Positions 1 through 64,000 of a stretch of DNA of 64,000 nucleotides are shown here, piece by piece. The notes beneath the pieces are model-generated. The model was not told where the DNA came from and did no database searches. It saw only the letters and a program-made list of their open reading frames with translations. The translations under genes and the position numbers were made by a program. Positions within the stretch are counted from its first letter, which is position 1. Every line of letters begins with the position of its first letter. The stretch is from Bacteroidota bacterium (GTDB lineage: Bacteria; Bacteroidota; Bacteroidia; Flavobacteriales; Flavobacteriaceae). The stretch is taken from contig JAJRPS010000003.1 in assembly GCA_024280635.1 (NCBI GenBank), forward strand, positions 1-64,000. Reading direction: 5' to 3'.

Positions 1-2
1 TA

Positions 3-485
3 ACACGAGTTAGTAGTAGTAGTATTGCGCAAGATTTGGTGCAAGAAACTTTTTTTGCAGGATTAAAATCGGCAAAAAACTTTAAAGGAAAAGCGGCTGA
101 ACGCACTTGGTTGGTATCTATTTTAAAGCATAAAATTATTGACCATTATCGTAAAATTAATTCTAATAAAGGAAAAGCGGAAGTACGCATCAATTACAAA
201 GATGATGAAAGTGGAGGCGATTGGTTAGAGGATCGCGTAGCAGACCCTTTTGACAAAACAGCAGAAGACGAACTAGAAAATCAAGAGTTAGGTTTGGCAA
301 TACACCACTGTTTATCAAAACTACCTATAAAACAAGCCGAAATTTTCAAACTCAAAACCATTGAAAATTATGATACAGAGGCCATTTGTAATGAATACAA
401 CATTACAGCGTCTAACCTATGGGTTATTATTCATAGAGCTCGAACAACATTGGCTACGTGTTTAAATAGAATTTGGTTTAAATAA
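3..485 (+). CDS. ECF-type sigma-70 family RNA polymerase sigma factor, 5'-truncated by window edge
   Basis: ORF runs open to the window start (TRVSSSSIAQDLVQETFFAGLKS...AERTWLVSILKHKIIDHYRK); sigma-2 and sigma-4-like segments (LPIKQAEIFKLKTIENYDTEAICNEYNITASNLWVIIHRAR). The listed TTG start at 36 is probably not the true start. Confidence 0.9.
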   Translation, partial: TRVSSSSIAQDLVQETFFAGLKSAKNFKGKAAERTWLVSILKHKIIDHYRKINSNKGKAEVRINYKDDESGGDWLEDRVADPFDKTAEDELENQELGLAIHHCLSKLPIKQAEIFKLKTIENYDTEAICNEYNITASNLWVIIHRARTTLATCLNRIWFK

Positions 486-492
486 ATAAAAT

Positions 493-756
493 TTGGAAGC
501 AAGAAAAAGTAAAATATTTATCAGTTGCCCAGAAGCAAAACAAATTTGTGATAAAACACAGTATTATGAAGCCTCTTGGTGGGATCATTTACGATTAGGT
601 ATTCGTTTATTATATTGTAATGTGACACAAGAGTATGTTGCGCAAAATAAAAAAATTACGAATTTGGTTTCACAAAAAGACGTTGTTTGCATGAACAAAA
701 GCGTTAAAGAAAAACTAAAAGAAAAATTACAGAAAGAGCTACAGAACAATCCATAA
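493..756 (+). CDS. small anti-sigma-factor-like protein next to the ECF sigma gene
   Basis: 87 aa; ISCPEAKQICDKTQYYEASWWDHLRLGIRLLYC resembles the short zf-HC2-like proteins that follow ECF sigma genes in Bacteroidota; TTG start. Confidence 0.6.
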   Translation: MEARKSKIFISCPEAKQICDKTQYYEASWWDHLRLGIRLLYCNVTQEYVAQNKKITNLVSQKDVVCMNKSVKEKLKEKLQKELQNNP

Positions 757-1536
757 TCCTAACCATAAAATAGGAATTCCTTCTACAAAAAAGCTAGCAT
801 AATATTTTTGCTGACTTTTTTTTGACAATACCACAAATAACAAACTTACCAAAAAAATAAGTGGCAAAATTATTAAATTTTGCGGCACTATTGTGTCTTT
901 AAAAAATTCTAGCAACAAAAATAACATCAAGAGTAATAAACCATATATTTTTGTATACTTAATTCCAAATTTTTGAGGTATTGTACCTAAAATAGTTTCA
1001 TCTAAAGTTAAATCCCTAATCTCAAAAGGTAATGTTATTGCCGCTACAAACACAAAACGCTGCATACATTCCAAATAAAAATCAGGGTTAAAAACCAACT
1101 CGTTTTCTATAATAGGCAACACACTGGTAACAAATACCCAACTCAAAGCAATCGCATTTATCTTAGTGCCAGAAATATTTCGTAGCGTTTTATTTCCGAA
1201 TGAAATGGTGTAAAAAATAACAATTAAAAATGGAACAATAACCATTACTTGTGTTTGTACTTTTAATTGAGAAAAATAAAAAATAACCAAACAAAAGGAG
1301 ATTACATTCAAAAAATGAGTTTTAGAATATTGAAACTTAAAAAGATTTTTTTTTGGCCGATAATGTTTGATGAAATTATAACCAATAATTGTACTAAAGA
1401 AAACAAAAAATACTAAATCATTTTCTGCTTCAAACCCCAAGTTGTATGCCGTAATTTTTGTTAATGAGGCCACTGATAAAGCTACCCAAATACTGGAATA
1501 AATAATAAAATCAACAAATTTAAAAAACCATTTCAT
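739..1536 (-). CDS. UbiA-like multi-pass integral membrane protein
   Basis: Hydrophobic multi-TM protein; start probably at MKWFFKFVDF (1536) rather than 1596. 'PFEIRDLTLDETILGTIPQKFGIKYTK' resembles the second Asp-rich region of UbiA-family proteins. Confidence 0.6.
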   Translation of the reverse strand: MKWFFKFVDFIIYSSIWVALSVASLTKITAYNLGFEAENDLVFFVFFSTIIGYNFIKHYRPKKNLFKFQYSKTHFLNVISFCLVIFYFSQLKVQTQVMVIVPFLIVIFYTISFGNKTLRNISGTKINAIALSWVFVTSVLPIIENELVFNPDFYLECMQRFVFVAAITLPFEIRDLTLDETILGTIPQKFGIKYTKIYGLLLLMLFLLLEFFKDTIVPQNLIILPLIFLVSLLFVVLSKKSQQKYYASFFVEGIPILWLGLWIVL

Positions 1537-1620
1537 TTTGCAAAAATAAGGTTTTAAACCTACTCTATTCTTAAAACCATCATAACTGTTCATCATTTTT
1601 TTATTATCGTTAACAAATCT

Positions 1621-1653
1621 TTGAAAAAGTTATCAAATAAATCCGTATTTTTG
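1621..1653 (+). promoter_or_regulatory. candidate Bacteroidota-type promoter for gcvP (TTG-N22-TAttTTTG)
   Basis: TTG at 1621-1623 and TATTTTTG at 1646-1653, matching the Bacteroidetes -33 TTG / -7 TAnnTTTG consensus, 39 bp before gcvP ATG. Confidence 0.55.
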
Positions 1654-1691
1654 TTATCATTTTTTTAAAACAACACAACAAAAGTAACGTA

Positions 1692-4535
1692 ATGAACACA
1701 ACCTCATTTCAACTCAGACACATCGGTTCAAATGCAAAAGAACAACAACAGTTGTTACAAACCATAGGAGCAGATACTATAGATCAATTAATTTCAGAAA
1801 CCATTCCAGATGATATTCGCCTAAAAAACGAACTAAATTTGGGTCCAGCTTTAAGTGAATATGATTATTTAAATCACATTACCGCTTTGGCTGCAAAAAA
1901 CAAAGTATTTAAATCCTACATTGGTTTGGGCTATCATGAAGCAATTGTACCTAGTGTCATTTTACGTAATGTTTTAGAAAACCCAGGTTGGTATACCGCT
2001 TACACACCATATCAAGCAGAAATTGCTCAAGGTAGGCTAGAAGCTTTGTTAAATTACCAAACCATGATTTGTGATTTAACAGGTATGGAGTTAGCTAACG
2101 CATCATTATTAGATGAAGGTACTGCCGCAGCAGAAGCAATGGGAATGTTATTTGCTTTACGTGACCGAAAACAGAAAAAAGCGAACGTATGCAAGTTTTT
2201 TGTTTCGCAAGAAATTTTACCACAAACACTATCCATATTACAAACAAGAGCTACTCCTATTGGAATAGAATTAATAGTTGGAAATCATGAAGAATTTGAT
2301 TTTTCATCAGAATTTTTTCGTGCAATCGTTCAATATCCTGCAAAACACGGTCAAGTATATGACTACACAAACTTTATTGCAAAAGCACATGAAGCTGGTA
2401 TAAAAGTTGCCGTTGCTGCCGATATTTTATCCTTAGTAAAGTTAAAAGCTCCTGCTGAATTTGGAGCAGATGTTGTAGTGGGTACCACACAGCGTTTCGG
2501 AATACCTCTAGGGTATGGAGGTCCTCATGCTGGGTATTTTGCAACTCAAGAAAAATACAAACGTAATATACCTGGTCGTATTATTGGAGTTACTAAAGAT
2601 GTTGATGGCGGCACTGCATTACGTATGGCTTTGCAAACACGTGAACAGCATATTAAACGAGAAAAAGCAACTTCAAACATTTGTACTGCACAAGTTTTAT
2701 TAGCAGTTATGGCAGGTATGTATGCCGTATATCACGGTAAAGATGGATTACAATTTATAGCAAACAATGTACATACTACAGCAGTAACTCTTTCCGATGC
2801 CTTAACAAAATTAGGCTTTGAACAAATCAACACTTCTTATTTTGATACACTTACCATTAAGGTAGAAGCTAAAAAATTACGTATAATTGCTGAAGAAAAT
2901 GAAATCAATTTTAATTACATTGATGATAATACCATTTCAATATCTATAAATGAAACAACAGATTTAGCGGCTATAAACGCAATTATAAATTGTTTTACTA
3001 CTGCTTTCTCTTTAAAAGAATATGTGGTAACAGCTTTTACTACTGCAGAAACAATTAGTGAAAATACAAAACGTAACACTTCATTTTTAGATAACAAAAT
3101 ATTTAACACGTATCAATCAGAAACAGAAATGATGCGTTATATTAAAAAATTAGAACGCAAAGATTTAGCATTAAATCATTCCATGATTTCATTAGGATCA
3201 TGTACCATGAAATTAAATGCCGCTTCTGAGATGTTACCACTAAGCAATCCTAATTGGGGGAATATTCATCCATTTGTACCGTTAAATCAAGCGGAAGGAT
3301 ACCAAACCGTATTAAAAAACTTAGAAAATCAATTAAATATAATTACAGGTTTTACAGGTACATCACTACAACCTAATTCTGGTGCTCAAGGAGAATTTGC
3401 AGGATTAATGGTTATTAGAGCCTATCATTTATCAAGAGGAGATGCGCATCGTAACATTTGTTTAATTCCAGCATCAGCACACGGCACCAATCCTGCATCT
3501 GCTGTAATGGCAGGCATGCAAGTTATTGTAACCAAAACGGATGAAAAAGGAAATATTGATGTAGCTGATTTACGCGAAAAAGCCGAATTACATAAGGGAA
3601 ATCTTGCTGCATTAATGGTTACTTACCCATCAACACATGGTGTTTATGAAAAAGCAATTCGTGAAATCACACAAATTATTCATGATAATGGCGGACAAGT
3701 ATATATGGATGGCGCCAATATGAATGCACAAGTTGGTTTAACCAATCCTGCTACTATTGGAGCAGATGTTTGTCACTTAAACCTACACAAAACCTTTGCT
3801 ATACCACATGGTGGTGGTGGACCAGGTGTGGGACCAATATGTGTAGCACCACAATTAGTACCATTTTTACCTAGTAACCCCGTTTTACCTACAGGTGGAG
3901 TAAAAGCAATTACCGCTATCTCATCAGCACCTTGGGGTTCTGCATTAGCGTGCTTAATTTCTTACGGGTACATTGCAATGTCTGGAGCAAACGGATTAAC
4001 CAACTCCACTAAAAATGCCATTTTAAATGCAAATTATTTAAAAGAGCGCTTAAAAGGACATTACGAAACACTATATACTGGAGAAATGGGCAGAGCAGCG
4101 CATGAAATGATTGTAGAATGCCGTAATTTTAAAGAAAATGGTATTGAAGTAGTTGATATTGCAAAACGATTAATGGATTATGGTTTTCATGCGCCAACCG
4201 TATCGTTTCCTGTAGCAGGAACCTTAATGATTGAACCTACAGAAAGTGAAAATAAAGCCGAATTAGATCGTTTTTGTGATGCTATGATTGCTATTAGAAA
4301 AGAAATAGCATCTTGCACCAAAGAAGATACTAATAACATATTAAAAAATGCACCACATACACAAGAAATGGTAACTGCAAATGAATGGGACTTACCCTAC
4401 TCTCGTCAAAAAGCAGCCTTTCCTTTACCATATATTGCTGATAATAAATTTTGGCCTGCTGTACGTAGGGTAGATGATGCATATGGTGACAGAAACTTAA
4501 TTTGTAGCTGTAACCCTATTGAAGATTACATGTAA
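1692..4535 (+). CDS. gcvP: glycine dehydrogenase (aminomethyl-transferring), P protein
   Basis: 947 aa, full length; PLP site region 'DGANMNAQVGLTNPATIGADVCHLNLHKTFAIPHGGGGPG'. Confidence 0.98.
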   Translation: MNTTSFQLRHIGSNAKEQQQLLQTIGADTIDQLISETIPDDIRLKNELNLGPALSEYDYLNHITALAAKNKVFKSYIGLGYHEAIVPSVILRNVLENPGWYTAYTPYQAEIAQGRLEALLNYQTMICDLTGMELANASLLDEGTAAAEAMGMLFALRDRKQKKANVCKFFVSQEILPQTLSILQTRATPIGIELIVGNHEEFDFSSEFFRAIVQYPAKHGQVYDYTNFIAKAHEAGIKVAVAADILSLVKLKAPAEFGADVVVGTTQRFGIPLGYGGPHAGYFATQEKYKRNIPGRIIGVTKDVDGGTALRMALQTREQHIKREKATSNICTAQVLLAVMAGMYAVYHGKDGLQFIANNVHTTAVTLSDALTKLGFEQINTSYFDTLTIKVEAKKLRIIAEENEINFNYIDDNTISISINETTDLAAINAIINCFTTAFSLKEYVVTAFTTAETISENTKRNTSFLDNKIFNTYQSETEMMRYIKKLERKDLALNHSMISLGSCTMKLNAASEMLPLSNPNWGNIHPFVPLNQAEGYQTVLKNLENQLNIITGFTGTSLQPNSGAQGEFAGLMVIRAYHLSRGDAHRNICLIPASAHGTNPASAVMAGMQVIVTKTDEKGNIDVADLREKAELHKGNLAALMVTYPSTHGVYEKAIREITQIIHDNGGQVYMDGANMNAQVGLTNPATIGADVCHLNLHKTFAIPHGGGGPGVGPICVAPQLVPFLPSNPVLPTGGVKAITAISSAPWGSALACLISYGYIAMSGANGLTNSTKNAILNANYLKERLKGHYETLYTGEMGRAAHEMIVECRNFKENGIEVVDIAKRLMDYGFHAPTVSFPVAGTLMIEPTESENKAELDRFCDAMIAIRKEIASCTKEDTNNILKNAPHTQEMVTANEWDLPYSRQKAAFPLPYIADNKFWPAVRRVDDAYGDRNLICSCNPIEDYM

Positions 4536-4557
4536 TCTTATTATTAATACCAAAAAA

Positions 4558-4590
4558 CAAAATGCCACTACAAATTGTAGTGGCATTTTG
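4558..4590 (+). terminator. hairpin terminator downstream of gcvP
   Basis: Perfect 16-bp arms caaaatgccactacaa / ttgtagtggcattttg just after the gcvP stop. Confidence 0.8.
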
Positions 4591-4811
4591 CTTGCAAATA
4601 GGTTAGCTACTAAACTTTCATTATATAAAAAGTGAATTTATGAAAACTAACCCTCTTTCCTAAAGTTTAGGATTTTTAAAAACACCAATAATCGAAATTC
4701 TAATATTTTTTACTCCTTATAAAACGGATGTAAGGTTTAATTATTTTTCTCTTGTAATTTCCTTATTATTATCAAGATAATATACATATATTTGTTACAA
4801 AACTTAGTAGA

Positions 4812-5153
4812 ATGCACGAATTATCTATAGCTATGGGTATAATTAAAATAGCAGAAGAAGAAACTAAAAAAGCCAACAAAACAAAAGTTGAGTTAATAGA
4901 GTTAGAAATCGGTTCATTAGCTGGGGTTGAATTAGAATCATTAAATTATGTCTGGGCAACAGCCACTAAAGGCACTGTACTAGAAAAAGCAGAACTTGAA
5001 ATAGATTATAAAATTGCTCAAGCTAGGTGTTTAGAATGTAAGACTCTCTATGAAATGGAAAAAGTCTATGATAGTTGCCCTAAGTGCAATAGTTTTTTTA
5101 AAGAAATTATACAAGGAAAAGAATTAAGAGTAAAATCATTAGAAGTTAATTAA
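4812..5153 (+). CDS. hypA: hydrogenase nickel incorporation protein HypA
   Basis: MHELSIAMGII N-terminus; zinc-binding CLEC...CPKC. Confidence 0.96.
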   Translation: MHELSIAMGIIKIAEEETKKANKTKVELIELEIGSLAGVELESLNYVWATATKGTVLEKAELEIDYKIAQARCLECKTLYEMEKVYDSCPKCNSFFKEIIQGKELRVKSLEVN

Positions 5154-5165
5154 AAAATATATAAT

Positions 5166-5963
5166 ATGTGTGGAGTATGCGGATGCGGTACAGATGGTAT
5201 CGCAATAAATAAACCTAATCAAACAAGTAATCATGACCATGACCATAATCATCACACTCATGATCATCACACTCATGATCATCACACTCATGACAAGACT
5301 ATTATTGATTTAGAAAGAGATATTTTAGGGCAAAATAATATTGAAGCTGCAAGAAATAGAGGTTATTTTGAAGCCAAAAATATTTTCACTTTAAATCTAG
5401 TAAGTTCTCCTGGTTCAGGAAAAACATCAATACTAGAAACTACACTAAAGGATTTAAAAAACGAAATCCCATTTTACGTAATTGAAGGTGACCAACAGAC
5501 CCTTAATGACGCAGACAGAATAGATGCCTTAAATATACCTGTTGTACAGGTAAATACAGGGAAAGGTTGTCATTTAGAAAGCGACATGATTTACAATGCA
5601 GTAAAAGAATTAAAACCTAAAAATGATTCCATTTTAATGATAGAAAATGTAGGGAATTTAGTTTGTCCTTCAATGTTTGACTTAGGGGAACAAAAAAGAG
5701 TGGTTATTATTAGCATTACTGAAGGAGAAGATAAACCAATAAAATACCCCGACATGTTCCAAAGTGCTGATATTTGTATCATAAATAAAATGGATTTATT
5801 ACCTCATTTAAACTTTGACTTAGAGGCTTTAAAAAATTATGCCTTACAAGTGAACCATCATTTACAATTTTTTGAAGTTTCTGCTACAACAGGACAGGGT
5901 ATGGATGCTTGGTATAATTGGTTAAAAAAAGAATTAAAATCTAATAACTTAAAAAACGCCTAA
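5166..5963 (+). CDS. hypB: hydrogenase nickel incorporation GTPase HypB with His-rich N-terminus
   Basis: MCGVCGCG, HDHDHNHHTHDHHTHDHHTHDK, P-loop SSPGSGKTS, NKMDLL. Confidence 0.97.
   Translation: MCGVCGCGTDGIAINKPNQTSNHDHDHNHHTHDHHTHDHHTHDKTIIDLERDILGQNNIEAARNRGYFEAKNIFTLNLVSSPGSGKTSILETTLKDLKNEIPFYVIEGDQQTLNDADRIDALNIPVVQVNTGKGCHLESDMIYNAVKELKPKNDSILMIENVGNLVCPSMFDLGEQKRVVIISITEGEDKPIKYPDMFQSADICIINKMDLLPHLNFDLEALKNYALQVNHHLQFFEVSATTGQGMDAWYNWLKKELKSNNLKNA
5250..5294 (+). repeat. in-frame 15-bp tandem repeat (catcacactcatgat, about 3 copies) in hypB
   Basis: Direct repeat at 5250, 5265 and 5280 encoding HHTHD units. Confidence 0.95.
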
Positions 5964-5965
5964 TT

Positions 5966-6343
5966 ATGTGCTTATCAATACCTGGTAAATTAATCAAAAT
6001 AGTTGCTGAACTTGACCCTACTTTTAGAATCGGAAAAGTAGATTTTGAAGGCATCCAAAAAGATGTTAACCTAGCAATGGTTCCTGAAGCAAAAATTGGA
6101 GATTATGTCCTAGTACACGTAGGAGCTGCTATTAGTGTTATAGATGAAGAAGAAGCAAAAATTACTTTTGACATCTTAATGCAGATGGGAGAAACAGATG
6201 ATTTAAATCTTAGCAACTGGACAAAAGAAGTGCTTAACAAAGAAGACGAAAATAAAAATCTTGATAACAGTTCACCAATTACGAGACTAAAAGACTCTAA
6301 AAAAAATGATTTAAAAGAAAATGATAATGCAGCCTGGGATTAA
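5966..6343 (+). CDS. hypC: HypC/HybG-family hydrogenase chaperone with hydrophilic C-terminal extension
   Basis: MCLSIPGKLI start; 125 aa against about 75-90 typical. Confidence 0.95.
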   Translation: MCLSIPGKLIKIVAELDPTFRIGKVDFEGIQKDVNLAMVPEAKIGDYVLVHVGAAISVIDEEEAKITFDILMQMGETDDLNLSNWTKEVLNKEDENKNLDNSSPITRLKDSKKNDLKENDNAAWD

Positions 6344-7392
6344 CAAATTCTAGGCAATTGCTCACCTACCTGCATGCTTACTACACGCCTACCGCCCATT
6401 GTATTTGTAATTACAACTTTTGAAGGGTGCTGATTTGTTATTTCCCCAATAATAGTTGCATGTTTACTATTCTCAAAAGTCCTCATTTTAGATTCAATTT
6501 CATTTGCTTTTTCCGCTGACACTATAGCTATATACACACCCTCATTAGCAGTATATAGAGGGTCTAGCCCTAATATCTCACAAGCGCTTTTTACTTGAGT
6601 ATTAACCGGTATTTTACTGTCGTTTAAAAGAATTCCAGTATTTGTATCACGAGCTATTTCATTTAATGTAGATGACAGCCCTCCACGAGTAGGATCCCTA
6701 AACAAGTGAATATCCTCGCCAAATTCATCTAACAATGATATTATAGAATGATTTAAACAAGTAGTGTCACTTTCTATAGTTGTTTCAAATTCTAATCCTT
6801 GCCTTACTGACATTATTGCTATACCATGAGTAGCTATTTGATTGCTTACAATTACTTTATCTCCCACTTTAATATTACTAATGTCAATGTTAGCTTTCGG
6901 ATGCACTTCCCCTAAACCTGTTGTATTAATGAATATTTTATCTCCTTTTCCCTTATCAACTACTTTCGTATCACCGGTAACTACAATAACACCTGCTTTA
7001 TCACACGCATTTTTAATCCCTACAAGAATATCCCAAAATTCTGTCATTGGCAATCCTTCTTCAAGAATAAAACTTAAAGATATATATTTTGGAACAGCAC
7101 CACACATCGCTACATCATTTACGGTTCCATTTACCGCTAACTCACCAATGTTTCCGCCAGGGAAAAATATAGGAGAAATAACAAAACTATCTGTAGAAAA
7201 AGCTATTTCACCATCTATTTTTAAATAAGCCCCATCATGTCGTTTATCTAATTTTTCATTTTTCAAAACATCAAAAACACCACTATCCAAAAGTTTATTT
7301 GTTAATAATCCTCCAGAACCATGTCCCATTGTTATAAATTCAAAATCAAATTTTGGCATAGGGCAAGACAAAGTCATTTTCATAATTTTCAT
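6340..7392 (-). CDS. hypE: hydrogenase expression/formation protein HypE
   Basis: MGHGSGGLLTNKL, FSTDSFVISPIFFPGGNIGELAVNGTVNDVAMCGA, C-terminal PRIC. Confidence 0.97.
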   Translation of the reverse strand: MKIMKMTLSCPMPKFDFEFITMGHGSGGLLTNKLLDSGVFDVLKNEKLDKRHDGAYLKIDGEIAFSTDSFVISPIFFPGGNIGELAVNGTVNDVAMCGAVPKYISLSFILEEGLPMTEFWDILVGIKNACDKAGVIVVTGDTKVVDKGKGDKIFINTTGLGEVHPKANIDISNIKVGDKVIVSNQIATHGIAIMSVRQGLEFETTIESDTTCLNHSIISLLDEFGEDIHLFRDPTRGGLSSTLNEIARDTNTGILLNDSKIPVNTQVKSACEILGLDPLYTANEGVYIAIVSAEKANEIESKMRTFENSKHATIIGEITNQHPSKVVITNTMGGRRVVSMQVGEQLPRIC

Positions 7393-7462
7393 ATTGTATC
7401 TTTAACAAAAATACAGATATAAATTATATAAATACTATATTGCAATCTATAATATACATTTT

Positions 7463-8110
7463 ATGCCAGTATTTAAATTACAAAATCATATAATAGCTTT
7501 TCCTCCTGCTAACTTTGCTGATAACGACGGTTTTTTAGCGGAAGGTGGTGAAATTACCGCTCATTGGTTATTAGAAGGATATAAAAGTGGGTTTTTTCTT
7601 TGGACTAACCCAATGAGATATCCTAAATGGTGGACACCAGACCCTAGAATAGTCATGTTTCCTAATGACATATCTATCCCCGAATATGTTGAAGACGGGA
7701 TAAAAAAAGCGAACTTTAAAGTTTCATTTAATCAAGATTTGGAAGGAGTGATGAAATTAATTCAGTCTGTTGAAAATCAAGGTGAAATGAATAACGGATG
7801 GCTAACAGGAAAGCTTGTTAAAGCTTATACTGAAATTAAAGAAAGAGGGCTTGCATTTTCTGTAGAAGTTTATCAAAATGAAAAACTAGTAGGTGGAGCA
7901 TTTGGAGCTTGTAATGGAAAGATATATTTTGGCGAATATATAAATGAAACTGTAGCGTTTGCGAAAGAATTCGCATTAATAGAATTGGCTAAAAAAGCAC
8001 AAGAATTAGATTTAGCACTATTAGATTTACAAAAAGAAACAAACGAAACGATTGATGTAGGCTTAAGTGAAATATCAAGAAGCGAATACATAAGAATCTT
8101 AAAACAATAA
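7463..8110 (+). CDS. divergent leucyl/phenylalanyl-tRNA-protein transferase (Aat)-like protein
   Basis: FPPANFADNDGFLAEGGEITAHWLLEGYKSGFFLW...WWTPDPR, GWLTGKLVKAYTEIKERGLAFSVEVYQNEKLVGGAFGACNGKIYFGE match Aat; the canonical GESMFS and C-terminal HL.SLGA segments are altered. Confidence 0.8.
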   Translation: MPVFKLQNHIIAFPPANFADNDGFLAEGGEITAHWLLEGYKSGFFLWTNPMRYPKWWTPDPRIVMFPNDISIPEYVEDGIKKANFKVSFNQDLEGVMKLIQSVENQGEMNNGWLTGKLVKAYTEIKERGLAFSVEVYQNEKLVGGAFGACNGKIYFGEYINETVAFAKEFALIELAKKAQELDLALLDLQKETNETIDVGLSEISRSEYIRILKQ

Positions 8111-8114
8111 AAAA

Positions 8115-9974
8115 ATGATCAAAATAGATAATACAATAAATACTGCAAATATTTTAGTTGAAAGTAAAAAGTATAACCAAGCTATTGAATTATATAAAGA
8201 AGCTGTAAAAGATTCTGAAAGGGACGAACAAAAAATTGACCTTTACAATACCATAGGAAGGCTATATTTAAATCTAAAAGACATTAATAATGCTATAACC
8301 TATTTTGAACTATCATTAGCTACTCATAACGCGTTGAAAAAAGATAAAGCGAATACAATTATTATAAACAAAGCCACTGTGCTAAATAACCTTGGTGTTT
8401 TAGTTGTAAAAAATAACCCTAAAAAAGCAATGGTTTTTCATAAAGAAGCATTAGCTATTTTTGAAAATGTCTCACCAGAAGAAATTGATCTTTACAACAT
8501 CCATATTGCCAACACACATTACTCTTATGCAGATGCTGCTTTTGCAAAAGGTGATTATTATATGGCCAAAAAGCAATACAAAGCTGCTATTGAAAAATAT
8601 ACCGAAATAGGAATATCTATTGCTACAGAACCATTTATTGCAAATGCACATTACAATTTAGGTAATGTTTATACTGACGAAAATGCAGTCTATGACGCTA
8701 GAAGTAATTACTTAAGAGCTTTAAAAATATTTAGAAAATTATCTGAAGGTAATCCTAGCGCTTTTAACTCTTTAGTTGCTGCAACATATAATAACCTAGC
8801 TGTAACTGCTAAAACCATGTATCAATACGGTGATGCCATAACATATTATGAAAACTCATTAAAAGTATATGAGCAATTAATAGCCGAAAATAGAGATGCT
8901 TATTTACCTTTTTATGCTGCAACACTTAACAGTACTGCTATAATCTACTCTGAACAACATGAAGTGAAAGATGATTATGATAGTTTCGGTTTAACTGGAT
9001 TTTCTGGGTTTGGTACACTCTCTACTGACAATTCAATTGGATCTATTGAAAAAAAGGCTCAATTAGAAGATTACCGAAAAAGTAAAGCATTAGAGTATTA
9101 TACTCAAGCAATAAAAATATACAATGAACTAGCAGTTAATCAACCTGAGCTTTATACTCATTACTTAGCAACATCTCTTCACAATTTAGGTGTACTATAT
9201 GACAGTAAAGGAGACTTTAAGTTAGCTGAAGAAAACTTTGAAAAAGCGTTAAAAATAAGAAGAAATTTAGCCGAACAGCAACCCGAATCTTTTAATTTAG
9301 ATGTGTGTGTTACACTATTTAATATTGTAACAATGTACCAAAATTTATTAGAGCAAACAGTAAATCTAGATTTTAAAGTAGAGTCTTTAAAAATATTAGC
9401 TGAAATTAAGACCAGAATGAAAGGCTATGAAGATGATAAAAGACCTGTTGTACAAAGCATGTTTAGTGATTACAAATATTTTTTAGACTATTTTAATACC
9501 ATTAACCTAGAATACTTAGATGTATTTGATGCCATTGTTAAAGAAAATGCCGTTTTAGAAAAAATCAACGAAACTTTTGACCCAAAAGAGAAGCTGAAAA
9601 TGCAAAAACATGTAGTAAACTTGTATTACTTATTGAAAGAAAAATACCCAAACAACCCAAGGTTAAAAGAAGTACTCTTAAATGCTTACGTAAAATATTC
9701 ATGGTTTGCTTTGCGGTCAAATGAATTACCACTAGCTGAATTATCTATAAAAAGTGGTTATAAAATAAATAACGATAACCTAAATTTAAAAGCAAATGAA
9801 GCACATTTGTTTTTATTAAAAAAAGATGTTAAAAAAGCTATTAATATTTACAAGTCTTTATATGGAAAAGTAAACGAAGAAAATAAATCATTTTCAAATG
9901 TTATTGCCGAAGACTTAAGTACCCTAGAAAGAGATGGTTTACTTACTAAAGAACTAATATCTACCCTTATATAA
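8115..9974 (+). CDS. tetratricopeptide repeat protein
   Basis: 619 aa with many TPR motifs (AIELYKEAVKDSE..., AITYFELSLATHN, ALEYYTQAIKIYNEL, LAEENFEKALKIRRNLAE); no signal peptide evident. Confidence 0.85.
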   Translation: MIKIDNTINTANILVESKKYNQAIELYKEAVKDSERDEQKIDLYNTIGRLYLNLKDINNAITYFELSLATHNALKKDKANTIIINKATVLNNLGVLVVKNNPKKAMVFHKEALAIFENVSPEEIDLYNIHIANTHYSYADAAFAKGDYYMAKKQYKAAIEKYTEIGISIATEPFIANAHYNLGNVYTDENAVYDARSNYLRALKIFRKLSEGNPSAFNSLVAATYNNLAVTAKTMYQYGDAITYYENSLKVYEQLIAENRDAYLPFYAATLNSTAIIYSEQHEVKDDYDSFGLTGFSGFGTLSTDNSIGSIEKKAQLEDYRKSKALEYYTQAIKIYNELAVNQPELYTHYLATSLHNLGVLYDSKGDFKLAEENFEKALKIRRNLAEQQPESFNLDVCVTLFNIVTMYQNLLEQTVNLDFKVESLKILAEIKTRMKGYEDDKRPVVQSMFSDYKYFLDYFNTINLEYLDVFDAIVKENAVLEKINETFDPKEKLKMQKHVVNLYYLLKEKYPNNPRLKEVLLNAYVKYSWFALRSNELPLAELSIKSGYKINNDNLNLKANEAHLFLLKKDVKKAINIYKSLYGKVNEENKSFSNVIAEDLSTLERDGLLTKELISTLI

Positions 9975-9983
9975 AATACTATA

Positions 9984-10796
9984 ATGCATTTTAACCACTT
10001 ATCTTACAGCCTTATTTGTAATTCTTGTAATACTAAAACAAAAGGAGAAACCACTATTTTTACTGAAGACTCTCCAAAGAAATACATTCCTGAAAAACTA
10101 GGTAAAGAAATAGGTGGGTTTTCTAATTTAATTTGTGAATCTTGCAAAGCCATTGGAGAATTTAGGATTCATTCAACGAGTTTAAATGGAAGTGGAAAAA
10201 TTTTAAAAAAGTTTGAATTGACTGTTCATAAAAATGAAGGAAAGCTTAAAAGCTCTACAAAATTTTCTGACTTTTCAGATCAGCAACTTGATGAAATCTA
10301 CATCAAACTGAGAGCACGAATTGAAGAACTAAAAGGGCAATATATCCCTATAAAAAACAATGGATATGCCCATTTTTTAGTGGAAATTATTGATTTAAAA
10401 CCCTACATAAGAGTTACAAATTACGAAACAGAAGGAATTTCTACTGAAGAGTTAATTGACACTATTAATAGCCTTACAGGAAAAGAAAACATAAAAGGTA
10501 TTTCGGGTAAATTAAATAAAAAATTAGAAGACGCCTTTGAAGATTTAAAAGCTAATCAAAACGACCCTTTAGTTATAACTCATTTACAAAGTAAAGACAA
10601 ACTAACCAATTTTTATATCATAGCTAAATTACCAGATGCTGAAATTTATTATGGAATTTTAACCAATGAATATACACAACAAAAAATAATTGAAGGCATC
10701 CCTCTTGTTAATTTTGAACCTTTAGATTTAATAGAAGTACCCATGACGCCATTTAAAGCCGTTCCGTTTATTATTGAAGATAAAAAAAGAGTTTAA
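9984..10796 (+). CDS. hypothetical protein with N-terminal CxxC...CxxC zinc-ribbon-like domain
   Basis: LICNSC...LICESC at the N-terminus, about 270 aa, 9 bp after the TPR gene. Confidence 0.7.
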   Translation: MHFNHLSYSLICNSCNTKTKGETTIFTEDSPKKYIPEKLGKEIGGFSNLICESCKAIGEFRIHSTSLNGSGKILKKFELTVHKNEGKLKSSTKFSDFSDQQLDEIYIKLRARIEELKGQYIPIKNNGYAHFLVEIIDLKPYIRVTNYETEGISTEELIDTINSLTGKENIKGISGKLNKKLEDAFEDLKANQNDPLVITHLQSKDKLTNFYIIAKLPDAEIYYGILTNEYTQQKIIEGIPLVNFEPLDLIEVPMTPFKAVPFIIEDKKRV

Positions 10797-10799
10797 GCC

Positions 10800-11030
10800 A
10801 TGGCTATTTTTAAAAATAAAATACTTCATGACCTAGTTTGTCAAAACTGCAATAACCTCCAATTAAATGGAATTAGCAGCATTAATACTAATCAATCAAT
10901 AGAAATATTATCTCATCAAAAACTTGTTGAAATTTTAAACAATTTTGAACAAAAAAAATGTACCAATTGTAACACTAAGGGTAAGTGGATTGTTTCTAAA
11001 ATATTTATTGTTGAATCATTAAAAGAATAA
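10800..11030 (+). CDS. small CxxC...CxxC protein, possible paralogue of the N-terminal domain of the preceding gene
   Basis: 76 aa; LVCQNC...KKCTNC with Cys-pair spacing similar to the neighbouring 270-aa protein; 3-bp gap to it. Confidence 0.7.
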   Translation: MAIFKNKILHDLVCQNCNNLQLNGISSINTNQSIEILSHQKLVEILNNFEQKKCTNCNTKGKWIVSKIFIVESLKE

Positions 11031-11039
11031 TCTTTAACC

Positions 11040-12766
11040 TTAATATTTAATATTTTCCCACTTCCTTTTTCTATAAATTTCCCTTCTGTTTTGGTACAAA
11101 TTTTGCACTGTTTCAGAGGTAGAATCTTCAATTTTATGTACAAAACAAAACCGCTTATAATTATAGTTTAAATCGTTTTCAAAAAAGTTTTTGTGCATTT
11201 TTTCAAGTTCTTCTTTTCTATATTGCTCTAGAGGCTTATTACGTTCGTCTTTTTTTCGTTGAAATTTTTTTTCTCTAATTAGTTTATCAAAATAATCAAG
11301 TTCAATTATTTTTTTTGCTTGATCTTTTACATATTTAACAAATTCATTGTTATTTCCCCCAAAATATCCATCAATTAGTCCAATTTCATTAGCAACAGCT
11401 ACCCCCCATGGCAAACAATCTTCTGTAAATCGTTCTGCTTTTTTAAAACCAATTCTTTTGGGTAATAAATAAGTCCAGTATTCTGAACCATAAAGCCCCA
11501 TGTTTTTAGTGTGAGGGTTTAAAACAATTCCATCTCTACATAAAACTTTATCGGCAGCTAAAGCTAAAGATACGCCTCCTGCTCCCGCATTACCTTGTAA
11601 TGCTGAAATTATATAATGTTCTGTTGACGAAATCAGTTCTAAAATCAAATTATCAATGGCATTTATATTGTCCCAAGATTCTACTGCTGGTTTATTAGAG
11701 TTTTCAATAATATTTAAATGAATTCCGTTTGACCAAACATCACTACCTCCCATTAAAACAATTAGCCTTACTCTTAATTTGGCTTCAATTATAGTTTCCC
11801 TCAACCTATTGCATTGATTTGTATTCATCGCACCGTTATAAAAATCAAAATAAATATATCCAATTTCATTTTCTTCAACAAATCGTATTTCTTGCCAAGT
11901 ATTGGTATTAAAAACATCAAATGGGGATAACGGTTCTTCTTTTAGTTCCAAATCTTTTCCTTCTAAAGCTATTGTTGCAGGTACTTTTATAAATCCTTTT
12001 TCGTTCTTCTTTAAATGCGTCAACCATATCGCATCATCTTTAGTTGCAATACAAATAGCGTTATTCCTTTGAGCCAAAATATCTCCAGGATTTCCTTTTA
12101 AATTATCTTCTAAATGTACGCCATAACAAAAATATTCTTCATCAAATAAAGAAATCAATACCCCTGGAGAACTGTCTGCTGCCTTTATTTTCCTTATAAT
12201 TGAATGTGTGTCATCACTCCATGAAAAGCAAAAATCACTTTGTGTAGTTTTATTATTCCATTTTCCTTTAATATCAGAACAAGAGTAGTCTAGTTTTTGA
12301 GCTTTAAAATTTGGATTATTAAAATTATCAATAGCTTGTAAAACACCTTTAGATGCAGCTTGTGTAACCTCATTTCTATATAATTCTCCTTTACTAACAT
12401 CTCTTAGCTTAAATGAATTATAACTCCAAATATCTCCTGCATCCATTTTTTCTACTGCTTGCAGAATAGTAACCCCCCATTCTTTTTCTTGTCTCAATAT
12501 AGCCCAATCCAATGAAGAAGCCCCTCTATCTCCTTTATACCAGGATGAACAATTAAACAAATGTATTTTGTGTAAATTTCCTCAGGAATTTTTGAAATCA
12601 AAAAAGGGGAAATTATGATGTCAGGGTTATAACTATCAGTTTCAGAAATTAATTGCTTTTCTGATTTCGGAATAACAACATTTACTTCATGATTTAGTCT
12701 ATCTAACTCTATCCAAAGCCTTTGAGCCATCCCGTTGAATGCTGTAGTTATGAATTGAATTCTCAT
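11040..12766 (-). pseudogene. hypX: HypX/HoxX-family hydrogenase maturation protein, split by a frameshift
   Basis: 90-aa ORF (12494..12766) ends ...LIVHPGIK; the next frame continues GDRGASSLDWAILRQEKEWGVTILQAVEKMDAGDIW..., then a C-terminal enoyl-CoA-hydratase-like domain (SALQGNAGAGGVSLALAADKV). Whether this is a pseudogene, a sequencing error or recoding cannot be told here. Confidence 0.85.
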
Positions 12767-13867
12767 TTATTCTATCTCCTCTATCATGTCTGCAAAATGG
12801 TAATATGCTGCACAGGCTCCTTCTGAACTTACCATTGGAGCTCCTATTGGAAATTGCGGAGTACAAGTTTTTCCAAATTCAGGACATTGATTAGGTCTGA
12901 TTATACCTTTCATAATATCCCCTGCTAAACAAGCTTGATTTTCTTCTGCTTCTTCAATATTCACATCAAATTTTAACATCGCATCAAATGCAGCATAGTT
13001 TTCTTTTAATTGATATCCACTCATTGGAATGTTTTCCATACCACGCCAAACCCTGTCTGTAATTTCAAATACCTTAGCAATAACATCTTGGGCTGTTTCA
13101 TTACCCTCTTCTGTAACTATTCTTGAGTATTGGTTTTCCACTTCAAACCTACCTTCTTCTAATTGTTTTACAGTCATTAAAATGCCTTGTAATATATCTA
13201 ACGGCTCAAATCCTGTTACAACAATAGGTACTTCAAATTTTTCTACTAAAGGATAGTATTCCCAATATCCCATAATAGCACATACATGACCAGCAGCCAA
13301 AAACCCGTCAATATTACTATCAACATCCTCCATTACATTTTCAATTGCTGGAGGGACTAATACATGAGATGTTAAAATTGAGTAATTTTTTAATCCTAAT
13401 TTTTCGGCATGTATAACAGATAATGCATTTGCAGGTGCTGTAGTTTCAAAACCAACTGCAAAAAAAACGACTTCTTTATCAAGATTTTCTTTAGCTATAT
13501 TAACAGCCTCTAATGGAGAGTATAAAATTCTAATATCTGCCCCTTGTGCTTTCGCTTCTAAAATACTTTTACTGGATCCTGGTACTCTAATCATATCTCC
13601 AAAACTACACAGGATAACATTTTTTTCTTCTGCTAAGTATATTGCTTTGTCAATAAGATGCAAAGGGGTAACACAAACTGGACATCCCGGACCGTGAACC
13701 ATGGTAATTTCTTTTGGAAGAACACTTAAAATTCCATTTTTCACCAATGAATGTGTCTGCCCTCCACAAACCTCCATTATTTTCCATGGTTTGGTAACCG
13801 TTTTTTTTATTTCCTCTAAAACTTTTAACGCTAACTCAGGATCTCTATATTCAGTTAAATATTTCAT
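12767..13867 (-). CDS. hypD: hydrogenase formation protein HypD
   Basis: [41 protein letters not shown]. Confidence 0.97.
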
Positions 13868-13956
13868 TTTATTAAATCAAAGTTAATTATAAATACAAAT
13901 ATAGGATTATTATCGCCTAAAAATATTGAGTTTATCAAGATTAAAATAACAACGCT

Positions 13957-14259
13957 TTATTTATTTCTATTTAAGTACGATTTTATTTTATTTAAAAATA
14001 AAATTCCAAAAACCCCTCCTATTGCAGAAATTAGCAAATTTAGTATCAATAGATAAACAATAATTTTATTTTCATTTACAATCTCAAATGGAGAAAGCCC
14101 TAATCTATTAAAAATTTTAATAAAAAAGACACTTCCAAAAACTCCCACAAGCACATTTCCTTTAAAACCAAAAGAATACTTGCTATATACCTTTGTAAAA
14201 ATCAATGTACCTATTATACCGAGTATAATACTTAATAAAGAGAGTAATGTTTCTGTCAT
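13957..14259 (-). CDS. small integral membrane protein, possibly GlsB/YeaQ/YmgE-like
   Basis: 100 aa, three hydrophobic segments, 'GFKGNVLVGVFGSVFFIKIFNRLG'; 8 bp downstream of cydB. Confidence 0.5.
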   Translation of the reverse strand: MTETLLSLLSIILGIIGTLIFTKVYSKYSFGFKGNVLVGVFGSVFFIKIFNRLGLSPFEIVNENKIIVYLLILNLLISAIGGVFGILFLNKIKSYLNRNK

Positions 14260-14267
14260 TATTTCAT

Positions 14268-15341
14268 TTAATGTCCATAATTCATTTCATCAATTTTACC
14301 CCCTAACAGCCTTTTTTGAACTATTAAATATATAAATAATAAAATAAAACCTACTACTCCCCAATAAGCAGCTACACTTAATCCATAATTTGTACTTGCA
14401 GTATTATATATGGTTAATGATTCGTTTATAGTATTTGTAGACGGTAATACAACAGGAAACATAGATGCTAATGTTGATGTTATAGCACCTAATATCATTA
14501 AAGAGGATAGTATAAAGCTGTACATATCATTTTTATACTTTCTAATAAAAAACAGTCCAAATAGGCTTCCAAAATATAGTGTTGGAAAAATAAAAAACAG
14601 AGGATTTTCTATGAAATTTTTAAATGGTGTTGGATTAATTAAATGCCATATTGCTAATGAAAATATTGTTAAAACTACTTGAGCAATTGCTAAATTAAAG
14701 ATTACTTTTTTTAATTTATTATTAATAGACGAGTTTGTTTTTAAAATAACCCAATTGGCTCCGTGAATTGAAAGCGTTACTACAGATATAATTCCAATTG
14801 TTAAAGTGAACCAATCAATAACACCTACATCTACTTGTGTAGGGCTAAAGCTACTATTCCATAAAGGTAAAAAGAAATAATATTTTTCATATAATGAAAC
14901 TCCATTTTCTACCCCTCCTAAATTCACTCCTCTTGCTACATTACCTAATGCTACTCCAAAAAACAATGCTAACAACAAACTAGAAACTCCAAAAGCTTTA
15001 TCCCAAATATCTTTCCACATTTGGTATTTAAATTGACCTCTAAACTCCAAGCCTATTGCCCTAAAAACAATAAACCATAAAATCATAATTAAGGGCAAAT
15101 AAAACCCACTAAATGCAGATGCATATAATAATGGAAATGCCATAAAAATCATACCACCACCGGCTACCAACCAAACTTCATTTGAATCCCAAAATAACCC
15201 TGCAGCTTTAGCAATGACTTCTTTATCTTTTTCTTTTTTAGCAAAAAATAAATGTATAATACCTGTACCAAAATCATATCCGTCCAAAACAAAAAAGACC
15301 CCTAGAACGATTACTACTAATATAAACCAAAAAACTTCCAT
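14268..15341 (-). CDS. cydB: cytochrome bd ubiquinol oxidase subunit II
   Basis: FVLDGYDFGTGIIHLF, LFWDSNEVWLVAGGGMIFMAFPLLYASAFSGFY. Confidence 0.96.
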   Translation of the reverse strand: MEVFWFILVVIVLGVFFVLDGYDFGTGIIHLFFAKKEKDKEVIAKAAGLFWDSNEVWLVAGGGMIFMAFPLLYASAFSGFYLPLIMILWFIVFRAIGLEFRGQFKYQMWKDIWDKAFGVSSLLLALFFGVALGNVARGVNLGGVENGVSLYEKYYFFLPLWNSSFSPTQVDVGVIDWFTLTIGIISVVTLSIHGANWVILKTNSSINNKLKKVIFNLAIAQVVLTIFSLAIWHLINPTPFKNFIENPLFFIFPTLYFGSLFGLFFIRKYKNDMYSFILSSLMILGAITSTLASMFPVVLPSTNTINESLTIYNTASTNYGLSVAAYWGVVGFILLFIYLIVQKRLLGGKIDEMNYGH

Positions 15342-15362
15342 AATAACTTAATTTTTAACTAT

Positions 15363-16715
15363 TTAATGAGATGATTGCGATGATTGAAGTGCTGGACCTT
15401 CATTAATAGTTTTACCAACCAACACTAAAAATAGTAACCCTAAAAGCATATAAAGAGCTACAAACCCTAATAAGGTAAATAATGTATTTCCTGATGATAC
15501 TGTTGGAGATAAACCTTCTTTTGTACGCAATAAACCATAAACAAGAAAAGGTTGCCTACCTAGCTCAGCCGTATACCATCCCGTAATATTAGCTATGTAA
15601 GGAAAGGGTACTAAAAACATAATTGTCCATAATAAAGATTTAACTTTATGTAATTTATTTTTCCATAGAAAAAAACCTGCTAAAGCCATAATTGCTATAA
15701 AAATAGTACCTAAACCTACCATAATATGGTATGCATAATATAACGCAGGTATATTATCTGGAAGATCTTCTTTTTTAAATTGATCCATTCCTCGTATTTG
15801 CTTGTCCCAGTCTTGGTAAGTTAAAAAACTTAATATATTGGGTACGGCTATTTTATTATCTAATTTTTTATCAAGCATATTGGGCTGACCTATTAATATA
15901 ATTTCTGCCCCATCATGCTCTGTTTCAAAAATACCTTCCATTGCCGCAAAAGTAGCTGGCTGAAACTTTGCTACATTTTTTGCATTCCAATCACCTGTAG
16001 GCATTGCTACTAAAAAACTAGATATTAAACCAAATACAACTCCTGTTTTTAAAAATAATTTACCATATTCAACATTTTTATTTCTTAAAACATAAAACGC
16101 TCCAATTGATGAAACTACGAATGATGATGTAACTAGAGATGCCATTTGATTGTGTAAAAACGCAGGTATTGTCCATGGGTTTTGAAAAACTAGAGCGCTA
16201 AAACTAGTAAGATTAAAAACTCCATTTTCAAGTAATTCGTACCCTACAGGATTTTGCATCCAAGCATTTGTTGCTAATATTAAATAACCACTTGCCCAAG
16301 ACCCCAAAAACACTAAAAAAGCCATTAAAAAGTGCATTTTTTTACTCATTAACTTTTCGCCAAAAATAAATAATACTAAAAAAGAGGATTCTAAAAAGAA
16401 AGAAAACATTCCTTCCATAGCAAGTGTTTGCCCAATAACATTACCTGTTAGCCTTGAAAATTCTGACCAATTGGTCCCAAACTGAAACTCCATAGGAATT
16501 CCTGTCACAACTCCCATTGTAAAATTAATTGCAAATATTTTCATGAAAAAATGAGCAGCTGTATTATATTTTTCATCTTTATCTTTTCCAAAAACATATT
16601 TACCTTTTAGATAAACAATAATTAAGGCTAACCCCATTGTTAATTGAGGAAATATATAATGAAACGTAATTGTGAATGCAAATTGCAATCTGTCATAAAA
16701 TAGCATGTCTTCCAT
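15363..16715 (-). CDS. cydA: cytochrome bd ubiquinol oxidase subunit I
   Basis: FYDRLQFAFTITFHYIFPQLTMGLALIIVYLK; GVVTGIPMEFQFGTNWSEFSRLTGNVIGQTLAMEGMFSFFLES; GWYTAELGRQPFLVYGLLRT. Confidence 0.97.
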   Translation of the reverse strand: MEDMLFYDRLQFAFTITFHYIFPQLTMGLALIIVYLKGKYVFGKDKDEKYNTAAHFFMKIFAINFTMGVVTGIPMEFQFGTNWSEFSRLTGNVIGQTLAMEGMFSFFLESSFLVLFIFGEKLMSKKMHFLMAFLVFLGSWASGYLILATNAWMQNPVGYELLENGVFNLTSFSALVFQNPWTIPAFLHNQMASLVTSSFVVSSIGAFYVLRNKNVEYGKLFLKTGVVFGLISSFLVAMPTGDWNAKNVAKFQPATFAAMEGIFETEHDGAEIILIGQPNMLDKKLDNKIAVPNILSFLTYQDWDKQIRGMDQFKKEDLPDNIPALYYAYHIMVGLGTIFIAIMALAGFFLWKNKLHKVKSLLWTIMFLVPFPYIANITGWYTAELGRQPFLVYGLLRTKEGLSPTVSSGNTLFTLLGFVALYMLLGLLFLVLVGKTINEGPALQSSQSSH

Positions 16716-16771
16716 AGTATGTTTTTTTTTGCGAAGATATAAAGTTGGTATAATTAAACATGTAACAATTG

Positions 16772-17113
16772 TTACGTATTTAACTCAGCATATCGTTTTC
16801 CAAATTGTTCAATTTTTAAAGGAGTATATTTTTTTAATATTGACTGTAAAATTAAGACAGGAGAATCTTCACTAATTTTTATCATTTTGTTAAATTCATT
16901 TGAAATGTCCCAAAACTCATCATCAGTCAAATCAATAGAGTCAGGGACTGCATCTATTTCTCTCTCCATCATTACAAAACCCAAATTTGGAGTTATTACA
17001 GTTTCGTATTCTAATGTTTTTTTAGGCTTATCATCAATAACAACTTCTTTTTTTGTTTGATTTTTAGCAACGCCCTCTGCTCTTTTATCTAAAAACTTCT
17101 TTAAACTACTCAT
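16772..17113 (-). CDS. hypothetical protein between hypF and cydA
   Basis: 113 aa, same strand, 5-bp gap to hypF; no recognised domain. Confidence 0.65.
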   Translation of the reverse strand: MSSLKKFLDKRAEGVAKNQTKKEVVIDDKPKKTLEYETVITPNLGFVMMEREIDAVPDSIDLTDDEFWDISNEFNKMIKISEDSPVLILQSILKKYTPLKIEQFGKRYAELNT

Positions 17114-17118
17114 TTTTT

Positions 17119-19410
17119 TTAGTCTTTATTATGAAGGTAATACATTAATTGCCCAAATGAAATATTTTCATCATTTGGAGATAATTGTTTATGAAACAAT
17201 AGTACAAATTTAGATGACATAAATGACAATATCAATTCTTTTAACCATTGATTTTGAAATACACCACCGCTAAAAGCTATTTTATTGCATCCTGTTTCTT
17301 TCTGATGTTTTAATGCTATATTATTAATATAATGAGCAAGTGTTATATGAAATTTAGCAGCTATAAAATCGGGTTGATATTCCTTTTCCAAGTCCATCAT
17401 TACCCCTTCAATAATTAATTGATTAATGTCTTTTGGTATTTTTTCTCCTATAATATAAGAATAATATTTTGTGAAATTATTAGCTCTAAAGTATCGGTAT
17501 GCTGCGTTTTCCAGTTTTAAAGCTGCCTCTCCCTCATAAGTTTGCTTATCTATATTTAATACAATAGAAGCTACAGCATCAAAAAGTCTTCCTACACTTG
17601 TTGATTTTAATGTTGATGTTGTTATTAACTTTTGAAAGATATTCCATTCGGTTTTTGAAAATTTATTTTCTATTCTACCTTTTATATCTAGATTAGCACA
17701 TAAAACCAATGCAGAAATTCTTGGCTCTTTTGGTAATTTATCTCCTAATATAAAAGGAAACTCATTTATATGATTAACCCTTGTTGTTTTTCCGTTATTA
17801 TAATTGAAAAATTCTCCTCCCCAAATATTCCCATCATCTCCTAGTCCAGTACCATCCCATATTACTCCCAATACATCCTCTTTAGTTCTTAACAAATCAT
17901 TTTCTGCCAATACAGCAAATAAATGTGCTTTATGGTGTTGAACTTTATATAACTCAACACCAAGACTGTTAGCTAAGTCGTTTCCTAATTCAGAAGTAAA
18001 ATAGTTTTGATGTTTGTCTATTAAAATAATTTTAGTGTCAAATTTCAAGATTTGTTTATACTGTTTTAAGTTTTGCTTGAACAATTCTTGTGTATCAAAA
18101 CTATCGGTATTTCCAATATACTGACTAACATGTATTTTTTGATTATTTAAAATTGTAAATGTGCTTTTTAACATCGCACCTAAAGCTAAAATTGGTTTAT
18201 TAGGCAACCTTAAATTTTCTTGAATAAATGAAGGTGCTAATCCTCTTGACCTCCTTATAATTGTTTTGTAAGATTTAATTGAACTTAATTTTACAACACT
18301 ATCATCTTGAGGTATTTTTATTTCACGATTGTTTGATAGGACAATATCAGACAACTCTACTAGGCTTTTTAATGATTTCTTTTCATCAAATAAAATAGGT
18401 GCTCCAGAAACATTAGCGCTTGTATATATAATTGGTTTCTTAAATTTATCTAATAAAATTTTAAATAGTGCAGAATTAGGAAGTACAACTCCTATGGAAT
18501 TTAATCCTGGAGCAATCTCATTTGTAGACAATTTTGTCCACCTATCCATTTCTTTTTTTAAGGTAAACAATATAATTGGAGCGTATAATTCTTCTATTTC
18601 AAGTTTTTCTCCTATTCCCATTTCTACATCTTCTGCTAATTCATAAACATCATGATACATTAATGCAAATGGCTTACTAGGACGTCGCTTTAACTTACGT
18701 AGCCTTTCTATCGCTTTAGGGTTATTAGCATCACAAGTTAACACAAAACCTCCAGTTCCTTTAATAGCTATTATTTTACCTTCTGTCCATTTTTGAACAA
18801 TATAATCTAAATCTAAAAAATTATTAACCCATTCATTATTTTCAAAAAGCGATAATTCTATACGACAAGCTGGACATGAATTGGTTTGAGAATGAAAACG
18901 GCGATTTTTTGGATTTTTATACTCATTTTCACAATTAACACACATTTTATAGCTTATCATTGAGGTTGTTTTCCTATCATATGGCAAATCATTTATAATG
19001 GAAAGTCTTGGTCCACAATTAACACAGGTGGTAAACGGGTATTGGAATCTTCTGTTTTCTAACGCATCTATTTCTTTTATGCAATTATTACAAATTCCAT
19101 AGTCTGGAGTTAAAAACAAGTTGGAATTTTGTGTATTGGAATTGTCATTAATTTGGAATGAATTAAATGATAAACAATCAACCTTTTCATAAACACATGA
19201 TGTAATAATTGCATTTTGGGGTTTCTTCTTTATTAATTGTTCAATTAATTTATCAACATCTGTAGCATTACAATTTAAATAAATAACAACTCCTTCATTT
19301 GTGTTATTAACTGAACCTAACAAAGATTCTGCTGAAAAAAAATTGTATACAAAGGGTCTAAAGCCAACACCCTGCACAATTCCATTAATTCTAATTTTAT
19401 AAGTATCCAC
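17119..19410 (-). CDS. hypF: carbamoyltransferase HypF
   Basis: N-terminal acylphosphatase domain RINGIVQGVGFRPFVYNFF, zinc fingers CNNCIKEIDALENRRFQYPFTTCVNCGPR, VQHHKAHLFAVLAEN. Confidence 0.97.
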   Translation of the reverse strand: MDTYKIRINGIVQGVGFRPFVYNFFSAESLLGSVNNTNEGVVIYLNCNATDVDKLIEQLIKKKPQNAIITSCVYEKVDCLSFNSFQINDNSNTQNSNLFLTPDYGICNNCIKEIDALENRRFQYPFTTCVNCGPRLSIINDLPYDRKTTSMISYKMCVNCENEYKNPKNRRFHSQTNSCPACRIELSLFENNEWVNNFLDLDYIVQKWTEGKIIAIKGTGGFVLTCDANNPKAIERLRKLKRRPSKPFALMYHDVYELAEDVEMGIGEKLEIEELYAPIILFTLKKEMDRWTKLSTNEIAPGLNSIGVVLPNSALFKILLDKFKKPIIYTSANVSGAPILFDEKKSLKSLVELSDIVLSNNREIKIPQDDSVVKLSSIKSYKTIIRRSRGLAPSFIQENLRLPNKPILALGAMLKSTFTILNNQKIHVSQYIGNTDSFDTQELFKQNLKQYKQILKFDTKIILIDKHQNYFTSELGNDLANSLGVELYKVQHHKAHLFAVLAENDLLRTKEDVLGVIWDGTGLGDDGNIWGGEFFNYNNGKTTRVNHINEFPFILGDKLPKEPRISALVLCANLDIKGRIENKFSKTEWNIFQKLITTSTLKSTSVGRLFDAVASIVLNIDKQTYEGEAALKLENAAYRYFRANNFTKYYSYIIGEKIPKDINQLIIEGVMMDLEKEYQPDFIAAKFHITLAHYINNIALKHQKETGCNKIAFSGGVFQNQWLKELILSFMSSKFVLLFHKQLSPNDENISFGQLMYYLHNKD

Positions 19411-19416
19411 GTATTT

Positions 19417-19947
19417 TTATTCTCCTTTATTATGTATTTCTCTACACAGCTTTAAAATTGCATCAATAGCTTTTGGAACAGAAGCTTCCACTTTTTCAGT
19501 CATACCAACAACCATTGGTTGAATGCCATTTACAGATATTGTTATAAGGTGAAGCTCTGGTAGTTTATCTAGTATATACAAAGCTTCAACCATATCTTTT
19601 AATCCAACATCATGTACGCTCAATGACTTGGGAAAATCGGAAGCAAATTTTGGATACCTAACTACAATTGTTCCCGGTTCTAAATCATCCATAGTTGCAT
19701 CTAAAAAAACAACCTTTCCATACTCATCAAATACATTCATTAAAAAGAAACCTCCTGTACCTCCATCTAATACCTCTACATATTCTGGAAGCTCCATTCC
19801 TTCCATTTCATGTATTATATGAACTCCTACTCCTTCATCTCCCATTAAGTAGTTTCCGATGCCTAATACTAGTATTTTATCTTTTTTATTTTCAAAAAAA
19901 ATATTTGTTAAGTTTGCTGTTATAGAAGATATCTCTTTTTTTGCCAT
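19417..19947 (-). CDS. hyaD: hydrogenase maturation protease (HyaD/HupD family)
   Basis: VLGIGNYLMGDEGVGVHII; EVLDGGTGGFFLM; LSVHDVGLKD. Confidence 0.95.
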   Translation of the reverse strand: MAKKEISSITANLTNIFFENKKDKILVLGIGNYLMGDEGVGVHIIHEMEGMELPEYVEVLDGGTGGFFLMNVFDEYGKVVFLDATMDDLEPGTIVVRYPKFASDFPKSLSVHDVGLKDMVEALYILDKLPELHLITISVNGIQPMVVGMTEKVEASVPKAIDAILKLCREIHNKGE

Positions 19948-20022
19948 TTTATCTTTTTTATTAAAAAAAAAGGTATTTTTACCACTAAGTAAAAATACCT
20001 TTTCAAAAATAATTTCTACTAA

Positions 20023-20844
20023 TTATTCTTTATTTTTAAATTTATTATTTTCATCGTAATTCAGGTCAGAATCTTCATCACTCTCTTTTGAAAAATCAAT
20101 ACCTGTTTTCTTAACTCTTTCTGTTCTTACAAATTTAAATCCACTTATCATTGCAGATACTTCTCCCCTTGCATGTAACCATCCATGAAAAAGAACTAAA
20201 TAAATATGTATTATAATAAATAATATAATTAACCACATTGAAATTCTGTGAATTTGTCTTGCAACAAAGTCACCCCCTAAAAGATCAGGAACCCAAGAAA
20301 ATAGTTTTGGAAGCCACCAACTAGATAAATCTGAATACAAACCAAATCCTGTAAAAACAAGAGCTAACCCTACAAAAAACATTATTACGTAAGCAGATGT
20401 TGCCATATAATTATGCCCTATACTAATGTCGGATAAATTATGTTTTTTCTCTTTCATTAATAATACATCGTACTTTATAACATGCCAAATGTTACCTATT
20501 GCTTTTTTATTAATGGTAAAATCTCTATTAAATGGCAAGAATGCTGTCCAATGCGCATATTCGTTTCCTACAAATGCCCAGTAAAAACGCAATATCATTA
20601 CTCCAAAAAATACATAAGCTGCAATAAAATGAATCACTTTTACTTTTGCAAATAAGAATGTATTCCACGCTTCTGATTGCGACATAAGTGCTGGAGGATC
20701 TCCTATTATAAATCCTGTTACACTTAACACTAATATAGCAACTACATTAGCCCAATGAAATATACGTACAGGTAATTGCCAAACATATACTCTTTTATAT
20801 GACTTTGTAGGTATTTTAGTAATTTCTTTTTTATTTGTATCCAT
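20023..20844 (-). CDS. hyaC: Ni/Fe-hydrogenase b-type cytochrome subunit
   Basis: VYVWQLPVRIFHWANVVAILVLSVTGFIIG; MWLIILFIIIHIYLVLFHGWLHARGEVSAMISGFKF. Confidence 0.95.
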   Translation of the reverse strand: MDTNKKEITKIPTKSYKRVYVWQLPVRIFHWANVVAILVLSVTGFIIGDPPALMSQSEAWNTFLFAKVKVIHFIAAYVFFGVMILRFYWAFVGNEYAHWTAFLPFNRDFTINKKAIGNIWHVIKYDVLLMKEKKHNLSDISIGHNYMATSAYVIMFFVGLALVFTGFGLYSDLSSWWLPKLFSWVPDLLGGDFVARQIHRISMWLIILFIIIHIYLVLFHGWLHARGEVSAMISGFKFVRTERVKKTGIDFSKESDEDSDLNYDENNKFKNKE

Positions 20845-20873
20845 ATTTATTGAAAATAATGATTAGAAATTAA

Positions 20874-22670
20874 TTATACTGAACAAACTGATATTCCATC
20901 AACGCCTACAATATGTTTTCCATGTTCATCATATAAATGAACAGAACAAGCAATACAAGGGTCAAATGAATGAATTGTTCTTAAAATTTCCAAAGGCAAG
21001 TTATCATCTGCAACGGGAGTACCTAATAAGGTAGATTCATACGCAGAACGCTGTCCTTTTGGATCTCTAGGAGATGCATTCCAAGTAGAAGGAACTACTT
21101 GTTGATAATTATCTGTTTTACCATCTTTAATTTTAATCCAATGACTTAAAGCACCACGAGGAGCTTCTCCAAACCCAACACCTTTACATTCTTTTGGCCA
21201 AGTTTCTGGTTCCCATTTATCATGGTTTGCCATACGATCATCACCATTTTTAATGTTGGTCATTAATTGTTTAAAATCATCTTGCGCCCAATTTGCAGCT
21301 TCAGCAGCGCAAATTGCTCTTGCAGCTGTTCTTCCTAAAGTTGAAAATAATGCTGTAGCTGGCACATTAAGAGTACTTAAAACTGTGTCTACATAATGTT
21401 TTGTTGATTCTACTCCAGAAACATAATTAACTAAAACTCTAGCTAATGGACCTACTTCCATAGGCTTTCCTTTCCAACGTGGTGTTTTAATAAAGCTATA
21501 TTTTTCTTCAACATTTAAGAAATCATAAGGTGGTTTAGGTCCTGAATAATTAATATTTGTTTCTCCTTCCCAAGGTTCTAATCCTTCTTTATCTCCATCA
21601 ACCTTATCATAATCATACCAAGAGTTGTTTATGTATTCTTTAATATAATCACTATTTTCAACATTTCTATTTCCAACATCATGTATTTTAGTTAAATCTC
21701 CGTCTAAAATAACACCTGGTTTATATCTATAAGTATCTACATCATTGTAACTTCCTGTAGGGAATTCACCATAACTCATATAGTTTTTAAATCCTGTTCC
21801 TATTGCCCCCCAGTCTTTATAGAAACCTCCGATAGCAATAACATCCGGTAAGTAAACTTCATCTACAAACTTTTTACCATCGTTAATAAGCCTTTCAACA
21901 AAAGCTAATCTTTCAGCATTCAATCCTCCTGCATCATCTGTATTTATTGCACAAGCCATACCCCCAACTAAGTAATTTGGGTGTGGATTTTTACCTCCAA
22001 AAATAGCATGTACTTTTACAATTTCTTTTTGCCATTCTAAAGCTTCTAAATAATGAGCTGTAGCCATTAAATTTGCTTCTGGCGGTAATTTCATTTGAGG
22101 ATGTCCCCAATATCCGTTAGCGAAAATACCTAACTGTCCACTTTCAACAAATTTTGTTAACCTTTTTTGTAAATCAGCAAAATAACCAGGAGAGCTTTTT
22201 GCCCATGGAGAAATACTTTGTGCCAATTCTGATGTCGCTTTAGGATCTGCTTTTAATGAGCTAACTATATCTACCCAGTCCAATGCATGTAAGTGATAAA
22301 AATGCACAACATGATCATGCATATATAACACTTGTAACATTATATTCCTAACCAATTCTGCATTTGGCGGAACCACAATTCCGATAGCATCTTCCACTGC
22401 CCTAACTGAAACTAAAGCATGCATACTCGTACACACCCCACATGTTCTTTGTACAAACGCCCAAACATCTCTAGGATCTCTTCCTTTTACTATATTTTCA
22501 AGACCACGAACCATCGTACAAGAGCTCCAAGCATCAACAATAACACCATCTTTAACCTCCGCTTCTATTCTTAAGTGCCCTTCAATTCTACTAATTGGAT
22601 CAACAACAATTCTGTTCCCTCCATTTTTACCTAATTTTGTAGGTATTTGCCCTTCTTTATTTTCTGACAT
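20874..22670 (-). CDS. hyaB: [NiFe]-hydrogenase large subunit, group 1
   Basis: L1 motif RTCGVCTSMHAL and L2 motif DPCIACSVH; DPISRIEGHLRIE; C-terminal extension after the L2 His for protease cleavage. Confidence 0.98.
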   Translation of the reverse strand: MSENKEGQIPTKLGKNGGNRIVVDPISRIEGHLRIEAEVKDGVIVDAWSSCTMVRGLENIVKGRDPRDVWAFVQRTCGVCTSMHALVSVRAVEDAIGIVVPPNAELVRNIMLQVLYMHDHVVHFYHLHALDWVDIVSSLKADPKATSELAQSISPWAKSSPGYFADLQKRLTKFVESGQLGIFANGYWGHPQMKLPPEANLMATAHYLEALEWQKEIVKVHAIFGGKNPHPNYLVGGMACAINTDDAGGLNAERLAFVERLINDGKKFVDEVYLPDVIAIGGFYKDWGAIGTGFKNYMSYGEFPTGSYNDVDTYRYKPGVILDGDLTKIHDVGNRNVENSDYIKEYINNSWYDYDKVDGDKEGLEPWEGETNINYSGPKPPYDFLNVEEKYSFIKTPRWKGKPMEVGPLARVLVNYVSGVESTKHYVDTVLSTLNVPATALFSTLGRTAARAICAAEAANWAQDDFKQLMTNIKNGDDRMANHDKWEPETWPKECKGVGFGEAPRGALSHWIKIKDGKTDNYQQVVPSTWNASPRDPKGQRSAYESTLLGTPVADDNLPLEILRTIHSFDPCIACSVHLYDEHGKHIVGVDGISVCSV

Positions 22671-22718
22671 TTAAAATTATTTTAATATGAATAAATTCCT
22701 TCTAAACTTAAATTAACC

Positions 22719-23852
22719 TTATCTTTCGTTTTCTGGAATCTGTAAATTATCTTTATTTTCTATTCCTTTATTAATTCGTCTAGATACGTCTTTCCTTTTC
22801 TTAACAAGACTTGCTACCGCATGAACACCAACACCAACTGCTAATGCTCCTGCCACTGCTTTCCCTACTCCATCTGCAGTTGCTTCAATTCCAAATCCAG
22901 GTAAAGCAGTTAATCTTTCATAGAAAGGTCCGTTATCCCAGAAGTCATCTTCACTACATCCAATACATCCGTGTCCTGACTGAATAGGGAAACTAACCCC
23001 TCCATTCCATTTAATAGTACCACATGAATTATACGTCATTGGCCCTTTACAACCTACTTTATATAAACAATATCCTTTTTTAGCATTTTCATCATCAAAA
23101 GATTCTGCAAATAAACCTGCATCATAATAGGCTCTTCTATAGCAACTATCATGAACTCTTTTTGCATAAAAAGCTTTTGGTCTGTTCTGTCTATCTAATT
23201 CTGGTAATTTACCAAAAGCCACAACATGTACAATAATACCAGCCATTACCTCTCCAATTGGAGGACAACCTGGTACTCGTATAACGGGTTTGTTTGTTAG
23301 CTTATGAATAGGGGTAGCATTTGTTGGGTTAGGAGCTGCCGCCTGAACGCATCCATTAGAAGCACAAGAACCCCATGCAATAATTGCTTTAGCTCCTTCT
23401 GCTGCTTCTTTAAATTGCTCAATAGCTGTTTTACCTGCAATACAACAATAGTTCCCATCATCACCAGTAGGGATAGATCCTTCAACACATAATATATATT
23501 CACCATGATATTTTTTCATAGTATCATGTTTTGCAGCTTCTGCCTGATGCCCAGAAGCAGCCATCAATGTTAATGAATAATCTAATGATATTTTATCTAA
23601 AATAATATCTGCTACAATTGGATGATCTGACCTAATAAATGATTCACTACAACATGTGCACTCTTGATAATGATCCCAAATAACTGGCAATCTAGGTGTT
23701 TTTTCTAATGCCTTAGTAATTTGACCTATAGCAGAGTTTTGTAACCCCATAAATGCTGCCATATAAGTTGTGAATTTCATAAAATCTCTTCTTGAATAAC
23801 CTTGCTTGATTATTGTTTGAAGATAAGTATCTCTTTCTTTGTTTATAGCCAT
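22719..23852 (-). CDS. hyaA: [NiFe]-hydrogenase small subunit with Tat signal and O2-tolerant-type proximal cluster ligands
   Basis: YSRRDFMKFTTYMAAFMGL Tat motif; ECTCCSESFIRSD (extra Cys); GNYCCIAGK; C-terminal hydrophobic anchor GKAVAGALAVGVGVHAVASLV. Confidence 0.97.
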   Translation of the reverse strand: MAINKERDTYLQTIIKQGYSRRDFMKFTTYMAAFMGLQNSAIGQITKALEKTPRLPVIWDHYQECTCCSESFIRSDHPIVADIILDKISLDYSLTLMAASGHQAEAAKHDTMKKYHGEYILCVEGSIPTGDDGNYCCIAGKTAIEQFKEAAEGAKAIIAWGSCASNGCVQAAAPNPTNATPIHKLTNKPVIRVPGCPPIGEVMAGIIVHVVAFGKLPELDRQNRPKAFYAKRVHDSCYRRAYYDAGLFAESFDDENAKKGYCLYKVGCKGPMTYNSCGTIKWNGGVSFPIQSGHGCIGCSEDDFWDNGPFYERLTALPGFGIEATADGVGKAVAGALAVGVGVHAVASLVKKRKDVSRRINKGIENKDNLQIPENER

Positions 23853-23945
23853 AATAAATTAAAATATTATTAATATCTGGAATAAAGATAGTTTATTTAT
23901 TTTACACTAAAACATGTTTTTTTTATTTAAATTTATTCTAAATTA

Positions 23946-24647
23946 TTAATTCGTCAAACTCAACCAATAAACACCAATGATTATAGCAAATGCACCTCCC
24001 AATAAACGAATACCTTTGAAGAAAATATCATTATTTTGTCGTTTAGAAATAAAGGCTATTTGACCCAAAATAAATGCATAAATAGTCATTGCTAAAACAG
24101 TTCCTATTGCAAAACCAATAATATACATAACACTTTCAAATTGAGATTCAAACCCTAAAGCCGGCAATAAAAGTAAGAAATGAGCCACCCCTGCTAAACC
24201 ATGTAAAAACCCAATACTAAAAGCTGAAAATAAACTTTGTTTTTGCCTAACGTCATCTGCATGATTATGTTCTTTCAAATCACCTTTAAAACTATGCGAA
24301 TGAACAAACTCCCCATTTTCTGCATGAATATGAGCATGGTTATGATTATTAGATTCTTTAAATAAACGAAACAAAGCCCATCCTCCTACACCTATTAAAA
24401 CATAAGCAACTAATTGCTCACTGTGTTTAGAAATAACTTCCACAGGAATTAAATCTTTGAGAAATAAAAACAAAACCCCAATCAAAAGCATCCCGATTAA
24501 ATGGCCTAACCCCCACAACAAACCAATTTTCCAAGCTTTTCTTTTAGATACTATAGCCAACGGTGTAACTGCTGCTAGATGGTCTGGTCCGGATATAACA
24601 TGTAACAACGAAGCTAAAGTTCCTGCTACTAATGGAATATTTATCAT
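23946..24647 (-). CDS. NicO/UreH-type nickel (metal) transporter-like membrane protein
   Basis: SGPDHLAAVTPLAIVSKRKAWKIGLLWGLGHLIGML; His-rich loop NNHNHAHIHAENGEFVHSHSFKGDLKEHNHADD; lies upstream of hydrogenase genes on the same strand. Confidence 0.8.
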   Translation of the reverse strand: MINIPLVAGTLASLLHVISGPDHLAAVTPLAIVSKRKAWKIGLLWGLGHLIGMLLIGVLFLFLKDLIPVEVISKHSEQLVAYVLIGVGGWALFRLFKESNNHNHAHIHAENGEFVHSHSFKGDLKEHNHADDVRQKQSLFSAFSIGFLHGLAGVAHFLLLLPALGFESQFESVMYIIGFAIGTVLAMTIYAFILGQIAFISKRQNNDIFFKGIRLLGGAFAIIIGVYWLSLTN

Positions 24648-24820
24648 TGAATTATATTTTTATTTATTTACAAAATTATGTATTTTGAATTTAAATCCGA
24701 ATCTATACTTATTTAAGTTGCTAAATAAACAACTCTAAAAAGTATTGTCATTTTTTAAACAACTACTCTATAATTATAAAGAGATAAGCTTAATCTTTTT
24801 CCTCAAAGAGCTCCGCTTCG

Positions 24821-24888
24821 AAAAAATAAAGTCGCTAAAAAAGTAATTTCAAGTAAACTTGATTACTTTTTTAGCGACTTTATTTTTT
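24821..24888 (-). terminator. very long hairpin downstream of tRNA-Arg (27-bp perfect arms plus inner 5-bp stem)
   Basis: aaaaaataaagtcgctaaaaaagtaat (24821-24847) and its exact reverse complement (24862-24888); inner caagt-aa-acttg. Confidence 0.8.
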
Positions 24889-24893
24889 ATTCG

Positions 24894-24967
24894 TGACCGC
24901 GAAGGGACTCGAACCCCCAACCCTCAGAGCCGAAATCTGATATTCTATCCAGTTGAACTACGCAGCC
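24894..24967 (-). tRNA. tRNA-Arg (anticodon TCG)
   Basis: GGCTGCG...CGCGGTC acceptor pairing (with G-T wobbles), anticodon arm TCAGA-TTTCGGC-TCTGA, T arm GGGGGTTCGAGTCCCTT (minus strand); CCA not encoded. Confidence 0.9.
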
Positions 24968-24977
24968 AATATTTATA

Positions 24978-25427
24978 TTACATCAAATTTTTCTTAACTA
25001 AAGTAGATATGGTTTTACCATCTGCTTGACCAGCAACTTCTTTATTTACAGATCCCATTACCTTTCCCATGTCTTTCATACCGCTTGCTCCTAAAGTTTC
25101 TATTACTTGTAAAACAACTTTTTCTACTTCAGATTCCGTTAATTGTTCTGGTAAAAATTGCGCTATAATTGCTGCTTGTTCCAATTCAGGTTGTGCTAAA
25201 TCTTCACGTCCTTGCTCACTAAAAATAGCTGCACTATCTTTGCGTTGCTTTACTAATTTTTGAACAAGTTTCACTTCTTCCTCTTCCGTTAATTCTTCTT
25301 TAGACCCTGTTTTTGTTTGCGCCAATAATATTTCGGATTTAATAGCTCTTAAAGAGGTTAAGGCAACTTGATTTTTAGCCTTCATTGCTGCTTTTAATTG
25401 CACCATTACTTCTGTTGATAAACTCAT
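24978..25427 (-). CDS. GatB/YqeY domain-containing protein
   Basis: LSTEVMVQLKAAMKAKNQVALTSLRAIKSEILLAQ...; likely start MSLSTEV at 25427 (the ORF extends to 25466). Confidence 0.93.
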   Translation of the reverse strand: MSLSTEVMVQLKAAMKAKNQVALTSLRAIKSEILLAQTKTGSKEELTEEEEVKLVQKLVKQRKDSAAIFSEQGREDLAQPELEQAAIIAQFLPEQLTESEVEKVVLQVIETLGASGMKDMGKVMGSVNKEVAGQADGKTISTLVKKNLM

Positions 25428-25486
25428 CTTTTTACGTTTTAATTCTTTTATAATTTCTAAATTCAATTGAAATAAACCTCGAGAGA

Positions 25487-27454
25487 TTAATCTACATTAT
25501 CATGTAAAAATGAATTGTTTGATCGTAATTGGATATCATCATTACTATCTGCACCTAATGTTGTACGTGAAATAGTACCATCTCCTTGTTGCTCATTCAA
25601 TTCTATTCCTTTACGCACAAAAGCAGGTTGACGCTCTATTTCATCAATATTTTTATTAATATTAGAACGGAAATTGTAATTAAAACGTTTTAAATTTCGT
25701 TTACGCCCTTCTGCTAATAACTTATTAGCTTCTTCAATAGGAAGTTCAAACAAATCTACTTCTACCTCTTCTTTTGCTTCATCTAATGGCGCAACAGATT
25801 CTACTACTTTTTCTTTAACCACAAATGCTTCTGTTGTTGTTTCGGCAACCGCATTTTCATCTTCTTGAACATCCAACACGTATTTTATAATACCTTGATC
25901 ATTATGCTCGGTTACAGCAACTACTTCCGTAGGTGCATTCACTTCTATTTCTGAAACGGTATCTTCTAAATTAAAGACTATTTTTTCAGATTTCTCTGTT
26001 GTTTCTGTTATTTCTGTTTCTGATAACGGCTGAAACAAATCGGTAGTTGCTGCTTCAATTGGCATATCAAAAGAAATGGTAGTTTGCTCTTCTACTTCAA
26101 CTACGTCCTCTTCTTTTTCTGCTGTATCTGAAGAAACATCGGTAATAATAAATGCATCTTCTAATGCTGCAGGCAACATTACTTCATCATATATAACATC
26201 AATATTTTTAATCTCTTCCGTAGTAGATACTAAATTTACTAATGAATCTTCAACAACTTCTTCTTCAAATAAATTGTGAATAATTAGAGGTGCTTCATCT
26301 ATTTTTTTGGGTGCAACTACTGCTTTATCTTCTATTGTACTCTCTTTAGTTGGTAATTGAATATCTGAAATCACATTTTTAGCAGACAATACTTGTGTTA
26401 CCGATTGATCATCACCTAACGCGTGTATGATTTTTTTAGTTTCTGTATCTACAATACTATCTTGTTGTGCGGCATCAAAACCCGTAGCAACTACAGTTAC
26501 TGAAATTTCACCGTCTGCCAGTTTTTCATCTTCTCCAACTCCTTGAATAATATTTGCATTATTACCCGCTTCTGTTTGGATGTATTCATTAATTTCACCC
26601 ATTTCATCCATGGTAATTTCTTCTGATCCTGAAAGAATTAACAAGAGTACATTTTTAGCTCCTGTAATTTTATTATCATTTAGCAAAGGTGAGTCTAACG
26701 CTTTTGAAACAGCCTCAATAGCTCTACCTGCTCCAGATGCTACGGCAGACCCCATGATTGCACTTCCTCCATTTTCCAAAACGGTACGTGCATCTCTAAG
26801 GTCAATATTTTGAATATAGTGATGGGTAATTACTTCTGCAATACTTTTTGCGGCGGTAGCTAACACCTCATCTGCTTTTGCAAAACCTGCTTTAAACCCT
26901 AAATTACCATACACCTCACGTAGCTTATTATTGTTGATGACAATTAAGGAATCTACTTCTTTTCTTAATTTTTCAATACCTATTTGTGCTTGTTCGTTTC
27001 GTTTTTTACCTTCAAATACAAACGGAACGGTTACAATACCTACTGTTAACACACCTGCTTCTTTTGCCATTTTAGCAATAATCGGTGCTGCTCCTGTACC
27101 GGTACCACCACCCATACCTGCAGTAATAAATATCATTTTAGTGTTGGTATCTAACATTTCTGCAAGCACATCAAAACTTTCAATAGCAGATTCCTCCCCT
27201 ACATTAGGGTCTGCTCCCGCCCCTAAACCTTCTGTTATGGAAACTCCTAACTGAATTTTGTTGGGTACAGGGCTATTGTTTAGTGCTTGTGCATCTGTAT
27301 TACAAATAACAAAATCTACTCCAACAATACCTGACTTAAACATGTGATTAATAGCATTGCTACCTCCACCTCCTACACCAATTACCTTGATTACATTTGA
27401 CCTGTTTTTTGGTAAATCAAAAGATATACCTCCGAATTCTGTGCTACTACTCAT
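25487..27454 (-). CDS. ftsZ: cell division protein FtsZ with a long C-terminal region
   Basis: IKVIGVGGGGSNAINHMF, TAGMGGGTGTGAAPIIA; 655 aa. Confidence 0.98.
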   Translation of the reverse strand: MSSSTEFGGISFDLPKNRSNVIKVIGVGGGGSNAINHMFKSGIVGVDFVICNTDAQALNNSPVPNKIQLGVSITEGLGAGADPNVGEESAIESFDVLAEMLDTNTKMIFITAGMGGGTGTGAAPIIAKMAKEAGVLTVGIVTVPFVFEGKKRNEQAQIGIEKLRKEVDSLIVINNNKLREVYGNLGFKAGFAKADEVLATAAKSIAEVITHHYIQNIDLRDARTVLENGGSAIMGSAVASGAGRAIEAVSKALDSPLLNDNKITGAKNVLLLILSGSEEITMDEMGEINEYIQTEAGNNANIIQGVGEDEKLADGEISVTVVATGFDAAQQDSIVDTETKKIIHALGDDQSVTQVLSAKNVISDIQLPTKESTIEDKAVVAPKKIDEAPLIIHNLFEEEVVEDSLVNLVSTTEEIKNIDVIYDEVMLPAALEDAFIITDVSSDTAEKEEDVVEVEEQTTISFDMPIEAATTDLFQPLSETEITETTEKSEKIVFNLEDTVSEIEVNAPTEVVAVTEHNDQGIIKYVLDVQEDENAVAETTTEAFVVKEKVVESVAPLDEAKEEVEVDLFELPIEEANKLLAEGRKRNLKRFNYNFRSNINKNIDEIERQPAFVRKGIELNEQQGDGTISRTTLGADSNDDIQLRSNNSFLHDNVD

Positions 27455-27476
27455 CCTTCTTCTCTTTATAGTTATA

Positions 27477-28829
27477 TTATTCTGCGTTATCTAAAAAATC
27501 TTTTATTTTATCCGTAAGTTTTTCCAAAAAGTTTTTACTTTTTTGTTTTGGAACTTCCGCTACTTCTGTATCAACTTCTATTTCTTCTTCACTTTCCGCT
27601 ACTGCCGTTTGTGTTGCATTTTCTTCTGAAATTTGATTATCTTTCTCAAAGGCTTTGGTTTGTTTTTTATCAATTTCAATAGCGTTCATTAATAAGCCTA
27701 CTGCAGTTGAAAATAATGGACTTGACATTTCTTCTGACGATTCTCCTGCTAAATGTTCATTTGGGTAACCTATACGTGTATCCATACCGGTAATATACTC
27801 TACCGCTTGCTTTAAATGTTTTAACTCCGATCCTCCACCTGTTAAAACAATACCTGCAATAAGTGTTTTATTTTTCTCATCACATCCATAACTTTGAATT
27901 TCGGCATGTACTTGATCAATAATTTCTACCACACGTGCATTAATAATTCTAGATAGGTTTTTCAAAGAAATTTCTTTAGGAGCTCTGCCTCGTAGCCCCG
28001 GAATAGAAACAATTTCATTTTCCTTATTTGCTCCTGGTAAAGCAGATCCAAATTTAATTTTTAACAGTTCTGCTTGCTTTTCAATAATAGAGCAGCCTTC
28101 TTTTATGTCTTCCGTGATTATTTTTCCGCCAAACGGAATTACTGCTGTATGCCTAATTATGTTGTCTTTAAAAATAGCTAAATCGGTAGTACCTCCACCA
28201 ATATCTACTAAAGCTACTCCCGCCTCTTTTTCTTCAGTACTCAATACTGCATCAGCTGACGCTAAAGGCTCTAAAGTAATACCCGCTAAACCTAATCCTG
28301 AATCTACAATACAGCGTCCAATATTTCTGATAGACGAAATATGCCCTACTACAATATGAAAGTTTGCTTCTAATCGACCGCCACACATACCTATAGGCTC
28401 TTTTATTCCTGACTGCCCGTCAATTTTATATTCTTGTGGTAATACATGTATAATTTCTTCACCAGGAAGCATTACTAATTTATTTACTTGACCAATTAGC
28501 TCATCAATATCTTGCTGCGTAATCACTTTATCAGCATCTGCTCTAGTAATATGGTCATTATGCTGAATACTGCGAATATGCTGACCTGCAATACCTGCTA
28601 CTGCTTCCTTTACTTTTAATCCTGATGCTGCTTCGGCTTCTTCTACAGCTTGCTGTATAGATTGTATAGTTTGTACAATATTATTGACAACACCTCTATG
28701 TACTCCTAAGCTTTTGGCTTTACCAACACCTAATACCTCTAATTTGCCGTACTCATTTTCCTGACCCACCATGGCCACAATTTTTGTGGTCCCTATGTCT
28801 AATCCTATTGCGATTTTACTGTTTTCCAT
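27477..28829 (-). CDS. ftsA: cell division protein FtsA
   Basis: IAIGLDIGTTKIVAMVG, VDIGGGTTDLAIF, LTGGGSELKHL. Confidence 0.97.
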   Translation of the reverse strand: MENSKIAIGLDIGTTKIVAMVGQENEYGKLEVLGVGKAKSLGVHRGVVNNIVQTIQSIQQAVEEAEAASGLKVKEAVAGIAGQHIRSIQHNDHITRADADKVITQQDIDELIGQVNKLVMLPGEEIIHVLPQEYKIDGQSGIKEPIGMCGGRLEANFHIVVGHISSIRNIGRCIVDSGLGLAGITLEPLASADAVLSTEEKEAGVALVDIGGGTTDLAIFKDNIIRHTAVIPFGGKIITEDIKEGCSIIEKQAELLKIKFGSALPGANKENEIVSIPGLRGRAPKEISLKNLSRIINARVVEIIDQVHAEIQSYGCDEKNKTLIAGIVLTGGGSELKHLKQAVEYITGMDTRIGYPNEHLAGESSEEMSSPLFSTAVGLLMNAIEIDKKQTKAFEKDNQISEENATQTAVAESEEEIEVDTEVAEVPKQKSKNFLEKLTDKIKDFLDNAE

Positions 28830-28832
28830 AGC

Positions 28833-29579
28833 TTATTTTTTAGTGCAAATTACTTGAGATGCTATTTGTAAGTTTACTTTTTTATATTGATGCAATGTTT
28901 TATCTTTTTTTGCTTTTTGATAAAAGGCTTTGAAATTTTCTATTTTACGTTTTCCATTTGCTGATGTACCAAAGTCAATTACAAAATCAAATTTGCGTAG
29001 CAACAATGTGTATTTATTTTTCATCACTACAATACCCGACACACTTTGTTTAAAAAACGAATCACTAGTAATGGTTTGCACTACTTTAAACACATCTTTT
29101 AAGTTTTTTTTTGTAACATCTCCTGTTACCAAAGGCACTCGTACAGCAAAGTTTGGCGAAATAGGCATCTTTTCACCCATCTCGTCAATGTAATATGTTT
29201 CATTTGTATGCACTCTTGCTCGTGGTGTTTTCTGCAAAACATTTACACCAACACACCCATTTACAGAAACATACACATTTGATTTCCTTACAAAAGGATT
29301 ACTATTTAATGTTTTTTCTAACCTACTCAAATCTAACGCTTCTTTGGTTATATTTTTTATACTTCCTTTATTTTGTATTAACAAGTTATTAACCGTTTTT
29401 TCTGCTAATAACAATTGCTCTGGATGTTCAAAATTTACTTCTAATTTAGACAGCAAACGACGATTACTTCTGCCTGATGAAAAGGCATACAGAAAGGCAA
29501 CTACACCAAAAATAAACACTAATTTTATAGTGGCAAATAATTGGGTTTGAAAGAAGCTTTTTTTAGGGATACTTTCCAT
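28833..29579 (-). CDS. ftsQ: cell division protein FtsQ
   Basis: Position between ftsA and murC; N-terminal TM, POTRA-like segment, INALQ-like YIDEMGEKMPISPNFAVRVPLVTG. Confidence 0.85.
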   Translation of the reverse strand: MESIPKKSFFQTQLFATIKLVFIFGVVAFLYAFSSGRSNRRLLSKLEVNFEHPEQLLLAEKTVNNLLIQNKGSIKNITKEALDLSRLEKTLNSNPFVRKSNVYVSVNGCVGVNVLQKTPRARVHTNETYYIDEMGEKMPISPNFAVRVPLVTGDVTKKNLKDVFKVVQTITSDSFFKQSVSGIVVMKNKYTLLLRKFDFVIDFGTSANGKRKIENFKAFYQKAKKDKTLHQYKKVNLQIASQVICTKK

Positions 29580-29580
29580 T

Positions 29581-30933
29581 TTACACTTTACTTGTTAATT
29601 CTTTTTTTATTTTTTTTACTTCCGCACCAATATCTCCTGCACCAATAGTTAAAATTACTGTAGCATTTGCTTCTTTTATTTCGGAAACTATCTGGTTTTT
29701 TGTAATTAATTTTTTATCAGAAGTCTCAATTTTTTGCAATAACCATGATGCGGTTACACCTGTTATCGGTAATTCTCGAGCAGGATAAATATCCAACAAC
29801 CTTACTACATCAAACTGACTTAAACTTTTTGCAAAATCATCAGCAAAATCTTGTGTTCTACTAAATAAATGCGGCTGAAATATTGCCATTATTTTTTGGT
29901 TAGGATACATTTCTCTCACCGCTTGATGCACTGCATTTATTTCTGTAGGATGATGTGCGTAATCATCTATAAAAATCAATTTTTCTGTTTTTATTTGATA
30001 CGTAAACCTACGCTCTACTCCTTTAAAAGAGGCTAATCCTTTAATTAAATCTTGAGTATTAAATCCGTAATCATATGCCATTGCAAAAGCAACTAATGCA
30101 TTTGATAGATTATGATTTCCTGGTAAATGAAACACTACTTTTTCTATAATTTCTTTGGGTGTTTTGATATCAAAAACATAACTTCCCTTATCAATTTTTA
30201 TATTTTGTACTACATAATCGGTATTTGTATTTACACCATAAGTGATACCACTTAAAGCAACTCCTTTAGCTACAAATAGTTTGGATGTATCTACCAACCT
30301 GTTTGCAAAAGCTTTAAAACTTTTTTCCAATTCATCTGCTTGCCCATAAATATCCAAATGATCAGCATCTGTAGATGTTATACACGCTACGTTTGGCGAC
30401 AATTCTAAAAAAGAACGATCAAACTCATCTGCTTCTACTACTGAAATTTCCGAACCGTTTACAATTAAATTGGAATGATAATTTTCTGTAATTCCACCTA
30501 AAAATGCTGTCATATTTGCATTACACACTTTTAACAAGTGTCCTAAAATAGCAGATGTTGTGGTTTTACCATGTGTTCCTGCAACTGCAAAACAAAACGT
30601 ATTTTGTGTAATCAACCCCAATACTTCCGCTCGTTTTTTTACAACAAAATTATTGGCTACAAAATACTGCAACTGCTCATGAGTATTGGGTATTGCTGGG
30701 GTATATACCACTAAAATATTTTCTGAATTTTTATGGCTTTCTGGTATACTTTTAAGTGTTTCATCAAAACAAATTGTGATACCCAGTGTTTGCAAATTGG
30801 ATGTAATATTTGTTTCGGTTTTATCATAACCCGCAACATTTTTACCAATATGCTTAAAATATCGTGCTAAAGCACTCATTCCGATACCTCCGATACCTAC
30901 AAAATAAACGTTATGTATACTTTTAATATTCAA
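29581..30933 (-). CDS. murC: UDP-N-acetylmuramate--L-alanine ligase
   Basis: YFVGIGGIGMSALARYF, VAGTHGKTTTSAILGH, FIDDYAHHPTEINA. Confidence 0.97.
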   Translation of the reverse strand: MNIKSIHNVYFVGIGGIGMSALARYFKHIGKNVAGYDKTETNITSNLQTLGITICFDETLKSIPESHKNSENILVVYTPAIPNTHEQLQYFVANNFVVKKRAEVLGLITQNTFCFAVAGTHGKTTTSAILGHLLKVCNANMTAFLGGITENYHSNLIVNGSEISVVEADEFDRSFLELSPNVACITSTDADHLDIYGQADELEKSFKAFANRLVDTSKLFVAKGVALSGITYGVNTNTDYVVQNIKIDKGSYVFDIKTPKEIIEKVVFHLPGNHNLSNALVAFAMAYDYGFNTQDLIKGLASFKGVERRFTYQIKTEKLIFIDDYAHHPTEINAVHQAVREMYPNQKIMAIFQPHLFSRTQDFADDFAKSLSQFDVVRLLDIYPARELPITGVTASWLLQKIETSDKKLITKNQIVSEIKEANATVILTIGAGDIGAEVKKIKKELTSKV

Positions 30934-30955
30934 AATTTAAAGATTTAAAGTTCAA

Positions 30956-30978
30956 AATTGTTTTTAGTAAAAACAATT
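30956..30978 (-). other. inverted repeat in the murG-murC junction
   Basis: aattgttttt-agt-aaaaacaatt, 10-bp arms, 3-nt loop, overlapping the murG stop. Confidence 0.5.
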
Positions 30979-32077
30979 AAGCCTCTATTAATTTTATTAC
31001 TTGTTTAACAATATCTTTTGTTGCATTTATTAATGCTAATTTTTTAATGTTTACTGCTAATTTTTGTTGCTGATTCTCATTAGCTAATAATTCTGAAAAT
31101 TGCATTTCAAACTCCATGTTTAAATCAGCTTCTTTTATTAAAATTGCTGCATTTTCTTTTACAATAGCTTGTGCATTTTTAGTTTGATGATCTTCTGAAA
31201 CATTTGGACTCGGAATAAAAACAACTGGCTTCCCTACCACACACAACTCTGATACAGAACTTGCTCCTGCACGAGAAATTATTACATCAGCAGCGGCATA
31301 CGCTAAATCCATCTTATTCAAAAATGCATGCACCTGAACTCCTTTTTTATCATTGTATTTTTGATACTGATTTTCATACAGTTTTCCGCATTGCCATATC
31401 AACTGTACCTTTTGATTTTGAAAAAAACCAAGTTCTTTTTCTATTAATTTATTAATGTTTCTTGCCCCTAAACTACCACCTAAAACCAAGATTGTTTTCT
31501 TGGTTGTATCTAAATTAAAGAACAATAATGCTTTTGCTCTTTTTGAATCAATTTCTAATAAATCTTGACGGACTGGATTTCCTGTTTTTATCAACTTATT
31601 TTTAGGAAAAAATCGCTCTAAATTATCATACGCTACACAAATAGCATTTGCCTTTTTAGATAATAATTTATTGGTAATTCCTGGGTATGAGTTCTGTTCT
31701 TGTATTAATGTAGGAATTCCTTTTACATTTGCCATTTGTAACAATGGACCGCTAGCAAACCCTCCTGTACCAATAGCAATATCTGGCTTAAATTGTTTGA
31801 TTATTTTTTTAGCACTCCATAAACTACTCGTTAATTTAAAGGGAAATAATAGATTGTTTTTTGATAATAACTTCCGCTCAATACCTGAAATCCATAATCC
31901 TTTTATTGCATAACCCGCAGCGGGAACTTTTTCCATTTCCATACGGTCTTTTGCGCCTACAAATAAAAACTCGGTATTTGGATACTGACTTTTTATTTCG
32001 TTAGCAATAGCTATTGCAGGATAAATATGTCCTCCTGTACCACCTCCTGATAATATGATTTTATAATTTGATTTCAC
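30977..32077 (-). CDS. murG: UDP-N-acetylglucosamine--N-acetylmuramyl-(pentapeptide) transferase
   Basis: [42 protein letters not shown]. Confidence 0.97.
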
Positions 32078-32083
32078 TTTTTT

Positions 32084-33274
32084 TTACATTGTTTGCGTTA
32101 ACACATCTAGCGGGTTATCGGTTTGCGTTAATTTTGCTTTTTTCACTACTGCTTTTGTATGACTACTTACACTTAAGATAACACCTAGTGCCGCACAAGT
32201 TATCCAAATAGATGTTCCTCCTGAACTTATTAGCGGCAGTGTTTGCCCCGTAACAGGAAACAATTCCGTTGCAACCGCCATATTAATAAATGCCTGAAAA
32301 ATGATAGGAAACCCAACACCTATTACCACAAACTTGCCAAACAAATTTGTTGTTTTATTAACCAAAACAATCATCCTAAACAACAAGGATAGATATAATA
32401 CCAATATGAATACCCCTACAAATAAACCCCACTCTTCTACAATTATGGCGTAAATAAAATCGGAAGATGATTGTGGTAAAAAGTTTTTTTGAACACTTTT
32501 ACCTGGTCCTAAACCTGTTAATCCACCAGAAGCTATTGCCATTTTAGCACGTTCTATTTGATAGTCTTCCGCTGTATCTTCTCCATTTGAGAAATTTTCA
32601 ACTCTGCTTACCCATGTTTCTACACGATTAGGAAAAGCATCTGGAAACGCTTTTGCGGTTAGTCCGAAAAGTAATAAAAGTACTAATCCTAAACCTAAAA
32701 TATAGCCTATATATTTTAATGAATACCCTCCAACAAACGTGAGCATTAATACCATTGTAAAAATAATAGCTGTAGTAGATAGGTTTGACGGTAAAATAAG
32801 CGCTAGTATTATTCCCACAGGAATCCAAAGTTTTATAAAACTCCCTTTAAACGTAACTACCTCACCCTTAATATTTGACAAATATTGCGCTACATACACC
32901 ATTAAAACTACTGCCGCTAATGTAGACGTTTGAAAAGAAGCTCCTATAATAGGAATTCCAACCCATCGAGTTGCTCCTCCTCGAGTAATTCCAAAAAACA
33001 TCGTATACAACAACAACGCAATTACAATTGGAAGTCCTATTTTTGATAATCCTTTAAAATAATGCGGTGGCATTTTATGCACCCCGTACATAACAGCAAA
33101 CCCCACTGATAAATGAAATGCATGTTTAAGTAATAAACCTATTGAATTTTTACCGTATAAATTAACCAAATTACTACTAGCACTAAACACAGGTAAAAAT
33201 GAAAATAATGCTAAAAGCGAAATAATAGCCCAAATGTATTTATCTCCTTTTATATGTTTAAAAATTGTTGTCAT
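32084..33274 (-). CDS. ftsW: FtsW/RodA/SpoVE-family peptidoglycan polymerase
   Basis: Multi-TM; GPGKSVQKNFLPQSSSDFIYAIIVEEWG; LPLISSGGTS. Confidence 0.95.
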   Translation of the reverse strand: MTTIFKHIKGDKYIWAIISLLALFSFLPVFSASSNLVNLYGKNSIGLLLKHAFHLSVGFAVMYGVHKMPPHYFKGLSKIGLPIVIALLLYTMFFGITRGGATRWVGIPIIGASFQTSTLAAVVLMVYVAQYLSNIKGEVVTFKGSFIKLWIPVGIILALILPSNLSTTAIIFTMVLMLTFVGGYSLKYIGYILGLGLVLLLLFGLTAKAFPDAFPNRVETWVSRVENFSNGEDTAEDYQIERAKMAIASGGLTGLGPGKSVQKNFLPQSSSDFIYAIIVEEWGLFVGVFILVLYLSLLFRMIVLVNKTTNLFGKFVVIGVGFPIIFQAFINMAVATELFPVTGQTLPLISSGGTSIWITCAALGVILSVSSHTKAVVKKAKLTQTDNPLDVLTQTM

Positions 33275-33321
33275 TTAATTACGGAACAATAGTTCTTTTT
33301 ATTTTTGTTGATTTAAAATTA

Positions 33322-34686
33322 TTATAACTTACGTACTGCGTTTTTAAATTGTCTTCCTCTATCTTCATAGTTTTCAAATAAATCAAAACTTGCACAAGCT
33401 GGTGATAACAATACATTATCACCTTTTTCCGCTAACATATATGCCATCTTTACAGCTTCTTGCATGGACTGTGCTTCTGTTAACACCTCAACGGTACCAT
33501 TAAAAACATTTTTAATTTTTTCATTACCTGCACCTAAACAAATAATAGCACGTACTTTTTCATGAACAAGTGGCAACAAATCAGCATAATCGTTTCCTTT
33601 ATCTACTCCTCCAACAATCCAAACGGTTGGTGAGTTCATACTGTCCAATGCATAAAATACAGCATTTACATTTGTTGCCTTAGAGTCATTTATGTACTGC
33701 ACATTTTGTATTTTTAATACTCTTTCTAATCGATGCTCTACTCCTTGAAAATCTGATAAACTTTCTCTTATAGTCGCTTTTCTAATTTTCAACAAATTAG
33801 CAACTGTAGCTGCTGCCATTGCATTTTTAACATTGTGTTTTCCTTGTAATACGATATTTTGTATTGGCATAATAAATGTTTCGTTATTTATAGTTAGTTT
33901 AATATTGTTATCGTCTAAACAGACGCCTTTTTTTATTTTTTTTGTTAATGAAAACGGCAATAATGTTGCTTGAACGGGATGCGTTTTCAAATATTTTTCT
34001 ATTTCAATATCATCAGCATCATAAATTAAATAATCGGATGCGGTTTGATTTTTTGTTATTCTAAATTTAGATGCGATATACTTTTCATATTGGTACTCAT
34101 ATCGATCCAAATGATCTTCTGAAAGATTGGTAATTACAGCAATGTGCGGCTTAAAATCAATAATACCGTCCAATTGAAAACTACTAAGCTCCAAAACATA
34201 GTTATCAAATTTAGCTTCTGCCACCTGCAAAGCAAAACTATCACCTATATTACCTGCCAGCCCTACATTTAACTCATCTTTTAACAAATGATGTGTTAGC
34301 AATGCCGTGGTTGTTTTACCATTACTACCTGTTATTCCCACAAGGGCTGCATTGGTAAATTGCGCTGCAAATTCAATTTCTGAAATTACAAGAATTCCTT
34401 TCCTCTTTAACTGAACCACTAACGGAACGGTATCTGGAATACCCGGACTTTTTACCACAACATCAGCCATTAAAATTTTAGCTTCGGTATGTTGCAATTC
34501 TTCCCAATCTATTTCATTATTTATAAGAACTTTTTTATACTTACCTTTAATTTTTCCTTTATCAGAAACAAAAACATCATAACCTTTTTGCTTTCCTAAA
34601 ATAGCTGCCCCTACTCCGCTTTCTCCACCACCAAGGATAACTAACGAATTACGATTGGCGTTTGACGTTTGACTATTTTTTTTCAT
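33322..34686 (-). CDS. murD: UDP-N-acetylmuramoyl-L-alanine--D-glutamate ligase
   Basis: LGGGESGVGAAILG, ITGSNGKTTTALLTHHLL, YINDSKATNVNAV. Confidence 0.97.
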   Translation of the reverse strand: MKKNSQTSNANRNSLVILGGGESGVGAAILGKQKGYDVFVSDKGKIKGKYKKVLINNEIDWEELQHTEAKILMADVVVKSPGIPDTVPLVVQLKRKGILVISEIEFAAQFTNAALVGITGSNGKTTTALLTHHLLKDELNVGLAGNIGDSFALQVAEAKFDNYVLELSSFQLDGIIDFKPHIAVITNLSEDHLDRYEYQYEKYIASKFRITKNQTASDYLIYDADDIEIEKYLKTHPVQATLLPFSLTKKIKKGVCLDDNNIKLTINNETFIMPIQNIVLQGKHNVKNAMAAATVANLLKIRKATIRESLSDFQGVEHRLERVLKIQNVQYINDSKATNVNAVFYALDSMNSPTVWIVGGVDKGNDYADLLPLVHEKVRAIICLGAGNEKIKNVFNGTVEVLTEAQSMQEAVKMAYMLAEKGDNVLLSPACASFDLFENYEDRGRQFKNAVRKL

Positions 34687-34730
34687 TTTATCATTTTAAA
34701 TTTAGTATCCTAAATAATAAATTATTATGT

Positions 34731-35987
34731 TTATCTCATTTTCAAGGTTACAACAGTTAAAACGGCTAGCATGATACCAACTATCCAAAATCGATTTACA
34801 ATTTTACTTTCATGCATTCCTTTTTTCTGATAATGATGATGTAAGGGTGACATTAAGAATATTCGTTTTCCTTCTCCATATTTTTTTCGGGTATATTTAA
34901 AGTAACTCACTTGCAATACCACCGATAAATTTTCTACTAAAAAGATTCCGCATAAGATAGGAATCAACAATTCTTTACGCACCGCAATTGCAATTACAGC
35001 AATAATTCCTCCAATAGTTAAACTCCCCGTATCTCCCATAAATACTTGTGCTGGAAAAGTGTTATACCATAAAAAACCGATTAGCGCACCTACAAATGCA
35101 CCTACAAAAACGGTCATTTCTCCAATGCGTGGGATATACATTATATTGAGATAATCGGAAAATATGATATTACCAGACAACCACGTAAATAAACCCAATA
35201 CGGATACTGCAATTACCGATGTTCCTGCTGCCAACCCATCTATTCCATCCGTTAAATTGGCTCCGTTTGATACTGCTGTAATAATAAATATTACTATTGG
35301 TATAAAAATTATCCATGCGTACTTACCCCAATCTTCATTAATTGCTGTTAGAATATCGGCATAATCAAATTCGTTATTTTTTAAAAATGGAATGGTTGTT
35401 TTTGTCGATTTCTCTTCTGCTTTAAATTGTTTTATTGCAGGGTTATGCATTACTAAATTAGTATTTCCCGTACTCACCATTGCCATTTGTATGTGTATTG
35501 GAACCTGTTCTTTTATAGTTACATTTTCATTAAAATACAATACCGATCCTACAATTAAACCCAAACCTACTTGTCCTAAAACTTTAAATTTTCCACTTAA
35601 TCCGTCTTTATCGTTCTTGAACTTTTTAATGTAATCATCAATAAACCCTATCGTCCCCATCCACAACGTGGTAACAATTAACAACAACACATATACATTA
35701 TCTAGTTTTGCGAAAAGCAATACTGGTATTAGTGTTGCAATGATAATGATGATGCCTCCCATTGTTGGCGTACCTTGTTTTTCTTTTTGCCCCTCCAAAC
35801 CTAAATCACGTACGGTTTCACCAATTTGTTGATTGCGCAAAAAGTTAATGATATGCTTCCCAAATATCATAGAAATTAACAACGACACCAATACTGCCAT
35901 TGCAGCTCTAAACGTAATAAACTGAAACAATGTTGCTCCTGGTAGCTGATATTGATCTTCTAAAAATTGGAATAAATAGTATAGCAT
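34731..35987 (-). CDS. mraY: phospho-N-acetylmuramoyl-pentapeptide-transferase
   Basis: [69 protein letters not shown]. Confidence 0.98.
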
Positions 35988-36030
35988 ATTTTTAATTACT
36001 TAATTGTTCTTGACTGCGCTCGAACTGATG

Positions 36031-37497
36031 TTATTTTTCTAATTTGTTTAATATTTCGGTTACCGTTACTAAATCATCAAAATGATTTTTCACACCATTA
36101 ATTTCTTGATAATCTTCATGACCTTTACCTGCTATTAAAATAATATCATTGCCTTCTGCCATTTGACAAGCGGTTTTAATTGCATTGAAACGATTGGTAA
36201 TTGACGTTGTTTTTTTGAAATTTTGTGGAGCTACTCCAGCTTCCATTTCTTCAATAATTATTTCTGGGTTTTCTGTACGTGGATTATCACTTGTAAAAAC
36301 TGCATGACTACTTAACTCTGACGCTATGTGTGCCATTTTTGGTCGCTTGGTTTTATCTCTATCACCTCCACAACCTACAACAGTAATGAGTTGCTCATTA
36401 CCTGTACGAATATCATTTATGGTTTGCAATACATTTTTTAGTGCATCTGGTGTGTGTGCATAATCTACAATTGCTGTAATTTTTTCATTTTTAGAAACTA
36501 AATATTGAAAACGACCACTCACGCTTTCTAACATGCTAATTAGCCGTAAATTCTCAATATGCTCCAAACCTAATAATTCTCCTGTTGCAAAAATGGCTAG
36601 CAAATTATAAGCATTAAAGGCTCCTATTAATTTTGTCCAAACTTCTTCATTATTAATTTTTAATAACAATCCTGAAAATTGATTTTCTAATATTTGTGCT
36701 CGATAATCGGCATAACTTTTTAATGCGTAGGTTACTTTTTTAGCCTTGGTGTTTTGCAACATGATGCTACCATTTTTATCATCAATATTTACCAATGCAA
36801 AAGCATCTTTAGGTAATTGATCAAAGAAAACTTTTTTCACATCTCGATATTCGGCAAATGTGTTGTGATAATCTAAATGATCATGAGAAAGGTTTGTAAA
36901 AATACCTCCTTTGAAATGCAAACCATCTATTCTTTTTTGATGAATACCGTGTGAGCTGACTTCCATAAAACAATATTCAACCCCAGCATCATTCATCATA
37001 GATAAATATTTATTTATGGTTAATGAATCTGGTGTGGTATGAGTTGCTTTATATTCCACTTCATCAATCATTACGGTAACTGTAGACAACAATCCTACTT
37101 TATATCCTGCATTTTTAAATTGTTGATACAATAGTGTTGCAATAGTAGTTTTACCATTAGTACCCGTTACTCCTATTAATTGCAATTTACGAGACGGATG
37201 ATTGTGAAAATTTGCTGCTAATATTGCCAATGCCAAATTGGTATCTGCTACCTGAACATGGGTAACCTCATCTTTAGTTTGTGTAGGCAACACTTGGCAT
37301 ACAATTGTGTTTGCTCCTAATGCAATTGCTTTTTCAATATAATCATGACCATCACTAAGCGTACCTACTAATGCTACAAATACATCATTTTGCTTCACTT
37401 TACGCGAATCAAATTGAATAGTAGACACCTCAACATCTGTGCTTCCTTTTACGGTTTCAATAGCTACTTTATATAATATGTCTTTTAAATTTTTCAC
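36031..37497 (-). CDS. murE: UDP-N-acetylmuramoyl-L-alanyl-D-glutamate ligase (MurE)
   Basis: VTGTNGKTTIATLLYQQ, YAHTPDALKNVLQ, TSDNPRTENP. Confidence 0.96.
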   Translation of the reverse strand: MKNLKDILYKVAIETVKGSTDVEVSTIQFDSRKVKQNDVFVALVGTLSDGHDYIEKAIALGANTIVCQVLPTQTKDEVTHVQVADTNLALAILAANFHNHPSRKLQLIGVTGTNGKTTIATLLYQQFKNAGYKVGLLSTVTVMIDEVEYKATHTTPDSLTINKYLSMMNDAGVEYCFMEVSSHGIHQKRIDGLHFKGGIFTNLSHDHLDYHNTFAEYRDVKKVFFDQLPKDAFALVNIDDKNGSIMLQNTKAKKVTYALKSYADYRAQILENQFSGLLLKINNEEVWTKLIGAFNAYNLLAIFATGELLGLEHIENLRLISMLESVSGRFQYLVSKNEKITAIVDYAHTPDALKNVLQTINDIRTGNEQLITVVGCGGDRDKTKRPKMAHIASELSSHAVFTSDNPRTENPEIIIEEMEAGVAPQNFKKTTSITNRFNAIKTACQMAEGNDIILIAGKGHEDYQEINGVKNHFDDLVTVTEILNKLEK

Positions 37498-39482
37498 GAT
37501 ACCGTTAATACAATTACTTGATTACTTTTTATTTTTTCCCCTACATTTAAGGATTGTTTTTTTACCTTTCCGTTTCCGTTTACGATTACTTTTAATCCTA
37601 AGTTTTCTAAAAACGGAATAGCATCCATTGCACTCATTCCTTTTACATTCGGAATTACTTTATATGATTTTTCGCACTTTACATCATAAGAAGCATATAT
37701 ATCTTTTAAATTATTATCTGCATCAAAAGCTATTGATACTTCATCTACCAAAGGCGTATCAGTATATATTTTTTTAGCTATTTTTTTAAATACTGGAGCT
37801 GCAACCACATTACCGTAATAACCAATGGCAGTATTGGGTTTGTGTATTACTACTATGCAGGAATACTTTGGATTGTCTGCAGGAAAATATCCTGCAAAAG
37901 AAGCTATGTAGTTCTTTTTTGCTGTTTTATCTCCATAATCTGTACGACAGGTTCCCGTTTTACCAGCCATTGAAAAATTTGGAGTATAAATATTTCTTGC
38001 TGTACCTCTTTTAACCACATTTTTCATCATTTCCTTAACTTTTCCTATTGTGGCATCTGAGCATATTTTAGGGTTGATAACCTCTTTTTTAAATACTTTT
38101 ATTGGTGCTTCCTCTTTAAAATCACGAATAGCTTTTACAAAACGAGGTTTTACCATCTCGCCATTATTTGCAATGGCATTATAAAACGTTAAAATTTGCA
38201 ATGGCGTTAATGAAACCCCATACCCATACGCCATCCACGGCAATGAAATTCCACTCCAACTAGCATCATTTGGATGTGGGATAATAGGCTTTCCCTCCCC
38301 TTTAAAATCCAATCCTAACGGTTCATTTAACCCCATATTATACAAACGATTTACAAAAGCTTCGGGATTGTTTTTAAATCCTTTCATCACAATTTTTACA
38401 AATCCTGTATTGGAAGACAACTCAAATGCACGTGCTGCTGTTATTTTACCATAACCTCCATGATGAGAATCTCGCACTTTGTATTTATTAAAAAAAGTAA
38501 GCACCCCTTTTTCCGTATCTACCACCGTACTACTATCTATTTTTTTACTCTCTAAAGCCGCTACCATAACCATTAATTTAAATGTAGATCCTGGTTCACA
38601 GGATTCTCCTATAGCATGATTTAATTGCTCATAATATCCTCCTTTTGAGGTTCTTTTTAAATTTGATATTGCTTTTATTTCTCCTGTTTTGGTTTCCATT
38701 ACCACCACAGTACCGTGGTCTGCTTCAAATTTTTCTAACTGTTCTAATAACGCATGATGTGCAATATCTTGAATATTTACATTCAATGTAGTAACCACAT
38801 CTTTACCATTTTCTGGTTCTATTTCATTTTCATCCTTAATCGGCTTGTATTTTCCTTTTGCTATTTTTTGAACCAGTTGTTTGCCATCAACCCCTTTTAA
38901 ATAAGCTTTTCCATATGCCCCTTCAATACCTGCTCCCGAACCTTCAAAACCAATTGTTCTTCGAGCAATACCTGCAATAGGATGCTCTCGTATTGTGCGT
39001 TGTTCCACAATAATCCCTCCTTTATTGGCTCCCAACTTGAATAGTGGAAAATTTTTAATACGCACATAATCAGAATACCCTAAATTTCTAGCGATAAGCT
39101 TATATCTGTTTCTATGTACACGTGATTTTTTTAAAGCTCTTTTATAATAGGATGCGTTTTCAGGAAGCATTACCGCTAATGAATCTGATAAAGCATTAAT
39201 GTGTTTTTTAAAATTTTTATCCGTAACCGTAACCGCATCCCAACGAATATCATATTTAGGTACTGATGTTGCTAACAAGCTACCATCATCAGCATAAATA
39301 CTACCTCTATTTGCGTATATTGTTTTATGCTTTATGTTCCGTTTTTCTACTAATTTCCGATAAGCATCACCATCAACATACTGCACATTAATTAGCTGCA
39401 CTACAATTGCAATAGCCAACACCAAAAGGAGAACTACCACAATGTACAAGCGATATAATATATTTTTATTTGTTGCTGACAC
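37494..39482 (-). CDS. ftsI: FtsI-type penicillin-binding protein with C-terminal PASTA domain
   Basis: CEPGSTFKLMVMVAALES (SxxK), SSNTGF (SxN), MAGKTGTCRT (KTG); C-terminal PNVKGMSAMDAIPFLENLGLKV. Confidence 0.96.
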   Translation of the reverse strand: MSATNKNILYRLYIVVVLLLVLAIAIVVQLINVQYVDGDAYRKLVEKRNIKHKTIYANRGSIYADDGSLLATSVPKYDIRWDAVTVTDKNFKKHINALSDSLAVMLPENASYYKRALKKSRVHRNRYKLIARNLGYSDYVRIKNFPLFKLGANKGGIIVEQRTIREHPIAGIARRTIGFEGSGAGIEGAYGKAYLKGVDGKQLVQKIAKGKYKPIKDENEIEPENGKDVVTTLNVNIQDIAHHALLEQLEKFEADHGTVVVMETKTGEIKAISNLKRTSKGGYYEQLNHAIGESCEPGSTFKLMVMVAALESKKIDSSTVVDTEKGVLTFFNKYKVRDSHHGGYGKITAARAFELSSNTGFVKIVMKGFKNNPEAFVNRLYNMGLNEPLGLDFKGEGKPIIPHPNDASWSGISLPWMAYGYGVSLTPLQILTFYNAIANNGEMVKPRFVKAIRDFKEEAPIKVFKKEVINPKICSDATIGKVKEMMKNVVKRGTARNIYTPNFSMAGKTGTCRTDYGDKTAKKNYIASFAGYFPADNPKYSCIVVIHKPNTAIGYYGNVVAAPVFKKIAKKIYTDTPLVDEVSIAFDADNNLKDIYASYDVKCEKSYKVIPNVKGMSAMDAIPFLENLGLKVIVNGNGKVKKQSLNVGEKIKSNQVIVLTVS

Positions 39483-39486
39483 TATT

Positions 39487-39801
39487 TTATTTTTGTATGA
39501 TTCTTATTTTTTTAGGCGGCTCATTAGAAGACACCAAACCACTATTTTTTACTTTTTTCACCACTAGCGATTCCATTTTGAGCTTCATTAAAATGGAACG
39601 TAAATCAACATATTCTGAGCGGAGTTCTTTTACTTTTTTATCCAACACATTAATTTGTTGTATTTTTTTTTCGGTACGATGAGAGCTCCCTATCATTACA
39701 ATAAATAATAAGGTTGCAAACAGTATAAACCTCCAGTTTTTTGCCGAATCATCATCAATCAAAAACCTCCCTTTTAATATGTGTAGCAAGTTTCTTTTCA
39801 T
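39487..39801 (-). CDS. ftsL: FtsL-like cell division protein
   Basis: 104 aa, single TM, coiled-coil, between rsmH and ftsI. Confidence 0.8.
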   Translation of the reverse strand: MKRNLLHILKGRFLIDDDSAKNWRFILFATLLFIVMIGSSHRTEKKIQQINVLDKKVKELRSEYVDLRSILMKLKMESLVVKKVKNSGLVSSNEPPKKIRIIQK

Positions 39802-40703
39802 TACAATCGTTTTGCTATACGCAATTTTGCACTTCGAGCTCTATTGTTTACTTTTATTTCTGCTGCTGACGGAATAACTAATTTTCCCACCTTTTTAAAA
39901 GGAACGGAAAAGTTTCCAAAAAAATCTTTTTCAGGCTCACCTTCAAACATTCCGTTTCTAATAAACCTTTTCACCAACCTATCTTCTAGAGAGTGATAGG
40001 ATATTAAACTAATGCGCCCATTTTTATCTAATAAATCTGTAGTTTGCAATAAAAACTCCTCTATTACCAACAACTCTTCATTTACCTCAATACGAATGGC
40101 TTGAAAAATTTTAGCCAACACTTTATGCTCTGCATGTTGCGGCAAAAACTTATCCAATACGGTTTTTAAATCTTCAACTGTTTTTATAGGCGTTTCTCTT
40201 GCCCCTATAATTGTTTCGGCTATTGCTTTTGCATTGGTTAACTCCCCATAAACCGAAAACATTTTTCGCAACGCTTCTTCTGTATGAAAATTTACAACAT
40301 CATAAGCTGATGTTTTCATTTTTGTGCTCATTCGCATATCCAAATCACCATCAAAGCGGATAGAAAACCCTCTATCTGGCACATCAAACTGATGTGAAGA
40401 AACTCCAAAATCACCCAAAACACCATCTACCTTTTTAATTCCGTAGAAACGCAAAAACCGTTTAATGTATCTGAAATTTTCATGTATTAATGTAAAACGC
40501 TTATCATCAATTGCATTTTTTAATGCATCTTCGTCTTGATCAAAAGCAAATAATTTTCCTTTTTCACTTAAACGAGAAAGAATTTCTTTTGAATGCCCTC
40601 CGCCACCAAAAGTAACATCAACATACACGCCGTCAGGATTAATATTCAACCCATCAACACTTTCTTTTAACAATACAGGATTATGATATTCCATTTTCTT
40701 CAT
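39801..40703 (-). CDS. rsmH: 16S rRNA (cytosine1402-N4)-methyltransferase
   Basis: YHNPVLLKESVDGLNINPDGVYVDVTFGGGGHSKEIL; ISYHSLEDRLVKRFIRNG. Confidence 0.98.
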   Translation of the reverse strand: MKKMEYHNPVLLKESVDGLNINPDGVYVDVTFGGGGHSKEILSRLSEKGKLFAFDQDEDALKNAIDDKRFTLIHENFRYIKRFLRFYGIKKVDGVLGDFGVSSHQFDVPDRGFSIRFDGDLDMRMSTKMKTSAYDVVNFHTEEALRKMFSVYGELTNAKAIAETIIGARETPIKTVEDLKTVLDKFLPQHAEHKVLAKIFQAIRIEVNEELLVIEEFLLQTTDLLDKNGRISLISYHSLEDRLVKRFIRNGMFEGEPEKDFFGNFSVPFKKVGKLVIPSAAEIKVNNRARSAKLRIAKRL

Positions 40704-41151
40704 TTTTATCTCCCATTACTTCCTCTGCTAAATCAGCAAAATCTACCGCTGCATCATCTATTGCTTTTTCATACGCTTCTTTATCCCAAATTTCCAAGAT
40801 ATTTACTGATGATGAAATCACTATTTCCTTCTTCAATCCTGCAAAACCAATTAAATCTTTCGCCACCAATAAACGACCAGAGCTATCCAATTCAATCAAT
40901 TTTACACCCGCCGTAAAACGACGCACAAAATCATTATTCTTTTTATTGAAACGGTTGAGCTTGTTTACTTTTTGCATCAACTCGCTCCACTCTTCCATAG
41001 AATACAATTCCAAACACGATTGAAAAACAGCGCGCTTTAAAACAAAACCATCCTCCAAAACCGAAGACAATTGCTTTTTTAACACCGCAGGAAGCATTAT
41101 TCTCCCTTTTGCGTCAATTTTACACTCGTATGTTCCTATTAAATTTATCAC
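40681..41151 (-). CDS. mraZ: transcriptional regulator MraZ
   Basis: LIGTYECKIDAKGRIMLPAVLKKQL; IELDSSGRLLVAKDL. Confidence 0.95.
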   Translation of the reverse strand: MINLIGTYECKIDAKGRIMLPAVLKKQLSSVLEDGFVLKRAVFQSCLELYSMEEWSELMQKVNKLNRFNKKNNDFVRRFTAGVKLIELDSSGRLLVAKDLIGFAGLKKEIVISSSVNILEIWDKEAYEKAIDDAAVDFADLAEEVMGDKNEENGIS

Positions 41152-41190
41152 TGTTTTTTTTACACTTCTTTATTTGTCAAAGATAATAGA

Positions 41191-41220
41191 TTTTTACCAC
41201 TTTTTACCACAACTTACCAC
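41191..41220 (-). promoter_or_regulatory. three exact-period 10-bp direct repeats, candidate MraZ operator
   Basis: Minus strand reads GTGGTAAGTT GTGGTAAAAA GTGGTAAAAA; 39-69 bp upstream of the mraZ start. Confidence 0.75.
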
Positions 41221-41495
41221 TTTGTTAATAAGTTTCACCACAACAAGTTAAAACACTATTAATACGTAGATGTTTAATATGTTGAAAGCTCGGTCAGACA
41301 AAAGAAATATCAAAAAATGAAAAGAAAAAATCCGTTTGAAAGCGCACCATACATTCCTTAATTTACCCTCTAAAAAGATGTTACCGCCCTAAACATTACT
41401 TCTTACACAAGTTTCTTTTATTTTAAAATAATGATAAAAAAAAAAAGCGTATTTTTGTGCGTTACAAAAAAAGAGTTACTGACTAATTACACTAC

Positions 41496-42260
41496 ATGGC
41501 ATTTAAATTAAAAAAAGAAAAAAAATTCAATTATATAGAAGAAGGAACTGGAACTCCGATAATCGTTTTACATGGCTTAATGGGGGGGTTGAGCAACTTT
41601 ACGGGTGTTACAAAGTATTTTCCTAAAAAAGGGTATCAGGTAATCATACCAGAATTACCTATTTACAGCATGCCTCTTTTAAAAACAAATGTAAAAAGTT
41701 TTGCAAAATATGTAAAAGCATTTTTAGACCATAAAGAGTTAAAAAATGTAATTTTAGTAGGTAATTCATTGGGTGGACATATTGGCTTATTGTTCTCTAA
41801 AATGTATCCTGAATACGTAAAAGCCTTGGTTATTACAGGAAGTTCTGGTCTTTATGAGAGCGCTATGGGTGGTAGTTACCCGAAAAGAGGCGATTATGAA
41901 TACATTAAAAAGAAAGCAGAAGATGTTTTTTACGACCCTAAAGTAGCCACTAAAGAAGTTGTACAAGAAGTTTATGATACCATTAATGACAGACATAAAC
42001 TGATCAGAACTTTAGCTATTGCTAAAAGCGCTATACGCCATAACATGGCAAAAGATTTACCCAAAATGAAACAACCTACCTGCATTATTTGGGGAAGAAA
42101 CGATGCCGTTACACCTCCAGAAGTTGCAGTAGAGTTTAATAAATTACTACCCGATTCTGATTTATTTTGGATTGATAAATGTGGTCATGCTGCCATGATG
42201 GAACATCCTGATGAATTTAACAACGTATTAGATGCTTGGTTAACCGCTCGTAAATTTTAA
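41496..42260 (+). CDS. alpha/beta-hydrolase
   Basis: VLHGLMGGLSNF, VGNSLGGHIGLLF (nucleophile elbow), CGHAAMMEHP. Confidence 0.93.
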   Translation: MAFKLKKEKKFNYIEEGTGTPIIVLHGLMGGLSNFTGVTKYFPKKGYQVIIPELPIYSMPLLKTNVKSFAKYVKAFLDHKELKNVILVGNSLGGHIGLLFSKMYPEYVKALVITGSSGLYESAMGGSYPKRGDYEYIKKKAEDVFYDPKVATKEVVQEVYDTINDRHKLIRTLAIAKSAIRHNMAKDLPKMKQPTCIIWGRNDAVTPPEVAVEFNKLLPDSDLFWIDKCGHAAMMEHPDEFNNVLDAWLTARKF

Positions 42261-42272
42261 GCGATATTACTT

Positions 42273-42869
42273 ATGAAAATTAAATCAGCGAAATTTATAG
42301 TCAGTAATTCAGATGTTGCAAAATGCCCAAAAGAGCAGTATCCAGAATATGCTTTTATTGGACGTTCTAATGTAGGAAAATCTTCCTTAATCAACATGTT
42401 AACCAATCAAAAAAACTTAGCAAAAACCTCTGGACGACCTGGTAAAACACAATTGATCAATCATTTTTTAATTAATAATGAATGGTTTTTGGTAGATTTA
42501 CCTGGATATGGTTACGCGCGTGTTTCTAAGAAATCTAAAAAAACATTTCAAAAATTTATTACCAATTATTTTGAAAAACGCAAGCAACTAATTTGTGCTT
42601 TTGTATTGGTTGATTGCCGCCACGAACCCCAAAAAGTAGATTTAGAATTTATTGACTGGCTAGGACGAAACCAAGTACCCTTTAATCTTGTCTTTACAAA
42701 AGCCGACAAAATAAAACCTGAAGCTTTAAAACGCAATGTTGCGCATTACCAAAGTGTTTTATTAGAAACATGGGAGGAGTGCCCAAAACATTTTATAACC
42801 TCATCTAGCAAACACCAAGGCAAAGAAGAGCTACTATCCTACATACACCAAATAAATGAGAATTTATAA
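42273..42869 (+). CDS. engB: ribosome biogenesis GTP-binding protein YihA/YsxC (EngB)
   Basis: [36 protein letters not shown]. Confidence 0.97.
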
Positions 42870-42881
42870 TATTTCCAAAAC

Positions 42882-42908
42882 GCTACCTTATCAGGTAGCA
42901 TTTTTTTG
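42882..42908 (+). terminator. hairpin terminator after engB
   Basis: gctacct-tatc-aggtagc followed by a T run. Confidence 0.75.
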
Positions 42909-43028
42909 GCACAAAGCTTGCTTATACACTATCGTTCGTATTTTTATTAGTAATTAGTCATTTAAATGCTCTTTTTTTATATATTAGCGGACATTAAAAA
43001 CAGTACTCATTTCTAATCAATTATACTT

Positions 43029-43811
43029 ATGAAAAACCCTAGATTATTAAAAATCGTTTTGGCAATATTTACATTGTCATTCGTTACCAGTTTTGCACAA
43101 GACAAACCTGTAACCAAATTATTAAACCAATACATTAGTGCTTCAAATGCGTTAAGTAAAACCAAACAAGCCAATAGTGTTTTAGCTTTGTTTGATGATC
43201 GCTACAAAAACAATACGGCTTACGTAGGATTATCGGGTGTGGTAAAAAGTTCAACAACAAGTTTTGAACAATTTGCAATTCAATTAGAACAAAACATCAA
43301 AAATAAAAATTACGACTTTACAATGACTTTGCAAGAAGTTGTTTACGAATCGCAAAAAGAAAGAGCAGGTACCGTTTCTGCATTGGTAAATTTCGAATCT
43401 AAAATTGATGGTAAAATTGCTGAAAAAGGAACGATGCTAATGAATCTTGTTGGCGCTAAAGTACGTGGTAACTGGAAAATTATGCACAACAATACGGTAA
43501 GAGTTGCTGAAGGAAAAGATATCGGAAATTGCGTATGCTACCTATTTAGCAAAGGAACAACAGTATTTAATGCCGAAACATATTACCCAGCAGGTGTTGA
43601 GTATGACAGAGAATACCAATCGTTTAGAGTGGGTACTCGTGACGGAAAACGTGTAGTAAAAGGAAATGAAAAAGATTATGTTTGGACGGAAAACAATGAC
43701 ATTTTAGACGGTGCTCGTAAAATTGGAAAAGCAAACTCACCAGAAGAAGCTGTAAAAGTAGTATTATCTTACATATACGCTGACTCTTGTACAAAAATGG
43801 ATTTCAATTAA
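43029..43811 (+). CDS. hypothetical secreted protein
   Basis: N-terminal signal peptide (LKIVLAIFTLSFVTSFAQ); 260 aa; no family confidently recognised. Confidence 0.8.
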   Translation: MKNPRLLKIVLAIFTLSFVTSFAQDKPVTKLLNQYISASNALSKTKQANSVLALFDDRYKNNTAYVGLSGVVKSSTTSFEQFAIQLEQNIKNKNYDFTMTLQEVVYESQKERAGTVSALVNFESKIDGKIAEKGTMLMNLVGAKVRGNWKIMHNNTVRVAEGKDIGNCVCYLFSKGTTVFNAETYYPAGVEYDREYQSFRVGTRDGKRVVKGNEKDYVWTENNDILDGARKIGKANSPEEAVKVVLSYIYADSCTKMDFN

Positions 43812-43839
43812 GTCGGCAATCGATTTACAAATTATAAAA

Positions 43840-43872
43840 AACTGCCTGAAAAATATTTTCAGGCAGTTTTTT
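43840..43872 (+). terminator. hairpin terminator
   Basis: actgcctgaaaa...ttttcaggcagttttttt. Confidence 0.75.
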
Positions 43873-43922
43873 TATACCTCAATTTTATTAGAAACGAAAA
43901 CCAAAAAAACTATCTTTGCCAA

Positions 43923-45137
43923 ATGGAATCAAACTATGACGTTATTATTATTGGCGGAGGTGCTGGTGGATTTTTTACTGCTATTAACACCGTAACTTTC
44001 AATCCGAAGCTAAAAGTTGCCATTTTGGAACGGAGTAAAGAAGTGCTTCAAAAAGTGAAAATTTCTGGTGGCAGACGTTGCAATGTTACCCATGCCTGTT
44101 TTGATCCAAAAGAACTCACACAATACTACCCACGTGGAGCAAAAGAATTATTAGGACCTTTTCATCAATTTAACTGTGGTGATACTTTTGAGTGGTTTGA
44201 CCAACGTAATATTCCGCTAAAAATTGAAGATGATGGCAGAGTTTTTCCTGAAAGCAATACCTCACAAACCATTGTGGATTGCTTTTTAAGCGAAGTGCAA
44301 AAACTAAAAATTGACGTATTAAAAAGTCAAGGTGTTACTGATTTTTATTCCGAAAACAACATTTGGAACATCCAAACCAAAACACATCAATTTACGTGTA
44401 AAAAAATAGTGATTGCTTCTGGCAGCAGCAATCAAATTTGGAAGCTTTTAAGAAATTTACAACATACAATTATATCACCTACCCCATCGCTATTTACTTT
44501 TAATATTAAAGATGAACGATTAAAAGACATCCCTGGAGTGGTTATACAAAATACCGAAATTGAAGTAGTCAACACCAAATTAGTTTCGAACGGACCGCTA
44601 CTCATTACTCATTGGGGATTGAGTGCTCCTTCCATTTTAAAACTATCTGCTTGGGGATCAAAAATATTAGCAGAATGCAACTATCAATTTAATATTAAAA
44701 TCAATTTTATTGGATATTCTGATGAAAATTGTCGCGAACAGTTGAATGTTTTTAAAAAAGAACTCGCTAAAAAAAGCGTCTATAAATATAATCAATTTGA
44801 ACTACCAAAACGCTTATGGTATAAATTGGTAACCGCATCAAGCATAACCGAAGCTACACGTTGGGCAGACCTCAACAAAAAACAATTAGAAGCACTTACA
44901 CAACAACTAACATCTGCTATTTTTAATGTAGATGGAAAAAGTACTTTTAAAGAAGAATTTGTAACGGCTGGCGGTGTAGCGTTAAAAGAAATTGATTTTA
45001 AAAAAATGGAAAGCAAGCTTCATGAAAATTTATATTTTGCGGGAGAAGTACTTAATATTGATGCCGTAACGGGTGGTTTTAACTTCCAAAATGCATGGAC
45101 AACGGGTTACTTAGTTGCCAAGGCGATTGCATATTAA
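43923..45137 (+). CDS. BaiN/HI0933-family NAD(P)/FAD-dependent oxidoreductase
   Basis: YDVIIIGGGAGGFFTAINTV; KISGGRRCNVTH; LYFAGEVLNIDAVTGGFNFQNAWTTG. Confidence 0.95.
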   Translation: MESNYDVIIIGGGAGGFFTAINTVTFNPKLKVAILERSKEVLQKVKISGGRRCNVTHACFDPKELTQYYPRGAKELLGPFHQFNCGDTFEWFDQRNIPLKIEDDGRVFPESNTSQTIVDCFLSEVQKLKIDVLKSQGVTDFYSENNIWNIQTKTHQFTCKKIVIASGSSNQIWKLLRNLQHTIISPTPSLFTFNIKDERLKDIPGVVIQNTEIEVVNTKLVSNGPLLITHWGLSAPSILKLSAWGSKILAECNYQFNIKINFIGYSDENCREQLNVFKKELAKKSVYKYNQFELPKRLWYKLVTASSITEATRWADLNKKQLEALTQQLTSAIFNVDGKSTFKEEFVTAGGVALKEIDFKKMESKLHENLYFAGEVLNIDAVTGGFNFQNAWTTGYLVAKAIAY

Positions 45138-45216
45138 TTTAACGTTTTTTTTACATCAAAGTATTTGAGTTTCTACTCAAAAAAAACCACTATCTTTACC
45201 GAAAATAAAACACTAA

Positions 45217-46308
45217 ATGCCAACACCAGCATTCATATTTACCAACAACGACACTTTTTTAGAAAATGGACTTACCAAATGCGAAAGCCCTAGTAACATT
45301 GCATTGGTTAAATATTGGGGAAAAAAGGAACACCAAATCCCTGCTAATCCCAGTATCAGCTTTACGTTAAGTAACTGTAAAACCACCACTACATTACACT
45401 ATAAAAAGTTAGCCAACCCTACAAATGAATTTCAATTTGAAATTTACTTAGAAGGCAATAAACAAGACGATTTTAAACCCAAAATCAATGCTTTTTTTAA
45501 ACGAATTGTACAATATGTTCCGTTTATAAAAAACTATAAATACAAAATAGAAACCTCCAATTCTTTCCCGCACAGTTCAGGTATCGCCTCTTCCGCATCA
45601 GGAATGAGTGCATTAGCACTATGTATTATGAATATGGAAAAAACGATGCATCCAGAAATTACAGAAACCTATTTTACCCAAAAAGCATCGTTTTTAGCAC
45701 GTTTAGGGTCGGGTAGTGCATGCAGGAGCTTAGAAGGCGATATTGTTTGCTGGGGAGCACACAAAAACATTGTAGGTACTTCGGATTTATTTGGAACAAA
45801 ATATCCGTATGAAGTACATGAAAATTTAAAAAACTATCAAGACACTATTTTGTTGGTTGATAAAGGCGAAAAACAAGTGTCCAGCACCGTGGGGCATAAT
45901 TTAATGCACAACCACCCGTATGCACAAAACCGTTTTCAGCAAGCACATGATAATTTGGATAAACTTATTGCTATTTTTAAAAGCGGAAATTTAACCGATT
46001 TTATTGAAGTAGTAGAAAGCGAAGCGCTTACCCTACATGCCATGATGATGACCAGCTTACCCTACTTTATTTTAATGAAACCCAACACGCTAAACATTAT
46101 TAATGAAATTTGGAAGTACCGACAAAAAACCAATAGCAACATTTGTTTTACCTTAGATGCGGGCGCAAACGTACACGTTTTATATCCTGAAAATGAAAAA
46201 GAACAAATTTTAGCATTCATTAACAGCAAGTTAGTTGGCTATTGCCAAAATGAACACTATATTTGTGACACGCTTGGTTTTGGAGCAAAACAATTATCAA
46301 ATAATTAA
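45217..46308 (+). CDS. mvaD: diphosphomevalonate decarboxylase
   Basis: SPSNIALVKYWGKKEHQIPANPSISFTL; SSGIASSASGMSALA; TLDAGANVHVLY. Confidence 0.95.
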   Translation: MPTPAFIFTNNDTFLENGLTKCESPSNIALVKYWGKKEHQIPANPSISFTLSNCKTTTTLHYKKLANPTNEFQFEIYLEGNKQDDFKPKINAFFKRIVQYVPFIKNYKYKIETSNSFPHSSGIASSASGMSALALCIMNMEKTMHPEITETYFTQKASFLARLGSGSACRSLEGDIVCWGAHKNIVGTSDLFGTKYPYEVHENLKNYQDTILLVDKGEKQVSSTVGHNLMHNHPYAQNRFQQAHDNLDKLIAIFKSGNLTDFIEVVESEALTLHAMMMTSLPYFILMKPNTLNIINEIWKYRQKTNSNICFTLDAGANVHVLYPENEKEQILAFINSKLVGYCQNEHYICDTLGFGAKQLSNN

Positions 46309-46311
46309 GTT

Positions 46312-47250
46312 ATGAAAGGACCTCTTTTTTATTCAAAAATATTACTCTTTGGTGAATACGGAATCATTAAAGATTCTAAAGGATTGTCCATTCCCTATAA
46401 TTTTTACAACGGCGCTTTAAAATTAGACGACAACACTTCTGAAACCGCTAAAAAATCAAATGAAAATTTGAGAAAATTAGCTAATCATCTACAAGAATTA
46501 GAAACCAACAACAAAAGCTTAGCTATTTTTAATTTAAATAATTTTAAAGCCGATGTTGCTAACGGCATGTATTTTGATTCTTCCATTCCGCAAGGTTATG
46601 GAGTGGGTAGTAGTGGCGCTTTAGTTGCTTCTATTTATGACAAATATGCACAAAATAAAATTACCGTTTTAGAAAACTTAACGCGTGAAAAATTATTAAC
46701 TTTAAAAGCTATTTTTGGACAAATGGAATCTTTTTTTCATGGTAAAAGTTCTGGTTTAGACCCGTTAAATAGTTATTTGAGTCTACCCATTTTAATCAAC
46801 TCACAAGACAATATTGAGCCTACAGGGATTCCTTCTCAACAAACTATTGGTAAAGGCGCTGTATTTTTATTAGATTCTGGTATGATTGGGGAAACCGCCC
46901 CAATGGTTCATGCTTTTATGGAAAAAATGAAAAATGAAGGCTTCCGAACCATGTTAAAAGAGCAATTTACCAAGCACACTGACGCTTGTGTAGATGACTT
47001 TTTAAAGGGAAATATTACCTCTTTATTAGGCAATGTAAAGCAACTATCAAAAGTAGTATTAAATAACTTTAAACCTATGATACCAGTGCAATTTCATGCG
47101 CTTTGGAAAAAAGGAATTGAAACGAATGACTATTACCTAAAACTTTGCGGTTCTGGAGGTGGTGGTTATATTTTAGGATTTACTGAAGACTTAGAAAAAG
47201 CAAAAAAATCATTATCAGGCTATCAACTAGAAGTGGTTTATAACTTTTAA
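46312..47250 (+). CDS. mevalonate kinase-like GHMP kinase
   Basis: ILLFGEYGIIKDSKGLSIPY; PQGYGVGSSGALVASIYDKYA; LCGSGGGGYILGF. Confidence 0.9.
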   Translation: MKGPLFYSKILLFGEYGIIKDSKGLSIPYNFYNGALKLDDNTSETAKKSNENLRKLANHLQELETNNKSLAIFNLNNFKADVANGMYFDSSIPQGYGVGSSGALVASIYDKYAQNKITVLENLTREKLLTLKAIFGQMESFFHGKSSGLDPLNSYLSLPILINSQDNIEPTGIPSQQTIGKGAVFLLDSGMIGETAPMVHAFMEKMKNEGFRTMLKEQFTKHTDACVDDFLKGNITSLLGNVKQLSKVVLNNFKPMIPVQFHALWKKGIETNDYYLKLCGSGGGGYILGFTEDLEKAKKSLSGYQLEVVYNF

Positions 47251-47333
47251 ATCGGGCAATGCACATTTAAAATAATAGTACTCTTTTATGAGGTTTTTTT
47301 TAAATTAGACACCCATAAATTTTACGATAAAAA

Positions 47334-48236
47334 ATGTTTACACGTCAAAACAAATTGTTTTTAAAAAAACTATTCAGTTTGTTTAGCGTAGTACGCGGAT
47401 ATAATATTTTTATCATAGTATTTGCACAATATTTAAGTGCTATTTACATCTTAGCACCACATATCTCTCCAAAAGAAATTATTTTAGACTCCAAGCTACT
47501 CATGTTGGTATTGGCTAGCGCACTTTCAATTGCTGGAGGGTATATTATCAATAATTTTTACGATTCTGAAAAAGATTTAATCAACCGACCAAAAAAGACA
47601 ATGCTAGATAAGCTAGTAAGTCAAAATACAAAACTTTCCGTTTATTTTGTATTGAACATGATTAGTGTTGCACTGGCAAGCTATGTTTCTTTTAAAGCTA
47701 CTTTGTTTTTTTCAAGTTATATTTTTTTTATTTGGTTTTATTCTCATAAACTTAAAAAACATCCTTTTATTGGTAACATTACCGCATCAATGTTAGCTAT
47801 TATTCCATTTTTTGCGGTACTGATATACTATGGTAATTTTAAATGGATTGTTTTACTACATGGATTTTTTTTAATTTCTATCATATCGATGAGAGAAATT
47901 ACAAAAGATCTCGAAAACCTAAAAGGAGATTTTGCACATAATTACAATACAATACCTGTAAAATATGGTGTCGCTTACACTAAAAAGCTATTAACCTCAT
48001 TCACTATTTTCACCCTTTTAGCCATGTTAATTTTAGCACAACAACCCGAAATAGGTAATATGTATTATTTTTTGTATTTGGGTAGTATCCTTTTACTTGG
48101 TTATTTTATAAAACTATGGAAAGCTAATACCAAAAATGAATACATATTTTTACACAACCTTTTAAAATTTATAATTGTAACTGGTGTTTTTAGTATTGCT
48201 TTAATAAAACCAAATTTAATTTTAAAACTCTTTTAA
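47334..48236 (+). CDS. UbiA-family prenyltransferase, (S)-3-O-geranylgeranylglyceryl-phosphate-synthase-pathway-like
   Basis: NNFYDSEKDLINRPKKTMLDKLV (first Asp-rich motif), REITKDLENLKGDFAHNYNTIPVKYG (second). Confidence 0.88.
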   Translation: MFTRQNKLFLKKLFSLFSVVRGYNIFIIVFAQYLSAIYILAPHISPKEIILDSKLLMLVLASALSIAGGYIINNFYDSEKDLINRPKKTMLDKLVSQNTKLSVYFVLNMISVALASYVSFKATLFFSSYIFFIWFYSHKLKKHPFIGNITASMLAIIPFFAVLIYYGNFKWIVLLHGFFLISIISMREITKDLENLKGDFAHNYNTIPVKYGVAYTKKLLTSFTIFTLLAMLILAQQPEIGNMYYFLYLGSILLLGYFIKLWKANTKNEYIFLHNLLKFIIVTGVFSIALIKPNLILKLF

Positions 48237-48237
48237 A

Positions 48238-49221
48238 GTGATAAAAAAACAATTTTACATCTATTTATACTAAGCATAAATGTTGCTTTTTTACAAAAAT
48301 TGGACACGCGATTTATAACGCGATTTGATGATAAATTGAGTGTTAAATTGGCTTTCGATGATGAGATTGAAACATTACAATACAGTCAAAATAATTTAAA
48401 TTACGACATTAAACCTAATATTGATTATAAAATGAATATTAGTGTTAATTACAGGTTTATCGCCTTTAACTTTGGGTTTCTCCCCATTTATTTTCAACTT
48501 ATGATATAGATTAAAAGGAAAATATAATAAAAAAATGGTGCTGACTTACGTTTCAAAAAATGATTACAAAGCTTTAATTACAGTCGCGTAAAAGGTTTTT
48601 ACACCTCCAATTAACCTCTTGAAAACAATAGCATAACTTATATAAAACTTCCTCGTCAAAAAATAACACATTATAGCGGATCTACAACATACAAACTTAA
48701 TAGCTACTACTCCATAAAAGCATTAACTACACAAACAGAAATACAACGCATTAGCACAGGTAGCTTTTTACCTAAACTTCAATATAGCTATTCACCATAT
48801 GCAAATAGCGACTTCCGCAACAGTTAGAAATACTAAGCTTTATATTAAGTACGGGATACTTACACTCTTTTGTTCTGCATCAAAACTTCTATTTAGAGAT
48901 GGGGGTAATTCCGGGTATTGGAATTGAATTTTATAAACTTACCACTAAATTGAATAATACTAAAGACATTATTAAAGAAAAGGAAACAACAGCTAACTTT
49001 GATGACTTTATTGGATTAGGGTACAATTCTAAAAATTCTTTAGAGGACTTTATTATCGCCTTATTGCAACCTCTAGAAGCCAAACAGGAGCCTTTAATTT
49101 TGACACTACAAATACACACGTACAAATATTTATAGGATATCGTTTTAATGCCCCAAGTTTTGTGAAAAAGCAAGTAGATATGATTGAAAAAAAAACCGCC
49201 ATTTCAATAAGACCAGTTTAA
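48238..49221 (+). pseudogene. degraded DUF4421-like outer-membrane protein gene
   Basis: Successive fragments in different frames: LDTRFITRFDDKLSVKLAFDDEIETLQYSQNNLNYDIKPNIDYKMNISVNYRFIAFNFGF; HYSGSTTYKLNSYYSIKALTTQTEIQRISTGSFLPKLQYSYSPYANSDF; MGVIPGIGIEFYKLTTKL; NTHVQIFIGYRFNAPSFVKKQVDMIEKK. Confidence 0.8.
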
Positions 49222-49247
49222 CATTAAAACAAAATGTTTCACAATAA

Positions 49248-49275
49248 AAAGCCCCACCTATAAAGATGGGGCTTT
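49248..49275 (-). terminator. hairpin terminator between the DUF4421 remnant and csp
   Basis: aaagccccacc-tataaa-gatggggcttt. Confidence 0.7.
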
Positions 49276-49298
49276 GCATTAAAATATTGGTAATCTAT

Positions 49299-49493
49299 TT
49301 ATGAAACTACTTTTACGTTTACTGCATTTAATCCTTTTCTACCTTCTTCTAGGTCAAATTCAACGGTATCGCCTTCACGAATTTCGTCAATAGTTCCTGA
49401 GATGTGTACAAAATGTTCTGTGTTAGAACCTTCTTCGGTTATAAATCCGAAACCTTTTGTTTCGTTGAAGAATTTTACTGTTCCTGTATTCAT
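49299..49493 (-). CDS. cold-shock domain protein (CspA family)
   Basis: TGTVKFFNETKGFGFITEEGSNTEHFVHIS. Confidence 0.97.
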   Translation of the reverse strand: MNTGTVKFFNETKGFGFITEEGSNTEHFVHISGTIDEIREGDTVEFDLEEGRKGLNAVNVKVVS

Positions 49494-49676
49494 TGTATTT
49501 AATTTTAATTATTAATTCGAAACATACTGTACAACAATGATGCCAACATCATAACATGACAATTTTATATTATGAAAAATCATTACTTATTAACACAAAG
49601 ACCACATATTCAACTGATTACAACTTCAATAAAATAATTTTTACCAGACAACCTAATTTTTAAATATTACGCCATT

Positions 49677-49709
49677 GATATGACAAAATATTTTTTACCT
49701 TGTCATATC
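49677..49709 (+). promoter_or_regulatory. inverted repeat, candidate operator upstream of acs
   Basis: gatatgacaa-N13-ttgtcatatc, perfect 10-bp arms about 55 bp before the ATG. Confidence 0.5.
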
Positions 49710-49762
49710 TTTTAATTTTGGCATAATTAAGCCTTTTATTTGATATAAAACACTACAAGCAT

Positions 49763-51670
<1,908 letters not shown>

Positions 51671-51752
51671 TTGAAACTACCTTCAATTGCTTTTTCGCTA
51701 GTCATAGCACAACCCCTCTCGTTTTTCTTCGAGGGGAAACGCCACAATTAAA

Positions 51753-54371
51753 TTACTTTTTCTTCTTTTTACCACCAAACAAGCCTCCTAAAACATCCGT
51801 TGCAGCATCTTTTATGGGGTCTATTGGATTAGTTTGAGTAGTATCTTTTGGAGCATTTTGATTACCACCCAAAACATTACCAAGAACATCATCTATCACA
51901 TCACCTGCTGCATTAGTTGCTTGTTGTTGGAGTTTCTTTTTTTGAATGGCTATTAATTGTGTGGTTAAATTTTTCATGGACTGCTTCATATCAGTCTTTA
52001 TTTGTGGCTTTAACATATTACCCATTATGTTTGCTAATACAGGTACTTTTACATTCTTAATATCATCATCACTTAATTTTGACAATAAAGCACCTACATC
52101 ATTACCAAAATATTTTGCAGGCACATTAAAGGTAGCTTTGTAATTTAGTGTTTGATCAAAACCATGAGCACCCGCTACTTCTATAGCAATGTCATCATAT
52201 TGTATTTGAAAAGGTTTTAAAACTACAGTTCCATTTTTAAATGATAATGCCGTTTTAAAATCTTTTAAATCCAACTTACTAAAGTCTATAAAACTCAATT
52301 TAGAGTCCAGCGCACTTAGCACTTGTGATTGTTGTGTGTTTACTTTTTTAGTTAATACCTCTGCCAATGCATTACCCGCTAGCGTATTAGTATTGATTGA
52401 AAAATCATCGGCAATGGTACCTGATAATTTCATTGTTGTGTTTAATTTTCCTTGTAAAATTTTAGCAATTGGCGCCAAACTTTCTAACAACTCCATCCCT
52501 TTTAATGATTTTTCAATATCAAATTTATCGATTCCTAAATCTAAATTAAAAAGTGGTTTTTCATTTTTTGTACTTACCTCTCCATCAATATTCATAGTCC
52601 CTCCAAATAAATTGGCAGTCATTTTTTGCAAACTTGCCGTTTGATCTTTAATCACCAAATCACCTTTTACATTTTGCAAGGTTAGGTTGTCATAAATTAC
52701 CGTTTTTGCATTGGCGGTAAATTTAGCATCTATAAAAGAAGGAATTTTTAAGGCTTCACCCGTTTCAGATTCTTTTTGTGTATTTTCTGTTTCAGTGGTA
52801 TTATCTACCATAAAATCACTTACTTTAAAGAGGTTAGATTGTACTTTAAAGTTTCCTTTTAATTTTTTATCGGAAAATAAAAATCCGAATAAATTATCAA
52901 TAGTTCCTGTTCCGTTAATATCACTATCTCCCGTTTTTGCCTCAAAATGATTTAGCTGTACTTCTTTAGAGGTAAATGTTACGGTTGCTTTTTTAATATC
53001 AATAGGGTTTACAATATCTTTTGATGCATACTGAAAGTCCGTAATGGTAAATTCTCCATTATTTTTCATTTGCTCAAAATTATTGGTGTCTAGGGCGTGT
53101 TGTGAAAAGGCAGTTTTCAAATTTGCTGTCAACACCCCTTTTAGCTCGTCATCCATTTGTACAGGATAAGCTTTGGACAAGTTTTCTAGATTTAAAACAC
53201 CGTCTAATTTGGCGTTTACATATCGATTATCACTAAAGGCTTTGATTATTTTTCCTGAAGCATTAAAGACGTCTTGATCTACTTGTAAGCTCAATTTATC
53301 AATTTCCACAAAAGTATCATCAGCATTTCCTGTAGTATTTTTTAAAGAGGCTATTAAATTGATGTTTTTTACACCTTTTGGCAAATCTGGATATTTAAAC
53401 GATGCATTTTTTGAAACAACATCTACTTCAAATTTAGGTATGGTAGTATCCGCTACCAATCCTTTTACAAAGCCACCAATAGTAAAACTACCCTTGGTTT
53501 GTACGCCATTTAAGTTTTGTGATTGCTTTGGCAATAGGGCTATGAAATTCTTAAAGTCAGATGTTGGCGTATTAAACTTAACATTTACATCCGTAGCCTC
53601 TTTAAGTATTTGTACATAACCATCAAATTTTAATTTTAAATCGTTTACTGATAATTCATTTTCCAAAAAGGTATATTTATTTTCTGTTTGGTTGATTTTT
53701 AAATCAGCATTTAAGGCTAGTTTATGATTGTCTAAATATGTGTTTTCGCCACTTTTATAAGTGATGTTTGAGGTGGTATTTGTTTTTAGTGTGGTAATGG
53801 CTTCAGATAAATTTCCTGATCCATGATGATTAAAATCATTTAAAACCACTTTCAATTTAGAAGCTTCATCAACATACTTAACATCAAAATTAGTGAAGGC
53901 ATATTCATTAATCGCGAATGTAAAATTGTTGTTGGCAGTTGTTTTTTCGGTAGTCGTATTATTTGCGTCTGCTTTAGTAATATCAGCATTACTTACACCA
54001 GCTGTATTGGTAATTACATTTACCAATGCATCATTTACCACGAAACTATTGATTTTTATTTCTGATAAATCCTTTTTAAACAGTCCGTTTACAGGAAGCT
54101 CTAAAGCAATGGTATTTGCGTAAAACAAGGTATCACCTTTAAAGGGTTTAAAATTTACAATGCTTAAGTTTTCTATTTGTATGCTTGCTTTTGGGAAGCT
54201 ACGTAATAAACTGATGTCAACATCACTAAAATCAACCGTTGCATTAACGCGATTATTAATTTCTGTTTTTACTATTCCTGCAATTTTATCTTTAAACAAA
54301 AAAGGGATTGCAACCAACAAACCAAGTATGACTAATACTAGTAAACCAAGTATTTTAAATGCTTTTTTCAT
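51753..54371 (-). CDS. AsmA-family protein
   Basis: 872 aa; N-terminal TM, VNATVDFSDVDISLLRSFPKASIQIENLSIVN; C-terminal AsmA-like region. Confidence 0.92.
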   Translation of the reverse strand: MKKAFKILGLLVLVILGLLVAIPFLFKDKIAGIVKTEINNRVNATVDFSDVDISLLRSFPKASIQIENLSIVNFKPFKGDTLFYANTIALELPVNGLFKKDLSEIKINSFVVNDALVNVITNTAGVSNADITKADANNTTTEKTTANNNFTFAINEYAFTNFDVKYVDEASKLKVVLNDFNHHGSGNLSEAITTLKTNTTSNITYKSGENTYLDNHKLALNADLKINQTENKYTFLENELSVNDLKLKFDGYVQILKEATDVNVKFNTPTSDFKNFIALLPKQSQNLNGVQTKGSFTIGGFVKGLVADTTIPKFEVDVVSKNASFKYPDLPKGVKNINLIASLKNTTGNADDTFVEIDKLSLQVDQDVFNASGKIIKAFSDNRYVNAKLDGVLNLENLSKAYPVQMDDELKGVLTANLKTAFSQHALDTNNFEQMKNNGEFTITDFQYASKDIVNPIDIKKATVTFTSKEVQLNHFEAKTGDSDINGTGTIDNLFGFLFSDKKLKGNFKVQSNLFKVSDFMVDNTTETENTQKESETGEALKIPSFIDAKFTANAKTVIYDNLTLQNVKGDLVIKDQTASLQKMTANLFGGTMNIDGEVSTKNEKPLFNLDLGIDKFDIEKSLKGMELLESLAPIAKILQGKLNTTMKLSGTIADDFSINTNTLAGNALAEVLTKKVNTQQSQVLSALDSKLSFIDFSKLDLKDFKTALSFKNGTVVLKPFQIQYDDIAIEVAGAHGFDQTLNYKATFNVPAKYFGNDVGALLSKLSDDDIKNVKVPVLANIMGNMLKPQIKTDMKQSMKNLTTQLIAIQKKKLQQQATNAAGDVIDDVLGNVLGGNQNAPKDTTQTNPIDPIKDAATDVLGGLFGGKKKKK

Positions 54372-54438
54372 CTTAACTTCTTTTAATATTCACAAAAGTA
54401 CGGTAAAATTTAATGATGTATTGTTAAGGTGTTGGTAA

Positions 54439-54487
54439 AAAAAGTAATCCCACAATTTCGCCTGTAATTGTGGGATTACTTTTTTGT
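54439..54487. terminator. bidirectional hairpin terminator between the AsmA-like gene and sppA
   Basis: aaagtaatcccacaatt...aattgtgggattacttttt, long perfect arms. Confidence 0.75.
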
Positions 54488-54552
54488 TAAAGACCTCGCA
54501 GGTTTTAGAAACCTATGAGGTCTAAATATTTTTAAGCTACAATAACTATTTG

Positions 54553-56328
54553 TTACTTAATATCCAACTCATAAGGCAGCATCATTTGCGCACCTTCTAA
54601 TTTTGCTATGTTTTTCATTTTGGTGTAAATTCGATAATTATAATCCCCTAATTCGGTTTTTATCATGTCTTCTTTAGATTGTATCAATCCAAATTGTTCA
54701 AACATTTTATCAAAATCTTTATCGTAAATTGGTAATTGTTTGATTTTATAAGTGTCTAATTCTGCTGCTTCTGCTGCACGTTGTAATGCTACATCTAAAC
54801 CACCTAATTCATCTACTAATCCATTTTTTAAAGCATCTACTCCTGTCCAAACCCTACCTTGAGCTATTTCATTTACAGCATCTCTAGTCATTCCTCTACC
54901 GTCGGCAACGCGTTTTAAAAATAGTTCATAAATATCAACAACTCCTTCTTCTACAATATTGTATGTTTCTTGTGATAATGGCTCAAAAGGACTGTACAAA
55001 ATAGAATGCTTGTTGGTTTGCACCTGTTCGGCATTGACACCAATATTATTCATAAACTCATGAAAATTTGGCAAGGTTCCGAACACACCAATACTACCCG
55101 TAATTGTTGTTGGTTCTGCTATAATTTTAGTGGCATTTGCAGCAATATAATACCCGCCAGAAGCTGCTAAATTACCCATAGATACAATTACTGGTTTTAC
55201 TTTTTTAGTACGTTCTATTTCTCTCCAAATCAACTCACTTGCCAATGCACTACCTCCTGGAGAGTTTACACGCAATACAATTGCTTTAATTTTATCATCT
55301 TCACGAGCAGTTTTTAAGGCTTTATTGATTACTCCTTGACCAATTTGTTTTTCATCTCCTTCTCCGTAAATAATTTGACCTTGCGCATAAATTACTGCAA
55401 TACGATCTTTAATTTTCATGTTTTTAACGCGAATTTTACCTGCTACTAGTTTAGCGTATTTGTATATTTCTATACTTTCCAAATCTTCATCTTCTGCAAC
55501 ATCCATACGGTTTTTAATATCGGCAATAAACTCATCTACATAACCTACTTTATCAATTAATTTAGTAGCCAATGCTTTTGTTGGGTTACGGGTTAATAAA
55601 CCATCTGCAATTGTATCTAGTTGTGCTACACTTACACCTCTACTTGCACTAATTTCATTTTTAATTTCACTCCAAATAGAATTTAAAAATACGGTTACTT
55701 GCTGACGGTTGGCTTCGCTCATGTGTTGATTTAAAAAAGGCTCTACCGCACTTTTGTATTTTCCATGACGTACAACTTCCATCTTTAAACCGTACTTTTC
55801 TTGAAAATCTTTAAAGAATAACATATCAGTACCCAAACCTTTAAAATCTAAAGTACCTGCTGGATTTAAATAAATAGCATCGGCAACTGAGTTTAAATAG
55901 TAATCCTTTTGCGAAATCACATCACCATAAGCTAATATAAATTTACCTGATTCTTTAAATTTTAATAAGGCATCACGCAATGCTTTAATTTGTGCTGTGC
56001 CCGCTTGTGTAAAATTATTTTCAATTTTTATTCCTTTGATTCTATCATCAGTAGCAGCATATTCAATAGCTTTAATAATATCAAACAAGCCGTTATATTT
56101 TTTACTCTTACTAAACAACTCATCCAACTCACCATAATCAAAATCACCCGCGTAATCAGGAATTGGCTTATCTAACTTTAATGTTAAAACACTATTGTCT
56201 TCTACCGTTACTTTATCTTTATCATCACCACTAAAAGCAGCTGCTATCCCTATTATCAAAAATAGAAATAGCCCTAAAAAAACCATAATTCCGACAACTG
56301 TTGATAATACTCTTTTTAAAAAATTCAT
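54553..56328 (-). CDS. sppA: signal peptide peptidase SppA, 67K type
   Basis: 591 aa; VLRVNSPGGSALASELIWREIER; VSMGNLAASGGYYIAANATKIIAEPTTITGSIGVFG. Confidence 0.96.
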   Translation of the reverse strand: MNFLKRVLSTVVGIMVFLGLFLFLIIGIAAAFSGDDKDKVTVEDNSVLTLKLDKPIPDYAGDFDYGELDELFSKSKKYNGLFDIIKAIEYAATDDRIKGIKIENNFTQAGTAQIKALRDALLKFKESGKFILAYGDVISQKDYYLNSVADAIYLNPAGTLDFKGLGTDMLFFKDFQEKYGLKMEVVRHGKYKSAVEPFLNQHMSEANRQQVTVFLNSIWSEIKNEISASRGVSVAQLDTIADGLLTRNPTKALATKLIDKVGYVDEFIADIKNRMDVAEDEDLESIEIYKYAKLVAGKIRVKNMKIKDRIAVIYAQGQIIYGEGDEKQIGQGVINKALKTAREDDKIKAIVLRVNSPGGSALASELIWREIERTKKVKPVIVSMGNLAASGGYYIAANATKIIAEPTTITGSIGVFGTLPNFHEFMNNIGVNAEQVQTNKHSILYSPFEPLSQETYNIVEEGVVDIYELFLKRVADGRGMTRDAVNEIAQGRVWTGVDALKNGLVDELGGLDVALQRAAEAAELDTYKIKQLPIYDKDFDKMFEQFGLIQSKEDMIKTELGDYNYRIYTKMKNIAKLEGAQMMLPYELDIK

Positions 56329-56425
56329 TGTTTATAAGTTTATAATCCCTTTTAAGGGTGTTAACATTAAAAATTATGTAGTTTTGTGAACCACAATTTA
56401 TATTAAAACATAAGTCTACACATTT

Positions 56426-57553
56426 TTGAATTCGTTACAAAAAATATATATTTCTTTAGGAAGCAATCAAGGCAATCGCTTTGAAAACCTACAAATGGCT
56501 ATTAATAAAATATATCAAACCATTGGTAATGTACATGCTATTTCTAAAGTTTACGAAACCGATGCTTGGGGTTTTAAAAGTGCTGATTTTTTAAATTGTT
56601 GTATTGAAATTTCTTCGGACAGGTGTCCAAACACACTTTTAACAGCTTTACAAGAAATTGAAAATACACTTGGCAGGAAACAGAAACAAGGAAACAACTA
56701 CGAAGCACGCCCGATAGATTTGGATATTTTATTTTATGGAAATGATATTATTGAAGAAGAAAAATTGCAAATACCACATTTAGAACTTGCCAATAGAAAA
56801 TTTGTATTGCAACCGCTTGCTGATATTGCTCCAAATTTTAAACATCAAAAATTCACTAAAACAATTGCCGAATTACTACTAGATTGTACGGATACTGGAA
56901 AGATAACTACAACTAAAAATGTTTTAAATAATCCGTTTGATATTCATCGGTTTTCTAAATTGAACCTCGTAACTATTGAAGGAAATATTGGAAGTGGAAA
57001 AACATCATTAGCCACAAAAATATCAGAAGATTTTAATGCCAAACTGATTCTAGAACGTTTTGCTGACAATGCTTTTTTACCTAAATTTTACGAAGATCAA
57101 ACCCGTTTTGCTTTTCCGTTAGAAATGAGTTTTTTAGCCGATAGATACAAGCAACTCTCTGATGATATTGCGCAATATGATTTGTTTACCGAATTTGTAG
57201 TGGCAGATTATCACATTTCAAAATCACTAACGTTTGCAAAAGTAACCTTACCCGAAGATGAATTTGATTTGTATCGCCGTTTTTTTAACGTGATTTATAA
57301 AGACATGCAACAACCAGATTTGTATGTGTATTTATACCAAAACACTGAGCGTTTACTCCAAAACATTGAAAAAAGAGGTAGAGATTATGAACAAAACATA
57401 CAGCCTGATTATTTAGAAAATATTAATAAAGGGTATGTTGAATTTATGAAAAGTCAACCCAACCTAAAGGTAAAAGTTATTGACGTTTCGGAACTTGATT
57501 TTGTAAAAAATAGAAAAGATTACTTGCATATTTTGGATTTGATCGTGGGATAA
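56426..57553 (+). CDS. folK: FolK (HPPK) - deoxynucleoside kinase fusion protein
   Basis: N-terminal ISLGSNQGNRFENL...ARPIDLDILFYGND (HPPK); C-terminal VTIEGNIGSGKTSLATKI...FLADRYKQL (dNK); TTG start. Confidence 0.93.
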   Translation: MNSLQKIYISLGSNQGNRFENLQMAINKIYQTIGNVHAISKVYETDAWGFKSADFLNCCIEISSDRCPNTLLTALQEIENTLGRKQKQGNNYEARPIDLDILFYGNDIIEEEKLQIPHLELANRKFVLQPLADIAPNFKHQKFTKTIAELLLDCTDTGKITTTKNVLNNPFDIHRFSKLNLVTIEGNIGSGKTSLATKISEDFNAKLILERFADNAFLPKFYEDQTRFAFPLEMSFLADRYKQLSDDIAQYDLFTEFVVADYHISKSLTFAKVTLPEDEFDLYRRFFNVIYKDMQQPDLYVYLYQNTERLLQNIEKRGRDYEQNIQPDYLENINKGYVEFMKSQPNLKVKVIDVSELDFVKNRKDYLHILDLIVG

Positions 57554-57611
57554 CTTTGCTATTTCCACAGCAAGAGATATAAGTAACTTAAAAAAGATTA
57601 CTGTAAAATGA

Positions 57612-58157
57612 CTACTTTATCACTTTATTAAACAAATCCCACAAAACAATACCACAAGTAACAGATATATTTAAGGAGTGTTTGGTTCCAAATTGAGGGA
57701 TTTCAATACAACTATCAGACGCACTAACCACATCTTGCTGAACGCCTTTTACCTCATTACCCATTATAATGGCAATTTTAGCATCTTGTTTTGGTGTGAA
57801 ATCCTGTAGCATTATTGAATTTTCTGCTTGTTCTATACTGGCTATTTGTACGCCATTTGCTTTTAGTTTTTCAATAACCGCTAATGTATTTTCTGCGTAT
57901 TCCCACTCTACTGTATCCGTAGCTCCCAAAGCGGTACGCTGTATGTCTTTATTGGGTGGTATAGCGGTAATACCACACAAATATATTTTTTCAATTAAAA
58001 ATGCATCACTTGTACGAAAAACAGAACCCACATTGTTACTACTGCGGATGTTGTCTAAAATAACAATAATAGGGGTTTTAGGAGCCGTTTTAAACTCTTC
58101 AATAGTTTTACGATTTAACTCCTTATTTTTTAATTTTCGTAATGCTGCGGTTTGCAT
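57612..58157 (-). CDS. TrmH/SpoU-family RNA methyltransferase
   Basis: ILDNIRSSNNVGSVFRTSDAF; AIIMGNEVKGV; IEIPQFGTKHSLNISVTCGIVLWDL. Confidence 0.94.
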   Translation of the reverse strand: MQTAALRKLKNKELNRKTIEEFKTAPKTPIIVILDNIRSSNNVGSVFRTSDAFLIEKIYLCGITAIPPNKDIQRTALGATDTVEWEYAENTLAVIEKLKANGVQIASIEQAENSIMLQDFTPKQDAKIAIIMGNEVKGVQQDVVSASDSCIEIPQFGTKHSLNISVTCGIVLWDLFNKVIK

Positions 58158-58199
58158 AGTAGTTTGTTTTGCGCAAAAATAATGTTTTTGGTTTGATTC

Positions 58200-58566
58200 T
58201 TTGTTATTTGATGAAAGATAAAAAAACCATCTTATTAAAATGTACTTACGTACTCACTGTGATGTGATTTCTCACTCCGTATCGAAATGACAAAAAAAAT
58301 TGACTTTCTGTTCAAAAAATGTTACCTTCGCTTAACTCCGAATATAAATCATTGAAACGGATTCATATTCTTAATAAGTTAAGCGAAAATATTTTTTATA
58401 TTCCTGAATTCAAGAACTTAACATTTCGTTTTACTCCAAATATTTTTTCTTTTTCTTTTGCGTTAGCGATTAAACGGCGTATTTGAACTCCTAAAAATGG
58501 TGGCGTTTATGCCATTTTTAGAGTGAGTAATGAAAGCGCGACCCCAAGGGAACGCCCAAAACAATA
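58200..58566. other. structured intergenic region with nested inverted repeats
   Basis: ttcgcttaact (58327-58337)/agttaagcgaa (58377-58387) with nested gaatat/atattc; ctaaaaatgg...ccatttttag further on; no convincing ORF. Confidence 0.55.
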
Positions 58567-58576
58567 TCCTATATAA

Positions 58577-58610
58577 AAAAAGAGCTTACCGTTAGCCGAT
58601 AAGCTCTTTT
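58577..58610 (-). terminator. hairpin terminator of the groES-groEL operon
   Basis: aaaagagctta...taagctctttt. Confidence 0.75.
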
Positions 58611-58647
58611 ATATATTTCAATCTAGATTAAGATGTTATCCTTAAGA

Positions 58648-60288
<1,641 letters not shown>

Positions 60289-60380
60289 TTACGCTTCCGT
60301 AAAAACGAAAGTCTTATGAATTATACTTTTAATTTATTCTGTAATTTTTATTACTCCCTCCTTTTGGGTGGGATGGGAAT

Positions 60381-60656
60381 TTAGATTATTGCCAACACGT
60401 CACTTTCGCGCATAATTAAATAGTCTTGACCCTCTAATTTCAAATCGGCACCTGCATATTTACCGTACAAAACAATGTCTCCTACTTTTACTGTCATAGG
60501 CTCATCTTTTGTTCCCTTACCTACTGCTACTATTGTTCCTTTTTGTGGTTTCTCTTTTGCCGTATCTGGAATAATAATACCAGATGCTGTTGTAGTTTCT
60601 GCTGCTGCTGGAGCAATTACTACTCTATCTGCTAATGGTTTTATTTGTAATGCCAT
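60381..60656 (-). CDS. groES: co-chaperonin GroES
   Basis: [42 protein letters not shown]. Confidence 0.98.
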
Positions 60657-60697
60657 TTTTATATAATTTAAAATTAATTAATTGTTTTTATTTACTT

Positions 60698-60727
60698 TTA
60701 GTTATTTCAGAATTAGTTATTTCAGAA
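60698..60727. repeat. exact 15-bp tandem duplication upstream of groES
   Basis: ttagttatttcagaa at 60698-60712 and 60713-60727. Confidence 0.95.
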
Positions 60728-60768
60728 ATTATACCATTTTTTGAACTGCTGACAAATTTACATAAAAC

Positions 60769-60799
60769 AAAAATGCCAACTGTATAAGTTGGCATTTTT
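60769..60799. terminator. hairpin terminator between secG and groES
   Basis: aaaaatgccaact-gtata-agttggcattttt. Confidence 0.75.
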
Positions 60800-60864
60800 A
60801 AATTGTGGGACGATAAAAGCCCAAATACTTATTTATCGATGTAAACACCGTAAAACGTATTGTT

Positions 60865-61203
60865 TTATTTATTATCTCCTGTTGTTGGTTCTGGTGTTTC
60901 TGGTGTTGTAGAAATTGGTGCTTCAATATTTTGATCATTTGCTCCTTCTAACGCCTTAGAAGTTGCTCCACTATTACCAAAAATAGTAACGTTAGATAAT
61001 AATATTAAAACAACCATTAAGATTGCTAACCACCATGTACTTTTATCTAAAAAATCAGTAGTTTTTTGAACACCTCCAATTTGCGCTCCAGATCCACCAC
61101 CAAATGTAGATGCCAAACCGCCACCTTTTGGCTCTTGTACCATTACTACTATTATTAGTAAAACGGCAATAATCATTATTAGTACTAAAAAGATATTAAA
61201 CAT
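60865..61203 (-). CDS. secG: preprotein translocase subunit SecG
   Basis: VVMVQEPKGGGLASTFGGGSGAQIGGVQKTTDFLDKSTWWLA. Confidence 0.95.
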   Translation of the reverse strand: MFNIFLVLIMIIAVLLIIVVMVQEPKGGGLASTFGGGSGAQIGGVQKTTDFLDKSTWWLAILMVVLILLSNVTIFGNSGATSKALEGANDQNIEAPISTTPETPEPTTGDNK

Positions 61204-61228
61204 GTTGTGTTATTTTATTATGTGTTAT

Positions 61229-62026
61229 TTATTTTTCTAATTTTTCTATATCCGAAATTCGGATTGCAAAGTAACTACTTTTTTCTGGATATTTCAAACT
61301 TAAAATACGATAAGCTTGTTTTGCCTGTTTATAGTTCTTTTGTGCTAAATATACTTTTGCTAATGTTTCTGTCATTAACTCCTCCGAAGAGAAACTATTT
61401 TGTGATGCTAAATTTTTAAGTGACACCGTAGTTTTAATCGGTTTTATCTTAGGTTTATTAGCTATAAACTGATCTATACGATCAAATTTTGTTGGTTTTT
61501 TAGCTGTAATTTCTTTTTCTGAAACCAACCTATCAATCGGCTTTATTTTTGATAATTTTAACCACTCTTGAAACGAATGGGTTTCACTTTTATTAAATTC
61601 TAACGGCGCATCAATTTCTAAAATATCTGTCTCTTTTTTGGATTCAAATAAATTTGGATGGGTAACTTTATCATCATAATCAGCGGTTTCTGATGTAAAA
61701 ACGATAATTTCTTCTGCATCTATTACGTCAAAAGCTCTTATTTGCTCTTGTAATTGTTGTTGTTTTTGTGAAATGATTTGCTGATGAAAAACATCCGAAG
61801 TGATGTAATCAAACAAAATACTTCTATCCGTTGTATGTGCTGATGTTTGCTTGAGCTCTTGGTTATATTGGTAACTGTCTTCGTTTTTTAATCCTTTTAA
61901 ATACAAAGCTCTTGCCGATTGGAAATACGGGAATGCATCCAATATTTCTTTTAATGCTAGTGTTTGTGAAGCATTAATATATTGTGGTTGTTGCAATATG
62001 TTAGCAAATTCTATTTTATTCATCAC
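61229..62026 (-). CDS. hypothetical protein (TPR-like C-terminus) in the lptE-secG operon
   Basis: LQQPQYINASQTLALKEILDAFPYFQSARALYLKGLKNEDSYQYNQELK; AKVYLAQKNYKQAKQAYRILSLKYPEKS. Confidence 0.85.
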   Translation of the reverse strand: MMNKIEFANILQQPQYINASQTLALKEILDAFPYFQSARALYLKGLKNEDSYQYNQELKQTSAHTTDRSILFDYITSDVFHQQIISQKQQQLQEQIRAFDVIDAEEIIVFTSETADYDDKVTHPNLFESKKETDILEIDAPLEFNKSETHSFQEWLKLSKIKPIDRLVSEKEITAKKPTKFDRIDQFIANKPKIKPIKTTVSLKNLASQNSFSSEELMTETLAKVYLAQKNYKQAKQAYRILSLKYPEKSSYFAIRISDIEKLEK

Positions 62027-62533
62027 CTACCATTTTGCTAAAGATGCGTTAAAAATATCTTGGGTAATGCGTTCATAAATAAAATCAACTGCGGTGTCTT
62101 TTGTACCTCCTATTAATTGTTGCGTTGCTGGATAATCATAATAAAAAGAAAACCTTTTTTCAAAATCATCTTCTTCTTTTGTTTGGTTATAAAAACGCAC
62201 ATTAATTGATATGGTAAGTCTATTTTGTGCTGCTTTTTGATTAGCGGTAGCACTCATTGGCGCTATGATATAACTTACAATTTCACCTTCATAGGTCAAA
62301 TCGGCATTGGCATTACTGAGCTCTAAATTGGTTTGCCCTTGTATTAAATCTTGCAATGCTAATGTAAATGTTCTATCAATACCTGGTTCTACAATAGGCG
62401 CATTGTTACGAAAAAAATTAACTTGAAATGTTTTCGCACTTCCAACGTCACCACCTGTAAAAGAGTAAATACCACACCCTTGAAACACTAATAATGTAAT
62501 GATAGATAACACTGTAATTTTAATGAATTTCAT
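62027..62533 (-). CDS. lptE: LPS assembly lipoprotein LptE-like
   Basis: Lipoprotein signal LLVFQGCGIYSFTGGDVGSAKTFQVNFF; LALQDLIQGQTNLEL. Confidence 0.85.
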   Translation of the reverse strand: MKFIKITVLSIITLLVFQGCGIYSFTGGDVGSAKTFQVNFFRNNAPIVEPGIDRTFTLALQDLIQGQTNLELSNANADLTYEGEIVSYIIAPMSATANQKAAQNRLTISINVRFYNQTKEEDDFEKRFSFYYDYPATQQLIGGTKDTAVDFIYERITQDIFNASLAKW

Positions 62534-62613
62534 ATTTTAATTTTCGCATTTGAGAGGTTAAAAGTACTATTTTATCTCTAATGAGAATACTCTTTAACCT
62601 ATTTTATGTTTTG

Positions 62614-63867
62614 TTATAAATCGTATTGTTTTATTTTTCGATATAAAGTACGTTCTGAAATACCCAATTCCTCAGCTGCTAATTTACGTTTTCCTTTGTT
62701 TTTTTCTAAGGATTTTTTTATGAGTTCCAATTCTTTTTCATGAATAGATAAGGTTTCTTCTTCCGTAATATCTTCTATATAATCATAATTTTCCGTTACT
62801 TCAGGTGTCACAGAAACTTCTTGCGGAATTTGTAATACTGCTGTTTCTTCTGTAGGTTTATCAGCTATCGTTTCTGGTTCGGGTTTGTAAATTTTTTGTA
62901 TCAGCTCTTGATTTTTTTGCTGCACTGCTTCTGAATTTCCATTACGCATCAACTCCATAGTCAATTTTTTTAAATCATTCAGGTCGGCTTTCATATCAAA
63001 CAACACTTTGTACAGTATTTCACGCTCGTTACTAAAATCACTATCCGATTTAGTATGCGAAATTACCGATGGTAAATTATTACCTATATTGGGTAAATAT
63101 CCTTGTAAAAGTGCCGCATCAATGTTTCTGTTTTGCTCTAATACCGATATTTGCTCTGCAATATTTCGTAATTGACGAATGTTACCATTCCACCTATATT
63201 TTTGCAATAATTGCACTGCACTTTCATCTAAACGGATGGTTGGCATTTTATATTTTAAAGCAAAATCCGAGGCGAATTTTCTAAATATTAAATGAATATC
63301 CTCTTTACGCTCACGTAAAGGTGGTAATAGTATTTCTACAGTACTTAAGCGGTAATATAAATCCTCTCTAAACTTGCCTTTTTTTATCGCCTCAAACATA
63401 TTTACATTAGTAGCGGCTACAATACGTACATCTGTTTTTTGCACTTTAGACGACCCTACTTTTATAAACTCACCATTTTCAATAACCCTCAACAAACGTA
63501 CTTGTGTTGTTAGTGGCAACTCACCTACTTCATCTAAAAAAATAGTCCCTCCATCAGCTACTTCAAAATAACCACTACGGGTTTGTGTTGCTCCTGTAAA
63601 AGCACCTTTTTCATGACCAAACAATTCACTATCAATAGTTCCTTCAGGTATGGCTCCGCAGTTTACTGCAATATACTTACCGTGTTTACGATGCGATAAG
63701 GAATGTATTATTTTAGGTATACTTTCTTTACCAACACCGCTTTCTCCTACTACCAAAACGGTAATATCTGTTGGCGAAACGCGTATTGCTTTTTCTAATG
63801 CTCTATTTAATTTAGCATCATTACCTATAATTCCGAAACGTTGCTTTACTGCTTGTACTGATTCCAT
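62614..63867 (-). CDS. sigma-54-type AAA+ transcriptional regulator without receiver domain
   Basis: GESGVGKESIPKIIHSLSHRKHGKYIAVNCGAIPEGTIDSELFGHEKGAFTGA; C-terminal Fis-type HTH KRKLAAEELGISERTLYRKIKQYDL. Confidence 0.94.
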   Translation of the reverse strand: MESVQAVKQRFGIIGNDAKLNRALEKAIRVSPTDITVLVVGESGVGKESIPKIIHSLSHRKHGKYIAVNCGAIPEGTIDSELFGHEKGAFTGATQTRSGYFEVADGGTIFLDEVGELPLTTQVRLLRVIENGEFIKVGSSKVQKTDVRIVAATNVNMFEAIKKGKFREDLYYRLSTVEILLPPLRERKEDIHLIFRKFASDFALKYKMPTIRLDESAVQLLQKYRWNGNIRQLRNIAEQISVLEQNRNIDAALLQGYLPNIGNNLPSVISHTKSDSDFSNEREILYKVLFDMKADLNDLKKLTMELMRNGNSEAVQQKNQELIQKIYKPEPETIADKPTEETAVLQIPQEVSVTPEVTENYDYIEDITEEETLSIHEKELELIKKSLEKNKGKRKLAAEELGISERTLYRKIKQYDL

Positions 63868-63881
63868 TTAATTGATAATTA

Positions 63882-63903
63882 TTAATTGACAATTGTCAAT
63901 TAA
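63882..63903. other. 22-bp perfect palindrome between miaB and the AAA+ regulator gene
   Basis: ttaattgacaattgtcaattaa. Confidence 0.9.
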
Positions 63904-63904
63904 A

Positions 63905-64000
63905 TTAGTTATTTTCACTATACCCAACTGCTACTCCTTTAAATGTTGCTGTGGTACAATCGTTAATTTTTACCATTACAAAATCGCCAATTTTATAATT
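63905..64000 (-). CDS. miaB: tRNA-2-methylthio-N6-dimethylallyladenosine synthase MiaB, C-terminal TRAM fragment (truncated by window)
   Basis: NYKIGDFVMVKINDCTTATFKGVAVGYSENN* reads as the TRAM end of MiaB, adjacent to the sigma-54 AAA+ gene. Confidence 0.75.
   Translation of the reverse strand, partial: NYKIGDFVMVKINDCTTATFKGVAVGYSENN

Follow-up and report, generated by a model that had tools for sequence, protein, structure and literature searches.

Introduction

The small-subunit maturation factors HoxO, HoxQ, HoxR, HoxT and HoxV (HyaE, HyaF, HupGHIJK) belong to Proteobacteria, and we know of no account of how maturation and checking of the FeS-rich small subunit of O2-tolerant hydrogenases proceed in other bacteria. 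In Aat, an N-degron enzyme considered below for comparison, Trp49 stacks on the 3'-adenosine of the tRNA, and the helix at residues 72-90 of the E. coli protein is taken here to be tRNA-binding. Glu156 and Gln188 of Aat anchor an N-terminal Arg or Lys (PMC4964394). A third point of reference is the extended hyp operon of Nostoc, asr0689-alr0693, which encodes a TPR protein, alr0691 (PMC3126725); Huc-type clusters also contain a TPR gene (PMC12976888).

The DNA examined here, designated the window, is a 64,000-nucleotide stretch (contig JAJRPS010000003.1, assembly GCA_024280635.1) of a metagenome-assembled genome from the Flavobacteriaceae, 80% complete. An earlier note on its sequence had singled out four genes as a candidate undescribed hydrogenase accessory module that might replace the Hox factors in Bacteroidota. 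Literature searches, for which subscription papers were mostly out of reach, turned up no publication that connects Aat with hydrogenases.

Results

Four genes inside a hydrogenase maturation island

The window encodes hypA, hypB and hypC on the plus strand (4812..6343) and, on the minus strand, hypE (6340..7392), hypX (11040..12766, broken by a frameshift near 12533-12536), hypD (12767..13867), hypF with a hydrogenase maturation protease (17119..19947), and a membrane-bound uptake [NiFe] hydrogenase (20023..23852). The last of these comprises cytochrome b (20023-20844), the large subunit HyaB (20874-22670) and the small subunit HyaA (22719-23852), all on the minus strand. Every hydrogenase and hyp component listed by the earlier note, hypA-F included, is present. 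HyaA has the six-Cys motif ECTCCS and a twin-arginine signal, SRRDF, which assign it to the six-Cys O2-tolerant (group 1d type) hydrogenases. The extra cysteines near the proximal cluster, in the pattern C.CC, occur in 81/81 related HyaA sequences.

Four open reading frames, all on the plus strand and separated by 4, 9 and 3 bp, lie between hypE, which is divergent from them, and hypX, which is convergent, exactly as first described. The genes encode an Aat-like protein of 215 residues, designated AatL (7463..8110), a TPR protein of 619 residues (8115..9974), CxxC270 (9984..10796, 270 residues), in which a zinc-ribbon-like N-terminus precedes about 210 residues of unknown domain, and CxxC76 (10800..11030), a small protein of 76 residues with a CxxC...CxxC arrangement.

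The Aat-like label of the first gene is borne out by a match to the Pfam family Leu_Phe_trans (PF03588; 8.8e-39, 133 bits) and by an AlphaFold model (pLDDT 91) whose best matches in the PDB are the Aat structures 2CXA and 2DPT, at TM 0.89-0.90. The TPR label of the second is likewise sound: the protein matches Pfam TPR families and is modeled as an all-helical superhelix with pLDDT 90.

The two CxxC proteins are a local addition

Neither CxxC270 nor CxxC76 reached the cut-off of any Pfam, NCBIfam or PADLOC family, and PHROGs and PADLOC yielded nothing useful. No relative of either was found in 198 genomes of the order or in 18 close or AatL-bearing relatives, with single-sequence queries, from which distant kin of such fast-evolving proteins could escape. 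In the nearest relative locus, which is intact, hypX follows straight after the TPR gene and the CxxC genes are absent. CxxC76 did show a faint similarity to FdhE (E 0.036), which is not significant. The local alignment of CxxC76 with the N-terminus of CxxC270 scores 65, a value reached by 0 of 2000 shuffles, which identifies the smaller protein, by alignment, as a paralogue of that region. Since the two proteins were found in the source genome only, they are to be viewed, on this sequence comparison, as a recent lineage-specific addition outside the conserved pair, and they were dropped as candidate members of a conserved module.

AatL and the TPR protein form an obligate pair found only with hydrogenase genes

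A GTDB-wide scan gave 81 hydrogenase loci, the window included, of which 34 have AatL, 33 lack it and 14 could not be scored; TPR-like reading frames of about 428 residues in two loci (L052 and L070) were left out of these counts. Every AatL found in the genomes scanned adjoins both a TPR gene and hyp genes, and none lies outside a hydrogenase locus. In the family of the window, 11 of 400 genomes encode AatL, each time next to the TPR gene and hyp genes. Nine of these 11 carry the hydrogenase small-subunit C-terminal family, compared with 39 of 389 AatL-negative genomes (Fisher p 1e-7), and the remaining two are fragmentary, one contig (G282) being 4.2 kb long and the other (G615) breaking off at cytochrome b, just where the absent hyaAB would adjoin. 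A search for plasmid-borne homologues of AatL recovered ordinary Aat only. AatL and the TPR protein are therefore a real, obligate pair. Its carriers include Muricauda/Allomuricauda, Robiginitalea, Maribacter and Saprospiraceae.

The pair occupies at least three positions in the island and stays intact throughout: directly 3' of hypC in most relatives, and elsewhere between hypX and hypE or beside hypF. The two genes keep together among the hydrogenase assembly genes of many hydrogen-oxidising Bacteroidota and were found nowhere else, which makes them strong candidates for a new factor that helps to build or check the hydrogenase. The proposal of an undescribed hydrogenase-linked module thus holds for AatL and the TPR protein, whose families co-occur with hyp and six-Cys hydrogenase genes across genomes, and fails for the CxxC genes; the module is one of two genes, not four.

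Presence of the pair is patchy, with at least ten changes along the HyaA tree. Of the 67 related loci that could be scored, all of which share the six-Cys small subunit, 33 lack the pair, an absence checked genome-wide for 32 of them, and its function must therefore be dispensable or replaceable.

HoxQ- and HoxT-type genes are missing with or without the pair

Searches with C. necator and E. coli sequences found no HoxO, HoxQ, HoxR, HoxT or HoxV at the hydrogenase locus, in agreement with the first reading of the window. Genome-wide, the HupH_C and HybE families are absent from 16-18 hydrogenase-bearing genomes, and rubredoxin is absent from 16 of 18 and from the genome of the window, at its 80% completeness. 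HyaE gave borderline matches at most, and none in the window's genome, with the same completeness. HoxQ-, HoxT- and HoxR-type genes are thus absent from the 16-18 hydrogenase-bearing genomes. The possibility that the Hox genes lie elsewhere in the source genome, which would have told against the module, finds no support for these families; HoxV was searched for in the hydrogenase loci. By phmmer or hhalign, none of the four proteins is significantly similar to any of the C. necator proteins HoxO, HoxQ, HoxR, HoxT and HoxV, and the notion that they are diverged Hox proteins was discarded. Representatives of the loci without AatL-TPR, as tested, also lack HoxQ, HoxT and HoxR, with two exceptions for any rubredoxin.

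AatL has diverged from Aat in the presumed tRNA-binding region

Although it matches PF03588, AatL scores 102.2 bits against the NCBIfam aat equivalog, below the cut-off of 143.55. In a phylogenetic tree it forms a monophyletic clade (100/100) apart from housekeeping Aat, a separate copy of which is retained elsewhere in the host genomes, and by these comparisons AatL is a paralogue descended from that enzyme. Matches of 162-223 bits to the AatL profile in Lutibacter, Flavobacterium, Saprospiraceae and genomes G664, G689 and G1094 were judged to be housekeeping Aat; those that were aligned keep the basic helix, and the G1094 match has neither a hyp nor a TPR neighbour. AatL co-diverges with HyaA (Mantel r 0.82, 0 of 999 permutations).

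By E. coli numbering, Trp49, Trp111, Glu156 and Asp186 are invariant in 23 of 23 AatL sequences and Gln188 is kept in 20, with His in the other three; W47, E158, D188 and Q190 are equivalents in the window's AatL. Ser157 is replaced by Tyr and Val189 by Lys in all 23, and Met158 and Ser166-Lys167 of Aat are lost. In 25 true Aats the segment at positions 72-90 carries a mean net charge of +4.5, and the corresponding AatL value is -0.8 (p 3e-9), the basic helix being gone from nearly all 23 sequences. The TPR proteins are acidic, with net charges from -5 to -38, and so supply no obvious basic surface for tRNA. The pair is probably tRNA-independent, while some transfer chemistry may persist in AatL, given its retention of Trp49, Trp111, Asp186 and the hydrophobic pocket.

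Residues tracking the presence of AatL were sought in HyaA, HyaB, HyaC, HyaD and the Hyp proteins, and none does so cleanly, the best value being 0.85 uncorrected for phylogeny; C-terminal peptides of HyaB gave no clean association either. The hydrogenase and Hyp sequences therefore indicate no client.

Discussion

On the best reading, AatL and the TPR protein serve hydrogenase specifically, in its maturation or quality control, and can be dispensed with; their mechanism we infer. Our main reading, held at a probability of roughly 0.45, is that the two proteins work together in the cytosol as an accessory factor dedicated to the six-Cys uptake hydrogenase (group-1d type) of Bacteroidota. The TPR protein would serve as a scaffold holding a hydrogenase client, which would be the precursor of a subunit or a complex of Hyp proteins. 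AatL would have given up canonical loading from tRNA. The pocket that formerly took the acceptor, made up of Glu156, Asp186 and Gln188 together with the new Tyr157 and Lys189, would bind an N-terminal or basic segment of the client and might modify it, in a chaperone or proofreading step. The pair would in this manner improve or check maturation of the hydrogenase and be non-essential to it. We advance more tentatively the evolutionary corollary that duplication of a Bacteroidota Aat, loss of tRNA binding and acquisition of an obligate TPR partner created a new hydrogenase-specific N-terminal modifier or proofreading chaperone, in a six-Cys lineage without HoxO/Q/R/T/V.

AatL might instead still depend on aminoacyl-tRNA, the TPR protein delivering immature or oxygen-damaged subunits to be tagged at the N-terminus or a lysine and degraded as N-degron substrates, a form of hydrogenase quality control. 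The conserved Aat fold and the largely kept Trp49, hydrophobic amino-acid pocket, Glu156 and Gln188 are what such an enzyme would be expected to have, but loss of the basic helix, substitution of Ser157 and Met158, the His at position 188 in three sequences and an acidic partner make this unlikely. Marginally less probable again is service to the Hyp machinery or the large subunit, for example as a factor handling the N-terminus of HypC or of pre-HyaB before the protease step. The argument here is from gene order, in that the pair continues hypABC in most relatives and elsewhere adjoins hypE, hypX or hypF rather than structural genes; against it, no position in HypC or at the C-terminal end of HyaB tells loci with AatL from those without it.

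We consider it rather improbable that all four genes replace HoxO/Q/R/T/V in loading, protecting or exporting the FeS-rich small subunit, even though Hox homologues are missing from the loci, HupH_C, HybE and mostly rubredoxin are missing genome-wide, and the TPR protein of the Nostoc operon has been proposed to act in small-subunit maturation (PMC3126725). The CxxC genes are not conserved, AatL and the TPR protein resemble no Hox protein in sequence or profile, and half of the scorable loci (33/67) have the same six-Cys hydrogenase with neither the pair nor, where tested, HoxQ/T, so the pair is not an obligatory Bacteroidota replacement. Least credible is historical hitch-hiking of a pair whose function is unrelated to hydrogenase. 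Its patchy presence would fit, but exclusive linkage has survived rearrangement into several positions, and the pair is absent from genomes outside hydrogenase loci.

The genomes studied here appear to mature the O2-tolerant small subunit without the textbook Hox factors, and AatL-TPR offers a concrete, widespread and genetically testable candidate. It also seems to exemplify an N-degron enzyme turned to a use that no longer involves tRNA, and it may matter for heterologous production of these hydrogenases.

Among known systems, the Proteobacterial Hox set resembles AatL-TPR in location, both being accessory genes set among the hyp genes of an uptake hydrogenase of the six-Cys kind, but the two share no sequence or profile similarity and the Hox set itself is absent here. 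The Nostoc and Huc-type genes resemble the window's in placing a TPR protein in a hydrogenase maturation operon, a likeness of gene context; those systems, however, have NifU-like and NHL proteins alongside the TPR protein, have no Aat paralogue, and serve a different hydrogenase group. The aminoacyl-tRNA-dependent transferases of the FemX, ATE1, MprF and Sbb17 types share a GNAT-like catalytic domain with AatL (TM 0.4-0.5), but are far more distant from it than Aat is and give no sign of a common substrate. The closest relative remains Aat (E. coli 2CXA/2DPS/2DPT/2Z3K; PF03588), with which AatL shares the full-length fold, the WW.PDPR motif, Trp49, Trp111, Glu156, Asp186 and usually Gln188. 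AatL differs from it in having lost the basic helix, Met158 and Ser166-Lys167 and gained Tyr157 and Lys189, and in forming its own 100/100 clade, paired with a TPR protein in hydrogenase loci and scoring below the equivalog cut-off.

Gene content of the window locus

The earlier note proposed that four genes of the hyp island form a module standing in for HoxO, HoxQ, HoxR, HoxT and HoxV in maturation of the hydrogenase small subunit, HyaA. These reading frames, an Aat-like gene (AatL, 7463-8110), a TPR gene (8115-9974) and two zinc-ribbon candidates, CxxC270 (9984-10796) and CxxC76 (10800-11030), do lie between hypE and hypX, all on the + strand and separated by 4, 9, and 3 bp. Also in the island are hypA-F, hypX, and genes for a protease, cytochrome b, and the large and small subunits of a membrane-bound uptake hydrogenase. 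The HyaA of this enzyme has the ECTCCS motif that marks six-Cys, O2-tolerant enzymes, as well as a twin-arginine signal. The source is a 1.9 Mb MAG, 80% complete, in which another contig encodes a housekeeping Aat (leucyl/phenylalanyl-tRNA-protein transferase) that scores 246 bits to PF03588, versus 133 for AatL.

A GTDB-wide scan with the window HyaA as query gave 80 named loci, with flanks of up to 10 kb per side. Neither CxxC gene was found in any of these, and searches for CxxC270 in 198 genomes of the order and in 18 relatives were likewise negative. L158, the closest relative with an intact locus (AatL 76% identical), has hypX directly after TPR. The proposed unit of four genes is thus not sustained; CxxC270 and CxxC76 are a local addition. 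The two are paralogous, CxxC76 corresponding to residues 1-60 of CxxC270, and share a CxxC-(36-37 aa)-CxxC domain (9984-10160 and 10800-11030, both +).

Three further features of the island were seen. Genes cydA and cydB for cytochrome bd oxidase (14268-16715, -), flanked by hypD and hypF, recall the E. coli hya-app arrangement; they occur in none of the 80 loci, within the sequence covered per locus, and look like a local insertion. The window hypX (11040-12766, -) has a frameshift near 12533-12536, with residues 1-77 in one frame and 79-575 in another, while its relatives have a single intact reading frame of 577-579 residues; either an assembly error or a real lesion would account for this. 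A 113-residue protein with no family match (16772-17113, -), between hypF and hypD/cyd, is conserved in that position only within the clade to which the window belongs (L004, L006, L014, L055, L058, and G615), and is a further candidate hydrogenase accessory gene.

Distribution and history of the AatL-TPR pair

By tblastn and ORF comparison, AatL and TPR are adjacent in many of the 80 loci. A profile built from 23 AatLs, run on genomes whose loci had the pair missing or truncated, recovered it in seven more genomes, always with AatL beside TPR and hyp genes adjoining. It also picked up the pair in L073, overlooked there by ORF calling. Scored over all loci, window included, the pair is present in 34, absent from 33, and unscorable in 14, mostly at contig ends. 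For 32 of the 33 negative loci, genome-wide search with the profile gave no match or at most 215 bits, the housekeeping Aat range. Eight AatL-lacking loci (L042, L043, L063, L066, L071, L074, L079, and L081) carry a second hydrogenase cassette between hypA and hypB, encoding proteins of about 607 and 422 residues, a 482-residue large-subunit-like protein, and a protease.

Among 400 genomes of the window's family, AatL exceeds the cut-off in 11, and in all 11 it adjoins TPR and hyp genes. PF14720, the small-subunit C-terminal family, occurs in 48 of the 400, including nine of the 11 (Fisher p 1e-7); the other two, G282 and G615, are fragmentary assemblies whose AatL contigs bear hyp genes, the former only 4.2 kb long and the latter stopping at cytochrome b. 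No AatL was found outside hydrogenase loci in a phylum-wide sample (396 genomes) or in 150 genomes around Phaeodactylibacter; additional borderline matches in these samples (206-223 bits) were taken as housekeeping Aat. Of the four families in the earlier note's neighborhood check, AatL and TPR always lie beside hyp genes, and the CxxC genes are missing from relatives' loci.

In most Flavobacteriaceae the pair follows hypABC; in Saprospiraceae and the clade of the window it lies between hypX and hypE or adjoins hypE; and in L012, L013, and L014 it adjoins hypF. The strongest case for a hydrogenase-related function is that, despite such rearrangements, the two genes stay together and inside the island. 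AatL forms one clade separate from housekeeping Aat (support 100/100), and its distances track those of HyaA (Mantel r 0.82, 0/999 permutations). Mapped on the HyaA tree, presence and absence require 10 or more changes, with the pair found on early branches (Phaeodactylibacter, Saprospiraceae) and lacking in Lutibacter and in the Flavobacterium johnsoniae group. We read this as ancient presence with repeated loss, although some of the absences are truncated contigs.

Relation to Hox maturation factors

The premise that Hox-type genes are missing proved correct, and more widely than claimed. The ORFs in the 80 loci include no homologue of Cupriavidus necator HoxO, HoxQ, HoxR, or HoxT, and the only HoxV match is the large subunit. 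In genome-wide searches, HupH_C was missing from 16 genomes, HybE from 18, and rubredoxin from 16 of 18, and the HyaE matches were all borderline, of a sort that controls such as B. subtilis also give. This absence holds both with and without AatL-TPR, and the six-Cys motif is present in 81 of 81 small subunits. Loci with six-Cys enzymes that lack the pair do without the Hox factors as well, which rules it out as an obligatory replacement for them.

Structure and possible function

The AlphaFold model of AatL (pLDDT 91) matches E. coli L/F transferase over its full length (TM 0.89-0.90). We compared residues (E. coli numbering) in 23 AatLs and 25 housekeeping Aats. Trp49, Trp111, Glu156, and Asp186 are invariant in AatLs, and Gln188 is kept in 20 of 23 (His in three); in Aat, the 3'-adenosine of tRNA is stacked against Trp49, and the acceptor's N-terminal Arg or Lys is anchored by Glu156 and Gln188 (PMC4964394). 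All 23 AatLs replace Ser157 with Tyr and have Lys at residue 189, and nearly all have lost Met158 and the Ser166-Lys167 pair. Helix 72-90, which we take as the basic element that holds tRNA, shows a mean net charge of -0.8 in AatLs versus +4.5 in true Aats (p 3e-9), and TPR is likewise acidic. With active-site residues mostly retained and this charge gone, the pocket is kept but modified, and the grip on tRNA looks, from sequence, to be lost. TPR is modelled with confidence (pLDDT 90) as an all-helical superhelix, closest to the TPRs of LGN/Pins and O-GlcNAc-transferase, which are peptide-binding scaffolds.

For a pair with this linkage, descent, fold, and set of residue changes, we propose that TPR would bind a hydrogenase client, and that AatL would handle the client's N-terminal or basic segment without canonical use of tRNA, in a chaperone, proofreading, or modification step. 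The client could be either hydrogenase subunit or a Hyp protein; no residue in any of these cleanly tracks AatL presence. TPR proteins of hydrogenase loci have precedents in Nostoc alr0691 (PMC3126725) and in a Huc-type cluster (PMC12976888). The literature searched gave none encoded together with an Aat paralogue, as the TPR protein of the window is.
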